Notes under the pieces: generated by a model
The model's database searches: none
What the model was told of the DNA's origin: nothing
What the model saw: only the letters and a program-made list of their open reading frames with translations
Program-made: the position numbers and the translations under genes
Part shown: piece by piece, positions 1 to 64,000 of the stretch
Position numbering within the stretch: position 1 is the stretch's first letter
How the letters are laid out: every line of letters begins with the position of its first letter
From: Caballeronia turbans
GTDB lineage: Bacteria; Pseudomonadota; Gammaproteobacteria; Burkholderiales; Burkholderiaceae
Assembly (NCBI GenBank): GCA_001544655.2
Contig: FCOD02000001.1
Coordinates: forward strand, 124,001 to 188,000
DNA: 64,000 nucleotides
Direction: 5' to 3'

Positions 1-384
1 CCCGTAGGCGGCGGCCCATGCCTCGATGACGGCGTCGGTGGCGATTTCCTCGCCGAGCACTTCTCGGATCGACGCGAGCAGGCAGCGCCCGACGATCGGA
101 TAATGCTCCGGCAGGATGTTCAGCGCGACGTGCTTGTTGATGATCTGACCGACCAGGCCGCCGAGCTTCTCCAGTTCGTCGATATGCCGCGCATACATCA
201 GCACGCCGTTGGCGAGCGCGCGCTGCTGCGCGCCGCTTGCCTGGTGCGCCTGATTGAACATCGGGCGAACTTCGGGGTATTCGGTGAGCATCTTGTTGTA
301 GAAGTGCCTGGTGAGCGCCTCGCCGCCGCTTTCCAGCAGGGGGACGGTTGCCTTGACGATGGCTCGGTGTTCGGCTGACAGCAT
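1..384 (-). CDS. hmp: Flavohaemoglobin Hmp, N-terminal globin part (cut by window edge)
   Basis: NO dioxygenase that oxidises nitric oxide to nitrate in the cytoplasm using NAD(P)H, FAD and haem. Only the first 128 codons are in the window. The translation begins MLSAEHRAIVKATVPLLE and continues through a globin fold with the distal-pocket stretch HFYNKML and the proximal haem region NKHVALNILPEHY, which is typical of the Hmp globin domain. The start at 384 is preferred because AGGAA lies about 8 nt upstream; an in-frame ATG at 399 would add five residues. It is divergent from norR, and a sigma54-like promoter sits between them, which fits NO induction through NorR. The reductase domain is outside the window. 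Confidence 0.93.
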   Translation of the reverse strand, partial: MLSAEHRAIVKATVPLLESGGEALTRHFYNKMLTEYPEVRPMFNQAHQASGAQQRALANGVLMYARHIDELEKLGGLVGQIINKHVALNILPEHYPIVGRCLLASIREVLGEEIATDAVIEAWAAAYG

Positions 385-452
385 TCTTCGGTTCCTCATG
401 ATGAAAGGCGGAAGCGGGCGCTTCCGCGTCGAAATCCTCGGGCAAGACCAAT

Positions 453-467
453 ACACGTTCCGTGCCA
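453..467 (-). promoter_or_regulatory. Candidate sigma54 promoter of hmp
   Basis: On the minus strand TGGCACG (461-467) is a perfect -24 element. The -12 position has GTGT (453-456) at the right distance, but the usual GC dinucleotide is GT, so the -12 box is weak. It lies about 70 nt upstream of the hmp start and faces away from norR. NorR is a sigma54-dependent activator, so promoter and regulator fit each other. I did not find convincing NorR operator copies by eye. Confidence 0.5.
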
Positions 468-506
468 GAGTAGAATTGGCGTTAAATCAATCGTTTATCG
501 AAATTC

Positions 507-2108
507 ATGGTCGATTCGACTCTGGTCCAAAAGACTACAGAAGTAGTCGCAATGACTTCAAGGGTGCTGCTCGACGCCCTCGTGCCGCTGATCGAGGACC
601 TGTCGAGCGAGATGCCCGACACCGAGCGCTACCGTCGTTTGCTGCACACGCTGCGCGCGCTCTTTCCGGGGGACGCCACTGCGCTTTTGCGGCTCGATGG
701 CGACACACTCGTGCCGCTTGCCATCGACGGTCTGTCGAGCGATACGCTCGGCCGGCGGTTTCGCGTCAGCGAGCATCCGCGATTCGCGCGCATCCTCGCG
801 CGCGAGGCGCCGACGCGGTTTGCCGCCGGCTCCGACCTGCCGGATCCGTACGATGGCCTCGTGAAGGGCGTAAGCGGCCATCTCGAAGTGCACGATTGCC
901 TCGGTTGTCCGCTCATCATCGACGGGCGCGCGTGGGGTCTGCTGACGCTCGACGCGCTCGATCCTGCGCGCTTCGACGGTATCGACATGGCATCGCTCCA
1001 GGCGTTTCTCAGTCTCGCGGCGGCGACCGTGCGCGTGGCCGAGCGCATCGACACGCTCGCGAGACGAGGCGAGGCGGAGCGTCAGCGCGCGGAGGTGTAT
1101 CGGCAGGCGAACGGGCCGCGGCGGCGAGAAATGATCGGCAGCAGCGGGCCGCATAACCGCTTGCTGGAGGAAATCGCGATCGTCGCGTCGAGCGATCTGA
1201 CCGTGCTGATCACCGGCGAGACGGGCGTCGGCAAGGAGCTCGTTGCGAGCGAGATCCACGCGCTGTCGCCGCGCGCGGACAAGCCGCTCGTCAGCCTCAA
1301 TTGCGCGGCGCTGCCGGATACGCTCGTCGAGAGCGAGCTCTTCGGGCACGTGCGCGGCGCTTTCTCGGGGGCGTCGTCGGATCGGCGCGGCAAGTTCGAG
1401 CTCGCCGATGGCGGCACGCTCTTTCTCGACGAAGTGGGCGAACTGCCGCTGCCCGTCCAGGCGAAGCTGCTGCGCGTGCTGCAGAACGGGCAGTTGCAGC
1501 GCATCGGCTCGGACAACGAGCACAAGGTCGACGTGCGGCTCATCGCCGCAACCAATCGCGATCTCGCCGAGGAAGTGCGCGAAGGGCGCTTTCGGGCGGA
1601 TTTCTATCATCGCCTGTCGGTGTATCCGCTCGTGGTGCCGCCGCTGCGCGAGCGCGGGCGCGACGTATTGCTGCTCGCGGGTTACTTCCTCGAAGAGAAC
1701 CGCTCGCGCCTCGGCCTCCTGAGTCTGCGTCTTTCCGCCGACGCGCAGGCCGCGCTGCTCGCGTATCGCTGGCCCGGCAACGTGCGCGAACTGGAGCATC
1801 TGATCGGGCGCAGCGCGTTGAAGGCGCTCGCGGCGCATCGGGAGCGTCCGCGCATCCTCACGCTCACCGCCGCCGATCTGACGCTCAACGGCGATGGCGC
1901 GACAGCCACGGTTAGCGCGCCGCGGGCGGAGGCATCGCCGTTGCCCGCGCCGGGCACGGACTTCCGCGACGCGGTGACCGCCTACGAACGCACGCTCATT
2001 CTCGATGTGCTGAAGCGTCACAACCAGAACTGGGCGTCGGCGGCGCGCGAGCTCGGTCTGGATCGCGCCAATCTCAATCGCCTCGCCCGGCGCCTCGGCC
2101 TCAAGTGA
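507..2108 (+). CDS. norR: NO-responsive sigma54-dependent activator NorR
   Basis: Cytoplasmic enhancer-binding protein of 533 residues, the normal length. An N-terminal GAF domain (about 30-190) carries Asp and Cys residues in positions like those that hold the non-haem iron of E. coli NorR (DLPDPYDG, DCLGCPL, LTLDALDP). The AAA+ domain follows with Walker A GETGVGKE (237-244), the sigma54-contact loop GAFSGA (284-289) and FLDEVGELPL. A Fis-type helix-turn-helix ends the protein (NWASAARELGLDRANLNRL). The loop has Ser instead of the usual Thr of GAFTGA. It is divergent from hmp, the likely target. An in-frame ATG at 552 is a possible shorter start. Confidence 0.93.
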   Translation: MVDSTLVQKTTEVVAMTSRVLLDALVPLIEDLSSEMPDTERYRRLLHTLRALFPGDATALLRLDGDTLVPLAIDGLSSDTLGRRFRVSEHPRFARILAREAPTRFAAGSDLPDPYDGLVKGVSGHLEVHDCLGCPLIIDGRAWGLLTLDALDPARFDGIDMASLQAFLSLAAATVRVAERIDTLARRGEAERQRAEVYRQANGPRRREMIGSSGPHNRLLEEIAIVASSDLTVLITGETGVGKELVASEIHALSPRADKPLVSLNCAALPDTLVESELFGHVRGAFSGASSDRRGKFELADGGTLFLDEVGELPLPVQAKLLRVLQNGQLQRIGSDNEHKVDVRLIAATNRDLAEEVREGRFRADFYHRLSVYPLVVPPLRERGRDVLLLAGYFLEENRSRLGLLSLRLSADAQAALLAYRWPGNVRELEHLIGRSALKALAAHRERPRILTLTAADLTLNGDGATATVSAPRAEASPLPAPGTDFRDAVTAYERTLILDVLKRHNQNWASAARELGLDRANLNRLARRLGLK

Positions 2109-2442
2109 ACGCGCCGCAACTCATTACCCGTCTCGAAATAATCGACCTGATCGTTCAAAGCTGCTGTATGCAATCCCCAGCGGGTTGATCTGGCGCAATT
2201 GCCCATCTCAAAAATGTGCGATTCATTGTTCGAGCGCAAATAACGATGCGTTGTGTCATGCGCATCGACGTCGTGCATTGAGACAATCTCCAGACTGGGA
2301 AAAAGAGGCCGTCTCTTCTAAGATCAGAAAAGCCAAGCGCAACCCATCGGCATCAAGAACATCGCAGCGCCTTGAAAAACCGCGTCGGACGCATGCCTCA
2401 CACGCCCGGCAAATCGAACACGGCAAAGACAACGGGGGTTAC
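2109..2442. other. Intergenic region upstream of the oxidase operon
   Basis: 334 bp without a convincing gene, between norR and the first cytochrome. Open frames that cross it lack the codon pattern of neighbouring genes. It contains an ANR/FNR-like site (2185-2198) and probably the operon promoter. Confidence 0.5.
2185..2198 (+). promoter_or_regulatory. ANR/FNR-like box
   Basis: TTGAT-CTGG-CGCAA compared with the consensus TTGAT-N4-ATCAA: the left half is perfect and the right half matches 3 of 5. It lies about 250 bp upstream of the first cytochrome gene. Oxygen-responsive control of a high-affinity oxidase is plausible, but the match is partial and unsupported by a second site. Confidence 0.3.
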
Positions 2443-3177
2443 GTGCGAAACGTGGCAAAGCTCTGCGCTTTCTTCTTGTCCGCGCTTTTCGCGTTTTTCA
2501 GCTTCGGCGTACTCGCGGCGGACGCCCCCGCGCGAGGCGCGGCGCTCGAACGCGCCCCCGATACCATGCAGGCCCGCGTGATGGGTTGTGCGGCCTGCCA
2601 CGGCGCGCACGGCGAGGGCACCGACAACGACTATTTCCCCCGCCTGTCCGGCAAACCCGCCGGTTATCTGTACAACCAGCTCCTCGCGTTCCGCGACGGC
2701 CGGCGCAAATATCCGCCGATGAACTACCTGCTCGCTTATCTGCCCGACGCGTACCTGAAGCAGATGGCCGATTACTTCGCGGGCGAACGCCCGCCGTTCG
2801 CGCCGCCCGCGGCCGTGAGGGTCGACGAGAAAACGCTCGATCTCGGCAAGACGCTCGTCACGAAGGGCGATGCATCGCGCAATGTGCCCGCCTGCGTGAG
2901 TTGCCACGGCGCGGCGATGACGGGCATGGAGCCCGCGATTCCCGGCCTTCTCGGCCTGCATGCCGACTATCTCAGCGCGCAACTCGGCGCGTGGCGTTAC
3001 GGCACGCGCTCGACCGTCGCGCCGGATTGCATGGGGCAGGTCGCGAAACTGTTGAACGACCGCGACATCACCGCGATAGCGGCCTATCTCGCGTCGCTGC
3101 CCGCGCCGGCGAATCCGGTGCCGGTCGCCGCCGGCTCGCTCAGGATGCCGCTCGCCTGCGGCAGCGTCCATAACTAA
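2443..3177 (+). CDS. Di-haem cytochrome c (c4-like), oxidase operon
   Basis: Exported electron-transfer protein of 244 residues. A hydrophobic signal peptide (VAKLCAFFLSALFAFFSFG, cleavage near LAA-DA) is followed by two cytochrome c domains with haem-binding CAACH (49-53) and CVSCH (151-155). GTG at 2443 is chosen because it places a normal signal sequence at the N-terminus and a GGGGG stretch lies 4 nt upstream; GTG at 2452 is an alternative. It is the first gene of the ba3-type oxidase cluster, 13 bp before the tri-haem protein, and probably delivers electrons to it or to the CuA subunit. Confidence 0.85.
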   Translation: MRNVAKLCAFFLSALFAFFSFGVLAADAPARGAALERAPDTMQARVMGCAACHGAHGEGTDNDYFPRLSGKPAGYLYNQLLAFRDGRRKYPPMNYLLAYLPDAYLKQMADYFAGERPPFAPPAAVRVDEKTLDLGKTLVTKGDASRNVPACVSCHGAAMTGMEPAIPGLLGLHADYLSAQLGAWRYGTRSTVAPDCMGQVAKLLNDRDITAIAAYLASLPAPANPVPVAAGSLRMPLACGSVHN

Positions 3178-3190
3178 CCGAGACCCCAAC

Positions 3191-4453
3191 GTGCTCCGTT
3201 TTCGACATTTCCGAGCGCTGACCGTCGCGGTCTTCATTGCGGCGTGCGCCGCGCCGATCGGCCAGGCCGCGGCGCAAGGCGCGGATGCCGCCACCGTCAA
3301 GCGCGGCGAATATCTCGCGCGCGCGGGCGACTGCATCGCGTGTCATACGCTGCCCGCGGGCAAGACGTTCGGCGGCGGCCGCCCGATGGACACGCCCTTC
3401 GGCACGCTCTATACGCCGAACATTTCGTCGGACAAGGAGACGGGCATCGGCAAATGGACCGCCGAAGAGTTCTTCGCGATGATGCACACGGGCAAGTCCC
3501 GCGACGGCTCGCTGCTCTATCCGGCGATGCCCTACACGTCATACACGAAAGTCACGCGCGCCGACTCCGACGCGATCTACGCATTCCTGATGTCCACGCC
3601 GGCGGTGCATCAGCCGAACCGGCCGCACGAGCTGCGTTTCCCCTTCAATCGTCGTGAGCTGTTGCTCGGCTGGCGTTCGCTTTTCTTCCGCGAAGGCGTG
3701 TATGAGCCCGATGCGTCGCAATCGGCCGAATGGAATCGCGGCGCGTATCTGGTGGAAGGCCTCGGACACTGCTCGATGTGCCATACGGCCATCAACGCGC
3801 TCGGCGGCAACGTGAAATCGAAGGCGTTCGAAGGCGGCCTGATCCCGATCCAGAACTGGTATGCGCCGTCGCTCACGTCGAACAAGGAAGCGGGTCTGGG
3901 CGACTGGAGCCTCGACGACATCGTCGGTCTTCTGCATGCGGGCGTGTCGAATCGCGGCGCCGTGTACGGGCCGATGGCCGAAGTTGTCTACGACAGCCTG
4001 CAATATCTGACCGAGGAAGATGTTCGCGCGATGGCCGTCTATCTGAAGGCGCTGCCCGCGCGCTCCGGCGACAAGTCGGCGCCGCCGAGCCAGGCGGCCG
4101 TCGAAGAAAAGACGAGCCTCTCGCCGCTCGGAAAGAAGATCTACGACGCGCAATGCGCCGAATGCCATGCCGCGCAGGGCCAGGGCAAGCCACCCGACTT
4201 TCCGCCGCTCGCGAACAATCAGTCGATCGTGATGAGTTCGGCCGTGAACCCGATTCGAATGGTGCTGAACGGCGGCTATCCGCCCGGCACTTTCAAAAAC
4301 CCGAAGCCCTACGGCATGCCGCCGTTCGCGCAGTCGCTCTCGGATGTCGAGGTCGCGGCCGTGGTCACGTATATCCGCACCGCGTGGGGCAACCGCGGCA
4401 CGCCGGTCAGCGTGAAGGAAGTGAACGAGCTGCGTTCGGCGCCACTTTACTGA
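3191..4453 (+). CDS. Tri-haem cytochrome c, alcohol-dehydrogenase-cytochrome-subunit type
   Basis: Exported 420-residue protein with three cytochrome c domains: CIACH (48-52), CSMCH (194-198) and CAECH (322-326). The spacing and length match the membrane-bound cytochrome subunit of alcohol or gluconate dehydrogenases. Here it lies inside an oxidase operon with no dehydrogenase subunit, so it is more likely part of the oxidase's donor chain. The N-terminus has a signal peptide ending near GQAAAQ. The start is GTG, 13 bp after the preceding gene. A small single-helix protein follows after 14 bp. Confidence 0.85.
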   Translation: MLRFRHFRALTVAVFIAACAAPIGQAAAQGADAATVKRGEYLARAGDCIACHTLPAGKTFGGGRPMDTPFGTLYTPNISSDKETGIGKWTAEEFFAMMHTGKSRDGSLLYPAMPYTSYTKVTRADSDAIYAFLMSTPAVHQPNRPHELRFPFNRRELLLGWRSLFFREGVYEPDASQSAEWNRGAYLVEGLGHCSMCHTAINALGGNVKSKAFEGGLIPIQNWYAPSLTSNKEAGLGDWSLDDIVGLLHAGVSNRGAVYGPMAEVVYDSLQYLTEEDVRAMAVYLKALPARSGDKSAPPSQAAVEEKTSLSPLGKKIYDAQCAECHAAQGQGKPPDFPPLANNQSIVMSSAVNPIRMVLNGGYPPGTFKNPKPYGMPPFAQSLSDVEVAAVVTYIRTAWGNRGTPVSVKEVNELRSAPLY

Positions 4454-4467
4454 GCATCGACGACACC

Positions 4468-4638
4468 ATGACTGAAGACCCGAATGAAATCGCGAGGCAG
4501 GACGCGAAGCTCGACGAGATCGTGAAGCGCGGCCCATCGGGCGCGATTGCGCTCGCGGGCATCTCGACGGCGATCGTCATCGGCCTCTGGTTCGTCTTCT
4601 ATTTCGCCGTGTTCCTGCCGCGTGGCGTGATTCAGTGA
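4468..4638 (+). CDS. Small single-helix oxidase-associated protein
   Basis: Predicted protein of 56 residues. The first half is charged (TEDPNEIARQDAKLDEIVKR); the second is one transmembrane helix (IALAGISTAIVIGLWFVFYF). It lies between the tri-haem protein and oxidase subunit II. ba3-type oxidases often carry a one-helix accessory subunit (subunit IIa in Thermus); position and topology suggest the same role, but there is no diagnostic motif. Confidence 0.7.
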   Translation: MTEDPNEIARQDAKLDEIVKRGPSGAIALAGISTAIVIGLWFVFYFAVFLPRGVIQ

Positions 4639-4683
4639 TCTCAGCGACCTCAACGATTCGGAAGGTTCACTAAGGCATCGCAT

Positions 4684-5250
4684 ATGGCCATCAATCCAAG
4701 CTCGCACGACATCGCCGAACGGGTCGAACGGCGTTGGGCGATTCTCGTGCTCGCGATCGTCGTCGTGCTCGTCGGCATGGTCGTTTATACCGGCGTGCAC
4801 TGGTCGATGATGCCGCCGTCGCGCGTCGAGACGATTCGCCCTGAAACGCTGCATGTGTCGGGCGAATTCATCGAAAGCAATCTCGGCGCCGCGCCCGAGG
4901 CGGATGGCTCGGTGACGGTGCGCATCGTCGCGCAGCAGTACTCGTTCACGCCGCAATGCCTGGTGGTGCCGGCGGGCGTGCCGGTGACCTTCCGCGCGAC
5001 GAGCTCGGATGTCGTGCATGGCTTTCTGATCACCGACACGAATATCAATTCGATGCTGGAGCCGGGCTATGTCTCGACGTTCAAGACGACTTTCGACAAG
5101 CCCGGCGAGCATCTGATGCCCTGTCACGAGTACTGCGGCACCGGGCATCAGAACATGTGGGCGCACGTGAAGGTGGTGGACCGCGCCGAATTCATGCAGA
5201 TGGCCGACAAGATGCCGGCCAATTCGCGGAGAGTGTCCTGTGTTCAATAG
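4684..5250 (+). CDS. cbaB: Cytochrome c oxidase subunit II, ba3 type (CuA subunit)
   Basis: 188 residues, short like ba3-type subunit II, with one N-terminal transmembrane helix (WAILVLAIVVVLVGMVVY) and a periplasmic cupredoxin domain. The CuA site is complete: H112 (VVHGFL) and C147, C151, H155 and M158 in CHEYCGTGHQNM. It accepts electrons from cytochrome c and passes them to subunit I. Its 3' end overlaps the GTG start of subunit I by 11 bp, which implies translational coupling. Confidence 0.92.
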   Translation: MAINPSSHDIAERVERRWAILVLAIVVVLVGMVVYTGVHWSMMPPSRVETIRPETLHVSGEFIESNLGAAPEADGSVTVRIVAQQYSFTPQCLVVPAGVPVTFRATSSDVVHGFLITDTNINSMLEPGYVSTFKTTFDKPGEHLMPCHEYCGTGHQNMWAHVKVVDRAEFMQMADKMPANSRRVSCVQ

Positions 5251-6865
5251 CAAGCGCCTCGTACTCGCGCATTTCTGGCTGGCTTTCATCGCCTTCGGCG
5301 TCGCGCTTTTGCTCGGCGCATGGCAGATGCTCGTGCGCAGCCCGTTGCATCCGTGGCTGCAGAATCCGGAACTCTACTATCGCTCGGTGACGGAGCACGG
5401 CACCGTGATGGGCTATGCGTTCCCGACGCTCATCGCGATGGGCTTCGGCTACGCGGTGAGCGAGCTTGCGCTGAAGCGCCCGCTCGTCGGCCTGCGCTGG
5501 GCGTGGCTCGGCTTCTGGCTGGTCGCGGTGGGCGCGGTCACGGCGACGGTGCCCGTCGCAATGGGCCTCGCGTCCGTGCTCTACACCTTCTATCCGCCGA
5601 TGATCGGCAACGTGTTCTATTACATCGGCGTCGTGTTCGTGGTGGTCGGCTCGTGGGTGTGGGTCGCGCTGATGTCGGTGAACCTCGCGTCGTGGAAGCG
5701 CGAGAACGCGGGCAAGCCGGTGCCGCTCGCGATGTTCGCGACCGTCGCCGGTGCCTATCTGTGGGGCTGGACGGCGGTGGGCGCGGCGATCGAAGTGCTG
5801 TTCATGATCCTGCCCGTCGCGATCGGCTGGAAGTCGACGATTGACGCGGGCCTCGCGCGCGTGTTCTTCTCGTGGACGTTGCACGCGATCGTCTACTTCT
5901 GGCTGATGCCCGCGTACATCGCGTACTACACCATCATTCCGCGTGCGATCGGCGGCCGTCTCTACAGCGATTCGATGGCGCGCATCTCGTTCATCCTGTT
6001 CCTCGTCGTGTCGATGCCCATCGGCATTCACCACCTTTTCGCCGATCCGCAAGTGGGCTCGGGCTTCAAGTTCATGCACTCGGTGTTCACCGCGCTCGTC
6101 GCGGTGCCGACACTGCTCACCGTGTTCACGATCTGCGCATCGGTGGAGATTGCAGCGCGGCTGCGCGGCGGACGCGGGCCGCTCGGCTGGATTAAGGCTT
6201 TGCCGTGGGACAACCCGATGATGCTGGCCGTCGCGTTCTCTTTCGTGATGCTCGGCTTCGGCGGGGCGGGCGGGCTCATCAACATGAGCTATCAGCTCGA
6301 CTCGACGGTCCACAATACGCAATGGGTGACGGGGCACTTTCATCTGATCTTCGGCGGCGCGATCGTCATCATGTATTTCGTGATCGCGTACGATCTGTGG
6401 CCGCATCTGACCGGGCGCGCACTCGAGAGCGTGAAGCTGATGCGCTGGCAGTTGTGGCTATGGTTCATCGGCATGATCGTGCTCACGTTCCCGTGGCATT
6501 TCGTCGGCATTCTGGGGATGCCGCGGCGCATGGCGTTCTACGACTACAGCGATCCGGCGATCGCCGCGCAAGCGGTCTATGTGGTGATCTCAGTGCTGGG
6601 CGGGCTGATTCTGGTCGTATCGGCGGTGCTGTTTTTCATCGTCCTGATCAAGGCGCATCGCGCGCCGCGCACGGCGATCGAGGAGTTCCGCTTCAGCCGC
6701 GCGGTGCATGAGCCGCGCACGCTTCCCGTGGCGTTGAACAGTTTTGCGCTGTGGCTCGTGCTGATGATCGGCCTTACGCTCGTCAACTACGGCTACCCGA
6801 TTGCGCAGTTGCTCGCGCGTTCGGATACGGCGGTGCCCGCAGTGCCGATCGGAGCGCAGCGATGA
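5240..6865 (+). CDS. cbaA: Cytochrome c oxidase subunit I, ba3 type (B-family haem-copper oxidase)
   Basis: Integral-membrane catalytic subunit, 541 residues with about 13 hydrophobic segments. Ligands are visible: H53 (EHGTVMG) for low-spin haem, H215 with Y219 in HAIVY for CuB and the cross-linked tyrosine, H264-H265 (GIHHLF) for CuB, and H366/H368 (GHFHLIF) for the haems. The HxxxY pair argues for a true oxygen reductase rather than a NorB-type NO reductase. The start is GTG and overlaps subunit II. The end overlaps the next cytochrome gene by ATGA. Confidence 0.93.
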   Translation: MFNSKRLVLAHFWLAFIAFGVALLLGAWQMLVRSPLHPWLQNPELYYRSVTEHGTVMGYAFPTLIAMGFGYAVSELALKRPLVGLRWAWLGFWLVAVGAVTATVPVAMGLASVLYTFYPPMIGNVFYYIGVVFVVVGSWVWVALMSVNLASWKRENAGKPVPLAMFATVAGAYLWGWTAVGAAIEVLFMILPVAIGWKSTIDAGLARVFFSWTLHAIVYFWLMPAYIAYYTIIPRAIGGRLYSDSMARISFILFLVVSMPIGIHHLFADPQVGSGFKFMHSVFTALVAVPTLLTVFTICASVEIAARLRGGRGPLGWIKALPWDNPMMLAVAFSFVMLGFGGAGGLINMSYQLDSTVHNTQWVTGHFHLIFGGAIVIMYFVIAYDLWPHLTGRALESVKLMRWQLWLWFIGMIVLTFPWHFVGILGMPRRMAFYDYSDPAIAAQAVYVVISVLGGLILVVSAVLFFIVLIKAHRAPRTAIEEFRFSRAVHEPRTLPVALNSFALWLVLMIGLTLVNYGYPIAQLLARSDTAVPAVPIGAQR

Positions 6866-7671
6866 GCGACGAACGCCTCTTCACCTTCCGCAACCGCTGG
6901 TTCGCCGTCAGCGTGTTGGGGACGATCGGCATCGCCGTGGTGTCGGCGCTGATCGGTTTCGTATGGCTGCCTTCCGTGCAGCGCGACGCGCCGTTCACCG
7001 GTATCTGGAATGCGATCTGCAGCGCGGCGGGCGTGCCGCGCGAGTGGTATGCGGGCGGCGCGGCCGTCGAGCCGAAGGTGAAGCTCACGGGCGTCGAGAT
7101 CACCCCGCAGTTGCTCACTAACGTAAGCGCGAATTCGATCGGGCGTGGCGCGACGCTGGCCTTGCGCTGCACGATGTGCCACGGGGAACGCGGCATGAGC
7201 GACGCGAATTCGCCGAATCTGGCGGGGCAGTATGCGTCGGTGATTTACAAGCAGCTGATCGATTTCCAGAAGGGCGCGCGCACCAACGCGGTGATGTCGC
7301 CGATGGCGATGAACCTGAGCGATCAGGATATGCGCGATCTCGCGGCGTATTACGCGAATTTGCCGCGGCCGCCGGCGCAGCGGAAGGTGAGCGACGCGCT
7401 CGCGCCGGCGATCGTCGCGCATGGTGCGCCGATGCGCAATATCGCGCCATGTGCGGCGTGTCATGGGGGCATCGATAACAAGGCCGGTAGCCCTTGGCTC
7501 GATGGCTTGCCGGCGGCTTATACCAAGTCGCAATTGATCGCGTTTGCCAATGGCACGCGGACGAACGATGTTAACGAGGTGATGCGCAATGTTGCGCGCA
7601 ACATGACGCCGGAGGAGATCGATGCGGCGGCGATGTATTACGCGCGGGAGTTGAATGCGAATGCTAAGTGA
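6862..7671 (+). CDS. Membrane-anchored di-haem cytochrome c, oxidase operon
   Basis: 269 residues. An N-terminal membrane anchor (WFAVSVLGTIGIAVVSALIGFVW) is followed by two c-type domains with CTMCH (103-107) and CAACH (197-201), and c4-like sequence around them. The ATG overlaps the stop of subunit I, so it is coupled to the oxidase. With the other two cytochromes the operon encodes seven c-type haems besides the oxidase. The gene ends just before a long inverted-repeat element. Confidence 0.88.
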   Translation: MSDERLFTFRNRWFAVSVLGTIGIAVVSALIGFVWLPSVQRDAPFTGIWNAICSAAGVPREWYAGGAAVEPKVKLTGVEITPQLLTNVSANSIGRGATLALRCTMCHGERGMSDANSPNLAGQYASVIYKQLIDFQKGARTNAVMSPMAMNLSDQDMRDLAAYYANLPRPPAQRKVSDALAPAIVAHGAPMRNIAPCAACHGGIDNKAGSPWLDGLPAAYTKSQLIAFANGTRTNDVNEVMRNVARNMTPEEIDAAAMYYARELNANAK

Positions 7672-7695
7672 TTTGTTTTTGGGGTTGACTTTGAT

Positions 7696-8331
7696 TTCGC
7701 CGGATCCCGTTTTCTTTGTGGTTTATTAGCGTTGCCCCTATGCGGGGCGGCAGTCACTTTCTTTGCTGCTGCAAAGAAAGTAACCAAAGAAAGCAGCTCG
7801 AGACGCCCGCGGTCACACGCAGTTTGGCCACGCTTGCCAGCCGATCGTGGGCTGCCTAAGTGTCGCCCTCACAAGACTAATCGGGCTTGGCTCGCGCACG
7901 GTCTGTCGCCGCGCGCCGCACAGCGGAGCGGTTCAGCACCAAAAGGCTCTGGCCCGCTTCGCGGCCGATGGGTTCATCGGGTTTGCGCGCGCTTCGTCGC
8001 TAACGCATCCATCTCATTGCATGTGCGATAGGTTGGTTTCCCTGGTAGACCCGTCGGCAGCGCGCAGCGCTGTGCCGAAGCTATTTGGTGCTGAACCAGC
8101 AAGTGGAGTGGTGCGATGAGACAGACCGTGCGCGATCCAAGCCCGGTGTGGCCTATGAGGGCGACACTTAGGCAGCCCACGATCACATGGCAAGCATGGC
8201 CAAACTGCGTGTGACCGCGGGCCTATCGAGCTGCTTTCTTTGGTTACTTTCTTTGCAGCAGCAAAGAAAGTGACTGCCGCCCCGCACAGGGGCAGTGCTA
8301 ATAAACCAACAAGAAAACGGGATCCGGCGAA
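7696..8331. repeat. Dispersed long inverted-repeat element, copy 1 (636 bp)
   Basis: Two 212-bp arms (7696-7907 and 8120-8331) are near-perfect inverted copies around a 212-bp centre. The outermost 21 bp match perfectly. Each arm holds a small GCCCC/GGGGC hairpin and a second hairpin, ACTTTCTTTG-6 nt-CAAAGAAAGT (7756-7781 and 8246-8271). Open frames reading TFFAAAKKVTKE are by-products of the repeat. It lies between the oxidase operon and the FAD reductase gene. Two related copies occur at 54.1-54.5 kb and 57.4 kb. No transposase is present, so it is a non-autonomous, MITE- or REP-like element whose family I cannot name. Confidence 0.85.
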
Positions 8332-8441
8332 AAAAAATCGCCGCTAAGCAAACAGGGACTTCATTGCCCCCGCAAAAACCTTTCTGTATCGTGACCCGAA
8401 GAATGCTGAAAAATTCAGCAAGCAAAGGAAAGCGAACCGAA

Positions 8442-9497
8442 ATGGAATCTCAAAGCGAAGCGATAAAAACCGACGTATTGATCATAGGCGCCGGCCCGGT
8501 AGGCCTATTTGCCGCCTTCGAGGCAAACGTGATCGGCCTCACGTGTCAAATCGTCGACACCCTCGGGCGCATCGGCGGCCAATGTATCGAGCTCTATCCC
8601 GACAAGCCGATCTACGACATTCCCGCGATTCCTTCATGCACCGCACGCGAGCTCGTCGATCGCCTGCTCGAGCAGATCCGCCCCTTCGATGTGCCGATCC
8701 ATCTCGATCAGCGCGTGCAGTCCGTCACGCAGCGCGAAGACGATCATCGCTGGACGGTCACGACCGAACGCGGCATGACCGTCGACTGCGCCGCGATCCT
8801 GATCGCGGCCGGCAACGGCGCGTTCGTGCCGCAGCGGCTGCAATTGCCCGAGGTCGCCGCGCTGGAAGGCAAGGACGTGCACTACAGCGTCTCGCGCGTG
8901 GCGGATTTCGCGGACAAAGAGGTCATCGTCGCGGGCGGCGGCGATTCTGCGCTCGACTGGGCGCTCGCGTTGAAGGACATCGCGAAGAAGCTCACGCTCG
9001 TGCATCGGCGCAGCGGCTTTTCGGCGGCGGCGAACTCGGTTGCGACGATGAAGCGCGCGGTGGACGCGGGCGAGATGGCATTCGTCATCGGCATGATCGA
9101 ATCGCTCGATGCGCCCGATAACACGCTGCGCGGCGCGCGCATCAAGCAGGTGGAAGGTTCGACGGATGTTGCCGCCGACAAGATCGTCGCGCTCTATGGT
9201 CTCGTCTCCGAACTCGGCCCGATCGCCACCTGGAACCTCGATGTGCGCGGCGGGCGCATCGAAGTGGATACGTCGAACTATGAATCCTCTCGGCCGGGCA
9301 TTTTCGCGGTCGGGGATATCGCCAACTATCCGAACAAGCAGAAGCTCATTCTGTCGGGCTTCCATGAAGCGTCGCTCGCGTTGCGCAAGGCCTATTCGTA
9401 TGCGTATCCCGAGAAGAAGCGCGTGCACGTGCATTCGAGCTATGACGCGAAGCTCGCCGAACGCGTGAACGCCGCGCACGCAACCGGCGACGCGTAA
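8442..9497 (+). CDS. Ferredoxin/flavodoxin-NADP reductase, thioredoxin-reductase-like type
   Basis: Cytoplasmic flavoprotein of 351 residues. FAD-binding GAGPVG (about 14-19), the GGQCIELYPDKPIYDIP stretch typical of this reductase type, and a second Rossmann motif VAGGGDSALDWAL for NADPH are present. It lacks the CxxC of thioredoxin reductase. The start at 442 of the 8 kb block is supported by AAAGGAAAG about 10 nt upstream; upstream in-frame codons run into the repeat element. It follows the repeat and precedes an extensin-like gene by 9 bp. Confidence 0.88.
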   Translation: MESQSEAIKTDVLIIGAGPVGLFAAFEANVIGLTCQIVDTLGRIGGQCIELYPDKPIYDIPAIPSCTARELVDRLLEQIRPFDVPIHLDQRVQSVTQREDDHRWTVTTERGMTVDCAAILIAAGNGAFVPQRLQLPEVAALEGKDVHYSVSRVADFADKEVIVAGGGDSALDWALALKDIAKKLTLVHRRSGFSAAANSVATMKRAVDAGEMAFVIGMIESLDAPDNTLRGARIKQVEGSTDVAADKIVALYGLVSELGPIATWNLDVRGGRIEVDTSNYESSRPGIFAVGDIANYPNKQKLILSGFHEASLALRKAYSYAYPEKKRVHVHSSYDAKLAERVNAAHATGDA

Positions 9498-9506
9498 GCG
9501 CTTCGC

Positions 9507-10217
9507 ATGATCGCGCGCATCGTCGCGTGGTTGCTGCTCGCGTCGCTCGTGGGCGCGGCCGCATTCGGCTACGCGGTGTACTCGAAGCGCATCGTGCTGT
9601 CCGAGCGCTACGATCCCTTCGCCCCGCTCGACGTGCGTGCGCCTCAAGGTCCGCTCACGCGCTTCAGGCTATGGCGCACGATGCACGACGCGCCACTCTG
9701 CGACGCCGCGCTCGCGCGCTCCGGTCTCGTGTATCGCGCGATGGCCGATGCAACAGGGCCGGGCGGTTGTGCGCTCAAGGACGTAGTGCGCGTCACGCAG
9801 ATGGAAGACCTGCGCATCAGTTCGCCCTTTCTCGCGACGTGTCCGCTCGCGCTCGGCATCGCCTATTTCGAGCATCAGTATCTTCAGCCCGCCGCGCTCG
9901 ACATCTACGGCGAGCGCGTCGCGCGCATCGAGCATGTCGGCAGCTATGCGTGCCGCAACGTGAATCATCAGCAGGACGCTGCGCTGAGCCAGCATGCGAG
10001 CGCGAACGCCATCGACCTGACGGGCTTCGTGCTCGAAGACGGACGCCGCATCACGCTCGCGCGCTGGAGCGATGCGGCCTCTCCCGATGGACAGTTCCTG
10101 CGCCGCGTTCACGAAGGCGCGTGCCATGCGTTCGCCACCGCGCTGGGCCCCGGTTACAACGCGCTGCACGAGACGCACTTTCACGTCGACATGGGACCGT
10201 ATCGCATGTGCCGCTGA
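9507..10217 (+). CDS. Extensin-like family protein
   Basis: 236 residues with an N-terminal membrane anchor or signal (IVAWLLLASLVGAAAFGYAVY). The rest is the bacterial extensin-like C-terminal domain: cysteines near LCDAAL, GGCALKD, ACRN and GACHAF, and metal-site-like motifs SANAIDLTGF and HFHVDMGPYRMC resembling D,D-peptidase-type M15 folds. This suggests a cell-envelope role, possibly peptidoglycan hydrolysis, unproven for the family. It follows the reductase by 9 bp and is convergent with the HD-domain gene. Confidence 0.8.
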   Translation: MIARIVAWLLLASLVGAAAFGYAVYSKRIVLSERYDPFAPLDVRAPQGPLTRFRLWRTMHDAPLCDAALARSGLVYRAMADATGPGGCALKDVVRVTQMEDLRISSPFLATCPLALGIAYFEHQYLQPAALDIYGERVARIEHVGSYACRNVNHQQDAALSQHASANAIDLTGFVLEDGRRITLARWSDAASPDGQFLRRVHEGACHAFATALGPGYNALHETHFHVDMGPYRMCR

Positions 10218-10218
10218 C

Positions 10219-10908
10219 CTACGCGTGGCGGTGCGCCGGGTCGCGGCACGCCGCATGATCGTGAGGCTGATCGTTCCACGCCGACCCGAGGATGATGCTG
10301 CAGAAGTTCAGCCGCCTGTAATTCGGGTCCTTCAACGCGAGCACGTCGGCCTTGACATTGCCGAAGGTCGATTCGGGCTTGCCGATCGTGCCTTTGGCGA
10401 ATGCGTCGATGATGCCTTCCTTGAAGTTCGCCTCGCGCGGATGCGCCGCGACCACGAGGCGCCGCTCATCCGCGCTGAACTCGTCGTAGGCGAGACCGAG
10501 CACATCCATCTCGACGCCCGCCGTGACCAGCGCGACCACCGGCTTCTTGTACTGCGGAATGCCGGGCGTCGTGTGCAGCGCGATCGCGTCCCACACCTGC
10601 TCGATCTCGTATTCGCCGATGCCATGCCGACGCAGGAAATCGCGCGCCGCATTCGCGCCATCGACTTCGAAGCGGTCGTGCGCGCTGCTGTACGCTTCGG
10701 TGAGGCCCATGTCATGGAACATCGCGCCGATATACAGCAGTTCGGGATCGTACTTCAGTTGCTTGCGCTCGCCCGCGAGCGCGCCGAACAGGAACACGCG
10801 GCGCGAATGGTGGTAGAGCAGATCGGGCTCGGTATCGCGCACGAGTTGCGTGGCTTCGCGCGCCATCTGGCTGTCGGGAATCCTGATGCCTGCGATGATT
10901 TCGCTCAT
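10219..10908 (-). CDS. HD-domain metal-dependent phosphohydrolase-like protein
   Basis: 229 residues, cytoplasmic. Motifs of the HD superfamily are seen: H in LLYHHSRRVFLFG, the HD pair in YIGAMFHDMGLTEAY, H in ALHTTPGIP. Related proteins act on cyanamide or nucleotides, but nothing here fixes a substrate. The ATG at 10908 has GGAGCC about 9 nt upstream. The stop is one base from the stop of the extensin-like gene, so the two are convergent. Confidence 0.78.
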   Translation of the reverse strand: MSEIIAGIRIPDSQMAREATQLVRDTEPDLLYHHSRRVFLFGALAGERKQLKYDPELLYIGAMFHDMGLTEAYSSAHDRFEVDGANAARDFLRRHGIGEYEIEQVWDAIALHTTPGIPQYKKPVVALVTAGVEMDVLGLAYDEFSADERRLVVAAHPREANFKEGIIDAFAKGTIGKPESTFGNVKADVLALKDPNYRRLNFCSIILGSAWNDQPHDHAACRDPAHRHA

Positions 10909-11094
10909 GAGTATGGCTCCGTGATGTGGGTCGATCGACGACGCGGATGCGGGTGCGTTGCTAAAATCGCGCAGCGCGTCGGATGGCTTTAGTCTCGTCA
11001 AAACGCCTTCACGTCTCAATCGAAACGGCGCGTCGAACCCTGCCAAGCGCACGCCGTCTTCTGCCATGCGCGCTCATCACGGACCTTCCATTCG

Positions 11095-12063
11095 ATGCCT
11101 ACAGTCGCAATCGCAATCTTCCAGGGCGTGCAGGCGCTCGATGTGGCCGGTCCCGTCGATGTGTTCGCGGAAGCGAACGGCTTCATTGCCCAATCGAACG
11201 CATATGAGATCACGCTCGTCGGTCCCGCAGAGCGCATCGTGCGCGCGTCGAACGGCACGCGTCTCGTCGCGGACCTGTCTTTCGACGAAGCGCATCGGCG
11301 CTATGGCACCGCGCTCGTCGCGGGCGGCCCGGCGCTTCCCGCCGATGCGCCGGATTCGCGGCTGACGGCCTGGCTCGCCGATGTCGCCTCGCACTGCGAG
11401 CGCTACGGCTCGATCTGCACGGGCGCATTCGCGCTCGGACACGCGGGCCTGATCGACGGCCGCAATGTGACCACGCACTGGCAGAACGCGCCGCGCCTCG
11501 CGGAGCGCTTTCCGCGCGCACGCGTCGAGCTGGACCGCATCTACATGCGCGACGACAGGCTCGTCACCTCGGCGGGCGTGACGGCGGGCATCGATGTCGC
11601 GCTCGCGCTCGTCGCGGAAGATCATGGCGCGCAGGTCGCGCTCGCGGTTGCAAAGCGCCTCGTCGTCTTCGCGCAGCGACGCGGCGGGCAATCGCAATTC
11701 AGCCCGTACTTGAGCGCACCCGCCGATGAGACTTCGCCGGTCGCGAAAGTGCAGGCGTATGTGATGGAGCACATCGGCGAGCGGCTGTCGGTCGCGCAAC
11801 TGGCGAGCGTCGCCGGCATGAGCGAGCGCAACTTCGCGCGCGCCTTCGTGCAACTCGCGCAGATGACGCCGCATGAGTTCGTCGAACGGGCGCGCGTCGA
11901 CGCGGCCCGCAATATGCTCGAGAGCAGCGACACGCCTCTGAAAACCGTCGCATACGAGTGCGGCTTCGGCACGGCCGATCGGATGCGGCTCGTTTTCACG
12001 CGGCGGCTCGGCGTGTCGCCGAACGACTATCGGCTGAGCTTCCGCACGCGCTTCACGAAGTAA
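11095..12063 (+). CDS. GlxA-type transcriptional regulator (DJ-1/PfpI + AraC HTH)
   Basis: 322 residues. The N-terminal DJ-1/PfpI-like domain (about 4-170) includes the nucleophile-elbow region YGSICTGAFALG. The C-terminal AraC-type double helix-turn-helix (about 215-315) includes SVAGMSERNFARAF and ECGFGTADRMRLVFTRRLG. The family regulates amine or amino acid catabolism and stress genes; no target is evident. It is divergent from the HD-domain gene across 186 bp. Confidence 0.88.
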   Translation: MPTVAIAIFQGVQALDVAGPVDVFAEANGFIAQSNAYEITLVGPAERIVRASNGTRLVADLSFDEAHRRYGTALVAGGPALPADAPDSRLTAWLADVASHCERYGSICTGAFALGHAGLIDGRNVTTHWQNAPRLAERFPRARVELDRIYMRDDRLVTSAGVTAGIDVALALVAEDHGAQVALAVAKRLVVFAQRRGGQSQFSPYLSAPADETSPVAKVQAYVMEHIGERLSVAQLASVAGMSERNFARAFVQLAQMTPHEFVERARVDAARNMLESSDTPLKTVAYECGFGTADRMRLVFTRRLGVSPNDYRLSFRTRFTK

Positions 12064-12179
12064 TTGGCGCGCTTGTACGCCGACGCCTCACGCCGAGTTC
12101 GCTAAACTTCGTGATGATGCGGTACGTGCAGCAGTGCGCGCGCGCCGCCGAATCCACCCTCGACATATCGGAACAGCGA

Positions 12180-12701
12180 ATGACGAAACAAGAGACCGCC
12201 ACGCAGGATCCCTACGAACGACGCGCGCTGCTGCTGCATCTCGGCGACGTGATGGAGTCGGTGTTTTGCCTGAGCCAATGCGCCGACGAATACGCGAGCA
12301 TCGGCGAAGCGGTGAAGGGCAACGACGCGCTTGCTGGCTTCACGCTGCTCGGCTTCATCGACGAGAAGATGACGCCGCGCGATTTCATCCGGCGCGCATC
12401 GGGCGCGTTCTTCGTCTGGCCGAAGGCGCTTCTCGACGAGACGCTGAATCGGCAACTGCTCGCCAACACCGTCAGGCACGATCTCTTCGCAGACAACGCG
12501 AAGGGTTGGGGCGCCTATGTGGAAGAGCGGCGCAAGGACGTGCCGTGGTTCGGCGAGGAGCTGCCCGAAACCGCGAAGAGCGCGGCTCCGGCGCATGAAG
12601 CGCAGGCGCCGGCTCGGCAGAAGCAGAAGAGCAAGGCCGCGTCCGAAAAGCCATCGCGCTATTCGACATGGCCGTGGCCCGACAAGCCAGGCGACGCGTA
12701 A
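12180..12701 (+). CDS. Hypothetical protein, 173 aa
   Basis: No family recognised. The first 130 residues look globular and acidic/aromatic (HLGDVMESVFCLSQCADEYASIG, DFIRRASGAFFVWPKALLDE). The tail is low-complexity and rich in Ala, Lys and Pro, ending SRYSTWPWPDKPGDA. No signal peptide or membrane segment. The ATG at 12180 has GGAAC a few bases upstream; an ATG at 12114 would add 22 residues. It is convergent with the small exported protein that follows. Confidence 0.65.
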   Translation: MTKQETATQDPYERRALLLHLGDVMESVFCLSQCADEYASIGEAVKGNDALAGFTLLGFIDEKMTPRDFIRRASGAFFVWPKALLDETLNRQLLANTVRHDLFADNAKGWGAYVEERRKDVPWFGEELPETAKSAAPAHEAQAPARQKQKSKAASEKPSRYSTWPWPDKPGDA

Positions 12702-12708
12702 TCGAAGG

Positions 12709-13002
12709 CTATTGCTTCTTGCTCATGCCGCTCGCGCCCGCATCGAAGCCGAGGCCGTTGGGCCGGTCGGGCGCGGCGCCCTTGCCCGATGATGTCTTGC
12801 CCGGCCGCGTCTTCAGTGCATCGCTGGCGTTCGCGGCCGCTGCCGCAGGCGGCGTGACGTTTTTCTCCTGATACGCGGGCGTGCTGTCGTATTCGAGCTT
12901 GTTCGGTTTTTGCGGCGCCTGCTGAGCGCTCGCCACGACGGCGAGCGTGCCACCGAGCAGACCCCCCGTCATGCGCCCGAGCGTGCCGAGTGTGGGTCTC
13001 AT
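12709..13002 (-). CDS. Small exported hypothetical protein, 97 aa
   Basis: The N-terminus resembles a signal peptide (RMTGGLLGGTLAVVASAQQ). The mature part is Pro/Ala/Lys-rich and probably disordered, ending DAGASGMSKKQ. A good ribosome site (GGGAGG, about 7 nt upstream) supports translation from 13002. No function recognised. Confidence 0.6.
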   Translation of the reverse strand: MRPTLGTLGRMTGGLLGGTLAVVASAQQAPQKPNKLEYDSTPAYQEKNVTPPAAAAANASDALKTRPGKTSSGKGAAPDRPNGLGFDAGASGMSKKQ

Positions 13003-13196
13003 CTGCTGCCTCCCTTTGTACTTTAACTTTATCTAGCAAAGCGCGGACCCGCGGTTTGCGGCGTTCGAGCGCAGGCTTGTCGTCGCTCAAACCTCGTCGC
13101 CGCTGACGAGCGCGCGCGATCATGCCTTGCGCGCGGTCAATGGCGTGTGCGCCCCCGCCCGGGAAAATTCCCGCTTTTAACGCGGGAAAGATAGAA

Positions 13197-13841
13197 ATGA
13201 AAAAAGTCTTCGGGGCAGTGGTGATGGCGTGCGCCTCCTTGTTTGCAGGCGTGGCACACGCGGCGGGCGATGCGCCGTCGAGTGATTCGATGGGCGGCAT
13301 CCACGCCGGCGACGTGCTGGTGCGCCTGCGCGCGATCAGCATCCAGCCCGATGTGACAGCGGGCGGCGCACTCGGCACGCTCGGCGTGGACGTGAACAAT
13401 GCGATCGTGCCGGAACTCGACTTCACCTACATGATCCGCGATGACATCGGCGTGGAGCTGATCCTGGCTACGTCGCGGCATCAGGTGACGTCGAGCATCG
13501 GCGGGCTGGGCGGCGTGAGCGTGCTGCCGCCGACACTGCTCCTGCAATACCACTTCAATCACGCGGGCCGCGTGCGTCCGTATGTCGGCGCGGGCGTGAA
13601 CTACACGTATTTCTACAACGACAAGCTGAAAGCGGGCGATACGCCGGTGTCGATCCGGCACAGCAGCTTCGGCCCGGCGCTGCAGGCGGGCGTCGACGTG
13701 CAGGTGGCGAAAAATCTCTTCGTCAACGCGGATCTGAAAAAGATCTGGATGCGCACGAGCGCGTCGGCGGACGGCGCCGATCTCGGCTCGCTCAAGATCG
13801 ATCCGTGGGTCATCGGTATCGGCGTCGGCATGAAGTTCTGA
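13197..13841 (+). CDS. ompW: Outer-membrane protein OmpW family
   Basis: 214 residues: a signal peptide (MKKVFGAVVMACASLFAGVAHAA) and then an eight-stranded beta-barrel. Typical OmpW motifs are GDVLVRLRAISIQP, LLQYHFN, RPYVGAGVNYTYFYND and a C-terminal aromatic IGVGMKF. OmpW barrels carry small hydrophobic compounds across the outer membrane. A leader hairpin, CCCGC-7 nt-GCGGG (13170-13186), lies just before the start and may affect translation. Upstream open sequence is not part of the protein. Confidence 0.92.
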   Translation: MKKVFGAVVMACASLFAGVAHAAGDAPSSDSMGGIHAGDVLVRLRAISIQPDVTAGGALGTLGVDVNNAIVPELDFTYMIRDDIGVELILATSRHQVTSSIGGLGGVSVLPPTLLLQYHFNHAGRVRPYVGAGVNYTYFYNDKLKAGDTPVSIRHSSFGPALQAGVDVQVAKNLFVNADLKKIWMRTSASADGADLGSLKIDPWVIGIGVGMKF

Positions 13842-14044
13842 CATGTGCGCTTTTCCGGCGAGTGTGCGCCGCGCCGCCTTGTGTCTGGAAATTGGCGGAA
13901 GATACCGGTGCTTCTGGCGTGGACGGTTTCGCGGGCGCGGTATCCTTGGCAGCAGGCCCGGCGCAGACTCGCGCCGCTCGCGCATGCGCGAACGGCGTGC
14001 GACCTGCAACGACTAATAAAACCGCATCGGGGAACTGCAAGCCA

Positions 14045-14605
14045 ATGAGACCTTCCACTTACGCGGGAATCGCCTTGCTCGCGGCGTGTGGCGCCGCTTT
14101 CGCGCAACAGCCGCTCGCCGTGCCCGGACGCAGCCAGAGCGCGTGGCAGCAATCCGTCGATAACGCCGCCTGCTACGGCTACGCCAATCAGACGACGAAA
14201 GTGAACGTGGCGCGCGAGCCGCAGGCGCCGCCGCGCGATGCCCAGCGTGAAACGCGCGTGCTCACGCCGCCGCGCCCCGTCGAGCCGCCCTTGCCGTCGG
14301 GCGCGTCGGGCGCGATGGCGGCGTCCGCTGCTGCGCCGGCATCGGGCGCATCGGCGGCGATCGCGGCGTCGAGCTTGCCGCCGGGAAGGGTCTCCGGTGC
14401 ATCCGGGCTGCCCGGCGCATCTGGTCCGATGCCCGGCATGCCCGCGATGCCCGCATCGATGGCGGCCGGCGCGTCCGGCGCATCGGATGCGATTTACGGC
14501 GGCGACATGAAGATGCCGCCGCTGCCGCCGCCCGAGCCGCCGATGACGCGTTACTGGCGCGCTTACAGCGAGTGCATGCAGAATCGCGGCTACTTCACGC
14601 GATGA
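14045..14605 (+). CDS. Exported low-complexity Ser/Gly/Ala/Pro protein
   Basis: 186 residues, no known family. A signal peptide (STYAGIALLAACGAAFAQQ) is followed by a short globular start (VDNAACYGYANQTTKV), a central tract built on the unit SGASG/ASGA with Pro and Met (about 85-155), and a conserved-looking C-terminus MTRYWRAYSECMQNRGYFTR. The two cysteines flank the low-complexity tract. A periplasmic or envelope protein is likely. Confidence 0.65.
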   Translation: MRPSTYAGIALLAACGAAFAQQPLAVPGRSQSAWQQSVDNAACYGYANQTTKVNVAREPQAPPRDAQRETRVLTPPRPVEPPLPSGASGAMAASAAAPASGASAAIAASSLPPGRVSGASGLPGASGPMPGMPAMPASMAAGASGASDAIYGGDMKMPPLPPPEPPMTRYWRAYSECMQNRGYFTR

Positions 14606-14663
14606 ATCGTCGAAGCGCGCCCGATCGATCGCGGGCGTGCGTCGATTGCGGGAGCAACGACGG

Positions 14664-15062
14664 ATGAACTCTCGGCCGATTCACGAAGGCGGATGCGCAT
14701 GCGGCGCCGTGCGCGTGCGTGTCGCGGGCGAGCCGAAGGAAGTGAATCTGTGCCACTGCATGACCTGCCGGCGCATTCACGGCGCGCCGTTCGGCGTCTA
14801 TGCGATCTTTGCGCGCGACGCGTTTCAGGTGTCGGGCGACACGGTGGCGTGGGAGAGTTCGACCACAGGCAAGCGGCACCATTGCCCGACGTGCGGGTCG
14901 CCGGTCTATCTGGCGTTCGACGGTGTCGACGAAATCGAAGTGCCGACCGGCATCTTCGACGAAACCGGTCTCTATCCGCCGCAATACGAAATCTGGTGCA
15001 AGAGCGCGGAGCCCTGGCACGACGCGCAGGGACGGCCGCGTTTTGCGCGCGGCGCGCCCTGA
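14664..15062 (+). CDS. GFA family zinc-binding protein
   Basis: 132 residues of the glutathione-dependent formaldehyde-activating (GFA/CENP-V) fold. Zinc ligands are visible: GGCACGAVRV, LCHCMTCRR and HHCPTCGSPV. The family name comes from a disputed activity; most members are of unknown substrate. The ATG at 14664 has GGGAG about 10 nt upstream. It converges with the alcohol dehydrogenase gene. Confidence 0.85.
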   Translation: MNSRPIHEGGCACGAVRVRVAGEPKEVNLCHCMTCRRIHGAPFGVYAIFARDAFQVSGDTVAWESSTTGKRHHCPTCGSPVYLAFDGVDEIEVPTGIFDETGLYPPQYEIWCKSAEPWHDAQGRPRFARGAP

Positions 15063-15070
15063 TCAAACCA

Positions 15071-16081
15071 TCAGCATTCGACGATCGCCTTCACGACGCC
15101 CGCCTTCGGATCGAGCAGCGACGAGAAGCGCTCGGGCACGTCGCTCAGCGTCAGTCGATGCGTGTTGAGCGCATCGGTCGGCACTTCGCCTTTGCGCATT
15201 GCCGCGAGCACGGTCTCGAAGTCCTCCGGCGTCGCGTTGCGGCTTGCGAGCAGCGTCGCCTCACGTTTGTGGAACTCGGGATCGGCGAACGAGATGCGAT
15301 CCGGCACGATCGAGACCAGCACGTACTTTCCGCCGTGCGCGATGAACTCGAAGCCGCGTTCCATCGCGCGCGAGTTGCCGGTCGCATCGAAGACGACATC
15401 GAAAAATTCGCCATTCGTGAGCGCCGACAGAGCTTGCTTGTCCTGCTCGCCGATCTGCACGGTGGCATCCACTTTCAGTTCCCGCTTGCAGAACGCGAGG
15501 CGGTCTTCGCGCGTGTCGAGCGCGGTGACGTTCGCGCCGCGCAGGCGCGAGAACGTGATGGCCGCCATGCCGATCGGCCCTGTGCCGACGACCAGCACGC
15601 GCTGGCCCGGCGTCACGTCCGCGCGACGCACGGCGTGCGCGCCGATCGCGAGGAATTCGACCATCGCGGCCTGATCGAGCGTGACGCCCTCGGCCTTATG
15701 CACGAACTGTGCGGGCAAATTCAGGTATTCGGTGAACGCGCCATCGCGATGCACGCCGAGCACCTGGATGTTCACGCAGCAATTGGTCTTGCCCTGACGG
15801 CACGCGATACATTCGCCGCACGAGAGATAGGGCATCACGTAGACCGTGTCGCCCGCCTTCAGGCCGCTCGCCGGATCCGCTTCCTCGATCACGCCGGACA
15901 ACTCGTGGCCCATCACACGCGGATACGACAGATAAGGCTGATTGCCGGTGAAGATGTGCAGGTCCGTGCCGCACACGCCGACGCGCTTCACGCGCAACAG
16001 CACTTCGTTCTCGCCGCGCTGCGGCTTCTCGCGCTGTTCGGCTTTCAGGGTTCCGGGCGTTTCGCAAATGACGGTCAGCAT
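15071..16081 (-). CDS. Zinc-dependent alcohol/polyol dehydrogenase (MDR family)
   Basis: 336 residues, cytoplasmic. Catalytic zinc ligands: Cys in GVCGTDLH and His-Glu in VMGHELSG. The structural zinc lobe is CGECIACRQGKTNCC. NAD-binding is GTGPIG. Resembles L-threonine, sorbitol or hexonate dehydrogenases; the substrate is not determined by sequence. Monocistronic, divergent from the sirtuin gene. Confidence 0.85.
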   Translation of the reverse strand: MLTVICETPGTLKAEQREKPQRGENEVLLRVKRVGVCGTDLHIFTGNQPYLSYPRVMGHELSGVIEEADPASGLKAGDTVYVMPYLSCGECIACRQGKTNCCVNIQVLGVHRDGAFTEYLNLPAQFVHKAEGVTLDQAAMVEFLAIGAHAVRRADVTPGQRVLVVGTGPIGMAAITFSRLRGANVTALDTREDRLAFCKRELKVDATVQIGEQDKQALSALTNGEFFDVVFDATGNSRAMERGFEFIAHGGKYVLVSIVPDRISFADPEFHKREATLLASRNATPEDFETVLAAMRKGEVPTDALNTHRLTLSDVPERFSSLLDPKAGVVKAIVEC

Positions 16082-16264
16082 GCTTTGTCTCGTGATGTCG
16101 TTGGAGTGGGGCGTTCGACAATCTAACGATGCCGGTCGATTTGGTCAAGCCAATTTCATTAATGCGAAAGTGGTAAGGCCAGAATCGCGGCCAGCGGCGG
16201 GCGCGGTTTCGCCTTATATTTTCATCACAGCGAACCCCGCAAAAACACGTAAAAAGGACTGCAC

Positions 16265-17095
16265 GTGCAGCAGCTTCATGAATTTGTCGAGCGGCATCCG
16301 CGGCTTTTCGTGCTGTCGGGCGCGGGCATCAGCACGGAGTCGGGCATTCCGTGCTATCGCGACCGCGAAGGCCAGCGCACGGGCCGCGCGCCGATCCTGC
16401 TGAAGGATTTTCTCGGCTCGGACTACGCGCGGCGCCGCTATTGGGCGCGCAGTCTCATCGGCTGGCCGATCGTGCAGAACGCACAGCCGAACGGCGCGCA
16501 TCACGCGTTGCGGGCGCTCGAGGCGCGCTCGCGGGTGCATCGGCTCGTCACGCAGAACGTCGACGGGCTGCACACGCGCGCGGGCAATCCCGATGTGATC
16601 GAGCTCCACGGCAATATCGGGCGGGTGCGCTGCATCGATTGCGGCGAGCGACATACGCGCGCAGCGGTGCAGCGCATGCTCGAAACGGCGAATCCCGATT
16701 TCGTCGGTCATACGGCGCCCGCGGTGCCGGACGGCGACGCGCACATCGAGGATCTCGACTTCGCATCGTTCGACGTGCCCGGCTGCACGCGCTGCGGCGG
16801 CGTGCTCAAGCCCGACGTGGTGTTCTTCGGCGAGAGCGTGCCGCGCGCGCTCGTCCACGACGCGGCGCGCTCGCTGGAAGCCGCCGACGCGATGCTCGTC
16901 GTCGGCTCGTCGCTGATGGTGTACTCGGGCTACCGCTTTTGCGAGTGGGCCGCGAAGAGCGGCAAGCCGATCGCGGCGATCAACATCGGCAAGACGCGCG
17001 CCGATGCGCTCCTCGCGCTGAAAGTCGAAGCGCCGTGCTCGGAGGCGCTCGAACGCTTGATCGAGCGCCTCGACGCGCGGCCGGTGGCGGGCTAG
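16265..17095 (+). CDS. SIR2-family NAD-dependent deacetylase
   Basis: 276 residues. Sirtuin motifs in order: GAGIS (NAD), TQNVDGLH, catalytic His in ELHGNIG, zinc cysteine pairs CIDC and CTRC, then GGVLKPDVVFFGE and VGSSLMVYS. It removes acyl groups from lysine with NAD as cosubstrate. The GTG start has AAGGA 6 nt upstream. It converges with the PLP-enzyme gene 4 bp downstream. Confidence 0.9.
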   Translation: MQQLHEFVERHPRLFVLSGAGISTESGIPCYRDREGQRTGRAPILLKDFLGSDYARRRYWARSLIGWPIVQNAQPNGAHHALRALEARSRVHRLVTQNVDGLHTRAGNPDVIELHGNIGRVRCIDCGERHTRAAVQRMLETANPDFVGHTAPAVPDGDAHIEDLDFASFDVPGCTRCGGVLKPDVVFFGESVPRALVHDAARSLEAADAMLVVGSSLMVYSGYRFCEWAAKSGKPIAAINIGKTRADALLALKVEAPCSEALERLIERLDARPVAG

Positions 17096-17098
17096 CGG

Positions 17099-18355
17099 CT
17101 ACTTCAGCTCGCGCGAGAGCGCTGCGATGCCTTCGAGCAGGCGCGCCGCGTCCGACATGCGCGTGAAGAGGGCAGGCGTCACGCGCACGACTTCGCCCGC
17201 ATCCGGACCGGGGCGCGTCACCGTGAACACGCCGAAGCGCTCGCGCAGCGCCGCGACGATCGCATCGCAGCCCTCTTTCGTCGCGCGTCCGTGCAGGCGG
17301 AAAGCGGTGATGCCTGCGGTCATCGCGGGATCGTCGGGCGTCATGATCTGTACGCCGGGAAGTTCGCGCGCCGGCTTTGCCCAGGCATCGCGCAATGCAC
17401 GCAGGCGCGCCTCCTTCGCCTTGGCCCCGATCGACAGATGCACGTCCAGCGCCGCCGGCAGCGTGAACCACGCGGCGAAGTTGGGCGAGCCGGTATGCAC
17501 GCGCGCGCGGATATCGTCGGCGGGCCAGGTCCGGTCGCCCAGATACGGATCGATCGACGCGACGTGTCCACGGCGGATATAGATCGCGCCGCAGCCGAGC
17601 GGCGCGCCGATCCACTTGTGCAGATTCAGCGCGGCGAAGGGCGCGTTCAGGTCCGGCACGTCGAAGTCGAGCTGCCCCCACGAATGCGCTGCATCGACGA
17701 TCACGTCCGCGCCGGCTTCCTTCGCCATCGCCGATATGTCCGCGACCGGCAGGACGAGTCCCGTCGCGAAGCACACGTGCGAGAGCAGCACGAGCCGCGT
17801 GCGCGGGTGCGCGCTCAAGGCCCTGGCGTAGGTTTGCAGCACCGCCTCGCGCGTCGCCGGCTCGGGCATCGTGATGCGCACGGGCGTGACGCCGCGCCGC
17901 TCGCGCAGCCATTCCATCGCGTCCTTGCCGCAGGGATAGTCGAGATCGCTGTAAAGCACGGTGTCGCCAGGAGAGAGCCGGTTGTAGCCGCTGATGAGCG
18001 CGAGCAGCGCTTCGGTCGCGTTGCGTGTCAGCTCGATTTCCTCGACCGCGCATCCCATTTCCTTCGCGACGCGCTCGCGCAGACCCTGATACAGCGTCAT
18101 CAGATGCGGGCGAATCAGCAGCGTCGTCTCGCGATTCACGCGTTCGGTCCAGTGATGGAACATCGCCTTGACCGGCTCGGTCATCGCTCCCCAGAAGCCG
18201 TTCTCCAGATTGATCAGCGCGTCCGACTGGCGCCACAAGGCGCGTACCGCGTCCCAGTAGTTTTCGTTCGTGGCGAGGCCGGTCGCCGGCGTGGGCGGGA
18301 GCGCCGCGAGCGCGGCTTCGAAATCGGGCGTGCGGTAGTCGAGGAGGTCGGGCAT
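17099..18355 (-). CDS. Aminotransferase class V-fold PLP enzyme
   Basis: 418 residues. The class V fold with PLP lysine in NLHKWIGAPLGCG, Asp-His of VDAAHSWG and RNATEALLALISGY. The subgroup includes isopenicillin-N-epimerase-like and cysteine-desulfurase-like enzymes; the substrate is unknown. Start MPDLLDYRTPDFEA is preferred since the upstream extension to 18403 looks non-globular; neither start has a strong ribosome site. Divergent from the chemoreceptor gene. Confidence 0.8.
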   Translation of the reverse strand: MPDLLDYRTPDFEAALAALPPTPATGLATNENYWDAVRALWRQSDALINLENGFWGAMTEPVKAMFHHWTERVNRETTLLIRPHLMTLYQGLRERVAKEMGCAVEEIELTRNATEALLALISGYNRLSPGDTVLYSDLDYPCGKDAMEWLRERRGVTPVRITMPEPATREAVLQTYARALSAHPRTRLVLLSHVCFATGLVLPVADISAMAKEAGADVIVDAAHSWGQLDFDVPDLNAPFAALNLHKWIGAPLGCGAIYIRRGHVASIDPYLGDRTWPADDIRARVHTGSPNFAAWFTLPAALDVHLSIGAKAKEARLRALRDAWAKPARELPGVQIMTPDDPAMTAGITAFRLHGRATKEGCDAIVAALRERFGVFTVTRPGPDAGEVVRVTPALFTRMSDAARLLEGIAALSRELK

Positions 18356-18612
18356 CGGAATCGGAAGTCGATGAGGGTGGAAAAAATTACTTGGCGTGAT
18401 CATGCTTCATGGCACGGGCTTACCGCTGCGCCCGGACAAAATGCGGACTATTTGCATCTTTCGCCTTCAGAGCTCAAACCGGCGGGCCGTAATCAGCAGG
18501 AAGAGCGTCACGCGCCCGGTGCGGCGAAACGTCCGCTCGTGCGGGGCAGTCCGCGCGAAGCGCGCGCACGACGCCGTATGTCCCTTGAACGGACCCTGAG
18601 AGAACCTGAAAC

Positions 18613-20307
18613 ATGAACCTGAAGAACATCACGATCAAGAACAAGCTGGTTGCTGGATTCGGTATTCTGGCCGTATTGGTGGTGCTTGTGGCAGGCATGT
18701 CCCTGCGCGCGCTATCCGTCGCGTCAGACGGCTTCGCGCACTACGTGAACGGCATCAACGCGCGCGCCGACGTGGCCAGCCAGCTTCGCACCGCCGTCGA
18801 CCGGCGCGCCATCGCCGCGCGCAATCTCGTGCTCGTCACGAAACCTTCCGATATCGATCTCGAGAAAGCCAACGTCACGCGTGCGCACGAGGACGTGCAG
18901 GCGCGCCTGAAGCAACTGAACGACATGATCGCCGCCGCGACCGATACCAGCGAAAAGGCGAAGAGCCTCGTCGCCGAGATGGGACGCGTGGAGACCCTGT
19001 ACGGGCCGGTCGCGACGAATATCGCCGGACTTGCGCTCGCGGGCAAGCGCGACGAGGCGATCCAAAAAATGGACGACGAATGCCGCCCGCTGCTCGCGCA
19101 ACTGGTCAAGGCCACCGACGATTACGCGACCTACACCGCCGCGCGCCGCGAGGACATCGTGCGCGCTGACGCGGCCAGCTATCGGATGCAACGCAACGTG
19201 CTGATCGCGCTCTGCGCGGCCGCGGCGCTCTTCGCGGTCGGTGCGGGCATCGCGATCACGCGCTCGATCACGACGCCGATCGGCAAAGCGGTCGGCATCG
19301 CGCAGACGGTGGCGCGCGGCGATCTGACGAGCCATATCGTCGCCGATGCGAAGGACGAAACCGGCGACCTGTTGCGCGCGCTCGCGACGATGAACGCGCG
19401 CCTCACCGAAACCGTGGGCCGCGTGCGCGAAGGCAGCGGCGCGGTCGGCGGCGCGGCGAAGGAGCTCGCGACCGGCAACACCGATCTGAGCCAGCGCACC
19501 GAAGAGCAGGCCGCTTCCTTGCAGGAGACGGCGGCGAGCATGGAAGAGCTCACGTCGACGGTGCGCCAGAACGCCGCGAACGCGCAGCAGGCGAGTTCGC
19601 TCGCGTCGAATGCATCGGATATCGCGAGGAAAGGCAGCGATGTCGTCGGCCGCGTGGTTGCGACGATGAACGGCATCAGCGACAGCTCCGACAAGATCGC
19701 GGAGATCACGGGCATCATCGAAGGCATCGCATTTCAGACGAACATTCTCGCGCTCAACGCGGCGGTCGAAGCGGCGCGGGCAGGCGAGCAGGGCCGGGGC
19801 TTCGCGGTCGTCGCAAGCGAAGTGCGCAGTCTCGCGCAGCGCTCGTCGACGGCGGCGAAGGAGATCAAGGAACTGATCGCGGCCTCCACGGACAAGGTGC
19901 GCGACGGTTCCGTGCTGGCGGGCGAAGCAGGCACGACGATGACCGAGGTGACGCAGGCCGTCGCGCGCGTGACGGACATCATGCAGGAGATCGCGGCGGC
20001 TTCGGCGGAGCAGGGACGCGGCATCGAGCAGGTGAATCTTGCCATCACGCAGATGGACGAAGTCACGCAGCAGAACGCGGCGCTGGTGGAAGAAGCGGCC
20101 GCGGCGGCATCGTCGCTCGAAGAACAGGGACGCAGGCTCAACGAAGCGGTCGCGTTCTTCACGGTGGACGCGCCGGCATCGACGTTCACGCGCTCTGAGA
20201 CGCACGTGGCCCGCGCGCCGGTTGCGAAGTCCGCACCTCGCGTTGCCCGGGTCGCTCAGATTGCGGTCGCGAAGCCGGCGACCACCGACGGCTGGAGCAC
20301 CTTCTGA
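18613..20307 (+). CDS. Methyl-accepting chemotaxis protein
   Basis: Inner-membrane chemoreceptor, 564 residues. TM1 at about 12-34, a periplasmic four-helix sensor (35-190), TM2 at about 195-215, a HAMP domain (215-268) and a cytoplasmic signalling domain with the conserved hairpin [22 protein letters not shown]. The C-terminus GWSTF fits the xWxxF pentapeptide used to tether CheR/CheB. No che genes nearby, so it is an orphan receptor. Ligand unknown. Confidence 0.93.
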
Positions 20308-20314
20308 CGCCGGT

Positions 20315-21310
20315 TCAGGCGTTCACATCGACGATGACGCGGCCCTTCACTTCGCCGCGCAGCAAGCGCGCGGCGACATCGGGCGCATCCGCGAGCGCGA
20401 CGGTGGTCGCGACGCTTTCGATGGTCGCGACCGGCACTTCGTCGGCGATCGCCTTCCACGCCGCGACGCGCCGCTCGCGCGGCACGTAGACACTGTCCAC
20501 GCCCAGCAAGGCGACGCCGCGCAGGATGAACGGCGCGACGGACGCCGGCAGATCCATGCCTTGCGCGAGCCCGCACGCGGCAACCGCGCCGCCGTAGCGC
20601 AAGCTCGCGCAGACGTTCGCGAGCGTATGACTGCCGACGCAATCGACGGCCGCCGCCCAGCGTTCCTTCTGCAGCGGCTTGCCCGGGTCCGAAAGCGTCG
20701 CGCGCTCGACGATATCCGCCGCGCCCAGCTCGCGCAGCCGCGCGGCTTCCTCGGGGCGGCCGGTCGACGCGATCACGCGAAAGCCGCGCTTGGCCAGAAT
20801 CGCGACGGCGAAGCTGCCGACGCCGCCGTTCGCGCCCGTCACGAGCACGTCGCCGTCTTTCGGGCCGATGCCATGTTTTTCGAGTGCCTGCACGCACAGC
20901 ATCGCGGTATAGCCCGCGGTGCCGACGGCCATCGCCTGGCGCGTCGTGATGTTCGCGGGCAGCGCGATCAGATGGTCGCCCGGCACGCGCGCCTTCTGCG
21001 CGAGCCCGCCCCAATGCGTTTCGCCCGCGCCCCAGCCGTTCATCACGACCTTGTCACCGGGCTCGTAATCCGGATGCGAACTCGCCTCGACGACGCCCGC
21101 GAAGTCGATGCCCGGCACCATCGGCCACATGCGCACGACCGGCGCCCGGCCGGTGATCGCGAGGCCGTCCTTGTAGTTCAACGTGGAGAAGTCGATGCGC
21201 ACGAGCACGTCGCCGCCGTCGCCGGACAAAGCCAGGCGCGATTCGTCGATCGACTGAATGGACGCGACCGTGCGGTCGTCCTGTTTGTCGAGCATGAGGG
21301 CTTTGAACAT
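20315..21310 (-). CDS. AcuI/YhdH-type NADPH quinone/acrylyl-CoA reductase
   Basis: 331 residues of the zinc-free medium-chain reductase family: FSTLNYKDGLAITG, VPGIDFAGVV, nucleotide-binding TGANGGVGSFAVAIL. AcuI members reduce acrylyl-CoA; others act as quinone reductases. The start is set at MFKALMLDKQ, since upstream codons are not conserved-looking. It lies 59 bp after the PRC-barrel gene on the same strand and converges with the chemoreceptor gene. Confidence 0.85.
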   Translation of the reverse strand: MFKALMLDKQDDRTVASIQSIDESRLALSGDGGDVLVRIDFSTLNYKDGLAITGRAPVVRMWPMVPGIDFAGVVEASSHPDYEPGDKVVMNGWGAGETHWGGLAQKARVPGDHLIALPANITTRQAMAVGTAGYTAMLCVQALEKHGIGPKDGDVLVTGANGGVGSFAVAILAKRGFRVIASTGRPEEAARLRELGAADIVERATLSDPGKPLQKERWAAAVDCVGSHTLANVCASLRYGGAVAACGLAQGMDLPASVAPFILRGVALLGVDSVYVPRERRVAAWKAIADEVPVATIESVATTVALADAPDVAARLLRGEVKGRVIVDVNA

Positions 21311-21369
21311 CGTCGGATTCCGGAGGAGGTTGAGCGAAAGAGGCGGCGCGCGGCCGCCTCCCGGCAAGC

Positions 21370-21807
21370 TTAATGATGCTCGAATTCCGCGCGCGGCTTC
21401 GGCGTCGCCTTCACCTTGTTGTACTGGAACTCGGGCAGCGCCTTGATCGCGTCCTTGGTCGCGCCCGCGAGCACGAACTGGCCGTTTTTGACGTCGAGTT
21501 GATCGATGGGAATCGCGACGTCGTGGCGCGCCACGCCGAGGAACTTGTTCGCGGCGATGATCGCGAACGAAACGGATTTGTCCGGCGCGACGATGATGTC
21601 ATTGATCACGCCGACGCGTTGTCCCTGATCGTTGACGACGGGTTTGTTGAGGACGGATTTCTTGATGCTCCAGCCATCGATGATGGCCGTCGAGACCTCG
21701 ACCGATACGCCGAGCGGTTGCGTGCCCGCGACTTGGGCGAAGGATGCCGTGGAAGTCAGGCCGAGTGCCGACGATGCAACGAGCAGTGCCACGAGTTTCG
21801 ATTTCAT
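21370..21807 (-). CDS. Exported PRC-barrel domain protein
   Basis: 145 residues. A signal peptide (KLVALLVASSALGLTSTASFAQ) precedes one PRC-barrel-like domain: WSIKKSVLNKPVVNDQGQRVGVINDIIVAPD and KFLGVARHDVAIPIDQL. The exported type is common in Burkholderia relatives; role unknown. Probably periplasmic. Confidence 0.8.
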   Translation of the reverse strand: MKSKLVALLVASSALGLTSTASFAQVAGTQPLGVSVEVSTAIIDGWSIKKSVLNKPVVNDQGQRVGVINDIIVAPDKSVSFAIIAANKFLGVARHDVAIPIDQLDVKNGQFVLAGATKDAIKALPEFQYNKVKATPKPRAEFEHH

Positions 21808-21985
21808 TGTTTCGATTCCTCAAAGGATTAGGAAAGCCGTCAATGGAAATGCGCGATTCAAGCTTCCGGCGCGGTAGAAGTTTGAACGTTAATCGTGGAT
21901 TATGCAGGAACGGTGTCAGCTTGCGCCGCGCGCACTGCAATAGTGCGAACGTGCGGCGCGTGCTGCCGCGGGATTTGAAACGGAA

Positions 21986-22201
21986 TCAATGCAATAGCCG
22001 CGTGAGCGCGTCGGCCCTGTGCACGGCGCGCTTGCCGCTCTTGTCGCTTTCGACTTCGAAGTGCGGATCCTCGCGCGACGCGTTGACGGTATGGCCGTCG
22101 AGCGTCGTGCGCTCGGTGACGATGCGCACGATATGCCCCGTCGTTTCGCCTTGCGGCGTGTTCCAGCGGACGTGATCGTGCAGCTTGAAAGACTTGCGCA
22201 T
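21986..22201 (-). CDS. DUF2945 (hypervirulence-associated TUDOR-like) small protein
   Basis: 71 residues starting MRKSFKLHDHVRWNTPQGETTG and containing HTVNASREDPHFEVES(D)K, a DUF2945 signature. AGGAG lies about 10 nt before the ATG at 22201; longer open sequence upstream belongs to the next gene's other frame. Function unknown despite the family name. 56 bp downstream of the DUF1810 gene, same strand. Confidence 0.78.
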   Translation of the reverse strand: MRKSFKLHDHVRWNTPQGETTGHIVRIVTERTTLDGHTVNASREDPHFEVESDKSGKRAVHRADALTRLLH

Positions 22202-22257
22202 GGCGCTTGGCTCCTGAAGGAACGTGGACGTTTCAGAAGGCGCAACCGCCATGCCCG

Positions 22258-22680
22258 TCATCGCAGGCGTGCGAGCGTGGCTTCGTCGTCCTGGCCGCCG
22301 AAATAGCGGCGCAGCGCTTCCTGAAAGACCCCGGGGTCGTCGGCCGTGTGCGCGAAAAGGGTCATCGACGAATGAAATTTCATGTCGTCCGGATAGCCGA
22401 AGATGTCGCCGACGCTGCGCCCCTGCACGCCGCCGACGATGCGCGTCAGCTCGACGAGCCGCGCGCCCAGCACGGGATGCGCGAGATACGCCCGGGCTTC
22501 GTCGCGCGACGAGATCGCATAGCGCTGCGCCATCGCGCTGTGCCCGAGGCCGGCGATCTGCGGAAACACGAACCACATCCAGTGCGTGCGCTTGCGGCCG
22601 GCCGAGAGTTCGGCGCGCACGTCGTCGATGACGCTCTCCTGCGCGTCGACGAAACGCTGAAGGTCGTAGGGATCGCTCAT
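22258..22680 (-). CDS. DUF1810 family protein
   Basis: 140 residues, cytoplasmic alpha-helical. Family motifs are DLQRFVDAQ, HWMWFVFPQIAGLG and SVGDIFGYPDDMKFHSSMTLFA. The family is calpastatin-like by fold name only; function unknown. It lies between the aldo/keto reductase gene (10 bp upstream) and DUF2945, probably one transcription unit. Confidence 0.85.
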   Translation of the reverse strand: MSDPYDLQRFVDAQESVIDDVRAELSAGRKRTHWMWFVFPQIAGLGHSAMAQRYAISSRDEARAYLAHPVLGARLVELTRIVGGVQGRSVGDIFGYPDDMKFHSSMTLFAHTADDPGVFQEALRRYFGGQDDEATLARLR

Positions 22681-22690
22681 GGTTCTCTCC

Positions 22691-23596
22691 TTAAGGGAGC
22701 GCGTCGGCGATGCGCTGTCTCATCGCCGCGTCGGGATAAATGCCCATGCCCGCGCGCGCGTTGTCGATCATGTATTCGCGCCGTCCCGTGCCGGGAATGA
22801 CGCAGGTCACGGCGGCGTTGCCCAGCACGAATTTGAGCAGAAGCTGTGCCCACGACGCGCAGCCGAGTTCCTGTGCGAACGCGGGCAAGGGCCGGTTGCG
22901 CAGGCTCGCGAGCAGCGACCCGCCGCCGAACGGCTGATTGACGATCACCGCGACGCCGCGCTCGGCGGCGAGCGGCAGGAGGCGCGCTTCGGCGTCGCGG
23001 TCGTTGGCGGCGTAGTTGATCTGCATGAAATCGACGCGCTCCGAGCGCAGCACGGCCTCGACTTGGGCAAATGCGCTCGACGTGTAATGCGTGATGCCGA
23101 TGTAGCGGATCTTGCCCGCGGCTTTCCAGTCGCGCAGAGTGGCGAGATGCGTGCGCCAGTCGAGCAGGTTGTGAATCTGCATGAGATCGATGCGATCGGT
23201 CCGCCAGAGGCGCATCGACTGCTCCATCTGCGCGATGCCGGCCTCGCGTCCGTCGGTCCAGACCTTGGTGGCGATGAACGCCTTGTCGCGCGCGTGCGAC
23301 TCGGCGAGCAGCGCGCCCGCGACGGCTTCGGAGGAGCCGTACATCGGCGATGAATCGATGACCGAGCCGCCCGCGGCGAAAAGCGCGCCCAGCACGTCGG
23401 CGAGCTCGCGGCGACGGGTTGCGTCGTTGCCTGCGTCGAAGGTGCGCCAGGTGCCGCAGCCGACGATGGGCAAGGGCTCGCCGGTTGCGGGGATCGGGCG
23501 CTTGTTCATGGGTTGGACGGGCGGTTTGGCTGCAAGGGCGGTTTGTGCGGCGAGCGCGGCGGCGGTGAGGCAGAGGAAATCTCGGCGGGTGGTCAT
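22691..23596 (-). CDS. Aldo/keto reductase with Tat-type signal
   Basis: 301 residues. The N-terminus TTRRDFLCLTAAALAAQTALA is a twin-arginine signal, so the enzyme is likely periplasmic. The (beta/alpha)8 aldo/keto fold follows: VIDSSPMYGSSEAVAG (catalytic Asp, Tyr), FIATKVW (Lys), DLMQIHN (His), and NADPH region VIPGTGRREYMIDNA. Start at the Met before the RR motif. Heads the operon with DUF1810. Confidence 0.85.
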   Translation of the reverse strand: MTTRRDFLCLTAAALAAQTALAAKPPVQPMNKRPIPATGEPLPIVGCGTWRTFDAGNDATRRRELADVLGALFAAGGSVIDSSPMYGSSEAVAGALLAESHARDKAFIATKVWTDGREAGIAQMEQSMRLWRTDRIDLMQIHNLLDWRTHLATLRDWKAAGKIRYIGITHYTSSAFAQVEAVLRSERVDFMQINYAANDRDAEARLLPLAAERGVAVIVNQPFGGGSLLASLRNRPLPAFAQELGCASWAQLLLKFVLGNAAVTCVIPGTGRREYMIDNARAGMGIYPDAAMRQRIADALP

Positions 23597-23830
23597 GGGC
23601 GGTGAGCGCGGGTTGTGCGATTCGGCTGGGGGAAAAGGCATGTCGCGAATTCCTGCTCGATGACGGTCCGTTCGATTCTTTCGCCGTGAGGAACGCACGA
23701 TGACGCAAGTTCGTTCCTGCTTTCAGGCCGTTGCGTCTACGTTTGAAGCTATGCTTTTTTGCGTTTCGGACGTTTCGAGGAATTAGCATACCTCGCTCTC
23801 GCCAGCGATCTCAGTCCACAATAATCCGCC

Positions 23831-25096
23831 ATGACCCGCCGAAACGATCTGCAAAACATGCAGCCCCTGGAACTGATTCGCACGCTGCGTCTGGCTGGCC
23901 GCGCCGCCGAAGCCCGCGCCCTTTGCGCGCAGTTGTCCGCCTGCGACGATCCCGGCTGCGTGATCGCCCAGCTTGGAATCGATTTGAGCTATCTCGGCAT
24001 GTATGCCGACGCCGAAACGCAACTGAAACGCGCATTAGCGAACGAGTCGCTCTCTTACGTCGATCGCTATATTGTGATCGACGAGTTGTGCGGCGTGCAA
24101 TTCATCCTCGGCAAGTTTCACGAAGCGCACGAGGGATACCGCGCGCTGCGCGGGCGTGAGTATGCCCAAGCCTTTCACCGTCTGATTATCGGAGATGATC
24201 CCGTCTGGCAGGGCGTAGGGGCTGACGATTTCCTCAGCATGGAAGAACCTGTCGCGGGCAAACGGATATTCATTTGCGGGGAGGGCGGTTTCGGCGACTT
24301 CGTGCATTTCTCGCGCTACATCGATCTCCTTCTTCGGGACGGGGCGCGTGCGGTCGTCGTGGAGCACATCCCGGCATGGGAAGGCATTTTTCGCCAGAGC
24401 GACGACGTGACATTGTCGAAGGCGACAGCCGAGCAGCGCGCGATCGAAATCGAGCGCTGCGATCGCATCACCTTCGGCTTCAGTCTTTACGCGCGATATC
24501 AGCGCTCGCCGTACTTTCCTGCGGAGAATCCCGGGGCGCGCATTGCCATCGATCCAGCCAGGGTGTTGTCCGACGAGGCGAGCGCGCAGTTGAGCGTCGA
24601 AACGACGCTCCCGAAAATCGGCCTGATCTGGAAAAGCGCGAGCGGCGTGCGTCACGAGCCGTATCGCTCGATTCCGCTGGAGCGCCTCGAATCTGTGCTA
24701 ACAAGCGGCACCTGTCGTCTCTATTCGCTGCAGGTAGGCGAGATCAGCGAAGAAGAGCGCGCCGTCATGAACCGCCACGGCGTGACCGACATGGCGCCGC
24801 ATCTCTCGACCTTCGGCGACACCGCTCGCGTGCTCGAAAAGCTGGATCTGCTCATCACCATCGACACGGGCACGGCGCATCTCGCTGGCGCGCTGAATCG
24901 CCCCGTCTGGGTGCTGCTGCCGCAGGCATGCGATCCACGCTGGCTCGACTGCCAGCGCTTTACGCCGTGGTATCCGTCGATGCGCCTCTATCGTCAGACC
25001 GAGCTCGGCAACTGGGCCCAGCCGCTCGCGGACATGCAGGCCGACCTCGCCGCGCTCAGTGCTTCCGTAGCGCCGTCGTCCGCCGAAAGCCCCTGA
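23831..25096 (+). CDS. TPR-containing glycosyltransferase family 9-like protein
   Basis: 421 residues. N-terminal tetratricopeptide-like helices (1-125: AGRAAEARALCAQL, GMYADAETQLKRAL) and a C-terminal GT-B domain resembling heptosyltransferases (FICGEGGFGDFVHFSRYIDLLL; IGLIWKSASG; LLITIDTGTAHLAGALNRPVWVLLP). It probably transfers a sugar to protein or glycan, perhaps flagellin or surface protein. Codon use includes more AT-ending codons than its neighbours in the first half. Its last 41 bp overlap the convergent ClC gene. Confidence 0.78.
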   Translation: MTRRNDLQNMQPLELIRTLRLAGRAAEARALCAQLSACDDPGCVIAQLGIDLSYLGMYADAETQLKRALANESLSYVDRYIVIDELCGVQFILGKFHEAHEGYRALRGREYAQAFHRLIIGDDPVWQGVGADDFLSMEEPVAGKRIFICGEGGFGDFVHFSRYIDLLLRDGARAVVVEHIPAWEGIFRQSDDVTLSKATAEQRAIEIERCDRITFGFSLYARYQRSPYFPAENPGARIAIDPARVLSDEASAQLSVETTLPKIGLIWKSASGVRHEPYRSIPLERLESVLTSGTCRLYSLQVGEISEEERAVMNRHGVTDMAPHLSTFGDTARVLEKLDLLITIDTGTAHLAGALNRPVWVLLPQACDPRWLDCQRFTPWYPSMRLYRQTELGNWAQPLADMQADLAALSASVAPSSAESP

Positions 25097-26825
25097 AACG
25101 CTCGCGCCGATGTTCCTCGTCGAAGTGCGCGCGCGCGGGCTTGACGAGATCGCTGCGCGAAACGATGCCGACGAGCCGCAGCGACTGCTCGTCCGCGACC
25201 ACCGGAAGGCGCTCCAGTTCATGCACGGCGAGGCGCGTCGCGGCGAGCCGGCACGGCTCACCCGGCAGCGCGAACACGGGCGCGCCACGCTGAAGCTGCT
25301 CCAACGCCTCGCCGATGCCCACACTCGCCTGCCCATCCGTCAGCGTCCCGAGCGCCGCCCGATCGAGCATCCCGACGAGCGCGCCGTCTTGCACGACCGG
25401 ATATGCGCGATGCACCTGATGCGGTCCGAAGTGCTTCGCGAGCACGTCGCTCAAAGGCGTGGCGGCATCGACCGTCAGCACGTCGCGCGTCATGACTTCC
25501 TCGACGTGATGACGCTCCAGCGGATCCACGCCGTATTCCCGATAGATGTGATACCCGCGCCGCGCGATCTTCTCGGTCATGATCGAGCGCTTCATCGCGA
25601 CCGTCGCGAAGCCGTGCGCGACGAGCGTCGCGGCGAGCAGCGGCAACAGCGCGTTCGCATCGTGGGTGAGGCCGAACGCGAAGACGATCGCGGTGAGCGG
25701 CGCGCCGAGTGTCGCGCCGAGCGTCGCGGCCATGCACACGAGCGGCCAGAGCGCGGCGTCATGGCCCGGAAGGATCGCGCCGAGCACGGTGCCTAAGCCT
25801 GCGCCGAGCATCAGGAGCGGCGCGAGCACGCCGCCCGAGGTCCCCGAGGCGAGCGCGATGACCCAGCTGATCGCCTTCACGGCGAGGATCGACAGCGCCA
25901 CCTGAATCGCGATGTGCTGATGCAGCAAGTCGCCGATCACGTCATAGCCGACGCCGAGCGCGCGCGGCTCGATGTACCCGCCGATGCCGACGAACACCGC
26001 GCCGATCGCAGGCCACCACATCCAGTGGATCGGCAGCTTGCCGAATACGTCTTCGAGCTTGTAGAGCGCCGCCGACAGCCCCGATGCCAGCGCGCCCGAC
26101 AGCAGCCCGGCCACGAGGCACGAAAGCAGCGAGATCATCTGCGGCGGCTGCGTGTCGAGCGGAAAGAGCGCGCCCGTGCCGAACACCGCGGCGCGCGCGA
26201 AACCCGCGACGGCGCAAGCGAGCGCGACCGGCAAAAAGCTGCGCGGACGCCACTCGAAGAGCAGCAGTTCGACCGCGAGCAGCACCGCCGCGACCGGCGT
26301 GCCGAACACGGCGGTCATGCCCGCCGCCGCGCCCGCGACGAGCAGCGTCTTGCGCTCGGCGGCCGTCACGTCGAAACATTGCGCGATCAGCGACCCGAGC
26401 GCGCCGCCCGTCATGATGATCGGGCCTTCCGCGCCGAACGGCCCGCCGCTGCCGATCACGATGCCCGACGACAACGGCTTCAGAATCGCCACCTTGGGCG
26501 ACATGCGGCTTTTGCCGAACAGAATCGCTTCGATGGCTTCGGGAATGCCATGGCCGCGAATCTTCTCCGAGCCGAAGCGAGCCATCATCCCGACGATCAG
26601 GCCGCCGATCACCGGAATCGCGATTACCCAGGGCCCGAGCGTGTTGAGCGCGGGCGAGCGGTCCGCGATCGAGAACGTGCCGAAGAAAAACAGGTTCGTG
26701 AAGAGATGGATGAGCCCGAGGAGCAGGACGGCCGCGAGCGTGGCGATCCCGCCGATGACCGCGGCGAGCCCGCAGATTTTCAGCAGCCGGTCGTTGACCG
26801 AAAAGTCGCGTTTGTGATGGTCCAT
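25056..26825 (-). CDS. ClC-type chloride channel/antiporter with CBS domains
   Basis: 589 residues. An N-terminal ClC membrane domain (about 15-435) with the pore motif GSGGPFGAEGP (125-135) that carries the gating glutamate, GRG-type sequence replaced by SEKIRGHGIPEA, and a later GTSGGVLAPLLMLGAGLG. Two CBS motifs (about 455-580) follow: EEVMTRDVLTVDAATPLSDVL and LPVVADEQSLRLVGIVSRSDLV. Third gene of the HPP-MarR-ClC operon. Overlaps the convergent GT9 gene at its 3' end. Confidence 0.92.
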   Translation of the reverse strand: MDHHKRDFSVNDRLLKICGLAAVIGGIATLAAVLLLGLIHLFTNLFFFGTFSIADRSPALNTLGPWVIAIPVIGGLIVGMMARFGSEKIRGHGIPEAIEAILFGKSRMSPKVAILKPLSSGIVIGSGGPFGAEGPIIMTGGALGSLIAQCFDVTAAERKTLLVAGAAAGMTAVFGTPVAAVLLAVELLLFEWRPRSFLPVALACAVAGFARAAVFGTGALFPLDTQPPQMISLLSCLVAGLLSGALASGLSAALYKLEDVFGKLPIHWMWWPAIGAVFVGIGGYIEPRALGVGYDVIGDLLHQHIAIQVALSILAVKAISWVIALASGTSGGVLAPLLMLGAGLGTVLGAILPGHDAALWPLVCMAATLGATLGAPLTAIVFAFGLTHDANALLPLLAATLVAHGFATVAMKRSIMTEKIARRGYHIYREYGVDPLERHHVEEVMTRDVLTVDAATPLSDVLAKHFGPHQVHRAYPVVQDGALVGMLDRAALGTLTDGQASVGIGEALEQLQRGAPVFALPGEPCRLAATRLAVHELERLPVVADEQSLRLVGIVSRSDLVKPARAHFDEEHRRERFRGFRRTTALRKH

Positions 26826-26844
26826 GATCAGCGCTCCAGGATAT

Positions 26845-27255
26845 TCAAAGATCGATGCGCGGCACGCGGAACGCGCCTTCGAGCGACTTCAGCTCCGCGC
26901 GATGCAGCGCGGCGAGCCGTTCGAGCACGTCTTCGCCGCGCGCTTCGAGATGCACCCGCACCTGACGGCGATCCTCGTCGCTCGGCGCGCGGCGCACGAG
27001 CCCGGCCGCCTCGCAGCGCGTGACGAGCGCCACCACGCCGTGATGATGCGATTGCAGCCGCTCGGCGAGTTCGCCCACCGTCGCCCAGTCGCGGCCCGGA
27101 TAGCCCTTGATGTGCAGGAGCAGCAGATACTGCAGCGGCGTGATGCCTTCGTCCTGCGCGGCGCGCTCGGAGAAGCGTTCGAAGCGGCGCATCTGATAGC
27201 GGAATTCGGACAACTGCTCGAAGTCCGGCTTGTTGAGGTTGCGCGGGGTTGTCAT
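26845..27255 (-). CDS. MarR family transcriptional regulator
   Basis: 136 residues, winged helix: ITPLQYLLLLHIKG, TVGELAERLQSHHHGVVALVTRCEAAGLVRRAPSDEDRRQVRVHL. The usual wing motif DxRxxxVxLT is present as DEDRRQVRVHLE. It lies between the HPP and ClC genes, with 19-25 bp gaps, and probably autoregulates the operon; a 15-bp imperfect palindrome at 28527-28541 is a candidate operator. Confidence 0.88.
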   Translation of the reverse strand: MTTPRNLNKPDFEQLSEFRYQMRRFERFSERAAQDEGITPLQYLLLLHIKGYPGRDWATVGELAERLQSHHHGVVALVTRCEAAGLVRRAPSDEDRRQVRVHLEARGEDVLERLAALHRAELKSLEGAFRVPRIDL

Positions 27256-27280
27256 CGGATTCCAGTCAGCGCGGGGCGGT

Positions 27281-28435
27281 TCAGGCGCTTTTGCGCTCGC
27301 CCGCGAACGATTGTCGATAGAGGCCGGAGATCAGGTCGGTCTCGGTGATCATGCCCGCAAGCTGATCGTGCGCGCCGACCACCGGTACGTGGTGGTGCCC
27401 GAAGTGCGCGAACATCGGCACCAGCTCGGCGATCGCAGTGTGCGTCTTCACCGTGCAGACGTCCGTCGTCATCAGCGAGGCGACGAGCGGCGGTGTCGTC
27501 GACGGGCCGCGCATGACCCGCTCGATCGCGCGCCTCATGCCCTCGACGATGCCGCCGCCGCGCACCGGCGCGAGATCCGCGCGCGTGACGATGCCGCATA
27601 CGCGGCGCGTCGCGTCGATCACCGGCAGTGCCTTGACGTGATGTTTGTCGATGAGCGCGAGCGCCGCCTGTGCGCTCGTATCGGGCGTCACCGACACGAC
27701 CGCGCGCGACATGATGTCCGCGCACGTGAACTCGGTAAAACGGCGCGCATAGGCCTGCAACTGCGTCTCGCGAAGAAGCGCTTCGAGATCGTCCGGATCG
27801 ACATCGAGCATTTCGCTGCGGCGCGAAAGCACGGCTTCGAGATCGGCGCGCGTGAACGAGGCGGCGTCGGGCGGCGCGTTCGCGGGTTGCGGCGCGGCGT
27901 GCCCGTGCGGATAGCGATGGCCCGTCAGCGCATGAAACACGATCGCCGACGACAGCAGCGCCGCCGACTGGATCGCCACCGGCGCGACCACGAATCCGAA
28001 GCCGAGCGCATGAATCGACGGTCCGCCGAGCACCGCGGTCAGTGCGACCGCGCCCGAAGGCGGATGCACGCAGCGCAGCGCGAACATCGCGCAGATCGCG
28101 AGACAGACGGCGAGCGCGGCGGCGTCGATCGGATCGTGCACGAGCATCGCGCAGGCGACGCCGACCGTCGCCGACACGATGTTGCCGCCGATGATCGACC
28201 ACGGCTGCGCAAGCGGACTCGCCGGCACGGCGAAGAGCAGCACGGCGGAGGCACCCATGGGCGCGATGAGATAGGGAGTGGCCGAGGCATCGCCAATCAG
28301 GAGATGCGCGAGCCCGCCCGTCAGCGCAATGCCGATCAGCGCGCCCAGACCGGCGCGCAGCCGCTCGGTCCAGCGCAGCGTGACGGGCGCGGGAAGAAAG
28401 CCATGCAGCCAGCGAAGCAATGCGATACGCGACAC
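27281..28435 (-). CDS. HPP family membrane protein with CBS pair
   Basis: 384 residues. Four hydrophobic helices (about 20-170) contain the family motif CVHPPSGAVAL. A histidine/proline linker follows (HRYPHGHAAPQP), then two CBS motifs (CADIMSRAVVSVTPDTSAQ; VASLMTTDVCTVKTHTAI). HPP proteins are linked with nitrite or small-anion transport in some phyla. The start is GTG at 28435 without a strong ribosome site. First gene of the HPP-MarR-ClC operon. Confidence 0.88.
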   Translation of the reverse strand: MSRIALLRWLHGFLPAPVTLRWTERLRAGLGALIGIALTGGLAHLLIGDASATPYLIAPMGASAVLLFAVPASPLAQPWSIIGGNIVSATVGVACAMLVHDPIDAAALAVCLAICAMFALRCVHPPSGAVALTAVLGGPSIHALGFGFVVAPVAIQSAALLSSAIVFHALTGHRYPHGHAAPQPANAPPDAASFTRADLEAVLSRRSEMLDVDPDDLEALLRETQLQAYARRFTEFTCADIMSRAVVSVTPDTSAQAALALIDKHHVKALPVIDATRRVCGIVTRADLAPVRGGGIVEGMRRAIERVMRGPSTTPPLVASLMTTDVCTVKTHTAIAELVPMFAHFGHHHVPVVGAHDQLAGMITETDLISGLYRQSFAGERKSA

Positions 28436-28526
28436 TTTTTTCAGCGTTCCGGGAAAGTCAGTGGAGGGTCACACTGGCCGGCCGGGTCGATGGCGCGAAA
28501 GCAAGCGTGCGACGAACGCAAAATTA

Positions 28527-28541
28527 TATCGCAATATGATA
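28527..28541. promoter_or_regulatory. Candidate MarR-type operator palindrome
   Basis: TATCGCAATATGATA in an AT-rich patch between the divergent HPP operon and the DUF3857 gene. Terminal TATC/GATA arms are exact and the inner bases are partly symmetric. Length and location fit a MarR operator, but the site is single. Confidence 0.3.
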
Positions 28542-28635
28542 CAAATTGTCGCGCGTCGTGGTGCGTCGCGGCTGAACGGACGCGCGCGTCCTCCTGTACG
28601 ATCACTTATCTCCCGCAGGTCGCGGACACTTCTAC

Positions 28636-30507
28636 ATGGCTCGTCGCTTCATTTCCGGTCTGGCGTGCGTCATCGTCGGCGCGTGCACGTGGTCGTGCGC
28701 GGCCGCCGCAACGGACGACGATCCGTCGACCCTCGTCAGCGACGTTCACGAGTTCGTCGTCGCCGCCGATGGCTCGCTGACCGAAGACGACACCGCCGTG
28801 CTGCGCGCGAATACGTCGGCGGGCGTCGACGAGATCGCGCAGCGTTACGTCTGGTACGACAGGAGCGTGTCGAAGGTGGATATCGTCGAGGCGTATTCCG
28901 TCGATGCGAACGGCGCGCGCCACGACGTCTCGCCCGGGCAGATCCGCGATATTCAGGAGCCGCGCTCGGCGGGCGCGCCCACGTTTCAGGACGCGAAACT
29001 GCGCGCGGTGATCTTCCCGGCGGTGGGCATCGGCTCGACGGTGCATTTGCGCGCCCGCAAGAGCCAGGCGGCGGCGGTGATTCCCGGGCAGTTCAACTAT
29101 TACGTCGATCCGGGGCAACGGCCCGTGTTGCAGCAGCGGCTCGTCTTCGATCTGCCGGCGGACAAGCCGCTTTTCGCCGATGCGCGCGGCTATGTCGCCG
29201 AGCCGCCCGTCACGGAAAACGGCCGCACGCGTCATGCGTTCACGTATCGGCGCGAGCGTATCGCGCGCATCGAAAGCGGCTCGGTGGGTTATGCCCAGTA
29301 CGGCGACCGCCTGATGGTCACGACCTTCCCCGATTACGCGAGCTTCGCGAAGCGCTATCGGGAAGCGGCCGCGGACCCGGGAACGGACGATCCCGCCATC
29401 CGCGCACTCGCGCAATCGCTCACGCAGAACGACACCGACGACCGCGCGAAAGCCAGAACGCTCTACGACTGGGTGCGCCACACGATCCGCTACGTCGCGA
29501 TGTTCATCGGCCAGAGTCCCGCCGTGCCGCATCGCGTGACCGAAGTGCTCGCGAACCGCTACGGCGATTGCAAGGATCACGTCGCGCTCTACGGTGCGCT
29601 GCTCGATGCCGTCGGCATTCGCAACGAGCCCGCGCTGATCGGCCTCGGCTCGGTCTATACGCTGCCGTCGGTGCCGGGCTACGGTTCGGGCGCGATCAAT
29701 CACATCGTCACGTGGCTGCCGGATCTGAACACGTATGCGGACAGCACCGCGTCGAGCGTCGAGTTCGGCTTTCTGCCGCTCGCGGACATGGATCGCCCCG
29801 CGCTGCTCGTGAACACCGGCGTGCTCGCCCGCACGCCCGCGACCCAGCCGCTCGCGCGCACGGCGCGGCTGCAGATCGAGGTCGCGCCGCAAGGCGAGGC
29901 GAGCTTCGCGTACTGGGTGGAAGATTCGGGATGGAGCGCGGAGATCGAGCGGATGAACCTGCGGCTCGCGAACGCGCAGCGGCGCGACCAGATCGCGGCG
30001 GACCGGCTGCGCTACACGAACCTGCGCGGCGCGGGCGCCCTGACGACGAGCGATGTCGATGCAACCGGCGGCCCATTCGCGACGACCTTGCGCGGCACGC
30101 TCGACGATGTCGTCTGGCCGACCGGCACGACGGCGTTGCCCGCGCTCACGAGCCTGTCGGGCGGCATCGCGACGGCGACGCGCAACTGGCTCGCCGAGCG
30201 CACGCGCACGCAGCCGTATCTGTGCATCGGCGGCACGTTCGACGAGGTCTCGCAGATCACGCTGCCGAAAACGATGCGCGTCGCCGAGGTGCCCGTCGAT
30301 CAGGATCTGACGAGCGATTTCTTCCGCTACCGCTCGCGCTATCTTTTCGATCCGTCGACCAACGTCGTCCAGATTTCGCGCACGCTGGAAGCACGCTTCG
30401 GCAAGCAGGTCTGCACGCCCGACGAATTCCGGGCGGCGCTTCCCGCGCTGAAGACAATCGAGCGGGATGCGCAGGCGCAGATCATCGTCAAGGCAGCCGG
30501 CCGGTGA
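28636..30507 (+). CDS. Exported DUF3857 / transglutaminase-like protein
   Basis: 623 residues with a signal peptide (ISGLACVIVGACTWSCAAAA). The N-terminal half is a DUF3857 domain (EDDTAVLRANTSAGVDEIAQRYVWYD). A transglutaminase-core domain (about 270-370) has the cysteine motif NRYGDCKDHVALY and the later His in AINHIVTWLPD. The C-terminus is beta-rich. Likely a periplasmic or envelope thiol enzyme or scaffold; substrate unknown. Convergent with the caspase-like gene, 3 bp between stops. Confidence 0.85.
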   Translation: MARRFISGLACVIVGACTWSCAAAATDDDPSTLVSDVHEFVVAADGSLTEDDTAVLRANTSAGVDEIAQRYVWYDRSVSKVDIVEAYSVDANGARHDVSPGQIRDIQEPRSAGAPTFQDAKLRAVIFPAVGIGSTVHLRARKSQAAAVIPGQFNYYVDPGQRPVLQQRLVFDLPADKPLFADARGYVAEPPVTENGRTRHAFTYRRERIARIESGSVGYAQYGDRLMVTTFPDYASFAKRYREAAADPGTDDPAIRALAQSLTQNDTDDRAKARTLYDWVRHTIRYVAMFIGQSPAVPHRVTEVLANRYGDCKDHVALYGALLDAVGIRNEPALIGLGSVYTLPSVPGYGSGAINHIVTWLPDLNTYADSTASSVEFGFLPLADMDRPALLVNTGVLARTPATQPLARTARLQIEVAPQGEASFAYWVEDSGWSAEIERMNLRLANAQRRDQIAADRLRYTNLRGAGALTTSDVDATGGPFATTLRGTLDDVVWPTGTTALPALTSLSGGIATATRNWLAERTRTQPYLCIGGTFDEVSQITLPKTMRVAEVPVDQDLTSDFFRYRSRYLFDPSTNVVQISRTLEARFGKQVCTPDEFRAALPALKTIERDAQAQIIVKAAGR

Positions 30508-30510
30508 AGC

Positions 30511-32457
30511 TCACTCCATGTCCCGCGCGACGCGAAAGCCGTTCTGCGACTGCCGCACGCTCGAACTGTATTTGAAGCGCGTCGCCGACTGCATGTAGGG
30601 CGCGCCTTCGCGCCACGAGCCGCCGCGAATCACGCGCACGGAGCAAGACGGATCGTCCCAGGCGCGGCCATCGACGGGCGCGTTCCTGTACGAGCTATGC
30701 CAGCAATCGGCGACCCATTCCCAGACGCTGCCGTTCATGTCGTACAGGCCATAGGGATTCGCCGCGAACGATCCGACGGGCGTCGGCGCATCGGGTTTGT
30801 ACGGGTCGCCGCAATCCTTGCAGTCGGCCGTGCCCTTCTTCATCTGATCGCCCCACCAGTACGTGGATTGCGTGCCGCCGCGCGCGGCGTATTCCCATTC
30901 CGCTTCCGTCGGCAGGCGATACGGCTTGCCGCCCACCTTGCTCAGCCATTTGACGTAGACCTGCGCGTCGTCCCAGCTCACGTTGCGCATCGGCGCGTTG
31001 CCGGGCGGCGGTGTCGCCGACTCGCCCTCCGCCGCCACGCGCGTGCACGCGCCCGCATCGGCGCAGGCGTTCCATTGCTCGACCGTGACTTCGTATTTAC
31101 CGATGGCGAACGCCCGCCCGATCGACACCCGATGCGGCGGCTTCTCGGCCGGATCATCGTTGTTGCTGCCCATCGTGAAGCTGCCGGACGAAAGCGGAAT
31201 CAGGATGGGGCATGCCGGGCAATCCTTGATCTCGCCGCCGCTCGCCGTCTTCGCCGCAGGCTTCGTGGTGATGGCGGCGGGCGGCGCGGTCACAGCGGCG
31301 GCGGGCGCGGCCGGCGGGCTCGGGCGAGGCTTTTCCGGCGCGGCCGCGGTCGCCGGCGCGGATGGCGGAGGCTTCGGCGTCGGGGCGGCGGGCGTCGCCG
31401 TCGCCGCCGGGGGCGCCGCTGGCGACGATGCCGCTGGTTTAGCGTTGCCCGCCGCGCGCAGACGCTCGATGCGCGCCTTGGCGAGCGTGGCGAAACGCCC
31501 GTTCGGATATGCCTTCAGATACGCCTCGTAATCGCCCGGATAGGTGCTGTCCTTGATCGATTCCCAGAACGTCAGTTCGTACTGCTCGTTGCTGTCCTTA
31601 GGAAGGATGCCGCGCGTGCGCACGGCATTGGCGGAATCGGCGGGAAAGATGGCGTTCGCGTCCGCGATGCGCGCGTTCACCGATGCCTCCGCGATCGGAA
31701 AGCCCGCATCGAGCGTCGACGCGATCCACGGCCGCTGCCCGCCGCGCGATGCCTGCGTGACATCGGACGCAGCCGCCGCGAACGTCGACGACGTTACCGG
31801 TGAACGCGTGCCCAGCGCGCGCAAGAGCGCCGCGGTATAGCGTCCGTTGCGCTCGCCTTCTATCGCGGCATCGCCGGGCGCGGCGGCATAAGCGACGAGC
31901 GTGCGCGGCGGCAGCGTCCACGTCCGCGCGTTCGCTTTCTCGAAAGGATCGGTGAGGCACATGTCGAGCACGACGATGTTCGCCGCGCCCGGGCGCACGC
32001 GCGTCATGCGCTCGACGATTTCTTTCGCGGAGAGCGCATCCCGCACGAGCGTCGCGGGACGGCGCTCGCGTGCGCCGAGCGGCACGAGCAACGCGTCGCC
32101 GCCCGCTTGAAGTCCGTGGCCGGCGAAATAGACGAGCGCCGTATCGTTCGGGCCAAGGTGCGCGGCGAAGGCATCGAGTGCCTCGCGCATTGCCGCTTCA
32201 TCGAGGTTCGTGCGGTGCGTGACGTGAAAGCCGAGGGCGCCGAGCGCTTTGCTTATGTCATCGGCATCGTGCGATGCGCTCGCGAGCGGATGGTCGACAT
32301 AGTCTGCATTGCCGATCACGAGCGCGAGATGCCTGGGCGCGTGCGCGGTCGTCGCGGTAGAAGGAGAAGACAGCGCTGCGACAGACGCCGCGCTCGCTGG
32401 TGCGGGGGCGAGGCCGATCGTCAGCAGCACGCCCGCGATAAGAAGAGTTCGCCACAT
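30511..32457 (-). CDS. Exported caspase-like (C14) protein fused to an FGE-sulfatase domain
   Basis: 648 residues with a signal peptide (LLIAGVLLTIGLAPAPASAA). The caspase-like domain (about 40-270) keeps a catalytic dyad: H114 in YFAGHGLQ and C167 in VVLDMCLTDPF. A helical segment with YEAYLKAYPNGRFATLAKARI, a Pro/Ala-rich linker and a C-terminal FGE-sulfatase/SUMF1-type domain (GSFTMGSNN, NVSWDDAQVYVKWLS, LPTEAEWEYAARGG, VIRGGSWRE, NGFRVAR) follow. Such fusions are known in Proteobacteria but poorly characterised. The MWRTLL start gives a clean signal peptide; a start at 32553 is unlikely. Neighbours do not fix a role. Confidence 0.85.
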   Translation of the reverse strand: MWRTLLIAGVLLTIGLAPAPASAASVAALSSPSTATTAHAPRHLALVIGNADYVDHPLASASHDADDISKALGALGFHVTHRTNLDEAAMREALDAFAAHLGPNDTALVYFAGHGLQAGGDALLVPLGARERRPATLVRDALSAKEIVERMTRVRPGAANIVVLDMCLTDPFEKANARTWTLPPRTLVAYAAAPGDAAIEGERNGRYTAALLRALGTRSPVTSSTFAAAASDVTQASRGGQRPWIASTLDAGFPIAEASVNARIADANAIFPADSANAVRTRGILPKDSNEQYELTFWESIKDSTYPGDYEAYLKAYPNGRFATLAKARIERLRAAGNAKPAASSPAAPPAATATPAAPTPKPPPSAPATAAAPEKPRPSPPAAPAAAVTAPPAAITTKPAAKTASGGEIKDCPACPILIPLSSGSFTMGSNNDDPAEKPPHRVSIGRAFAIGKYEVTVEQWNACADAGACTRVAAEGESATPPPGNAPMRNVSWDDAQVYVKWLSKVGGKPYRLPTEAEWEYAARGGTQSTYWWGDQMKKGTADCKDCGDPYKPDAPTPVGSFAANPYGLYDMNGSVWEWVADCWHSSYRNAPVDGRAWDDPSCSVRVIRGGSWREGAPYMQSATRFKYSSSVRQSQNGFRVARDME

Positions 32458-32773
32458 ATTCACACCCTGTCCGTCCGGCTTTGAGTGGAGGGCATCGTGC
32501 TGCATTCGGGCCCGATGCCGAGGCTCTGCGTCCAGCACTACCAACGATAGCACGCACTCACGCGCCGCTTAATCCCCTGAAGGGAGGTATCCGTCATGAG
32601 GGCTGAAGGACACCCCTGTGTACGTATCTTTTTTAAACGTTACGTCCTAATCTAAAAGCCAACGACGGTGCATCACGCAACCCGCATCACGCTCCGGGCA
32701 CGAGCGTTCGCACGTGCAAGGAACGTTTTCCCTGGCCCATCCGCGAGGCCTTTCAACGAGAGGCGTGCATAAC
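32458..32773. other. Intergenic region between caspase-like and DUF4399 genes
   Basis: 316 bp of divergent promoter region. It has an AT-rich patch near 32625-32655 but no gene or clear motif. A GGGCACG at about 32697 is followed by TTCGC at one base too long for a sigma54 promoter. Confidence 0.5.
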
Positions 32774-33214
32774 ATGCTGAGAAGAACCGTGCTTGGCGCG
32801 CTGGCTTCCCTGGCCGCACTGGCCGCCGATTCGTCGTTCTCCGCCGCCGCGCGTGCGCGCACGCCCGCTCCGCCGAACGCCGAGGCGTACATCATCTGGC
32901 CGCCGGACGGCGCCGTGATTTCGGGCGGCAAGCTCTGGGTGCGCATGGGCTTGCGCAACATGGGCATCTGTCCGAAGGGCGTCGATCTTCCGAACGTGGG
33001 GCATCACCATCTGCTGGTCGATGCGGATCTGCCGCCGCTCGATCAGGAGATACCGTCCGACCGCAACCATCTGCATTACGGCGCGGGCGAAACCGATGCG
33101 CGCCTCGAACTGCCGCCGGGCAAGCACACCCTGCAGTTGCTGATGGGCGACTACAACCACATTCCGCATGATCCGCCGGTGTATTCGAAGAAGATCACGA
33201 TCACCGTGAAATGA
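32774..33214 (+). CDS. Exported DUF4399 protein, copy 1
   Basis: 146 residues. A signal peptide (LRRTVLGALASLAALAADSSFSAAARA) and then a DUF4399 domain rich in His: VGHHHLLVDADLPPLDQEIP, DRNHLHYGAGET, ELPPGKHTLQLLMGD, NHIPHDPPVYSKKI. The His clusters suggest metal binding, unproven. The second copy follows after 27 bp. Confidence 0.85.
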   Translation: MLRRTVLGALASLAALAADSSFSAAARARTPAPPNAEAYIIWPPDGAVISGGKLWVRMGLRNMGICPKGVDLPNVGHHHLLVDADLPPLDQEIPSDRNHLHYGAGETDARLELPPGKHTLQLLMGDYNHIPHDPPVYSKKITITVK

Positions 33215-33241
33215 GCTGTGCACTTGCCGAGGGCACATGAC

Positions 33242-33700
33242 ATGAAAAAACGATCCGCTGACGCACTCGCGCTCGCGCGTTCGCTCCTCGTTGCGGCCGC
33301 GCTGGCGACGGCGATCGCCGCGCCTTGCGCGTTCGCCGGGCCGACGCCCGCGCCCGCCAACGCCTATGCGTACATCGGCTATCCGAACGACGGGCAGACC
33401 TTGCCCGCGGGCAAGCCCTTCAAGGTCTGGTTCGGGCTGCGCTTCATGGGTGTCGCGCCGCGCGGCGTGAAGTTTCCGAACACGGGGCATCATCATTTGC
33501 TGATCGATGTCGACTTGCCGCCGATGGATCAGGAGATTCCATCGGATCGCAATCACCTGCACTACGGCGCCGGCGAAACCGAAACGATGCTCGAACTGCC
33601 GCCGGGCAAGCACACGATTCAGCTTCTGATGGGCGATGACAAGCACATACCGCATAACCCGCCTGTCTATTCCAAGAAGATCACGATCTACGTCAAATGA
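33242..33700 (+). CDS. Exported DUF4399 protein, copy 2
   Basis: 152 residues, a tandem paralogue of the preceding gene. The two are nearly identical from HHHLL to the C-terminus (DLPP.DQEIPSDRNHLHYGAGET, ELPPGKHT.QLLMGD) but differ in the signal peptide and in the first half of the domain. Co-transcribed with copy 1 and followed by a stem-loop. Confidence 0.85.
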   Translation: MKKRSADALALARSLLVAAALATAIAAPCAFAGPTPAPANAYAYIGYPNDGQTLPAGKPFKVWFGLRFMGVAPRGVKFPNTGHHHLLIDVDLPPMDQEIPSDRNHLHYGAGETETMLELPPGKHTIQLLMGDDKHIPHNPPVYSKKITIYVK

Positions 33701-33705
33701 GTTCG

Positions 33706-33736
33706 GGCGCCGAGTGAGGCACTGAGCGGCGCCTTT
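33706..33736 (+). terminator. Stem-loop after the DUF4399 pair
   Basis: GGCGCCG and CGGCGCC arms (33706-33712, 33727-33733) enclose an inner AGTG/CACT pairing, followed by TTT and a T-rich stretch. A plausible intrinsic terminator. Confidence 0.55.
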
Positions 33737-33844
33737 CCCGATTTCTTTTATCGACTTCGATTCCGCGCGCTGTATGGCGGAGGGAAACGCTCGTGAGTGC
33801 AATCCGTAGGGGTGTCGCTTGACAACCGACAGTGCAATAGCGAA

Positions 33845-33862
33845 GTGTTGGGGGAACAGCAC
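33845..33862. promoter_or_regulatory. Candidate enhancer (UAS) upstream of precursor A
   Basis: GTGTTG-GGGGAA-CAGCAC, an 18-bp inverted repeat about 90 bp upstream of the -24 element. The half-sites are identical to those of 46988-47005 read on the other strand. Likely binding site of the sigma54 activator encoded at 44.1 kb. Confidence 0.5.
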
Positions 33863-33952
33863 CACGAAGGCGCGGATGCCGGCGCAGCATCGAATGATCG
33901 AAGCCTTGCACAGCAACGCACACGGCGAAAAGCAGCCGACGCCCGATGTAAT

Positions 33953-33968
33953 TGGCACACCCTATGCA
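33953..33968 (+). promoter_or_regulatory. Sigma54-type promoter of precursor A
   Basis: TGGCACACCCTATGCA: -24 TGGCAC, GG-N10-GC spacing exact (GG 33954-33955, GC 33966-33967). Transcription would begin near 33979, about 60 nt before the ATG. Confidence 0.72.
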
Positions 33969-34040
33969 TTACATGGTCGCGAGCAGACAAGTTGCTCGAA
34001 GCCACCACCGAAACGCGCGACGCGCACCCAAGGAGCGGAA

Positions 34041-34340
34041 ATGAAGACGCTGATCATCAAGGACCTTCCCGTCACCGAAGAACTGGACAGCCGCGCGATG
34101 TCCGCGGTGCGCGGCGGCTATGCGACCCTGTTCCCCGGTTATATCTCGATGAACGGGGCGACGCTCTCGATGCCGTTCAACCCGCAGCAGATCATCAACC
34201 AGACGCAGACCACGTTCAACCAGAACGGCAGCAACATCGCGTTCGCCGAGGCGCTGAAGTCGCAATCGACGGTCGCGCCGACGCAGGACGCGAAGAACAT
34301 CGCCAACGTCAACTTCGGTGTGGCGGGCAACCTCGCGTGA
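34041..34340 (+). CDS. Double-glycine-leader exported protein precursor A
   Basis: 99 residues. Leader MKTLIIKDLPVTEELDSR then AMSAVRGG, with the GG at 25-26. The likely 73-residue product starts YATLFPGY, has no cysteine and is rich in Asn and Gln (QQIINQTQTTFNQNG). The leader aligns without gaps to precursor B at 46.8 kb: DL at 8-9, ELD at 14-16, AMSA at 19-22, GG at 25-26. GG leaders are the substrate mark of C39-peptidase ABC exporters, one of which is encoded at 41.1 kb. AGGAGCGGAA precedes the ATG. No known family; bacteriocin, adhesin and fibre subunit remain possible. Confidence 0.82.
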   Translation: MKTLIIKDLPVTEELDSRAMSAVRGGYATLFPGYISMNGATLSMPFNPQQIINQTQTTFNQNGSNIAFAEALKSQSTVAPTQDAKNIANVNFGVAGNLA

Positions 34341-34657
34341 GGCGAACGCCGCGAGGAATGAACCGGATGCCGGTGCGGTAAGCATTCATGCAGTCATGCA
34401 GTCGGCAGTAAAAGCGGGGCACGGGGAGCTCTGCTGTAACACCGCCCGCGACATCGGGCGCTGCGGTTCGGCCGGGGTCGCATCCCGCCGGACCGCGTCA
34501 CGAAGCGCGACGTGCCACAGAGCACGCGCGCGCCACGTGACTTAACCCGTATGGAGTCCCGGCGCGCCGTGTGATTTACTTGAAGGACCGAACGGCCGGC
34601 GCCGCGCTTCTCACCCATCAAACTGACCGTCGGTGCGCGTTCACCGGGAGCGAGATC
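34341..34657. other. Intergenic region between precursor A and the TolC-like gene
   Basis: 317 bp. No gene with a ribosome site or family signature and no GG-N10-GC promoter was found. Read-through from the precursor A promoter is possible. Confidence 0.45.
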
Positions 34658-36106
34658 GTGCGAGCCTTGTTGCCATCGTTGCGCGTGACCATCAGGCGCG
34701 AGTGGGCCGTGCTGCCAGGGCTGATTGCCGCTGTGTTGCTGTCCGGCTGTATCGACTTGAAGGTGCCGACTTATCAGCGGCCCGACACACCCGAGAAAAC
34801 CGCCTTCACGAAGATCGACGCAGCGAAGGTCGCCGCGGCCGACACGATACAGCCCGACTGGTGGAAGCAGTTTCACGATCCGACTCTGGACGCGCTGGTG
34901 GAGAAGGCCATCAACGGCAACTTCGATATCAAGGTGCTGGCCGCACGCATCCAGGTGGCAGGCGCGCAGATCGGCGAGGCGCGTGCGGGCGCGTTGCCGT
35001 CGATGGATCTCGGCGCGGGCGCGAGCTTCGAAAAGACGACCGGCCAGCCGTTCTCGAAACAGTACAACCTCGCGACGCAGGTGAGTTGGGACATCGACAT
35101 CTGGGGCTCGGTCCAGAAGGGCGTGCAGGCGCAGAAAGCCGAATTTCGCGCAACCGAAGCGGACTGGCGCGCGGGCTATCTCGAACTCGTCGCGCTCGTA
35201 TCGACGACATACTTCCAGATACTCCAGTTCGACGATCAGATCGAGCAGCAGAAGCAGACCATCGCAACGAACCAGCAGATCCTGACGATCTTCGAAGGCA
35301 TGCAGAAGAACGGCCTCGTGCCGAAGACGCAGGTGCTCACGCAGCGTGCGGAACTGAATCGTCTGACGCGCGAGTTGCTGGAACTGCGCCGCTCGCGCGA
35401 CCTCGCGAATAACGCGCTCTCGACGCTGATCGGCGTGCCCGCGGGCGAGTTCAGAATGCCCGACGGCAAGCTCCAAAAGCGCGTGCAGATTCCCCCGGTG
35501 CCGGGCGGACTGCCGTCGCAGTTGCTCGCGCGCCGTCCCGATCTCATCGCGGCCGAATATCGCGTGCTCGAAGCCTACGACCTCGTCGGGCAGGCGAAGC
35601 TCGCGCAACTGCCGACCATCAACCTGACCGGGCGTGGCGGCACGGCGAGCTTTCAGTTGACCGATCTGTTGAAGATGTTCACGTTGAGCTTCGTGCCGAG
35701 CATCAATATCCCGATTCTCGATCCGTCGGTGCGCGCGCACGTGAAGACGACCGAAGCGCAGACGACGGTCGCGGAACAGCAATATCGCAGCACGGTGATG
35801 AACGCCTTCGAGGAAGTGGAGAACGCGCTCGTCAATCTCGATTCGCACACGAAGCAGCGCGTCGAGTTGCAGCAGGAAGTCGATCAGTTGACGGTGGTCG
35901 CCGCGCAGATCGACGCGCAACTGAAAGAAGGCGTGATCTCGCAACTCCAGGTGTTCGAGACGGAGCGCACGCTCCTCGCGGCGCAACTCGCGCTGCTCGC
36001 GAACCATCAGCAGATTCTTTCCGACACCGTGACGCTCTATAAGGCGTTAGGCGGCGGCTGGCCGATGATCGATGTGCAAAGCGCAAGCAAGGACACGACG
36101 AAGTGA
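34658..36106 (+). CDS. TolC/NodT-type outer-membrane channel lipoprotein
   Basis: 482 residues. A lipobox LLSGC follows the signal sequence, and two outer-membrane-efflux repeats follow, with PDWWKQFHDPTLDALVEKA near the start and ARRPDLIAAEYRVLEAYDLVGQAK in the middle. These proteins form the periplasm-spanning exit duct of tripartite pumps and type I secretion. The GTG at 34658 is supported by GGGAG 7 nt upstream and the leader sequence. No RND pump is adjacent, so it probably serves the HlyD-type adaptor and ABC exporter downstream. Confidence 0.87.
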   Translation: MRALLPSLRVTIRREWAVLPGLIAAVLLSGCIDLKVPTYQRPDTPEKTAFTKIDAAKVAAADTIQPDWWKQFHDPTLDALVEKAINGNFDIKVLAARIQVAGAQIGEARAGALPSMDLGAGASFEKTTGQPFSKQYNLATQVSWDIDIWGSVQKGVQAQKAEFRATEADWRAGYLELVALVSTTYFQILQFDDQIEQQKQTIATNQQILTIFEGMQKNGLVPKTQVLTQRAELNRLTRELLELRRSRDLANNALSTLIGVPAGEFRMPDGKLQKRVQIPPVPGGLPSQLLARRPDLIAAEYRVLEAYDLVGQAKLAQLPTINLTGRGGTASFQLTDLLKMFTLSFVPSINIPILDPSVRAHVKTTEAQTTVAEQQYRSTVMNAFEEVENALVNLDSHTKQRVELQQEVDQLTVVAAQIDAQLKEGVISQLQVFETERTLLAAQLALLANHQQILSDTVTLYKALGGGWPMIDVQSASKDTTK

Positions 36107-36164
36107 AGCGCTTCATTCATTGTCTCCTTCGCAATGATATGAATAACTAACGATCGTTCCAGGA

Positions 36165-36180
36165 TGGCTCGCCATTTGCG
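36165..36180 (+). promoter_or_regulatory. Sigma54-type promoter of the FHA-led exporter operon
   Basis: TGGCTCGCCATTTGCG: -24 TGGC.CG, -12 TTGC, GG-N10-GC exact (36166-36167, 36178-36179). About 70 nt before the FHA gene. No matching GTGTTG-N6-CAGCAC site was seen upstream. Confidence 0.7.
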
Positions 36181-36250
36181 TGACGAACCGGTGCCGCACG
36201 ATTGACTACGACGATGCGTGACTTAAACTCTCAACAGCCGCCGGTGACGA

Positions 36251-38881
36251 ATGACTTCCATGACGGCGCGGACCAACCTGTCCATGCGCCCGACGATGCC
36301 GGGCATTCCTCTGGCGCGTCGGCGGCAGCGGCTGGACGTACCTCGTGACATGGACATGGCTCAAGGCTTCTCCATAGCGGAACCACAGCCGGGCGTGGGC
36401 GAGGCATTCGACGTCATCCTGAAGCCCATGCCGGGTCCCGAGCTTGCCGGCGAGATGGCCGACAGGCTGACGGAAATCCGCATCGACGAAAATCTCTTTG
36501 CGATCGGCCGCGCCGAAGCGCCGTTCGACACGAGCCCGCCCGAAGCCGTCGCGCAACTCTCGCGGCGGCACGCGCGCATTTTCATCGAGCACGGGTTCGT
36601 CTATATCGCCGATCTGGCCAGCAAGAACGGCACCGCCGTGAATGGCACGCCCGTGCGCGACACGCCCGCGCGCGTGAGAAACGGCGACATCGTTTCGTTC
36701 GGCAGCCGGCTGTCGTATCGCGTGCAGTTCGCGCCGCGCACGCGGCGTGTGAACATGCCGAAGCCGATCGGCATCACGCTCACGCCGCAGCGCAACGATC
36801 TCGGTCTTCATCCCGTCGAGCTCGCCCAATTTCCGTTTCTCGTCAGCAAGACCGACGAGACCTTTTCGCGCTATCGCGAGCAGTATCCGCATCAGGTCAA
36901 TTACGTGTCGCGGCGGCACGCGCATGTGTTCATCAAGGGCGGCGCGCCGTTCGTCGAGGATCTCGGCAGCACCAACGGCACCTTCGTGAATGGCGAGCGG
37001 CTCGGCGCGTCGGCGGTCGAGCTGAAGAACGGCGACACCGTCGCGTTCGGCGGCACGCACTTCGCGTACACGGTGCATCTGCACGGCGAAGAGGGCGAGT
37101 CGACGCTCACCGAAATGGTCGCACAGGCAGCGCAGACCCACGACGACGAGCTTGAGAGCGACAAGACGACCTTCGTCGGCTCGGCGCACTCGTTCCTCGA
37201 TATCTTTTGCGTCGATCAGGCCGCCGCGCGCGAGGACGAAGTCAACGAGGAGGCGCAGCCGAAACCCGCAATCGAAAGCCGTCATGACACGCGCGCCGCA
37301 AAGAAGCGCAGCAAGTTCGCGCTCTTCGTGGCCGAACTGCATCGTGCGCTCGCAAGCGATGACCGACGCGCCGCGCGCCGCACGCGCATCATCATCGTGT
37401 GCGTGCTGGCCATGCTCGTCGCGGGCGGCACGGCGCTCTTCTATAGCGGCTCGCCCGAGCGTCACGCCAAATCGCTGATGTCGCACGGCGAGTTCGGCGA
37501 GGCGGCGACCGTCACGAACGACTATCTGAATACGCATCCGCAAGACGCGCAGTTCACGTCGATGAACACCGAGGCCGTGCTCAAGTCGAACGTGCCGCGC
37601 TGGCTCGCCGCGCTGAAAAAGGGCGATTTCGCGAGCGCGGACGCGATCATCGCGCAGATGCGAACGCTCGCCGCGCACAACGCCGATGTGCATTCGCTCG
37701 TCGACGAGCTCGAGTGGATCGGCAAGCTGGAGAGCTTCGTGATGAGCCGCGGCGGCGCCGAGGCGCCGATCCGCATGTACGCCGACGAGCCGCGCATCGG
37801 CGCGATCCTGAAGCACTGGGAAGCGGATGCGGCGGGCCATCAGCGCGATCTCGACCGCATCGCGGGCTACGTGCCGGAGTTTCGCGATCCGTATGCGCTC
37901 GCGCTGAGTCATCTGCGCAAGCTGCAAAGCGACGATTCCGTGTATCTCGCGGCCATCGACAGGCTCGATGCGAGCATCGTCAAGAGCCTCGGCCAGGACG
38001 ATCCCGATGCGATCAACGCATCGCTGAAAGAATACGCGGACAAGTACCCGCGCCTCGCGGGCCTCGATCGCGTGCGCGCCGATCTCGATGCCTATACCGG
38101 CCTGCGGCGCGGTCTCGACGCCGCAAGCCTCGCGCCGCTCGCGGGATCGGTCAGCAAGACGAATTTCTCGACGCCGCCGTTCAAGGAGAAATTCAGGCAG
38201 ATGAGCGCGAGCCAGCTGCCGCCGCCCGATATGCTCACGCAATACGCGAGCGTCGCCGATGCGTGGAACCGCGGCCAGAGCGCGCAGGCGATCGACGGCC
38301 TGCAGAAGCTGCCGCAAGGTTCGTGGTCGCCGACCGTGCAAAAGGAGCTCGCCCACAAGAAGGCCGTGGCCGCCCAGTTTGCGGATTTACAGAAGGCGCG
38401 CGGGACGAAGGGCTATGAAGATGCGTTGCTGTCGTTCTACGAAACACTGGATCTCGATGCCGACCCGTTCTATGCGAAGGCGGTCGCGCCCGATGTCGCA
38501 TCGCTGAAAGACAAGGCGACGGCGCGCGCGCAGGCCTTGATGACGCAGGCGCAGACGCTCTGGCAGCAGTATCGGACGAATGGCGGCATCGGCGGGTCCC
38601 AGCGGCTCGAATCGGGCGTGTCCGATACGTTCAGGACCCAGGCGCGGCTTTTGTCGGACGCAGAGGATGCGGCCACGCGCGGCATGCGCATCTTCAGGCA
38701 AGTGAAGGCGGACAGCGCGACGGCGAAGTGGACCGCGCTCGCCAATGAGATCGACACCGAGGCGGATTTGCAGCGGCGCTCGCTGCAGGATCTGCGCATG
38801 GTGCTCGAACCGGGACTTCTCAATACCAAGCTGAGTCTGATCGGCGGAGGCACGCGCAGTGAAGAGAGACACACACCTTAA
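36251..38881 (+). CDS. Double-FHA membrane protein of the exporter operon
   Basis: 876 residues. Two phosphothreonine-binding FHA domains: first about 83-155 (SRRHARIFIEHG, SKNGTAVNG), second about 197-275 (SRRHAHVFIKGG, STNGTFVNG). A transmembrane helix at about 377-398 (IIIVCVLAMLVAGGTALFY) leads to a long helical, probably periplasmic part. The FHA domains would read Ser/Thr phosphorylation in the cytoplasm and the rest could link to the exporter. The start may be as late as about 36350 since the first 30 residues look non-globular. Its end overlaps the HlyD gene by 23 bp. Confidence 0.85.
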   Translation: MTSMTARTNLSMRPTMPGIPLARRRQRLDVPRDMDMAQGFSIAEPQPGVGEAFDVILKPMPGPELAGEMADRLTEIRIDENLFAIGRAEAPFDTSPPEAVAQLSRRHARIFIEHGFVYIADLASKNGTAVNGTPVRDTPARVRNGDIVSFGSRLSYRVQFAPRTRRVNMPKPIGITLTPQRNDLGLHPVELAQFPFLVSKTDETFSRYREQYPHQVNYVSRRHAHVFIKGGAPFVEDLGSTNGTFVNGERLGASAVELKNGDTVAFGGTHFAYTVHLHGEEGESTLTEMVAQAAQTHDDELESDKTTFVGSAHSFLDIFCVDQAAAREDEVNEEAQPKPAIESRHDTRAAKKRSKFALFVAELHRALASDDRRAARRTRIIIVCVLAMLVAGGTALFYSGSPERHAKSLMSHGEFGEAATVTNDYLNTHPQDAQFTSMNTEAVLKSNVPRWLAALKKGDFASADAIIAQMRTLAAHNADVHSLVDELEWIGKLESFVMSRGGAEAPIRMYADEPRIGAILKHWEADAAGHQRDLDRIAGYVPEFRDPYALALSHLRKLQSDDSVYLAAIDRLDASIVKSLGQDDPDAINASLKEYADKYPRLAGLDRVRADLDAYTGLRRGLDAASLAPLAGSVSKTNFSTPPFKEKFRQMSASQLPPPDMLTQYASVADAWNRGQSAQAIDGLQKLPQGSWSPTVQKELAHKKAVAAQFADLQKARGTKGYEDALLSFYETLDLDADPFYAKAVAPDVASLKDKATARAQALMTQAQTLWQQYRTNGGIGGSQRLESGVSDTFRTQARLLSDAEDAATRGMRIFRQVKADSATAKWTALANEIDTEADLQRRSLQDLRMVLEPGLLNTKLSLIGGGTRSEERHTP

Positions 38882-40232
38882 GCCGTTGTCGGAGGCGCTC
38901 GGGGAACACGGCGCAGAAGGCATCGCGATACTCACGGCCGAGCCGCTCGGGCTCACGCAAGGGCTCGTCTTCGCGATGGTGGCGCTCGTCGCTTCGGCGC
39001 TCGTGTGGTCGTTCGTCGGCCATGCCGACGTGATGGTCAGCGCCCAGGGCACGCTCGCGCCGGAATCGGAAGTGCGGCGCTTCTATGCACCGATCGACGG
39101 CGAACTGGCCGACCTCTATATCGCCGAAGGGCAGCCGGTGCGCAAGGACGATGTCGTCGCGCGCCTGAACGCGCGTGGTGCAATCGAGGCGGCCAGCAAC
39201 GCGCTCGAAGCGCAACTGAAGCTCGACGATGCCGAGCGCGAGTGGAAGCAGTTTCCCGAGAAAAAGCTGCTGATGGAGCGCAAGATCGCCGCGCTCAAGG
39301 ACCAGATGGATGTGGAGGAGCATCAGCATCAGCAGCGTGTGGCGGAAGGCACGAGCAAGCTCGCGGAAGGCCAGAAGGCGCAGTTGCAGGAAGCGCGCAG
39401 CACGCTCGAAAACGCACGCCGCGCGCGCGATGCGGCCAAGGTGGAACTCGACCGCTTTCAACGTCTGCTCGCGCTGCCGGGCGGCGGGGGCGTGGCGGAG
39501 GCGCAGGTCGATGCGAAACGCAATGCGTATCTGGAAGCGGACGGTGCATATCGCGTGGAGCAATCGCGGCTCGCCGAACTCGATTTCCGCCTGAGCCACG
39601 ATTTCACGCAGGCGAAGCGTCAACTGGAAACGAGCGGTCAGGAGGCGACGACTCTGCGGCTGCAGTACGAAGCCGCGATGCGCGAAGTCGCGAGCACGGA
39701 AGACAAGTTGCGTCTGCAACTACAGACGGCGCGGCTCGTCGCGGATGCGGCCGCGCGCATCAGGTTCGAGAACATCGACAAGGACAATTTTCTGCTGATT
39801 CTCGCGCCGGTGTCGGGCGTGGTCACCGACGTCACATCGACGCAGCCGGGCGACAAGATTCAGGCGAACACGCCGCTCGGCGGCATCGCGCCGGCGAATG
39901 CGAAGCCGGTGCTTAAGATCGAGATCGCCGAGCACGACCGCGCGTTCCTGCGCGAAGGGCAGCGCGTGAAGCTCAAGTTCAACGCGTTTCCCTATCAGCG
40001 CTATGGCGTGATCGACGGCACGCTCGCGTTCATCTCGCCCGCGACCAAGCCGAGCCCGTCGACCAAGCAACCCGTCTATGAAGGACGCGTGACGCTCGAT
40101 CGCGATTTCTATCAGATCGCGGACACGAAGTATCCGCTGCGCTACGGCATGACGGCGACCGCGGAAATCGTAGTGCGCGAGCGGCGCCTGATCGACCTCG
40201 GGCTCGATCCATTCCGCAGTGTGGCGGGATAG
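38859..40232 (+). CDS. HlyD-family membrane fusion (adaptor) protein
   Basis: 457 residues. A short cytoplasmic start, TM helix (about 34-54: LVFAMVALVASALVWSFVG), barrel-sandwich halves (RRFYAPIDGELADLYIAEGQPV; NFLLILAPVSGVVTDV), a long coiled coil between (about 105-290) and a C-terminal beta barrel (EIAEHDRAFLREGQRVKLKFNAFP). It joins the ABC exporter to the outer-membrane channel in type I secretion. The start is GTG within the FHA gene, with GGAGG about 7 nt upstream. Confidence 0.9.
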   Translation: MKRDTHLKPLSEALGEHGAEGIAILTAEPLGLTQGLVFAMVALVASALVWSFVGHADVMVSAQGTLAPESEVRRFYAPIDGELADLYIAEGQPVRKDDVVARLNARGAIEAASNALEAQLKLDDAEREWKQFPEKKLLMERKIAALKDQMDVEEHQHQQRVAEGTSKLAEGQKAQLQEARSTLENARRARDAAKVELDRFQRLLALPGGGGVAEAQVDAKRNAYLEADGAYRVEQSRLAELDFRLSHDFTQAKRQLETSGQEATTLRLQYEAAMREVASTEDKLRLQLQTARLVADAAARIRFENIDKDNFLLILAPVSGVVTDVTSTQPGDKIQANTPLGGIAPANAKPVLKIEIAEHDRAFLREGQRVKLKFNAFPYQRYGVIDGTLAFISPATKPSPSTKQPVYEGRVTLDRDFYQIADTKYPLRYGMTATAEIVVRERRLIDLGLDPFRSVAG

Positions 40233-40305
40233 GAATGGAGGGTTACACGAGCGCCGCAACGCGGACATGATGCGCAATTCAACATAGAACTGAACGGAGA
40301 ACGAC

Positions 40306-41058
40306 ATGACGGCGATTGTGCGTATCGACGACGAAGTGGTCGACGTCGGCGAATTTGTCAGGTTATTGAAGCTGAACGGCCAGTTCGACGGTCTCATCGA
40401 GCAACTCGTGCGCGACAAGCTGACCGTGCGCGCGGCGAAGAAGTCGGGCGTCGCCGTGAGCGACGAGGAAATCCAGAACCGCGCCGATCAGTTTCGCCGC
40501 ATTCGCGGGCTGCATCGCGCGGCGGACATGAACAACTATCTCGACGCGCTGCACGTGAGCCTCGACGAGTTCGAGGTCTATATCACCGACACGCTCTATC
40601 AGGAAAAGATGCTCGACAAGGTCGGCACCGAGCGCGAGATCGAAGAATACTTCCAGCTCAACTCGCCGAAGTTCGACAGCATCGAAGTCAGTCACATCCT
40701 GCTCGATACCGAGGGTAGCGCGAAGGAGATGATCTCCTATCTCAACGACGATCCCGAGAGCTTCGCCGAGATGGCGCGCGAGCATTCGCTGGCCGACACG
40801 CGCGACGCGGGCGGCGTGATCGGCCGGGTGATGCGCGGTCAGATGAAGCCGGACGTCGAGGCGAAAGTGTTCAACGCGGAAGTCGGCGATCTGCTCGGAC
40901 CGTTCATTTCCGCGGATGGCGCGTCGTATGAAATTTTCGCGGTGACGGCGAAGTATCCCGCGAAGCTCGACGAAGACGTATCCGCGGAAATCCGCCGCCT
41001 GCTGCGCGAAGAGTGGATGCTGGCGCGCGCGCAGGAACATGTCATCGAAGCACGTTGA
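40306..41058 (+). CDS. Cytoplasmic parvulin-type peptidyl-prolyl isomerase (SurA/PpiC-like)
   Basis: 250 residues. N-terminal SurA-like helical domain (1-120) and a parvulin domain (about 122-225: IEVSHILLD, FAEMAREHSLADTRDAGGVIGRVMRGQM, VGDLLGPF). There is no signal peptide, unlike SurA or PpiD, so it acts in the cytoplasm. It lies between HlyD and the peptidase exporter and probably handles precursors before export. Confidence 0.87.
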   Translation: MTAIVRIDDEVVDVGEFVRLLKLNGQFDGLIEQLVRDKLTVRAAKKSGVAVSDEEIQNRADQFRRIRGLHRAADMNNYLDALHVSLDEFEVYITDTLYQEKMLDKVGTEREIEEYFQLNSPKFDSIEVSHILLDTEGSAKEMISYLNDDPESFAEMAREHSLADTRDAGGVIGRVMRGQMKPDVEAKVFNAEVGDLLGPFISADGASYEIFAVTAKYPAKLDEDVSAEIRRLLREEWMLARAQEHVIEAR

Positions 41059-41078
41059 CTGACGGAACGCGACAGAAC

Positions 41079-44000
41079 ATGGACGCGCCATCGAGCCTGG
41101 ATTCCCCCGCCGACTTTCTGTCGTCGGTCGAGATTCTTTCGCCATTCACGCGCGAAGAGATCGAGCATCTTGCGGCCAATGCCGAGTCGCGCCGTTTCGG
41201 CTTCGGTGAGACTGTATGCAATGCGGGCGATGCGGCCGACGGGCTCTATATCGTGAAGGCAGGGTCCGTGCGCATCTTCACCGAGGAGCACGGCAAGGAA
41301 ATCAGCATGGGGGTCAAGAAGGAGCGCGAGACCTTCGCCGATATCGCGATGCTGCGCGATTACCGGCACGAGTCGTCGGTGCGCTCCTCCGGCAAGACCG
41401 AGCTGCTGTATATCCCGCGCGCCGCGATCGATCCGGTCATCGCGAAGAATCCCGCCGCGCTCGCGTTCGTGACGAGCTACGTCGCGATCAATTCGGCGGG
41501 CGGCTTCGTTGCGAAGCTCTTCGATCTGCGCGGCAAGCTCAACAAGGCGGAGCTCGAGGAATGCGTGCGCAGCGTCGGCGTGAAGCGCGTCGCCGAGGGC
41601 AAGGAGATTCTCAAGCAGGAATCGCGCGACGACCGGCGTCTTTATGTCGTGCGGCAGGGCGAAGTGCGCATCGTGCGCGAAGAGGGCGGCGAAAAACATG
41701 TGCTCGCCACGCTCGGCCCCGGCGAGATCTTCGGAGAGAAGGCCTGCGTGATGCGTCAGGAGCAGATGGCTTCGGCAATCGCCAGCGCCGATACGCGCCT
41801 GCTCGTGATCCCCGAAAAAACGGTGCATTTCATCATCGAGCGCAACGTGAAGCTGCGCGAAGTGCTCGAAGAGCGCATCCGCTTCACCGAGCGCGAACTG
41901 CAGCGCCAGAAGAAGCTTGCCGAGCGCCGCAAGTTGCCCGCGATGCTCGACCTGCACACGAAGCCCGAACTGGGCGAGCGTGTGATCAAGCGCTTCGCGT
42001 GGGTCGAGCAGGCCGAAGAGATGGACTGCGGTGCGGCCTGTCTCGCGATGATCTGCCGTCACTACGGCATCAACATGACGCTCGGGAAGCTGCGCGAACT
42101 CGCCAACGTGACGACGTCCGGCGCGACGCTCGATTCACTCGCCCGTGCGGGCGAATCGCTTGGCTTCACGACGCGCGGTGTGCAGTGCACGTTCGAATCG
42201 CTGCGCGGCTTCGAGATGCCGTTCATCGCGCACTGGGAGGGTTATCACTACATCATCATCTACGGCGTGTCGAGCGAGAACGTGTGGGTCGCGGACCCGG
42301 CGATCGGCTTCAGGAAGATGACGGTCGGCGAGTTCGAGCGCGGCTGGAGCGGCACGTGCCTGCTGTTCACGCCGGGCCAGGATCTCACGCAAAGGGCCGT
42401 GTCGCGCTCGCCGTGGCTGCGTTTCGTCGGTTATCTGAAGCCGTACAAGAAGATCCTGCTGCATCTCTTTCTCGCCACATTCGTGATTCAGGTGCTGGGC
42501 GTGATTCCGCCGCTCATCATCCAGAACATTCTCGACGGCGTGATCGTGCATCAGAACGTCAACTTGCTGCACGTGCTGATCGGCGGGCTCGTCATCGCGA
42601 GCCTGTTCACGCAACTCATGACGACGATCCGCGCTTACCTCGCGAACTTCATGGTCCGCAACATGGATTTCGCGATGATGTCGCAGTTCTTCAGGCATAC
42701 GTTTTCGCTGCCCTTTGGCTTCTTTGCGAAGCGCAAGACCGGCGACGTGTTCGCGCGCTTTCAGGAGAATCACACGATCCGCGCGTTCCTCACGGAATCG
42801 ACCGTATCGACCGTGCTGAACCTGCTGATGATCTTCATCTACTTCACGATCATGTTCCTCTACAACGTGAAGCTCACGTTGCTGCTGATCGCGTTCGTGA
42901 TTCCGATGATGGTGCTCACGATCGTCGCGACGCCCCGCATCAAGCAGAACGCGCGCGAGACCTTTTCGGCAGGCACGGATGCGCGTTCGTATCTGATGGA
43001 AGCGCTCGGCGGCGTGGAGACGGTGAAGGGCATGGGCATCGAGCGCCCGGTGCGCCTGAAGTGGGAGAAGAAGTACGCGAAGTCGCTGGAAGTGCAGTAC
43101 AAGTCGCAGCGCTTCAATATCGCCGTGGGCCTCTGCAGCCAGTTGCTGAACGCGGCGACGACCATCGGCGTGCTGTGGGTCGGCGCGAATCTCGTGCTCG
43201 CGCGCGAACTGACCATCGGGCAACTGATCGCGTTCAACGCCTACATGGGCAGCGTGCTGGCGCCGCTGATGGGTCTCATCAACTTGTGGAGTCTCTTGAA
43301 CGACGCGGGCGTCGCAATGGAGCGCCTGGGCGACGTGCTCGACATCGAGCCGGAGCAGAAGCCCGAAGACATGCAGCAGCGCGTGATGCTGCCGGATTTG
43401 CAGGGCGATATCAGCTTCAACGGCGTGTATTTCCGTTATGGCGAAGGCGACGCGCCCTACGTGCTGGAGAACATCAGCTTCGATATCAAGCCGGGTGAGC
43501 TGATCGCGATCGTCGGGCGCAGCGGCTCGGGCAAGACCACGCTCGCGAAGCTGCTCGTCGGTTTCTATGCGCCGAGCGAGGGCAAGATGACTGTGGATGG
43601 CTACGATATCAACGTCGTCGACAAAGGTTTTTTCCGCGCGCAGATAGGTTATGTGATGCAGAGCAATCTGCTGTTCTCGGGGACGATCGCCGAGAACATC
43701 GCGAGCGGCGACGAAGCACCCGACAGGCGGCGCATCGAGGAAGTCGCGAAGATGGCCGACGCGCATGCGTTCATCGTCAAGATGCCGCTCGGTTATGAGC
43801 AAGTGGTCGGCGAGCGCGGCGTGGGGCTTTCGGGCGGACAGATTCAGCGGCTATGCATTGCGCGCGCGCTGTATCACGACCCGCGCCTGCTCGTGTTCGA
43901 TGAAGCCACGTCCGCGCTCGATACGCAATCGGAAAGCAATATTCTCGGCAACATGCAGGAGATATTGAAGGGCCGCACGGCCGTGATTATTGCGCACCGG

Positions 44001-44138
44001 CTCTCGACCATCATGCGCGCCGACAAGATTCTCGTGCTATACGAAGGCGGCATCGTCGAGCAGGGCAAGCACGACGAACTCGTCGCGCGAAAGGGCATGT
44101 ACTACCAACTCGTGCAAAAGCAACTGAGCGCAGCATGA
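41079..44138 (+). CDS. Peptidase-containing ABC exporter with two cNMP-binding domains
   Basis: 1019 residues. Two cyclic-nucleotide-binding folds (about 18-140, 158-285: GDAADGLYIVKAGSVRIF; LYVVRQGEVRIVREEGG) precede a C39 peptidase with C317 (MDCGAACLAM), H390 (GYHYIIIYG) and D406 (VADPAIG). An ABC membrane domain (about 440-720) and an ATPase follow, with Walker A GRSGSGKTT (813-821), LSGGQ (917-921), FDEATSALD and AHRLS. C39 exporters cut after GG and export the product. The ATG at 41079 lies 20 bp after the parvulin stop. The domain order recalls HetC of cyanobacteria. Confidence 0.93.
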   Translation: MDAPSSLDSPADFLSSVEILSPFTREEIEHLAANAESRRFGFGETVCNAGDAADGLYIVKAGSVRIFTEEHGKEISMGVKKERETFADIAMLRDYRHESSVRSSGKTELLYIPRAAIDPVIAKNPAALAFVTSYVAINSAGGFVAKLFDLRGKLNKAELEECVRSVGVKRVAEGKEILKQESRDDRRLYVVRQGEVRIVREEGGEKHVLATLGPGEIFGEKACVMRQEQMASAIASADTRLLVIPEKTVHFIIERNVKLREVLEERIRFTERELQRQKKLAERRKLPAMLDLHTKPELGERVIKRFAWVEQAEEMDCGAACLAMICRHYGINMTLGKLRELANVTTSGATLDSLARAGESLGFTTRGVQCTFESLRGFEMPFIAHWEGYHYIIIYGVSSENVWVADPAIGFRKMTVGEFERGWSGTCLLFTPGQDLTQRAVSRSPWLRFVGYLKPYKKILLHLFLATFVIQVLGVIPPLIIQNILDGVIVHQNVNLLHVLIGGLVIASLFTQLMTTIRAYLANFMVRNMDFAMMSQFFRHTFSLPFGFFAKRKTGDVFARFQENHTIRAFLTESTVSTVLNLLMIFIYFTIMFLYNVKLTLLLIAFVIPMMVLTIVATPRIKQNARETFSAGTDARSYLMEALGGVETVKGMGIERPVRLKWEKKYAKSLEVQYKSQRFNIAVGLCSQLLNAATTIGVLWVGANLVLARELTIGQLIAFNAYMGSVLAPLMGLINLWSLLNDAGVAMERLGDVLDIEPEQKPEDMQQRVMLPDLQGDISFNGVYFRYGEGDAPYVLENISFDIKPGELIAIVGRSGSGKTTLAKLLVGFYAPSEGKMTVDGYDINVVDKGFFRAQIGYVMQSNLLFSGTIAENIASGDEAPDRRRIEEVAKMADAHAFIVKMPLGYEQVVGERGVGLSGGQIQRLCIARALYHDPRLLVFDEATSALDTQSESNILGNMQEILKGRTAVIIAHRLSTIMRADKILVLYEGGIVEQGKHDELVARKGMYYQLVQKQLSAA

Positions 44139-45448
44139 AAATACTCGACCAACCGGAAGGTGACACCAGCGCGCCCGCGTCATCGGCGATTTCATATGCG
44201 GGGCTCATCGAGAAGATCGAGATCCTGCGCTCGACACTCAGATGGACCTCGCGTCTCGAGCGGCCCGAAATCGAGAAGCTGCTGCGGCAGGCGAGCACCT
44301 TGCGCGACGAAGTCATGCAACTGTCGCACAAGGAGCGCTTCGTGCAGGCGGCTGCCGCGGAGCCGAAGCGCGACCTGCCGGCGGGCGCGCGGCGTCAGGC
44401 GCTGATCGAACGCAGTTTCGTGTTCGAAGGCACGTTCGGCGATAACCCGAAGCTGCTCGAAGCGCTGGAAATCGCGGAAAAAGCCGCGCCGACGGATCTG
44501 CCCGTGTTGATCGACGGCGAGAGCGGCACCGGCAAGGAACTGATGGCGAAGGTCATTCACGCCAACGGCTCGCGCGCGGACAAGCCGTATATCTCGGTGA
44601 ACTGCGGCGCGATTCCCGACAATCTGCTGGAGTCGGAACTGTTCGGGCATCGCAAGGGCGCGTTCACGGGCGCGTCCAACGATCGCAAGGGCAAATTCGA
44701 AAGCGCGCATACGGGCACGATCTTTCTCGATGAGATCGGCGAGTTGCCTTTGTCGGGACAGGTGAAGCTGCTGCGTGTGCTCGAAGCGCACGAGATTCAG
44801 CGCGTGGGCTCGGATGAGCCGATCGGGGTGGACACGCGCATCGTCGCGGCGACGAATCGCAACTTGCGCAAGTTCTGTGACGAGGGGCGCTTTCGCGAAG
44901 ACCTGTTCTATCGGCTGAGCGTGATTCATCTGACGCTGCCGGCGTTGCGCGAGCGGCGCGACGAGATTCCGCTGCTGCTCGCCTATTTCGGCGATGAAGC
45001 CGCCGCGACCCTGAAGCGCAGGCCGGTGAAGCTGTCGCCGAGGCTGCGCGACTTTCTGCGCAACTATGACTATCCCGGCAATATCCGCGAGTTGCGGAAC
45101 GTGGTGTACCGGATCGCGTGTCTTGCGGGCGATATGGCCGACATCGATCATCTGCCCGTCGATATCCGGCCGAAGTCATCGCTCTCGCTGGCAATGGGCG
45201 GGCCGGCCGCAAGCGGCAACGTCATCGCGACGGCGAGTTCGCTGGCGGAAGCGAAGCGCGTCGCAAGCGATGAGGCAGAGCGCGCGTTTCTCGAGCGCGG
45301 GTTGCAGGAAACCGGCGGGACGGTCGCCGAGCTTGCCAGGCGGTATGAGATGAACCGGTCGCATCTGCAGATGCTTCTGAAGAAGCATGGGCTGCATTCG
45401 AAGGAGTTTCGAGCGGCGGCGCAGAAGAACAAGGAAGCGGCAGAGTAG
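44135..45448 (+). CDS. Sigma54-dependent activator of the exporter locus
   Basis: 437 residues. About 100 N-terminal residues form helices with no receiver, GAF or PAS signature. The AAA+ domain has Walker A GESGTGKE (128-135), GAFTGA (175-180) and [11 protein letters not shown] Fis-type helix-turn-helix is at the C-terminus ([21 protein letters not shown]). The ATG overlaps the exporter stop (ATGA). Four GG-N10-GC promoters in this locus are the obvious targets. With no sensor domain, activity may be set by another protein, e.g. the FHA or PP2C partners. Confidence 0.92.
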
Positions 45449-45600
45449 CGGCCTGACCGCCCAAAGCATCTTGGCGTCGAGTGCTTGTCCGCGTCATTGG
45501 CGGATGTGATCCGTATCATCTCGGCGCGCGGTCGGCGAAGATGAAGGACGCCGACGTCGATTTTTTGCAGACTCAGCAACGGCGTCATTCCTGAACGCCG

Positions 45601-46371
45601 CTAAACCGACGGATTCACCTGCGTCTTGTCCGGCGCCGTCAAATCCTCTGCATGCACGACGACGACTGATATATTGTCGCGCCCGCCGCGCGCCAGCGCG
45701 ATCTCCAGCAGCCTTTGCGCCGCCATCTCGCAATTCCCCGGCGCGAGTTCGCTGATGATCTCCGCTTCGCTCACCTCGTTCGACAAGCCGTCGCTGCACA
45801 GCAGGAACGTATCGCCGTCGTTCAATGCGAGCGTGTTTTCGTCGAGTTCGAGCACGTCGAGCGCGCCGACCGCACGCGTGATCAGATGCTGCGCCGGATG
45901 ATGCAGCGCTTCCTCCGCCGTCAATTGACCGCGCGCCTTGAGTTCCTCGACATGGCTGTGATCGCGCGTGAGCTGCACGAGGCGCCCCTGCCGTAGCAGA
46001 TAGATGCGGCTGTCGCCGGCCCACATGTAGCCGCATGCGCCATCGCGCGCCGCGAGCAGCACCACCGTGCTGCCGATGCGCGATACCGTCCGCCGCGCCG
46101 CTTCCGCGCGCAACTCATCGTTGACGTCGAGAAGCCGCGTGCGCGCATCGTCAATCACGCCCGTAAGGTCGTTCGCCGCCGATACCCTCGCCAGGCTCTC
46201 GATCACCATGCGGCTCGCAAGATCGCCGACCGCGTGTCCGCCCATGCCGTCGGCCACGGCCCACAAGCCGCGCTCGGGGGCGTCGAGCAGCGCGTCTTCG
46301 TTGATCTGCCGCACGCAGCCGGTGTCGGTGCGGGCGGCGGAAGTCCATCGAAACTCAGTGTTGAAGGTCAC
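45601..46371 (-). CDS. PP2C-type Ser/Thr protein phosphatase
   Basis: 256 residues. Metal- and phosphate-binding motifs are complete: VRQINEDAL, WAVADGMGGHAVGD, STVVLLAARDG, GDSRIYLLR, LCSDGLSNEV, GGRDNISVVVVH. Start is GTG at 46371 with GGAGG about 7 nt upstream; a GTG at 46473 would add 34 poor-looking residues. It follows precursor B by 105 bp on the same strand, so both share the sigma54 promoter. It would remove the mark that the FHA protein reads; no kinase gene is in the window. Confidence 0.9.
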   Translation of the reverse strand: MTFNTEFRWTSAARTDTGCVRQINEDALLDAPERGLWAVADGMGGHAVGDLASRMVIESLARVSAANDLTGVIDDARTRLLDVNDELRAEAARRTVSRIGSTVVLLAARDGACGYMWAGDSRIYLLRQGRLVQLTRDHSHVEELKARGQLTAEEALHHPAQHLITRAVGALDVLELDENTLALNDGDTFLLCSDGLSNEVSEAEIISELAPGNCEMAAQRLLEIALARGGRDNISVVVVHAEDLTAPDKTQVNPSV

Positions 46372-46476
46372 GGCAACCTCCGGAATCCTGGGTGGCGCGG
46401 CGTCGGCCGCGCGTCGCGGACGGTCCCGCTCATTGTGAACCAACGCGCGCCCGAAGCGAATCTTGATATGCACCGT

Positions 46477-46806
46477 TCAACCCGCGCGATTGCCTGCCAC
46501 CGAGCTCGGATTGACCGTAAGCGTTGCGCCGTTGCCCGTGTTGCTGACCGCGACGTTCTGAAACTGATTGACCATCTGCCCGACCGTGATGTTGGTGATG
46601 TTGTTGGTGACTTCATAGACGTTGTTGGTCACGTCGATGAGAGTCACCACGGCGCCGCCTGCCCCTGCGCCGCCCGACGGACGATCCACGTAGGGCGTGA
46701 TCCAGCCGTACACCCACGGCGCACCGCCTCCGCCGCTGATGGCCGACATCGCCGCGTGATCCAGCTCGCGGTCGTATTCAAGATCGGTGACGGTGAGGGC
46801 GCACAT
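46477..46806 (-). CDS. Double-glycine-leader exported protein precursor B
   Basis: 109 residues. Leader MCALTVTDLEYDRELDHA followed by AMSAISGG, with GG at 25-26, ungapped match to precursor A. The likely product starts GGAPWVYGWITPYVD, has a Gly/Ala stretch and an Asn-rich part (TNNVYEVTNNITNITVGQ, VNQFQNVAVSNTGNG). No cysteine after the GG. GGAG lies 9 nt upstream of the ATG. Transcribed with the phosphatase. Confidence 0.82.
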   Translation of the reverse strand: MCALTVTDLEYDRELDHAAMSAISGGGGAPWVYGWITPYVDRPSGGAGAGGAVVTLIDVTNNVYEVTNNITNITVGQMVNQFQNVAVSNTGNGATLTVNPSSVAGNRAG

Positions 46807-46853
46807 GTCGTTTTCTCCGGGATGGGCCTGTGAGCAGGACGTCCGGAGTCAAT

Positions 46854-46868
46854 GCAAGGCCCATGCCG
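46854..46868 (-). promoter_or_regulatory. Sigma54-type promoter of precursor B and PP2C
   Basis: On the minus strand CGGCATGGGCCTTGCA: -24 GGCA, perfect -12 TTGCA, GG-N10-GC exact (GG at 46866-46867, GC at 46854-46855). Predicted start near 46842, about 36 nt before the ATG. Confidence 0.72.
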
Positions 46869-46965
46869 ATCCGCGGCCGCCCTAGCGTTTTTCCGCGCGT
46901 GGCCGATCGGGCGGCGTTCTCGCGGCATGGGCCGCATCGCGAGGGGTGACATCCGTTGGGTCCTC

Positions 46966-46984
46966 GCCAACAAGCGATGTTGGC
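46966..46984. repeat. Perfect inverted repeat in the control region
   Basis: GCCAACA-AGCGA-TGTTGGC, 7-bp perfect arms. Shares the TGTTGG core of the enhancer-like sites; about 100 bp upstream of the precursor B promoter. Confidence 0.55.
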
Positions 46985-46987
46985 GCA

Positions 46988-47005
46988 GTGCTGAACAACC
47001 AACAC
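46988..47005. promoter_or_regulatory. Candidate enhancer (UAS) shared by precursor B and LRAT genes
   Basis: GTGCTG-AACAAC-CAACAC; its reverse complement is GTGTTG-GTTGTT-CAGCAC, with the same half-sites and 6-nt spacer as the site upstream of precursor A. About 120 bp from the precursor B promoter and 168 bp from the LRAT promoter. Confidence 0.5.
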
Positions 47006-47088
47006 ATGCCGGCGCTTCCCACGCTCGCAGGCACGCGGCCGGGCGAGACGCGTTCTGGCGCATGCAACCCAACAAACACACTTCGAAA

Positions 47089-47107
47089 GTGTTGGCTGGC
47101 CAAGCAC
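47089..47107. promoter_or_regulatory. Third, imperfect enhancer-like repeat
   Basis: GTGTTGG-CTGG-CCAAGCAC, arms with one inserted base, directly after a second palindrome ACACTTCGAAAGTGT (47077-47091). About 65 bp upstream of the LRAT promoter. Confidence 0.35.
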
Positions 47108-47172
47108 ACAACCTCGTTGCGAATCGGCAGCGAACAATGGTTAATCTAGCAAAATCAATAAGTTATGAGGGC

Positions 47173-47188
47173 TGGCAAGGAAGATGCA
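47173..47188 (+). promoter_or_regulatory. Sigma54-type promoter of the LRAT gene
   Basis: TGGCAAGGAAGATGCA: -24 TGGCA.G, -12 ATGCA, GG-N10-GC exact (47174-47175, 47186-47187). Predicted start near 47199, about 55 nt before the chosen ATG. Confidence 0.68.
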
Positions 47189-47254
47189 AATGACATGGCA
47201 ACCCGGCGCCAAACAAACACCCTGGCGCCAAGCAGAAAAGCATCGGAGCCAGCC

Positions 47255-47755
47255 ATGTCAACCAACCAGCAATCCGGAGTGATCGACCAGCAAGCCGCCG
47301 CGAGCGGTTTCTCGCTCGACGACGAACCGGCGCTCGGCACCGAACTCGTCACGCGCCGCTCGGGCTACGAACACCACGGCATCTATGCGGGCAACGGCAT
47401 GGTCATCCACTATGCCGGCTTTGCGAAGTCGCTGCATCGCGGCCCGGTCGAGGAAGTCACCGTCGCGCAGTTCGCCGCAGGCCACGAAGTCACGATCCGT
47501 CAGAACCCGGCCGCGAAGTTCGTCGGCATGGAAGCGGTGCGCCGCGCGCGCAGCCGCCTCGGCGAAGACCAATACCACCTGCTGACCAACAACTGCGAGC
47601 ACTTCGTCACGTGGTGCCTCGACGGCCGCGCCCGCAGCCGTCAGGTGCAAGCGTGCTTCGTGCATCCGCGCGCCGCGCTTCGTGCGGTGTCGGGACTGTT
47701 CCGCGCCTATGTCGCCGCCGAGCGCCGCCGCATGAACGCGGCGCTCGCAGCCTGA
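47255..47755 (+). CDS. LRAT-domain (NlpC/P60-like) protein
   Basis: 166 residues. LRAT fold with His in EHHGIYAGNGMVIHYAG and Cys in NNCEHFVTWCLDG. Bacterial LRAT proteins are a permuted papain-like group; acyltransferase or thioesterase activity is known in eukaryotic members but unproven here. No signal peptide; a hydrophobic stretch near the end (LRAVSGLFRAYVAA) might touch membrane. ATG at 47255 with GGAG about 6 nt upstream; the earlier ATG at 47165 overlaps the promoter. A lipid- or amide-modifying role for exported products is an untested idea. Confidence 0.82.
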   Translation: MSTNQQSGVIDQQAAASGFSLDDEPALGTELVTRRSGYEHHGIYAGNGMVIHYAGFAKSLHRGPVEEVTVAQFAAGHEVTIRQNPAAKFVGMEAVRRARSRLGEDQYHLLTNNCEHFVTWCLDGRARSRQVQACFVHPRAALRAVSGLFRAYVAAERRRMNAALAA

Positions 47756-47791
47756 ACCGCACGTCCTGCCATCGATTCCGGGGAGACCATC

Positions 47792-48040
47792 ATGCAAACC
47801 ATCGAAAACTCGCTGCACTGGGCTGTCGACAAGTGGCTCGCCCCCACACCCGCGCGTCCGGCACGCGTCGTGCGTCTGTGCCGCTCGCATGTCACCGGCG
47901 CGCGCTATGTGTGCATAGAGGCGCAGCATCCGGGCGGCCCGCTCGCGATCATCTTCTTCCGCCATGACGACGGCACCTGGAACGTGTTCCCGCCGCAGGC
48001 GAAGCGTCCGTCGATGAGCGCGCAGCGGCTCGCCGCCTGA
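47792..48040 (+). CDS. Small hypothetical protein, 82 aa
   Basis: No known family. Sequence IENSLHWAVDKWLAP then a compact beta-like part (HVTGARYVCIEAQHPGGPLAIIFFRHDDGTWNVFPP). GGGGAG 8 nt upstream of the ATG and a 36-bp gap after the LRAT gene suggest co-transcription. No signal peptide. Confidence 0.7.
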   Translation: MQTIENSLHWAVDKWLAPTPARPARVVRLCRSHVTGARYVCIEAQHPGGPLAIIFFRHDDGTWNVFPPQAKRPSMSAQRLAA

Positions 48041-48217
48041 AGCGCGTACGATCAAGCCGGCGCGCGTCGGGCTGCCCCGGCTTTGACACGGCAATCCCGC
48101 TGCCGCTACTCTAGGTGGACCCATCGCGGCCATTGAAGTCGCCGGGTCGCACGGATGCGGCAGGTCGTGGTAGTTTTGCGTCCGTGAACCAGATCGTACA
48201 TTTTCGAGGTATTGCCG

Positions 48218-49324
48218 ATGACCCAGCCCGACTCCTCTTCCTCCGCCCGCGCGACGCCCGAATCGACCCTCGGCGACAATCCGCTCGGCATCGCGGGGCT
48301 GGAGTTCGTCGAGTTCTCCAGTCCCGATCCCGAGGGGCTCGCCAGGCTCTTCGAGACGCTCGGCTTCGTGCCTGTCGCGCGGCACGTCAGTAAGGCGGTC
48401 ACGCGCTTTCGCCAGGGCAGCATGAATTTCCTGCTGAACGCCGAGCCGGATTCGTTCGCGACGCGCTTCGCCCAGTCGCATGGCGTGGGCATCGCCGCCA
48501 TCGGCATTCGTGTGCTCGATGCGCAGGTCGCCCATGAGCGCGCGCTCGAATTCGGCGCGTGGGATTTCGAAGGCGAAAAGATCGGCCCGAACGAACTCGC
48601 GATTCCGGCGATTCAGGGCATCGGCGACTCACATATCTATTTCGTCGATCACTGGCCGGGCAAGAACAGCGGCGAGGCGTCGATCTACGATATCGACTTT
48701 CGTCCGCTTGATTCGTCATGCGCGGGCGCGGGCGCTGAACCGTCGAGCACCGGCCTCCTGGAGGTGGATCACTTCACGCAGACCGTCGGCGCGGGCCGCA
48801 TCCAGGAATGGCTCGATTTCTATCGTGAAGTCCTGCACTTCTCGGAGATTCATCAGGTGCACCCGGACTGGCACGTGTCGCAGGATTCGGCGGTCACGCT
48901 GTCGCCGTGCGGCTCGATCCGCATTCCGGTCTATGAGGAAGGCACGTATCGCACGGACCTGATGCAGCAGTATCTGCCCGATCACGAAGGCGAGGGTGTG
49001 CAGCATATCGCGCTGGCATCGGCCGATATCTTCGCTTCCGTCGATGCTTTGATGGCGCGCGGCGTGCGCTTCCTGCAGCCGCCTGCGCGCTATTACGACG
49101 AGATCGGCGAACGGCTTCCGGGCCACGGCCTCGACATCGACAAGCTGCGCACGCGCGGCATTCTCGTCGACGGCGAAATTCTCCCCGATGGCACGCCGCA
49201 GCTTTTCCTCCAGACCTTCGTCGAGCGCCAGCCCGGCGACATGTTCTTCGAGATCGTCGAGCGGCGCGGGCATCACGGATTCGGCGAAGGCAACCTCGCC
49301 GCGATCGCGAAGGCGCGGGGCTGA
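48218..49324 (+). CDS. hppD: 4-hydroxyphenylpyruvate dioxygenase
   Basis: 368 residues. Iron-dependent enzyme that converts 4-hydroxyphenylpyruvate to homogentisate in tyrosine breakdown. Two vicinal-oxygen-chelate halves; iron ligands are His in VDHFTQTVG, His in GVQHIALAS and Glu in FFEIVERRGHHGFGEGN, with the C-terminal GFGEGN typical. Start is ATG at 48218 with AGGT upstream. No other tyrosine-catabolism gene in the window. Confidence 0.93.
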   Translation: MTQPDSSSSARATPESTLGDNPLGIAGLEFVEFSSPDPEGLARLFETLGFVPVARHVSKAVTRFRQGSMNFLLNAEPDSFATRFAQSHGVGIAAIGIRVLDAQVAHERALEFGAWDFEGEKIGPNELAIPAIQGIGDSHIYFVDHWPGKNSGEASIYDIDFRPLDSSCAGAGAEPSSTGLLEVDHFTQTVGAGRIQEWLDFYREVLHFSEIHQVHPDWHVSQDSAVTLSPCGSIRIPVYEEGTYRTDLMQQYLPDHEGEGVQHIALASADIFASVDALMARGVRFLQPPARYYDEIGERLPGHGLDIDKLRTRGILVDGEILPDGTPQLFLQTFVERQPGDMFFEIVERRGHHGFGEGNLAAIAKARG

Positions 49325-49357
49325 CCGGACCACCACGCGCGCCGCGGCGGGCGGCGT

Positions 49358-49771
49358 TCATTGCACGACGATCGTCCCCGTCATGTGCGGATGCAGCGAG
49401 CAGAAATACTTGTATGTGCCCGGCTTGTCGAACACGTGTGAGAAGCTCTCGCCGCTGTCGAGCGGATCGGACTTGAAGCTCTTTCCTTCATCGGCGACGG
49501 TGTGCAGCATGTCGTCGTGATTCACCCACGTCACCTTCGTGCCGGCCGGCACGGTGAGCGCCGGCCGACTGAACGCGAAGTTGTCGATGGAAATGGTCGG
49601 CGCGTTCGCCACGGCGACCTGTTGCGCTGGCTCCTGCGCGCAGGCCGTCGGAATCGCGGCGCTGATGACGCCCTTCACGACGAGCGCAAACGCGGCCTTG
49701 CGCAGGAACTTGCCGGCGAGCGGGCGCAGATTGGCAGGCGAGACGTAGCTCGCGATCGTGGCGGCGTTCAT
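49358..49771 (-). CDS. Exported cupredoxin (plastocyanin-like)
   Basis: 137 residues. Hydrophobic export segment (FALVVKGVISAAIPTACA) and a type I copper domain with ligands His (WVNHDDMLHT), Cys-His-Met in YFCSLHPHMTG. An electron carrier or copper-binding protein in the periplasm. The ATG overlaps the stop of the metallophosphatase gene (ATGA). Confidence 0.85.
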   Translation of the reverse strand: MNAATIASYVSPANLRPLAGKFLRKAAFALVVKGVISAAIPTACAQEPAQQVAVANAPTISIDNFAFSRPALTVPAGTKVTWVNHDDMLHTVADEGKSFKSDPLDSGESFSHVFDKPGTYKYFCSLHPHMTGTIVVQ

Positions 49772-50757
49772 GATTGCGCGGCGGCGAGCGCCGTGTCGGT
49801 GATGGCAAGCTGCCCGCGTCCCGCGACATGCGTGACCTCCCGCAAGCCGAGCATCGTGCGCAATTGCTCCGCCGGCACCTTCATGGGCCCAGGGCCGGAC
49901 GGCGCGCCGGGCGCGGGTTGCGGAAACGCGGTCGACATCGCCGAATAGAAACGCATCTCTCCCTCCACTTTTTGCGCCACCTGATGAACGTGGCCATTCA
50001 ATACCGTCACCGAGCCGAAGCGTTTCAGTAGCGCGAGCGCCTGCGCGCTGTCGTCGGTGCCCCAGCCCCATTGCGGATACAGCGCCCAAAGCGGGATATG
50101 CGCGAACACGACGATCGGCGTGCTGCTCGATTTGCCCTGAAGGTCGGCCTTGAGCCACGCGAGCTGCGCATCGCCGAGAAAGCCGAGGCCGCCGCCCTTC
50201 AGGTCGATCACGTTGGTGAGGCCGATGAAATGCACGCCGGCCTGATCGAAGCTGTACCAGTGGCGCGTGCTGTCCTTGCCGTACTGCCCGGAAAAGCGTT
50301 CGAAGAACGGATTGCCTTCCTCGACCAGCACGTCGTGCTCGCCCGGCACGTAATGCACGTCCATGCCCGCCCGGCCGATGATCTGCGTCGCCGTGTCGAA
50401 CTGCGCGGGCTTCGACATATGCGTGATATCGCCCGTGTGGATCATGAAGGCGGGGCGCGTGCTCATCGTGCTCACGCGGTTGACCGCTTCTTCGAGCGTG
50501 CTCGTCGGCTCGGTGTTCGGGTCCTTGTTGAAGCCGATATGGCTGTCGCTGATCTGCACGAAGCTGAACGAGCTCGTCTTCTCTGCAGCCTCCGCCGACG
50601 AAATCAGCCGCGAAACGGGCACGCCGCCGCTCACGGTCCAAATGACGCCGGCACCCGCCCAGGCCATGCAGGAGAGGGCGGTGCGGCGGCGTTTGCCGTG
50701 CTCGTCGAGTTCGTCGCGTTCCGGCGCGGGCGGCAGTGCGGTCGGGTCGGGTGTCAT
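49768..50757 (-). CDS. Exported calcineurin-like metallophosphatase
   Basis: 329 residues. A twin-arginine-like signal (KRRRTALSCMAWAGAGVIW), then the metal motifs QISDSHIG, HTGDITH, VPGEHDV, FAHIPL and LNGHVHQ. Note GEHD in place of the usual GNHD. Periplasmic phosphoesterase of unknown substrate. Start at 50757 with AGAGGA 8 nt upstream. Operon with the cupredoxin, divergent from the ECF sigma gene. Confidence 0.87.
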   Translation of the reverse strand: MTPDPTALPPAPERDELDEHGKRRRTALSCMAWAGAGVIWTVSGGVPVSRLISSAEAAEKTSSFSFVQISDSHIGFNKDPNTEPTSTLEEAVNRVSTMSTRPAFMIHTGDITHMSKPAQFDTATQIIGRAGMDVHYVPGEHDVLVEEGNPFFERFSGQYGKDSTRHWYSFDQAGVHFIGLTNVIDLKGGGLGFLGDAQLAWLKADLQGKSSSTPIVVFAHIPLWALYPQWGWGTDDSAQALALLKRFGSVTVLNGHVHQVAQKVEGEMRFYSAMSTAFPQPAPGAPSGPGPMKVPAEQLRTMLGLREVTHVAGRGQLAITDTALAAAQS

Positions 50758-51063
50758 GATGGTTCCTCTAGGGATTGCGGCCGCGGTTCTTGTCGTTCGA
50801 ATCGGCAAAGTCGCGCCCACGGCGGCTCGATGCATGGGCGCGAGGCCGGCGACGTCCGCTCGCTCGGGCGAGGTCGCTTGGGCATCCGTTCATCGAACCG
50901 GCGAAGGGGGCGGGATATTCCCGCTATATTTTTTCGAGTCGCTGCCGCAAATGGGAATAAACCGTCCGCGCGGGGAGTAACGGAGGGGAAGGCGCGGAAA
51001 AGCAATGCCAGCCGCGCCCGAAGGAATGTTTTCCGAACGTGGCTGTAAAAGGAGACTCGCGCG
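50758..51063. other. Divergent region between metallophosphatase and ECF sigma genes
   Basis: 306 bp, no gene. Contains a divergent pair of GGGAATA motifs (minus 50916-50922, plus 50953-50961) that may be -35 elements recognised by the adjacent ECF sigma factor. Confidence 0.4.
50916..50961. promoter_or_regulatory. Candidate divergent ECF-sigma promoter elements
   Basis: GGGAATA occurs once on each strand, 30 bp apart, facing the two operons. Such -35-like motifs with matching direction suggest autoregulation and control of the metallophosphatase-cupredoxin pair. No convincing matched -10 pair was defined. Confidence 0.3.
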
Positions 51064-51735
51064 ATGTGGCCAGGCAGGTCGAGAGAAGACAAGTCCGGGC
51101 GCCGCGGCCAGGCGGGCGCCGAGGCGATGCACGCGCGCTTCGAGGCGACGGTGATGCCGCACCTCGACGCCGCGTACAACCTCGCGCGCTGGCTGTCGGG
51201 CAGTGCGAGCGACGCCGACGATGTCGTGCAGGAAGCGTATCTGCGCGCGTTCCGATTTTTCGGCGGATTCGAGGGCGGCGAGGAAGCGAACGCGCGGGCA
51301 TGGCTGCTCGCGATCGTGCGCAATACGTGGTTCACGGAATGGCGGCGGCGCGTGCAGCTCGCGGACGCGACGCCCTATGACGAAGAGCTGGGCGGCGACG
51401 AAGCATTGCCGGGCTGGTCCGAGGAAGGCGCGGCCGACCCGGAGACGCTCGCCGTGCGCCGCGACGAAGTTCATCTGGTGCATCGCGCGCTGGAGGCGCT
51501 GCCGATCGTCTTTCGCGAAGTGCTGGTGTTACGTGAGCTCGAAGACATGAGTTACAAGGAAGTCGCATCCGTGACGGGCGTGCCCATCGGCACGGTGATG
51601 TCGCGGCTCGCGCGCGGTCGCAAGATGCTGGCGGGGGCGGTACGCGCGGCACAGGGCGGGCAGGACAAGCCGAGCGTGCGCCTCGTGCGCCGTGCGGGAC
51701 CGGGACATGCAGAGGAGTCGGGAAATGGACAATAA
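51064..51735 (+). CDS. ECF-family RNA polymerase sigma factor
   Basis: 223 residues. Region 2 (AAYNLARWLSGSASDADDVVQEAYLRAFRFFGGF, WLLAIVRNTW) and region 4 (LPIVFREVLVLRELEDMSYKEVASVTGVPIGTVMSRLARGRKML). GGAG lies 9 nt upstream of the ATG; a later ATG at 51127 is possible. Overlaps the anti-sigma gene by 11 bp. Upstream signal unknown. Confidence 0.93.
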   Translation: MWPGRSREDKSGRRGQAGAEAMHARFEATVMPHLDAAYNLARWLSGSASDADDVVQEAYLRAFRFFGGFEGGEEANARAWLLAIVRNTWFTEWRRRVQLADATPYDEELGGDEALPGWSEEGAADPETLAVRRDEVHLVHRALEALPIVFREVLVLRELEDMSYKEVASVTGVPIGTVMSRLARGRKMLAGAVRAAQGGQDKPSVRLVRRAGPGHAEESGNGQ

Positions 51736-52465
51736 CGACACCGCCTCGCTCGATACGAGGCTCACCGATGGTTCGCTCTATCAGCGCGCACCCGCGCATC
51801 TGCGGGCGCAAGTGCTCGCGCGCGTGCGGGAGGAAGCCGAGCGGGACGCCCGCAAACGTGAGCCGGCGCGCGCCGGCAAGCGCGGCTGGAGCGACCTGCT
51901 GGCTGCGCCCTGGCCGTTTTTCGGCGGCGCATTCGCGGGCGCGACGCTCTGCGCGCTCGTGCTCGGCACGATGCTGTGGTTCCAGGCGGCGCCGCTCATG
52001 ACCGGCGTAGCGGGCGCTTCGCCCATTGCGCAGGAGATCGTGTCGAGTCATGTGCGCGCGTTGATGTCGGACCGTCCGATCGACGTGCTTTCCAGCGACA
52101 AGCACACGGTGAAGCCGTGGTTCAACGGCCGCATCGACTACGCGCCGCCGGTGATCGATCCGGCGGGGCCGGGCTTCGCGCTCGTCGGCGGGCGGCTGGA
52201 TTACATCGATCATCGGCCGGTGGCGGTCGTGGTGTATCGCTACCTGAAGCATCCGATCGACGTGTACGTGTTTCCGGAGCGCAAGGGCGACGTGAAGAGC
52301 GACGCGAACGACAAGGCGTTCTCGCCGGTCGTCACGCAGTCCGACGACGGTTACGCGCTTGCGCGCTGGAACCACGACGGCATGACGTTCTGGGCCGTCA
52401 CCGATGCATCGGGCGCGGTGCTGCGCCAGTTCGCTCACGCGATCGAAACCGGTGCGCCGCGCTAA
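51725..52465 (+). CDS. Membrane anti-sigma factor
   Basis: 246 residues. A cytoplasmic N-terminal part without a visible zinc-type HxxxCxxC motif, one TM helix at about 60-82 (FFGGAFAGATLCALVLGTMLWF) and a periplasmic domain (LVGGRLDYIDHRPVAVVVYRYLKHPIDVYVFP). Role inferred from overlap with the sigma gene. Followed by an intrinsic terminator. Confidence 0.85.
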   Translation: MDNNDTASLDTRLTDGSLYQRAPAHLRAQVLARVREEAERDARKREPARAGKRGWSDLLAAPWPFFGGAFAGATLCALVLGTMLWFQAAPLMTGVAGASPIAQEIVSSHVRALMSDRPIDVLSSDKHTVKPWFNGRIDYAPPVIDPAGPGFALVGGRLDYIDHRPVAVVVYRYLKHPIDVYVFPERKGDVKSDANDKAFSPVVTQSDDGYALARWNHDGMTFWAVTDASGAVLRQFAHAIETGAPR

Positions 52466-52866
52466 AGAGGTGCATGAAGAAATTCGCTGAAAGAACCTGA
52501 GAGTGCGCAAGGTTGCGCGCGGCGATCCTCCGGGAACCCGCGCGTTTTTTATTCGATGCTTTACGCGTATACCCGCTGTCTCTTCGCTTGCCCGTGACTT
52601 AAAAAACGCTTCGGGATGCTGTCCAAATCGCGCCTTCGCAATGCCTGTTTTCGCGCCGGTTCATCGCTCTGCACCCTTACGAGGCGTCAGGTGTGCGCTA
52701 ACGCTCGTGCTCTTCGGGTATGTCCGAATATGGTCATATCCTTACATTTTTCTACACTCGCTCACAGCCTATGTAATCGATAACGCGTAATGCATTTAAA
52801 AAGCATTGCTGGCATTTCCCGCGTTGCATGGGACTTCAAATAACGAATCAGGCGACGGAGACACAC
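52466..52866. other. Intergenic region before the liv genes
   Basis: 401 bp. Apart from the terminator (52516-52550) it holds an AT-rich promoter-like stretch around 52715-52790; no gene or recognised operator. Confidence 0.5.
52516..52550 (+). terminator. Intrinsic terminator of the sigma/anti-sigma operon
   Basis: CGCGCGG (52516-52522) pairs with CCGCGCG (52538-52544) and six T follow directly. 50 bp after the anti-sigma stop. Confidence 0.8.
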
Positions 52867-54084
52867 ATGGGAATGAAGATGAAGCTCATTGCGAGCACGC
52901 TCGCGTTCGGCGTTTTCTCGTTGGCGCACGCGGCCGATCCGATCAAGATCGGCGTCGATGGGCCGTTCACGGGCGGTTCGTCTTCCATGGGTGTCAGCAT
53001 GCGCGACGGCGTGCGTCTCGCCACCGCGGAGATCAACAAGTCCGGCGGCGTGCTGGGCCGTCAGATCGTGCTCGTCGAGCGCGATGACGAAGCGAAGAAC
53101 GAGCGCGGCGTGCAGATCGCGCAGGAACTCATCAACAAGGAGAAGGTCGTCGCGGTCGTCGGCTACATCAATACGGGTGTGGCGCTCGCGTCGCAGCGTT
53201 TCTTCCAGGAAGCGAAGATTCCCGTCTTCAACAACGTCGCGACCGGCACGGTGGTGACCAAGCAGTTCGACGATCAGCCCGATAACTACGTGTTCCGCAA
53301 CGCGGCCGCCGACCGCATCCAGGCGCCGATGATCGTCGAGGAAGCGGTGACGAAGCGCGGCTTCAAAAAGGTCGCGATTCTCGCCGATTCGACCAACTAC
53401 GGCCAGCTCGGCCGTGAAGATCTGGAGAAGGCGCTGGCCGCAAAAGGCGTGAAGCCCGTGGCCGTCGAAAAGTTCAACATCAAGGACGTCGACATGACGG
53501 CCCAGTTGCTGAAGGCGAAGGAAGCGGGCGCCGAAGCCGTGCTGACTTATGGCATCGGGCCCGAGCTTGCACAAATCGCGAACGGCATGGCCAAGCTCGG
53601 GTGGAAGGTGCCGCTGATCGGCAGCTGGACGCTTTCGATGGCGAACTACATCGACAACGCGGGCACGAACGGCGAAGGCGCGCGCATGCCGCAGACCTTC
53701 ATTCAGGAAGCGAATACGCCCAAGCGCAAGGCCTTCATCGATGCGTACCTGAAGGAATTCAAGCCGAAGAACGATCGCATCGATTCGCCAGTGTCGGCGG
53801 CGCAAGGTTATGACTCGGTGTATCTGCTCGCGGCCGCGATCAAGCAGGCGGGCACGACGGACGGCCCGAAGGTTAAGGACGCGCTCGAAAGCCTGAACAC
53901 GAAGGTCGAAGGCGTCGTGATGGTCTACGACAAACCCTTCAAGAAGGGCGATCACGAAGCGATCTCGCCGAACGTGCCGGTGATCGGCGAAGTGAAGAGC
54001 GGCCGCGTGGTCTATGCGTATGACGACGACAAGAAAGGCGGCGGGACTTTGCGTAGCAAGCAGGCTACTACTGCTTCTAATTGA
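52867..54084 (+). CDS. livK: Branched-chain amino acid ABC transporter substrate-binding protein
   Basis: 405 residues. Signal peptide (KLIASTLAFGVFSLAHAA) then a type I periplasmic-binding fold of the leucine/amide family: IKIGVDGPFTGGSSSMG, DDEAKNERGVQIAQELI, GYDSVYLLAAAIKQAG. The true ligand could be an amide, amino acid or aromatic acid. First gene of the liv set. A dispersed repeat separates it from livH. Confidence 0.9.
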   Translation: MGMKMKLIASTLAFGVFSLAHAADPIKIGVDGPFTGGSSSMGVSMRDGVRLATAEINKSGGVLGRQIVLVERDDEAKNERGVQIAQELINKEKVVAVVGYINTGVALASQRFFQEAKIPVFNNVATGTVVTKQFDDQPDNYVFRNAAADRIQAPMIVEEAVTKRGFKKVAILADSTNYGQLGREDLEKALAAKGVKPVAVEKFNIKDVDMTAQLLKAKEAGAEAVLTYGIGPELAQIANGMAKLGWKVPLIGSWTLSMANYIDNAGTNGEGARMPQTFIQEANTPKRKAFIDAYLKEFKPKNDRIDSPVSAAQGYDSVYLLAAAIKQAGTTDGPKVKDALESLNTKVEGVVMVYDKPFKKGDHEAISPNVPVIGEVKSGRVVYAYDDDKKGGGTLRSKQATTASN

Positions 54085-54086
54085 CC

Positions 54087-54515
54087 TTAGCACGCCCCTG
54101 TGCGGCGCGGCAGTCACTTTCTTTGCTGCTGCAAAGAAAGTAACCAAAGAAGGCAGCTCGATATGCCCGCGGTCACACGCAGTCTGGCCATGCTTGCCAT
54201 GTGATCGTGGGCTACCTGAGTGTCGCCCTCACAAGAATACCGGGCTTGGATCGCGCACGGTCTGACAAGCCAGCAGTCATAGGGCGCTGGTTCAGCACGC
54301 GCTGCCGACAGGTATGGAAGGGACAACATCGGTCTGTACATGCAGTGAGATGGACGCGTTACTGAAGAGGTACGGGCGGACCCGATTGACCCATCGGCCG
54401 CAAAGCGGGCTGGAGCCGTTTGGCGCTGATCCTTTCTTTGCTGCTGCAAAGTGACTGCCGCCCCGCACAGGGGCAGTGCCAATGGAGCGACACGAATTCA
54501 GGATTTCACAGAAGC
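54087..54515. repeat. Dispersed inverted-repeat element, copy 2
   Basis: The left arm matches copy 1 (hairpin 54116-54141, then shared sequence to about 54264), while the right arm is shortened (about 54431-54515). The central part (about 54285-54430) matches the centre of copy 1 but in inverted orientation. Inserted between livK and livH. Right-end sequence CGACACGAA matches copy 3. No gene inside. Confidence 0.82.
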
Positions 54516-54548
54516 GCAAACCGCATCGCACCCAAACGCAAGCCTCCC

Positions 54549-55421
54549 ATGATCCTTCTGCAACTCATCTACAGCGGCATAGCCCTCGGCATGATCTACG
54601 CCGTGATCGCCTTCGGCTATCAACTCACGTTCGCCACATCGGGCACGCTGAATTTCGGTCAGGGCGATGCGCTGATGCTCGGCGCACTCGTCGGCCTCAC
54701 GCTCGTCTCGGCGGGCGTCAACTACTGGCTGATGATTCCGCTCGTATGCCTCTTCGGGCTCGTGCAGGGCGCGTTCGTCGAGCGCATCGGCGTGCGGCCC
54801 GCCATCAAGATCAAGTCCGAGTTCGGCTGGATCATGTCGACGATCGCGCTCGGCATCATCTTCAAGAACGTCGCGGAAAACGTGTGGGGCCGCGACGATC
54901 TGCGCTTTCCGTCGCCGCTGCCCGAAGCGCCGCTCAACGTGTTCGGCGCGAACGTGCTGCCGATGGAACTGCTCGTCGTCGGCGGCGCGCTCGTGATGAT
55001 GCTCGCGGTCGAGTTCTTCAACCGCAAGACGATCTTCGGCAAGGCCGTGGTCGCAACCGCGAACGATCGCGATGCGGCGTCGCTCATGGGCATCAACACG
55101 GGGCTCGTCATCACCTTCTCGTATGCGCTTTCGTCGCTGACCGCTGCATTTGCAGGGGTTTTGATCGCGCCGCTCACATTGACCGGCGCGACGATGGGCG
55201 CGGTGCTCGGCCTCAAGGCGTTCGCCGTGGCGATCATCGGCGGCCTGTCGAGCGGCATGGGCATCATCGTCGGCGGGATGATTCTCGGCATCGCCGAAAC
55301 GACGACCGGCTTCTACATTTCCACCGGCTACAAGGATGTGCCGGGACTCGTGCTGCTCTTGATCGTGCTCGCGGTCAAGCCCGCAGGTCTCTTCGGCAAG
55401 ATGGCGATCAAGAAAGTCTGA
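54549..55421 (+). CDS. livH: Branched-chain amino acid ABC transporter permease LivH
   Basis: 290 residues, eight or so membrane helices, LivH-type motifs GTLNFGQGDALMLGA and GLKAFAVAIIGGLSSGMG (EAA-like loop). Forms the membrane pore with LivM. 7 bp before the fused livM-livG gene. The ATG at 54549 lies just after the repeat. Confidence 0.92.
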   Translation: MILLQLIYSGIALGMIYAVIAFGYQLTFATSGTLNFGQGDALMLGALVGLTLVSAGVNYWLMIPLVCLFGLVQGAFVERIGVRPAIKIKSEFGWIMSTIALGIIFKNVAENVWGRDDLRFPSPLPEAPLNVFGANVLPMELLVVGGALVMMLAVEFFNRKTIFGKAVVATANDRDAASLMGINTGLVITFSYALSSLTAAFAGVLIAPLTLTGATMGAVLGLKAFAVAIIGGLSSGMGIIVGGMILGIAETTTGFYISTGYKDVPGLVLLLIVLAVKPAGLFGKMAIKKV

Positions 55422-55428
55422 GGCGGCG

Positions 55429-57372
55429 ATGAAAGCAAAGAACTGGATTGCGGCGCTGGCCGGACTTGCCGCGCTCGCGATATTTCCGGTGGTGTCGGGC
55501 AACCCGTACTACATCCACCTCGTCGAAACGATCATGATCTACGCGATCCTGCTGTTCGGGCTCGATATCGTGGTGGGTTATACCGGCCAGGTATCGCTCG
55601 GTCATGCGGGGCTGTTCGGCGTGGGCGCATACACGGCGGGCGTGCTGTTCATGAAGCTCGGCATGCCGTTCTACGTGACGGCGCCGCTTTCGATTCTGGT
55701 GACGGCCGGCTTCGGTGCGATCCTCGCCTTGCCCGCGCTGCGCGTGTCCGGCCCTTATCTCGCGATGGTCACGCTCGCGTTCGGCACGATCATCCAGATC
55801 CTCATCAACGAGATGGATTTCCTGACCAACGGGCCGATGGGCCTCAAGATCCCGAAGCCGATGTTCGCGGGTCACCGGCTCGACGAGGTGCAGTATTACT
55901 GGCTCGTCGCGGCCTTGCTCGTCGTGTCGCTTATCGTCGTGCATCGCGTGCTGAAGTCGCATCTCGGACGAGCGTTCGAGGCCTTGCGCGACAGCCCGAT
56001 CGCATCGGACTGCATGGGCGTGTCGGTCTATCGGTACAAGGTGTATGCGTTCGTCATCAGCGCGGGCTTCGCGGGACTCGCGGGCTGTCTGTATTCATAT
56101 TCCGAGCAGTACATTTCGCCGAACACGTATAACTTCGAGCTGACGATCCTGTTCCTGCTCGCGATCATCATGGGCGGACGCAAGACGCGCACGGGCGCGA
56201 TCATCGGCTCGACGGTCATTGTGATGTTGCCGAAGTTGCTCGACGATATAGCGACCTTTCGCGTCGTCGCGACCGCGCTGGCGGTGATCGTCGTCGCGGG
56301 TGCGGTGCTCGCGCTCGCGCGCAGGACCACGACGCCGCAGCGCGTGGCGGTGCCGATCATCGGCACGGCGGGTCTTGCGGTGTTTTCCTTCTGGATCGAG
56401 GCCTTGACTGACTGGCGCCTCACCATCTTCGGCCTGATGATCCTGCTTGTCGTGTATTACTTGCAGGACGGCATCGTCGGCTTCGTACGCAAGACGCTGA
56501 ATCTGGGCCGCGTGCGTGTGACGAAGGTCGATACCGATGCACTCGCGACCGACACGCGTGAGGACGATGCGGTGTCGGCGGTCGGAACGCACGGCACCGA
56601 CGCGATCCTCGACGTGCGCGGCGTACTGATGCAGTTCAGCGGCCTGAAGGCATTGAACGACGTGGACCTCACGGTCAAGCGCGGCACGATTCACGGCTTG
56701 ATCGGCCCGAACGGTTCGGGCAAGAGCACGATGATGAACGTGCTGACGGGTATCTATGTGCCGACGGCCGGTGCGATCGAATACGAGGGGCAGTCGCTTG
56801 CGGGGCGGACGTCGTCGAAGATTGCGCTGTCGGGTATTGCGAGGACGTTTCAGAACGTGCAGCTCTTTGGCGAGATGACGGCGCTGGAGAATGTGCTGGT
56901 CGGCTTGCATCACACGTTCAGGTCGAACTTCGCGGATGTCGGCGTGATGAGTCCGCGCTATCGGCGTGAAGAACGCGCGGCGCGTGAGCGGGCGTTCAAC
57001 ATGTTGCGCTTTGTCGGGCTGGAGAATGTTGCTGCGGAGGAAGCGCGCAATCTTCCTTACGGCAAGCAGCGTCTGCTCGAGATCGCGCGGGCCTTGGCGC
57101 TCGATCCGCAATTGCTTTTGCTCGATGAACCGGCGGCCGGTTTGACCGCGCCGGATATTCGCGAGCTTGTCGCGATCATTCGCAAGGTGCGAAATCATGG
57201 CATTACGCTTGTGTTGATCGAGCATCACATGGATGTGGTGATGAGTGTTTGCGATACGGTTTCCGTGCTCGACTTCGGGCAGAAGATTGCTGAAGGGAAG
57301 CCTTCCGAGATTCAGGCTAATGAGAAGGTAATCAAGGCTTATTTGGGGGGGCAGGCTGCTCAGGTGGCTTGA
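55429..57372 (+). CDS. Fused LivM permease and LivG ATPase
   Basis: 647 residues in one frame. Residues about 1-350 are a LivM permease (GYTGQVSLGHAGLFGVGAY, LGRAFEALRDSPIASDCMG). After a linker (about 351-395) comes a LivG-type ATPase with Walker A GPNGSGKST, ARTFQNVQLFGEMT, signature LPYGKQRLLEIARAL and LLLDEPAAGL. No stop or frameshift between the halves. A third repeat copy follows before livF. Confidence 0.92.
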   Translation: MKAKNWIAALAGLAALAIFPVVSGNPYYIHLVETIMIYAILLFGLDIVVGYTGQVSLGHAGLFGVGAYTAGVLFMKLGMPFYVTAPLSILVTAGFGAILALPALRVSGPYLAMVTLAFGTIIQILINEMDFLTNGPMGLKIPKPMFAGHRLDEVQYYWLVAALLVVSLIVVHRVLKSHLGRAFEALRDSPIASDCMGVSVYRYKVYAFVISAGFAGLAGCLYSYSEQYISPNTYNFELTILFLLAIIMGGRKTRTGAIIGSTVIVMLPKLLDDIATFRVVATALAVIVVAGAVLALARRTTTPQRVAVPIIGTAGLAVFSFWIEALTDWRLTIFGLMILLVVYYLQDGIVGFVRKTLNLGRVRVTKVDTDALATDTREDDAVSAVGTHGTDAILDVRGVLMQFSGLKALNDVDLTVKRGTIHGLIGPNGSGKSTMMNVLTGIYVPTAGAIEYEGQSLAGRTSSKIALSGIARTFQNVQLFGEMTALENVLVGLHHTFRSNFADVGVMSPRYRREERAARERAFNMLRFVGLENVAAEEARNLPYGKQRLLEIARALALDPQLLLLDEPAAGLTAPDIRELVAIIRKVRNHGITLVLIEHHMDVVMSVCDTVSVLDFGQKIAEGKPSEIQANEKVIKAYLGGQAAQVA

Positions 57373-57380
57373 TGTTTTCC

Positions 57381-57460
57381 TTATTCGTGTTGGTTTATTA
57401 GCGTTGCCCCACGCGGGGCCGAGCAAATAGACCGACACGAAAACAGGATTTTCACGAAAG
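57381..57460. repeat. Short repeat copy 3 between livM-livG and livF
   Basis: About 80 bp sharing the outer ends of copy 1: GGTTTATTAGCGTTGCCCC at the left, a GCCCC-ACGC-GGGGC hairpin (57406-57419), and a right flank like copies 1 and 2 (ACACGAAAACAGGATT). The long arms and centre are absent, as if internally deleted or as a minimal unit. Confidence 0.75.
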
Positions 57461-57515
57461 CAATAGACGCCCACGCGACCGCCAGAAACCCCGCGGAAAC
57501 AACAGCGAAAACACC

Positions 57516-58250
57516 ATGCTGACGATAAAAAACCTCCACGCCGGCTACGGCAAAGTAAAAGTCCTCCACGGCATCTCCCTGAACGTGCCGAAGGCAAAGG
57601 TCGTAACGTTGATCGGCTCCAACGGCGCGGGCAAGACCACAACCATGCGGGCAATCTCCGGCATGATCAGGCCGACAGAAGGCGAAATCACAATGGGCGT
57701 CGGCAGCAACACAAAGCGCATCGACTCGCTCGAGTCGCACAGGATCGCGCGCCTCGGACTGGCGCATTCACCCGAAGGACGCCGCGTCTTCGCAACGATG
57801 TCCGTTACCGACAATCTGCTCCTCGGCGCGTTCCCGCGTCTCACATGGTCACGCCCGAAAGGCGACATCAACGCCGATCTCGAACGCGCGATCGAGCTGT
57901 TTCCGCGCCTGAAGGAACGGCGCAATCAACTGGCAGGCACGCTGTCGGGCGGCGAACAGCAAATGCTCGCGATGGCGCGCGCGATCATGCTCAACCCCGA
58001 CCTCGTGCTGCTCGACGAACCGTCGATGGGCCTTGCGCCCATTCTCGTCGAAGAAGTCTTCCGCATCATCGAGCGGCTGAAGGCGGATGGTGTCACGATG
58101 CTGCTCGTCGAGCAGTTCGCCGCCGCAGCGCTCAATGTCGCGGATTACGGCTACGTGCTGGAAAATGGCCGCGTCGCGACACACGGCCCGGCCGAGCAGT
58201 TGCGCAACGATCCATCGGTGAAGGCCGCCTATCTCGGCGCGAGTCACTGA
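57516..58250 (+). CDS. livF: Branched-chain amino acid ABC transporter ATPase LivF
   Basis: 244 residues: Walker A GSNGAGKTT, Q-loop region SPEGRRVFATMSV, signature LSGGEQQMLAMARAI, Walker B LVLLDEPSMGL and LVEQFA. Pairs with the fused LivM-LivG. 143 bp after the preceding gene because of the repeat. Confidence 0.93.
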   Translation: MLTIKNLHAGYGKVKVLHGISLNVPKAKVVTLIGSNGAGKTTTMRAISGMIRPTEGEITMGVGSNTKRIDSLESHRIARLGLAHSPEGRRVFATMSVTDNLLLGAFPRLTWSRPKGDINADLERAIELFPRLKERRNQLAGTLSGGEQQMLAMARAIMLNPDLVLLDEPSMGLAPILVEEVFRIIERLKADGVTMLLVEQFAAAALNVADYGYVLENGRVATHGPAEQLRNDPSVKAAYLGASH

Positions 58251-58349
58251 CACTCGAGCAAATGCCGCACTGCGGCAACCGCAAGCCGAACTATCATGGT
58301 GACGGGCGCGCGCGAACACGCGAGCGCGACATCCTCACAAGGAGCTGCC

Positions 58350-59186
58350 ATGATCAGCGGCAAGACCACTCTGATTGCTCACCTCGGCTACCCGACCGAA
58401 GCGTTCAAGGCGCCGATGATCTACAACCCATGGTTCGACAAACAGGGCATCGACGCAGTCGTCGTGCCGATGGGCGTCAAGCCCGAGGATTACGTCGCGT
58501 TCCTGCCGCATCTGTTCAAGCTGACGAACATTCGCGGCGCGCTCGTCACCATGCCGCACAAGATCACGACCGTCGGCCTCATGGATGAAGTCAGTCCGAC
58601 CGCGCGCATCGCCGGGGCCTGCAATGCGATTCTCAAACGGTCGGACGGCACGCTCGTCGGCGATCAGTTCGACGGCGCAGGCTTCGTGCGCGGCGTCGAG
58701 CGCAAGGGCCGCAAGCTCGCAGGCGCACGCGTGCTCGTGCTCGGCAGCGGCGGCGTCGGCTCGCCGATCGCGGCATCGCTCGCGGCGGCGGGCGTCGCGG
58801 AACTCGCGATCTTCGATACCAACACGGCTTCGGTCGAAGGACTTGCGTCGCGCCTGCGCGAGCACTATTCCGAGCTGATCGTAAGAACCGACACGAAAGA
58901 TCCCGAGGGCTTCGACGTGATCGTGAACGCGACGCCGCTCGGCATGAAGGAAACAGACCCGTTGCCGTTCGATATCGACCGCATCGCGCCGGGTACGTTC
59001 GTCGGCGAAGTGGTGATGAAATCGGAGTACACGCCGCTGTTGCGCGCGGCGAAGGACAAGGGCTGCGCCGTGCAGGTCGGCACGGACATGCTTTTCGAAA
59101 TGATCCCGGCATATCTGGAATTCTTCGGCTACGGCACCGCCACCGCCGACGAATTGCGCGCGGTCGCGCAGATCAAATACGCGTAA
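58350..59186 (+). CDS. Shikimate dehydrogenase family enzyme
   Basis: 278 residues. Substrate motif FKLTNIRGALVTMPHKITTVG, NAD(P) motif VLGSGGVGSPIAASL, and VNATPLGM. AroE-like, but the substrate loop differs (HLGYPTEAFKAPMIYNPWF instead of PIxHSxSPxxHN), so it is more likely a YdiB/quinate- or other shikimate-dehydrogenase-like paralogue than housekeeping AroE. AGGAG 6 nt upstream of the ATG. Position downstream of liv genes suggests uptake and breakdown of a carboxylic substrate. Confidence 0.83.
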   Translation: MISGKTTLIAHLGYPTEAFKAPMIYNPWFDKQGIDAVVVPMGVKPEDYVAFLPHLFKLTNIRGALVTMPHKITTVGLMDEVSPTARIAGACNAILKRSDGTLVGDQFDGAGFVRGVERKGRKLAGARVLVLGSGGVGSPIAASLAAAGVAELAIFDTNTASVEGLASRLREHYSELIVRTDTKDPEGFDVIVNATPLGMKETDPLPFDIDRIAPGTFVGEVVMKSEYTPLLRAAKDKGCAVQVGTDMLFEMIPAYLEFFGYGTATADELRAVAQIKYA

Positions 59187-59324
59187 CGAAGCTCGCGCGG
59201 ACATGAACGCGCATCGTTTCTATACTTCGATTGACCCAGCTTTGATCGACACAGCAGCGCAGACGCTCATCCTCTGACAAATAGGCCGCCTACGCGGCGG
59301 CCCGGAAAAAGGCAGGGAGGAATC

Positions 59325-61250
59325 ATGGGATCGACTGCACCCGGCATTCCGGCCGACGACAAGCACGCGCCCGAGCCGCACGGCCATCCGGCGTTGCTCG
59401 GGCTCTCGCTCGCGGCGCTCGGCGTCGTCTATGGCGACATCGGCACGAGTCCGCTCTATACGCTCAAAACCGTGTTCGATCCAGCGTCCGGCCTGCCGTT
59501 GCAGCCCGCGAACGTGATCGGCATCGTGTCGCTGATCTTCTGGTCGCTCACGGTCATCGTCTCGCTCAAATACGTGACGCTGATCCTGCGCGCCAACAAT
59601 CACGGCGAAGGCGGCATCATGGCGCTGCTTGCGCTCGCGGCGTCATCGGTCGAATCGAAGAAGCGGCTGAAACACGTGCTGTTGCTCGTCGGGGTGATGG
59701 GCGCGGCGCTCTTCTATGGCGATGGCGTGATTACGCCGGCCATTTCCGTGCTGAGCGCGGTGGAAGGGCTCGAAGTGGCCGCACCGGGCTTGCAGCCCTA
59801 TGTCGTGCCCGTGACGCTCGTCGCGCTGATCGCGCTCTTCGTGATGCAGAAGCACGGTACATCGGGCATCGGCGCGGTGTTCGGGCCGGTGATGGTGCTG
59901 TGGTTCGTCATACTCGCGGTGTCGGGTGTCATGAACATCAAGGACGCGCCGCAGATCCTCCTCGCGCTCAATCCGCTCGCGGGGCTCGAATTCTGCGCGC
60001 ATCATCGCTGGCTCGCGTTCGTCGCGCTCGGTGCCGTCGTGCTTTCGCTCACGGGCGCGGAAGCCCTCTATGCCGACATGGGCCACTTCGGCTCGCGGCC
60101 GATCCGCCTCACGTGGTTCGCCGTCGTCTTTCCGGCGCTCGCGCTCAACTATCTCGGTCAGGGCGCGCTGCTGATCGCCGATCCGAGCGCGTTGCAGAAT
60201 CCGTTCTACCGGCTGTTTCCATCGTGGATGCTCTATCCGATGGTCGTGCTCTCGACCATCGCGACCGTCATCGCGTCGCAGGCCGTCATCTCGGGCACCT
60301 ATTCGATGACCAAGCAGGCCATGCAGCTCGGCTTCCTGCCGCGCATGAGCGTCGTGTACACGTCGGCGAAGGAGATCGGGCAGATCTATGTGCCAGGGAT
60401 CAACTGGACGCTGCTGCTCGCGGTGGTCGCCGCCGTGCTCGGCTTCGGCTCGTCGACGGCGCTCGGCTCCGCGTACGGCATCGCCGTCACCGGCACGATG
60501 CTCATCACGACGGTGCTGACCTTCTTCGTGATCCGCTACGCGTGGCGCTACAACTGGGCGCTGTGCGTCTTCGCGACGGCGTTCTTTTTCGTCATCGACG
60601 CGATGTTCTTCTCGGCGAACTGCCTGAAAGTCAGGGAGGGCGGCTGGTTCCCCGTCGCCATCGGTCTCGTGATGTTCACGGTCATGGCGACGTGGGGGCG
60701 CGGCGCGCAAATGATGACCCAGGAAGCCCGCGCGCGCGCGGGCGCGACGCCCCTCAAGCCGTTCCTCAAGAGCCTCATCGCGCGCTCGCCCGCACGCGTG
60801 GAGGGCACGGCCATCTTCATGTCGAACGATCCGAGCGGCGTGCCGCATTCGCTGCTGAACAACCTCATGCATAACCGCGTGCTGCACGAACACACGGTGT
60901 TCCTGACGGTCACGACCGAGCCGGTGCCGTGGGTCGACGAGACGCGCCGCGTGTCCCTCGAGGCGCTCGGCAACGGCTGTTTTCAGGTGACGGTCAGCTA
61001 CGGCTTCAAGGACGAAGTCGATCTTCCCGCCGCGCTGGAGAAGTGCCGGTCATCGGGGCTCAAGTTCGATCGCGCGACGATTTCGTATTTCCTTTCGCGC
61101 GCCACCGTGGTGCCCACGCCGGGCACCGGCATGGCGTTATGGCGCGAACGGCTCTTCGCGATCATGCTGCACAATGTGGGGAACGTGGCGGCCTATCTGC
61201 GATTACCGGCCGATCGCGTGATCGAGCTTGGCGCGCGGGTCGAGATATGA
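59325..61250 (+). CDS. kup: Potassium uptake protein Kup
   Basis: 641 residues, about 12 membrane helices. Kup/HAK motifs are GVVYGDIGTSPLYTLKTVF, NNHGEGGIMALLAL and ALFYGDGVITPAISVLSAVEGLE. The C-terminal 130 residues are cytoplasmic. GGGAGG 6 nt upstream of the ATG. H+/K+ symport in the inner membrane. Confidence 0.95.
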   Translation: MGSTAPGIPADDKHAPEPHGHPALLGLSLAALGVVYGDIGTSPLYTLKTVFDPASGLPLQPANVIGIVSLIFWSLTVIVSLKYVTLILRANNHGEGGIMALLALAASSVESKKRLKHVLLLVGVMGAALFYGDGVITPAISVLSAVEGLEVAAPGLQPYVVPVTLVALIALFVMQKHGTSGIGAVFGPVMVLWFVILAVSGVMNIKDAPQILLALNPLAGLEFCAHHRWLAFVALGAVVLSLTGAEALYADMGHFGSRPIRLTWFAVVFPALALNYLGQGALLIADPSALQNPFYRLFPSWMLYPMVVLSTIATVIASQAVISGTYSMTKQAMQLGFLPRMSVVYTSAKEIGQIYVPGINWTLLLAVVAAVLGFGSSTALGSAYGIAVTGTMLITTVLTFFVIRYAWRYNWALCVFATAFFFVIDAMFFSANCLKVREGGWFPVAIGLVMFTVMATWGRGAQMMTQEARARAGATPLKPFLKSLIARSPARVEGTAIFMSNDPSGVPHSLLNNLMHNRVLHEHTVFLTVTTEPVPWVDETRRVSLEALGNGCFQVTVSYGFKDEVDLPAALEKCRSSGLKFDRATISYFLSRATVVPTPGTGMALWRERLFAIMLHNVGNVAAYLRLPADRVIELGARVEI

Positions 61251-61345
61251 CGGCGGAAATCGGCTGATTCGCGTGCATTCGACGCAAGCAGTCGGCGAAG
61301 GATTGCGCGAGACTCATGACAGAAAATCGGCACCGAGGAGACGCC

Positions 61346-63349
61346 ATGACCGCCAGCAGCACGCCAGGCCGCCATTCTTTTCCCTCGACCGTGCGCCTCG
61401 TCGAGCGCGGCAAGATCGTCTCTGCGCGCGAGGCCGTGCGCCTGATCCGCTCGGGCGATACGCTCGCGACGAGCGGCTTCGTGGGCATCGGCTTCGCGGA
61501 GGAAGTGGCGATCGCGCTGGAGGCGCGCTTTGTCGAAGGCGATGATCCGATCGCTGATCTGACGCTGGTCTATGCGGCAGGTCAGGGCGATGGCCGTGGC
61601 AAGGGCCTCAATCATCTGGCGCACGAAGGCTTGATCAAGCGGGTGATCGGCGGTCATTGGGGACTCGTGCCGGGCCTGCAGAAGATGGCGATCGAGAACC
61701 GCATCGAAGCGTACAACCTGCCGCAAGGCGTGATTTCGCAACTCTTTCGCGATATCGCTGCGCATCGGCCCGGGCAGCTTTCGACGGTCGGCCTCGGCAC
61801 GTTCGTCGATCCGCGCAACGGCGGCGGCAAGCTCAACGCGCGCACCACGGACGATCTCGTGCGGCTCATGCCCATCGACGGCACGGACTATCTGTATTAC
61901 AAGACCTTCCCGATCGATGTGGCGATCGTGCGCGGCACCACGGCCGATCTCAACGGCAACGTCACGATGGAAAAGGAAGCGCTGACGCTCGAAGCGCTGT
62001 CCATCGCGATGGCCGCGCGCAATTCCGGCGGCATCGTGATCGCGCAGGTCGAGCGGCTGGCGGAATCGAACACGCTCAATTCGCGTCAGGTGAAGATTCC
62101 CGGCGTGATGGTCGACTGCGTCGTGCTCGCGAAACCCGATAATCACTGGCAGACCTTCGGCGAGCAATACAGTGCGGCATTCTCGAGCGAACTGCGCGTG
62201 GCCGCGAGTTCGGTGCCGCCGATGGCCCTCACTGAACGCAAGATCATCGCGCGGCGCGCCGCATTCGAGCTGATGGCCAACAGCGTCGTCAATCTCGGTA
62301 TCGGCATGCCGGAAGGCATTGCGAGCGTCGCGAACGAAGAGCAGGTGATCGACCTCTTCACGATGACGACCGAGCCCGGCGTGATCGGCGGGATTCCGGC
62401 GGGCGGCCTCAACTTCGGCGCGGCGACGAATACGCAGGCGATCATCGATCAGCCTTATCAGTTCGATTTCTACGATGGCGGCGGCCTCGATATCGCGTTC
62501 CTCGGCCTTGCGCAGGCTGATCGCGAGGGCAATCTCAACGTGAGCAAGTTCGGGCCGAAGCTGGCCGGTGCGGGCGGTTTCATCAACATCAGCCAGGCCG
62601 CGAAGAAAGTCGTGTTCGTGGGCACGTTCAACGCGGGCAAGCTCGATATCGCGATCGACGAAGGCAAGCTCAGGATTCGCCGCGAAGGCGATTGCCGGAA
62701 GTTCGTCGATGCGGTGGAGCATCGCACGTTCAGCGGCCGTTATGCGGCCGAGCGCGGGAAGACGGTGCTGTATATCACCGAGCGCTGCGTGTTCGAACTC
62801 ACGGACAAGGGCCTCGCGCTCACGGAAGTCGCGCCCGGCATCGATATCGAGCGGGACATCGTCGCGCAAATGGGCTTTACGCCGATCATGGATACGCCGC
62901 CGCGTCTGATGGACGAACGCATCTTCCGCGATGCGCCGATGGGCCTGCGCAACGTGCTGCTGCGGCTCGATCTCTCGGAACGCTTCAGCTACGACGCGGA
63001 AAAGAATCTCTTCTTCATCAACTTCGAAGGCCATGAAGTGAAGACGCTGAACGACGTCGAAGCCATACGCCGCGAAGTCGAAAAGCAATTGGCGGGTGCC
63101 AGGACGAAACCGCATGCAATCGTGAATTACGATAACTTTTCGATTCGCCCCGACATGCTCGACGCGTATTCGGAGATGGTAACGAAGCTCGTCGATGGTC
63201 ATTATGACCGCGTGACGCGCTATACGACGAGCAGCTTCCTGCGCCTGAAGCTCGGCGACGCATTGAAGCGCCGCGGCGTCGCGCCGTATATTTACGAAAG
63301 CCCGGAAGAAGCGCGCGAACACGAATCGAAACGCGCGTCGGATTCGTGA
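61346..63349 (+). CDS. Acyl-CoA:acetate/3-ketoacid CoA-transferase (family I) with C-terminal extension
   Basis: 667 residues, longer than the usual 520-550 for propionate or ketoacid CoA-transferases. Two CoA-transferase halves: N-terminal ([17 protein letters not shown]) and C-terminal ([14 protein letters not shown], active-site Glu in [18 protein letters not shown]). From about residue 535 a 130-residue extension ([20 protein letters not shown] to the end) is unlike the core. GAGGAG 5 nt before the ATG at 61346. Confidence 0.87.
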
Positions 63350-63352
63350 CAA

Positions 63353-63375
63353 AGGGCCGCGCTGAATGCGGCCCT
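63353..63375. terminator. Bidirectional stem-loop between CoA-transferase and permease genes
   Basis: AGGGCCGC (63353-63360) and GCGGCCCT (63368-63375), 7-nt loop, between convergent stops. No long T run, so terminator strength is uncertain. Confidence 0.55.
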
Positions 63376-63383
63376 ATTGCGGA

Positions 63384-64000
63384 TCATCCTCGCGCGGTGC
63401 GTTGCTGCGGAGTCTCGCGCTGATTGCGCAGGCGGCTATGGCGTATGCCGTAACCGAAGTAGATAACGACGCCGATCGCCATCCATACGATGAGTCGTAT
63501 CCATGTATCGGCGGGCAAGCCGGACATCAGGAAGAGCGACGAGAGCGCACCGAGCGGCGCGACCACATACACCGCCGGCGTTCTGAATGCGCGCTCGAGA
63601 TTCGGCTGCGTGATGCGCAGCACCAGCACGCCGATGCACACCACCATGAACGCGAACAGCGTGCCGATGCTCACGAGCTCGCCGACGAGCCCGATCGGCA
63701 AGAGCCCCGCCAGAATCATCACGATGATGCCGGTGAAGATCGTCGTGATGTAGGGCGTATGAAAGCGCGGGTGGATCTTCGATGCGAAAGGCGGCAGGAG
63801 GCCGTCTCTCGCCATCGAATAGAAGATGCGCGGCTGCGACAGCAGCAGTACGAGAATCACCGACGTGAGGCCGAAGATCGCGCCCAGCTTCACGATCGGC
63901 GAGAGCCAGCGCATGCCGATCGCATCGACGCCGACCGCGATCGGATCGGACACGTTGAGCTTGTCGTAAGAGACGATACCCGTCAGCACATACGACACGA
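63384..64000 (-). CDS. APC-family amino acid permease, C-terminal part (cut by window edge)
   Basis: About 205 C-terminal residues. Motif [39 protein letters not shown] is typical of the cationic-amino-acid-transporter/YfnA branch of the APC superfamily. Several helices follow, ending in a basic tail ([19 protein letters not shown]). The N-terminus is outside the window. Confidence 0.9.

Follow-up and report, generated by a model that had tools for sequence, protein, structure and literature searches.

Which function, if any, joins the exporter, phosphorylation-related and sigma54-related genes that lie together in a 64,000-nt stretch of the Caballeronia turbans genome (contig FCOD02000001.1, positions 124,001 to 188,000; here called the window)? 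Two genes for candidate secreted precursors, GG1 and GG2, stand on either side of channel, FHA, HlyD, parvulin, exporter, and activator genes, with PP2C, LRAT, and small-protein genes beyond this machinery. We consider it likely that the locus encodes a PCAT-kind type I secretion system with its own sigma54 regulon and a threonine-phosphorylation circuit. We found no published description of this gene set in the open-access literature. Every gene named in the initial annotation was present, and the domains were confirmed by Pfam. The features are as follows (positions within the window).

30511..32553, minus: protein with caspase (C14) and FGE-sulfatase domains (Pfam), N-terminus signal-like by eye; conserved left neighbour
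32714..33214, plus: DUF4399 protein (Pfam); conserved neighbour, 75/80 loci
33218..33700, plus: DUF4399 protein (Pfam); conserved neighbour, 75/80 loci
33813..33831: putative activator-site dyad, 1 mismatch; gap-specific enrichment in relatives
33846..33864: second dyad, 2 mismatches, 33 bp beyond the first
33952..33968, plus: predicted sigma54 promoter of GG1, TTGGCACACCCTATGCA
34041..34340, plus: GG1, QQ-family precursor, leader MKTLIIKDLPVTEELDSRAMSAVRGG (leader profile E 6.1e-14)
34663..36106, plus: NodT/OEP outer-membrane channel, lipoprotein-like (Pfam; above the TIGR01845 cut-off); the open frame begins already at 34571
36164..36180, plus: GG-N10-GC site ahead of the FHA gene, presumably the FHA promoter of the initial annotation
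36251..38881, plus: membrane FHA protein with two FHA domains, one hydrophobic segment, and a long C-terminal part (Pfam; 77/80 loci)
38859..40232, plus: HlyD-type adaptor (Pfam; 77/80 loci)
40306..41058, plus: parvulin without a hydrophobic segment (Pfam; 80/80 loci)
41079..44138, plus: cNMP-cNMP-C39-ABC exporter, PCAT type (Pfam); C39, Walker A, signature, and H-loop motifs present
44135..45448, plus: sigma54 activator (Pfam AAA+), GAFTGA present; its start overlaps the exporter stop
45601..46473, minus: PP2C phosphatase (Pfam), immediately behind GG2
46477..46806, minus: GG2, GWI-family precursor (leader profile E 3.2e-13)
46853..46869, minus: predicted sigma54 promoter of GG2, TCGGCATGGGCCTTGCA
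46954..46972: putative activator-site dyad, 1 mismatch
47056..47074: further dyad, 2 mismatches
47172..47188, plus: predicted sigma54 promoter of the LRAT gene, CTGGCAAGGAAGATGCA
47255..47755, plus: LRAT-fold protein with an NCEHF motif (Pfam; 71/80 loci), in which we looked for a hydrophobic segment and found none; the open frame from 47165 overlaps the promoter
47792..48040, plus: conserved 82-aa protein without a Pfam match; 71/80 loci

The exporter

The exporter comprises two cNMP domains, a C39 peptidase domain, and ABC membrane and ATPase domains (Pfam). The fusion of C39 to the ABC domains and the presence of candidate substrates with double-glycine leaders are those of a PCAT, and the HlyD adaptor and outer-membrane channel (Pfam; 77/80 loci) are those of a type I machine. 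Residues 301 to 1013 aligned to the chains of solved "ABC-type bacteriocin transporters" (4ry2, which we take to be PCAT1, and others) and to ComA. Among the matches listed in the source genome, it was the only C39 exporter and the only protein whose alignment extended into the N-terminal half.

We compared these proteins with curated families. The exporter scored below the cut-offs of TIGR03796 (555.4 versus 853.3 bits) and TIGR03797 (406.7 versus 709.4 bits) of the NHLP/Nif11 export systems, and GG1 and GG2 had no match at E 0.01 in Pfam or NCBIfam, NHLP and Nif11 leader families included. The NCBIfam entry nearest to the parvulin was TIGR04500, which covers putative peptide maturation (PpiC-related) proteins; the parvulin is not a member, since its 87.7 bits fall below the cut-off of 180 bits. 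No structural Tss protein of type VI secretion was found with Pfam among the ten cluster proteins scanned.

Co-inheritance of the gene set and the kinase

Many Burkholderia relatives carry the same gene set. In 77 of 80 named loci, the channel, FHA, HlyD, parvulin, ABC, and activator genes shared a strand and kept the same order; the first five were present in all 54 loci of a second set. PP2C, GG2, and the LRAT/small-protein pair were present in 75, 75, and 71 of the 80 named loci, and PP2C and GG2 were adjacent on the same strand in every locus holding both (74/74). The initial annotation had treated these genes as a unit that a lack of conservation in related genomes would refute, and this reading holds; the loci are related to one another, so that the counts are not independent. 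Genes from 48212 onwards recurred in only 17 to 21 of the 80 loci, which indicates that the right edge of the set is real. Further away, the distant loci L188 and L190 encode activator, parvulin, HlyD, cNMP-C39-ABC, and FHA proteins at 22 to 46% identity; such remote loci, outside the family but within the phylum, suggest a core that predates this family.

The claim that the set is complete within the window did not survive. A membrane Ser/Thr kinase is encoded about 130 kb away, further precursors lie elsewhere in the genome, and the caspase/FGE protein also follows the system: it occurs in 74/80 named loci, was matched in 8/8 exporter-positive genomes, and was intact in 0/8 negatives. The kinase has a hydrophobic segment followed by a C-terminal DUF4384 domain that is probably extracytoplasmic. 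It was full-length in 29/29 exporter-positive genomes and intact in none of 19 exporter-negative genomes, some of them small; in 15 of the 29 positives, no more than 12 kb separated it from the FHA gene. With the kinase, the predicted kinase/phosphatase/FHA circuit is complete, like that of type VI secretion, and its three members are co-inherited (FHA, 77/80 loci; PP2C, 75/80). Comparison likewise supports the co-inheritance of kinase, FHA protein, exporter, and precursors. In part this reflects ancestry, though exporter-negative genomes occur within the same genera.

That the genes are chance neighbours without a common function is hardly credible. Their earlier link had been clustering and promoters only, and two Noviherbaspirillum loci are split: these retain parvulin, ABC, activator, PP2C, and precursors, and no channel, FHA, or HlyD homologues were found in the stretch examined. 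Against this, many species have the gene order, promoters, dyads, kinase, and leaders together, and in genomes G185 and G173 all of these are decaying jointly.

The exporter is probably gated by threonine phosphorylation. We propose, tentatively, that it represents a distinct type I subtype gated like type VI, in which kinase, PP2C, and FHA protein time exporter assembly and firing and sigma54 control is coupled to export; the activator, its gene overlapping that of the exporter, would limit expression of a genome-wide set of diverse small proteins to when the exporter exists.

Promoters, dyads, and precursors

GG-N10-GC sites lie upstream of GG1, GG2, and LRAT. Within the window, they are no more frequent than chance would give (10 matching at least 5 of 7, versus 15.5 in shuffles) and convince only because they recur in relatives, where one was found upstream of 53/53 GWI-family and 54/71 QQ-family precursors; the 14 QQ genes without a site even at 4 of 7 were all later copies in tandem arrays. 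The LRAT site was conserved in 40/46 loci (52/71 in another count). Promoters had been claimed for the precursors and three other units; those of both precursors stood, LRAT was the only other unit supported, and the site before FHA, found in 1/55 loci, namely the window itself, is probably a chance occurrence. In 6/6 loci without a QQ gene, dyads and a sigma54 site stood directly ahead of the channel gene (one more such locus, truncated by the start of its contig, was set aside).

A new conserved dyad, TGTYGG-N7-CCRACA, was found upstream of both precursors and LRAT. Exact copies numbered 27 at gap 7 and 0 to 4 at any other gap from 0 to 15; with at most one mismatch, there were 164 at gap 7 versus 4 to 26 at other gaps, and 130 of the 164 preceded a GG-leader gene by no more than 520 nt. 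At this threshold, the dyad preceded GG2 in 70/75, LRAT in 69/71, and GG1 in 55/76 of the named loci, and HlyD, parvulin, ABC, and activator in 0 of 77 to 80. It also occurred, at one mismatch, between the caspase/FGE and DUF4399 genes in 10/74 loci. Of the 27 exact copies, only 10 preceded GG-leader genes, and 14 stood before the FHA gene of a single genus, where no good sigma54 site accompanied them; genome-wide, one-mismatch dyads were only 1.5 times as frequent as in the control (36 versus 24). The proposed regulon is supported by the conserved sites and the gap specificity of the dyad: predicted promoters and activator-like sites are conserved at the target genes, with exceptions (TLLR).

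Both predicted precursors proved to be real genes, since their mature parts are under purifying selection (dN/dS 0.03 to 0.34, 16 orthologue pairs). One leader type, ending in GG or in some open reading frames (ORFs) in GA or GS, is common to four mature families, with 151 ORFs in all from the window and 54 further loci. It was found in 16/16 exporter-positive genomes and in 2/13 negatives, both with relics of the system; in exporter-negative G173, one dispersed precursor gene still looks intact and retains its promoter and a perfect dyad. Most precursors elsewhere in the genome carry promoter elements of the system, one of the four dispersed precursors examined in the source genome being without a sigma54 site. 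GPL genes followed QQ genes in 10/10 testable cases and TLLR genes did so in 10/14, the other four having no upstream precursor within 1200 nt and no site within 400 nt.

What the products do may be read in several ways. Class II bacteriocins are usually exported in this way, as GG-leader peptides handled by a PCAT. An antibacterial role, as class II microcin or Cdz-kind bacteriocins under kinase/sigma54 control as in type VI, would also fit the several leader genes per genome (3 to 9) and the precedent of Caulobacter CdzC and CdzD, two killing proteins that are secreted through a type I system (PMC5380434). We regard it as rather unlikely, as the mature parts are under purifying selection, the GWI family keeps its motif across genera, and the precursors lack a Pfam match; those in the window adjoin channel, PP2C, DUF4399, and LRAT genes rather than CdzI-like small membrane proteins. 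No immunity gene was evident beside these two precursors.

Alternatively, the products could form a surface layer, fibre, or matrix that the circuit makes upon an envelope or contact signal. A structural role would agree with the sequence conservation and the paralogues, and with a weak Asn/Gln-rich core common to QQ, GWI, and GPL (single hhalign comparisons, E 6e-5 to 3e-4, probabilities 41 to 66%). TLLR did not align to this core, most dispersed precursors do not resemble it, and the precursor profiles had no significant match to families or solved structures; we consider a surface structure somewhat unlikely. Peptide signalling, with exported proteins acting on kin or host and feeding back through the kinase, appears improbable. 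It would recall HetC of Nostoc, a cNMP-C39-ABC protein proposed to export a signalling peptide (PMC10986499), and the DUF4384 domain behind the hydrophobic segment of the kinase would suit it; mature products of mostly ∼40 to 85 aa in several unlike families are however large and many for a pheromone, and no receptor was identified.

Proposed mechanism and comparison with known systems

The gene set, leaders, predicted promoters, dyads, and dispersed candidate precursors come from sequence and its comparison among relatives, and from them we infer the activator-dyad binding, the order of signalling, the phosphorylation targets, read-through, secretion, and the fate of the products. The PCAT-kind system appears to cleave and export small proteins of a diverse family; dedicated promoters of its own and, probably, a protein kinase circuit would turn it on. 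The kinase would sense something at the envelope, and its phosphorylation of targets would be read by the membrane FHA protein and undone by PP2C. The activator, whose nearly invariant residues 20 to 73 have no Pfam match to a sensor domain and occupy the usual place of one, would be released or recruited, bind the dyads, and fire the promoters of the precursors, of LRAT, and of PP2C behind GG2. Read-through from GG1 may drive the machinery operon, whose last gene is that of the activator itself, giving positive feedback. The cytoplasmic parvulin would hold or prepare the precursors, the C39 domain would cleave behind the GG motif, and the ABC exporter, whose activity nucleotide binding to its cNMP domains may adjust, would push the mature proteins through HlyD and channel. 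The several dispersed precursors share the leader and mostly the promoter, and would be expected to leave through this exporter as well.

If this is true, type I secretion gains a full regulatory apparatus of the type VI sort: kinase, phosphatase, phosphopeptide reader, and sigma54 activator. Leader, promoter, and dyad define a searchable family of small proteins, candidates for export, in Caballeronia, Paraburkholderia, and related genera, which are known to associate with plants and insects; from leader and promoter, candidate substrates can be predicted genome by genome and then tested.

The system resembles PCAT1 and ComA in its C39-ABC core, HlyD, channel, and GG leaders; it adds two N-terminal cNMP domains, a cytoplasmic parvulin, FHA, PP2C, kinase, and sigma54 activator and, unlike bacteriocin exporters, has no evident immunity gene beside the window precursors. 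HetC of Nostoc PCC 7120 also bears an N-terminal cNMP domain on a C39-ABC exporter, needed in vivo and binding ppGpp in vitro; reportedly, no gene for a membrane fusion protein lies close to hetC, and HetC has no known substrate (PMC10986499), whereas the cluster encodes an exporter with two such domains, all three parts of a tripartite machine, and candidate substrates. CdzABCD-I likewise pairs small proteins (CdzC, 86 aa; CdzD, 84 aa) with a type I system and has a dedicated small membrane immunity protein (PMC5380434); in the cluster, export is predicted, no such protein is evident beside the window precursors, and sigma54 sites and a kinase are present. In type VI secretion, the kinase, FHA protein, and phosphatase of the PpkA-Fha-PppA pathway serve the secretion machine, as does a sigma54 activator (VasH/sigma54) in other species (PMC10482370). 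The cluster machine differs in being of type I, its FHA protein has a hydrophobic segment, and its kinase has a DUF4384 domain.

Gene content and conservation of the cluster

The gene set reads as follows, from left to right:

30511-32553, minus strand: protein with caspase (C14) and FGE-sulfatase domains (caspase/FGE protein), leftmost of the set
right of the caspase/FGE gene, plus strand: two DUF4399 proteins
34041-34340, after the DUF4399 genes, plus strand: double-glycine (GG)-leader precursor GG1
next, all plus strand: NodT-type channel, membrane FHA protein, HlyD, parvulin, cNMP-cNMP-C39-ABC exporter and sigma54 activator, in this order
right of the activator, minus strand: PP2C, then precursor GG2 (46477-46806)
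rightmost of the set, plus strand: LRAT protein, then an 82-residue protein

In the window sequence, the start of the activator gene overlaps the stop of the exporter gene, and exporter residues 1 to 440 are 99% identical to the exporter of Caballeronia novacaledonica. GG1 and GG2 matched no family in Pfam or NCBIfam; a Pfam search at an E value of 10 with eight proteins (seven precursors and the 82-residue protein) gave nothing informative, and neither precursor profile matched a solved structure significantly. The NCBIfam comparison led us to reject membership in NHLP/Nif11 and in TIGR04500. PADLOC matches were limited to generic kinase, caspase, ABC, cNMP, and AAA+ entries.

We then looked into the conservation of this set. 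Among 200 genomes sampled from the family, 55 (the window's genome counted) encode the FHA protein, covering 7 of 25 genera, and all 54 other loci fetched contain the channel, FHA, HlyD, parvulin, and ABC genes; the activator is present in 53 of them, the remaining stretch ending before its position. Scanning species genomes for relatives of the N-terminal half of the exporter yielded 276 coding stretches, and the best 80 of these (termed named loci) belong by name mostly to Caballeronia and Paraburkholderia, with Pararobbsia, Noviherbaspirillum, and others. Paraburkholderia xenovorans LB400 is among the carriers of the locus (L139). The order and strand of channel-FHA-HlyD-parvulin-ABC-activator are kept in 77/80 named loci, which bears out the proposal of the initial annotation that the parts belong together. 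PP2C, GG2, and the DUF4399 genes were each found in 75/80, the caspase/FGE gene in 74/80, and the LRAT and small-protein genes in 71/80, and several of the absences come from short stretches located at the end of a contig. In all 74 named loci holding both, PP2C is immediately preceded by GG2, and the genes right of 48212 occur in only 17 to 21 of the 80.

Several loci depart from this layout. In L053, L054, L123, L124, and L126, the block made up of PP2C, GG2, LRAT, and the small protein has the opposite orientation with respect to the machinery operon. The two Noviherbaspirillum loci L177 and L181 retain parvulin-ABC-activator-PP2C-precursors, and homologues of the channel, FHA, and HlyD proteins were not found in the fetched stretch. 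In an Oxalobacteraceae MAG, an FHA-GAF-HD protein (L132:1419-3356) is encoded just before the channel gene; we take its HD part to be HD-GYP-like, hinting at a cyclic-dinucleotide input.

In wider samples, the exporter was found in 3/300 genomes of the order (own genome counted), all from the same family, and in 8/398 genomes of the phylum, five of them outside the family. Two loci outside the family, L188 and L190, group the activator, parvulin, HlyD, ABC, and FHA genes (22 to 46% identity), followed in L188 by three channel proteins. In L187, from another family of the phylum, a kinase with an N-terminal cNMP domain (5914-7404) directly precedes HlyD-ABC-FHA. No convincing GG ORF emerged from a pattern search of the distant loci.

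Precursor families, promoters, and an upstream dyad

A leader profile retrieved 151 GG-leader ORFs from the 54 loci and the window. They share the leader M..L.I.DL....ELD..AMSAVRGG, some ending in GA or GS, and their mature parts fall into four families: QQ (73), GWI (53), TLLR (14), and GPL (11). Profile comparison indicated a weak common core for QQ, GWI, and GPL (E values of 6e-5 to 3e-4 in single comparisons; probabilities of 41 to 66%), which TLLR does not share. The mature parts are under purifying selection (dN/dS of 0.03 to 0.34 in 16 pairs, compared to 0.02 to 0.05 in 6 exporter pairs). This selection argues mildly against the precursors being bacteriocins, as does the lack of an evident immunity gene beside those of the window.

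We accepted a GG-N10-GC motif as a sigma54 site if it lay within 160 nt and matched 5 or more of 7 additional consensus letters, and counted precursor promoters per gene, because the best match per locus mixed precursors (GG2 for GG1 in L059, L062, and L068; QQ for GG2 in L074). Sites were found upstream of 53/53 GWI, 54/71 QQ, 1/14 TLLR, and 0/10 GPL genes, with about one or fewer per family in shuffled sequences. Fourteen QQ genes lack a site even when the threshold is lowered to 4 of 7, and every one of them is a later copy within a tandem array. A QQ gene precedes the GPL gene in all 10 testable cases and the TLLR gene in 10/14, so that a single promoter per operon accounts for most of the pattern. 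Four TLLR genes have no upstream precursor within 1200 nt and no site within 400 nt; stand-alone leader genes of this family occur in L076, L079, L080, and L085.

Among the other genes, sites precede LRAT in 40/46 loci, the channel gene in 10/55, HlyD in 4/55, FHA in 1/55, and parvulin and ABC in 0/55. The cluster's own sigma54 promoters, as initially annotated, thus stand for the precursors and LRAT, and the promoter before FHA is rejected. The window by itself holds 10 sigma54-type sites compared to 15.5 expected by chance, so it is conservation only that lends them credibility.

The first-ranked hexamer upstream of the GWI genes was CCAACA (43/53 loci versus 11 expected), and its context led us to recognize the dyad TGTYGG-N7-CCRACA. 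In the 54 loci and the window, exact dyads numbered 27 at gap 7 versus 0 to 4 at each other gap from 0 to 15, and dyads with at most one mismatch 164 versus 4 to 26. Of these 164, 130 occur no more than 520 nt upstream of a GG-leader gene, some paired about 33 bp apart. The exact dyads are located before GG-leader genes (10), the channel gene (3), and FHA (14). Those before FHA are all in one genus (g3), probably Burkholderia, where the best sigma54 site beside them reaches 4 of 7; they lie about 190 to 325 nt before FHA in L059-L066, L068, L070, L071, L089, L091, and L093 (14/14).

The named loci, which in part represent the same species and hence give counts that are not independent, have dyads with at most one mismatch upstream of GG2 in 70/75, LRAT in 69/71 (the GG2/LRAT region being shared), and GG1 in 55/76, this last count including a few loci (L132, L177, L181) whose best match is another precursor. 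Such dyads were found in 10/74 divergent caspase/DUF4399 regions, in 40/74 PP2C upstream stretches, where these extend into the GG2 promoter, and in 0 of 77 to 80 upstream of HlyD, parvulin, ABC, and the activator. A QQ gene is absent on the left side of seven loci, one of which is truncated by the contig start; in all six others, dyads and a sigma54 site directly precede the channel gene. The machinery operon, activator included, therefore probably belongs to its own regulon, and we infer that the protein binding the dyad is the cluster's sigma54 activator. This activator has no Pfam sensor domain. Across 81 sequences, its residues 20 to 73 hardly vary (T34 is kept in 99%), a conservation that suggests a docking or phosphorylated segment.

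Dispersed precursors and a co-inherited kinase

Searching the whole genome with the dyad alone was rejected as a finder (36 sites versus 24 for a reversed-pattern control). The leader profile, at E values up to 10, matched GG1, GG2, and six further places. Our promoter check covered four matches outside the window, all but those in C86 and C99: three have a sigma54 site (6, 6, and 5 of 7) and dyads with one or two mismatches, and the fourth has only a two-mismatch dyad. Relatives yielded ten dispersed precursor places, including two broken copies; seven of the ten combine a sigma54 site scoring 5 of 7 or better with a dyad of no more than two mismatches, one with a perfect dyad. A dispersed family of short precursors, KEKALVE, has the leader and no GG-N10-GC site (L203:10675-, L245:6319-). 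Among the matches listed in its genome, the exporter alone is of the C39 type, since no other listed match starts before residue 448.

Two Pkinase matches were found in the genome. One is a 716-residue kinase carrying hydrophobic segments and a DUF4384 at its C terminus. Its gene is on the same contig, ∼130 kb away from the cluster's right edge, and is divergent from that of a dispersed precursor, a dyad lying between the two genes. A full-length orthologue was found in 29/29 exporter-positive genomes (as two aligned pieces in two of them) and an intact one in 0/19 negatives. In 15 of these 29 genomes, the kinase and FHA genes are no more than 12 kb apart; among the 12 such surroundings fetched, 8 kinase genes adjoin caspase/FGE and DUF4399, left of the main operon, and 4 lie at the opposite end, beyond LRAT and the small protein. 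The second kinase (C44) was set aside; a gene near it presumably resembles type VI TssK.

The leader was present in 16/16 exporter-positive genomes (3 to 9 matches each) and in 2/13 negatives, G185 and G173, which are of the same genus and have lost the exporter with relics remaining. In G185 (L236), what is left amounts to fragments of the kinase, a precursor relic, and part of the caspase/FGE gene. In G173 (L241), GG2 is truncated and a piece of LRAT runs into the next gene, a junction that looks like a deletion. The caspase/FGE protein was matched in 8/8 positives, with only the FGE-domain part aligned in three (G013, G016, G069), and was intact in 0/8 negatives; a maturation step on the exported proteins is a possible role.

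Relation to known secretion systems

The gene set is real, as initially annotated, and larger than then described, with a kinase and dispersed precursors outside the cluster. No paper describing the unit was recognized in open-access full-text searches. Nucleotide binding by the exporter's cNMP domains may tune export, by analogy with the proposal for HetC, in which the cNMP domain is required in vivo and binds ppGpp (passages of PMC10986499). The closest logic is that of the type VI secretion threonine-phosphorylation pathway, in which PpkA phosphorylates Fha and PppA reverses this, VasH and sigma54 driving type VI expression in other species (passages of PMC10482370), whereas the machine here is a type I system of the PCAT type. 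Since each module has known relatives, the system belongs within type I secretion as a new variant and does not form a category of its own; its novelty lies in the combination of modules and the genome-wide precursor regulon.
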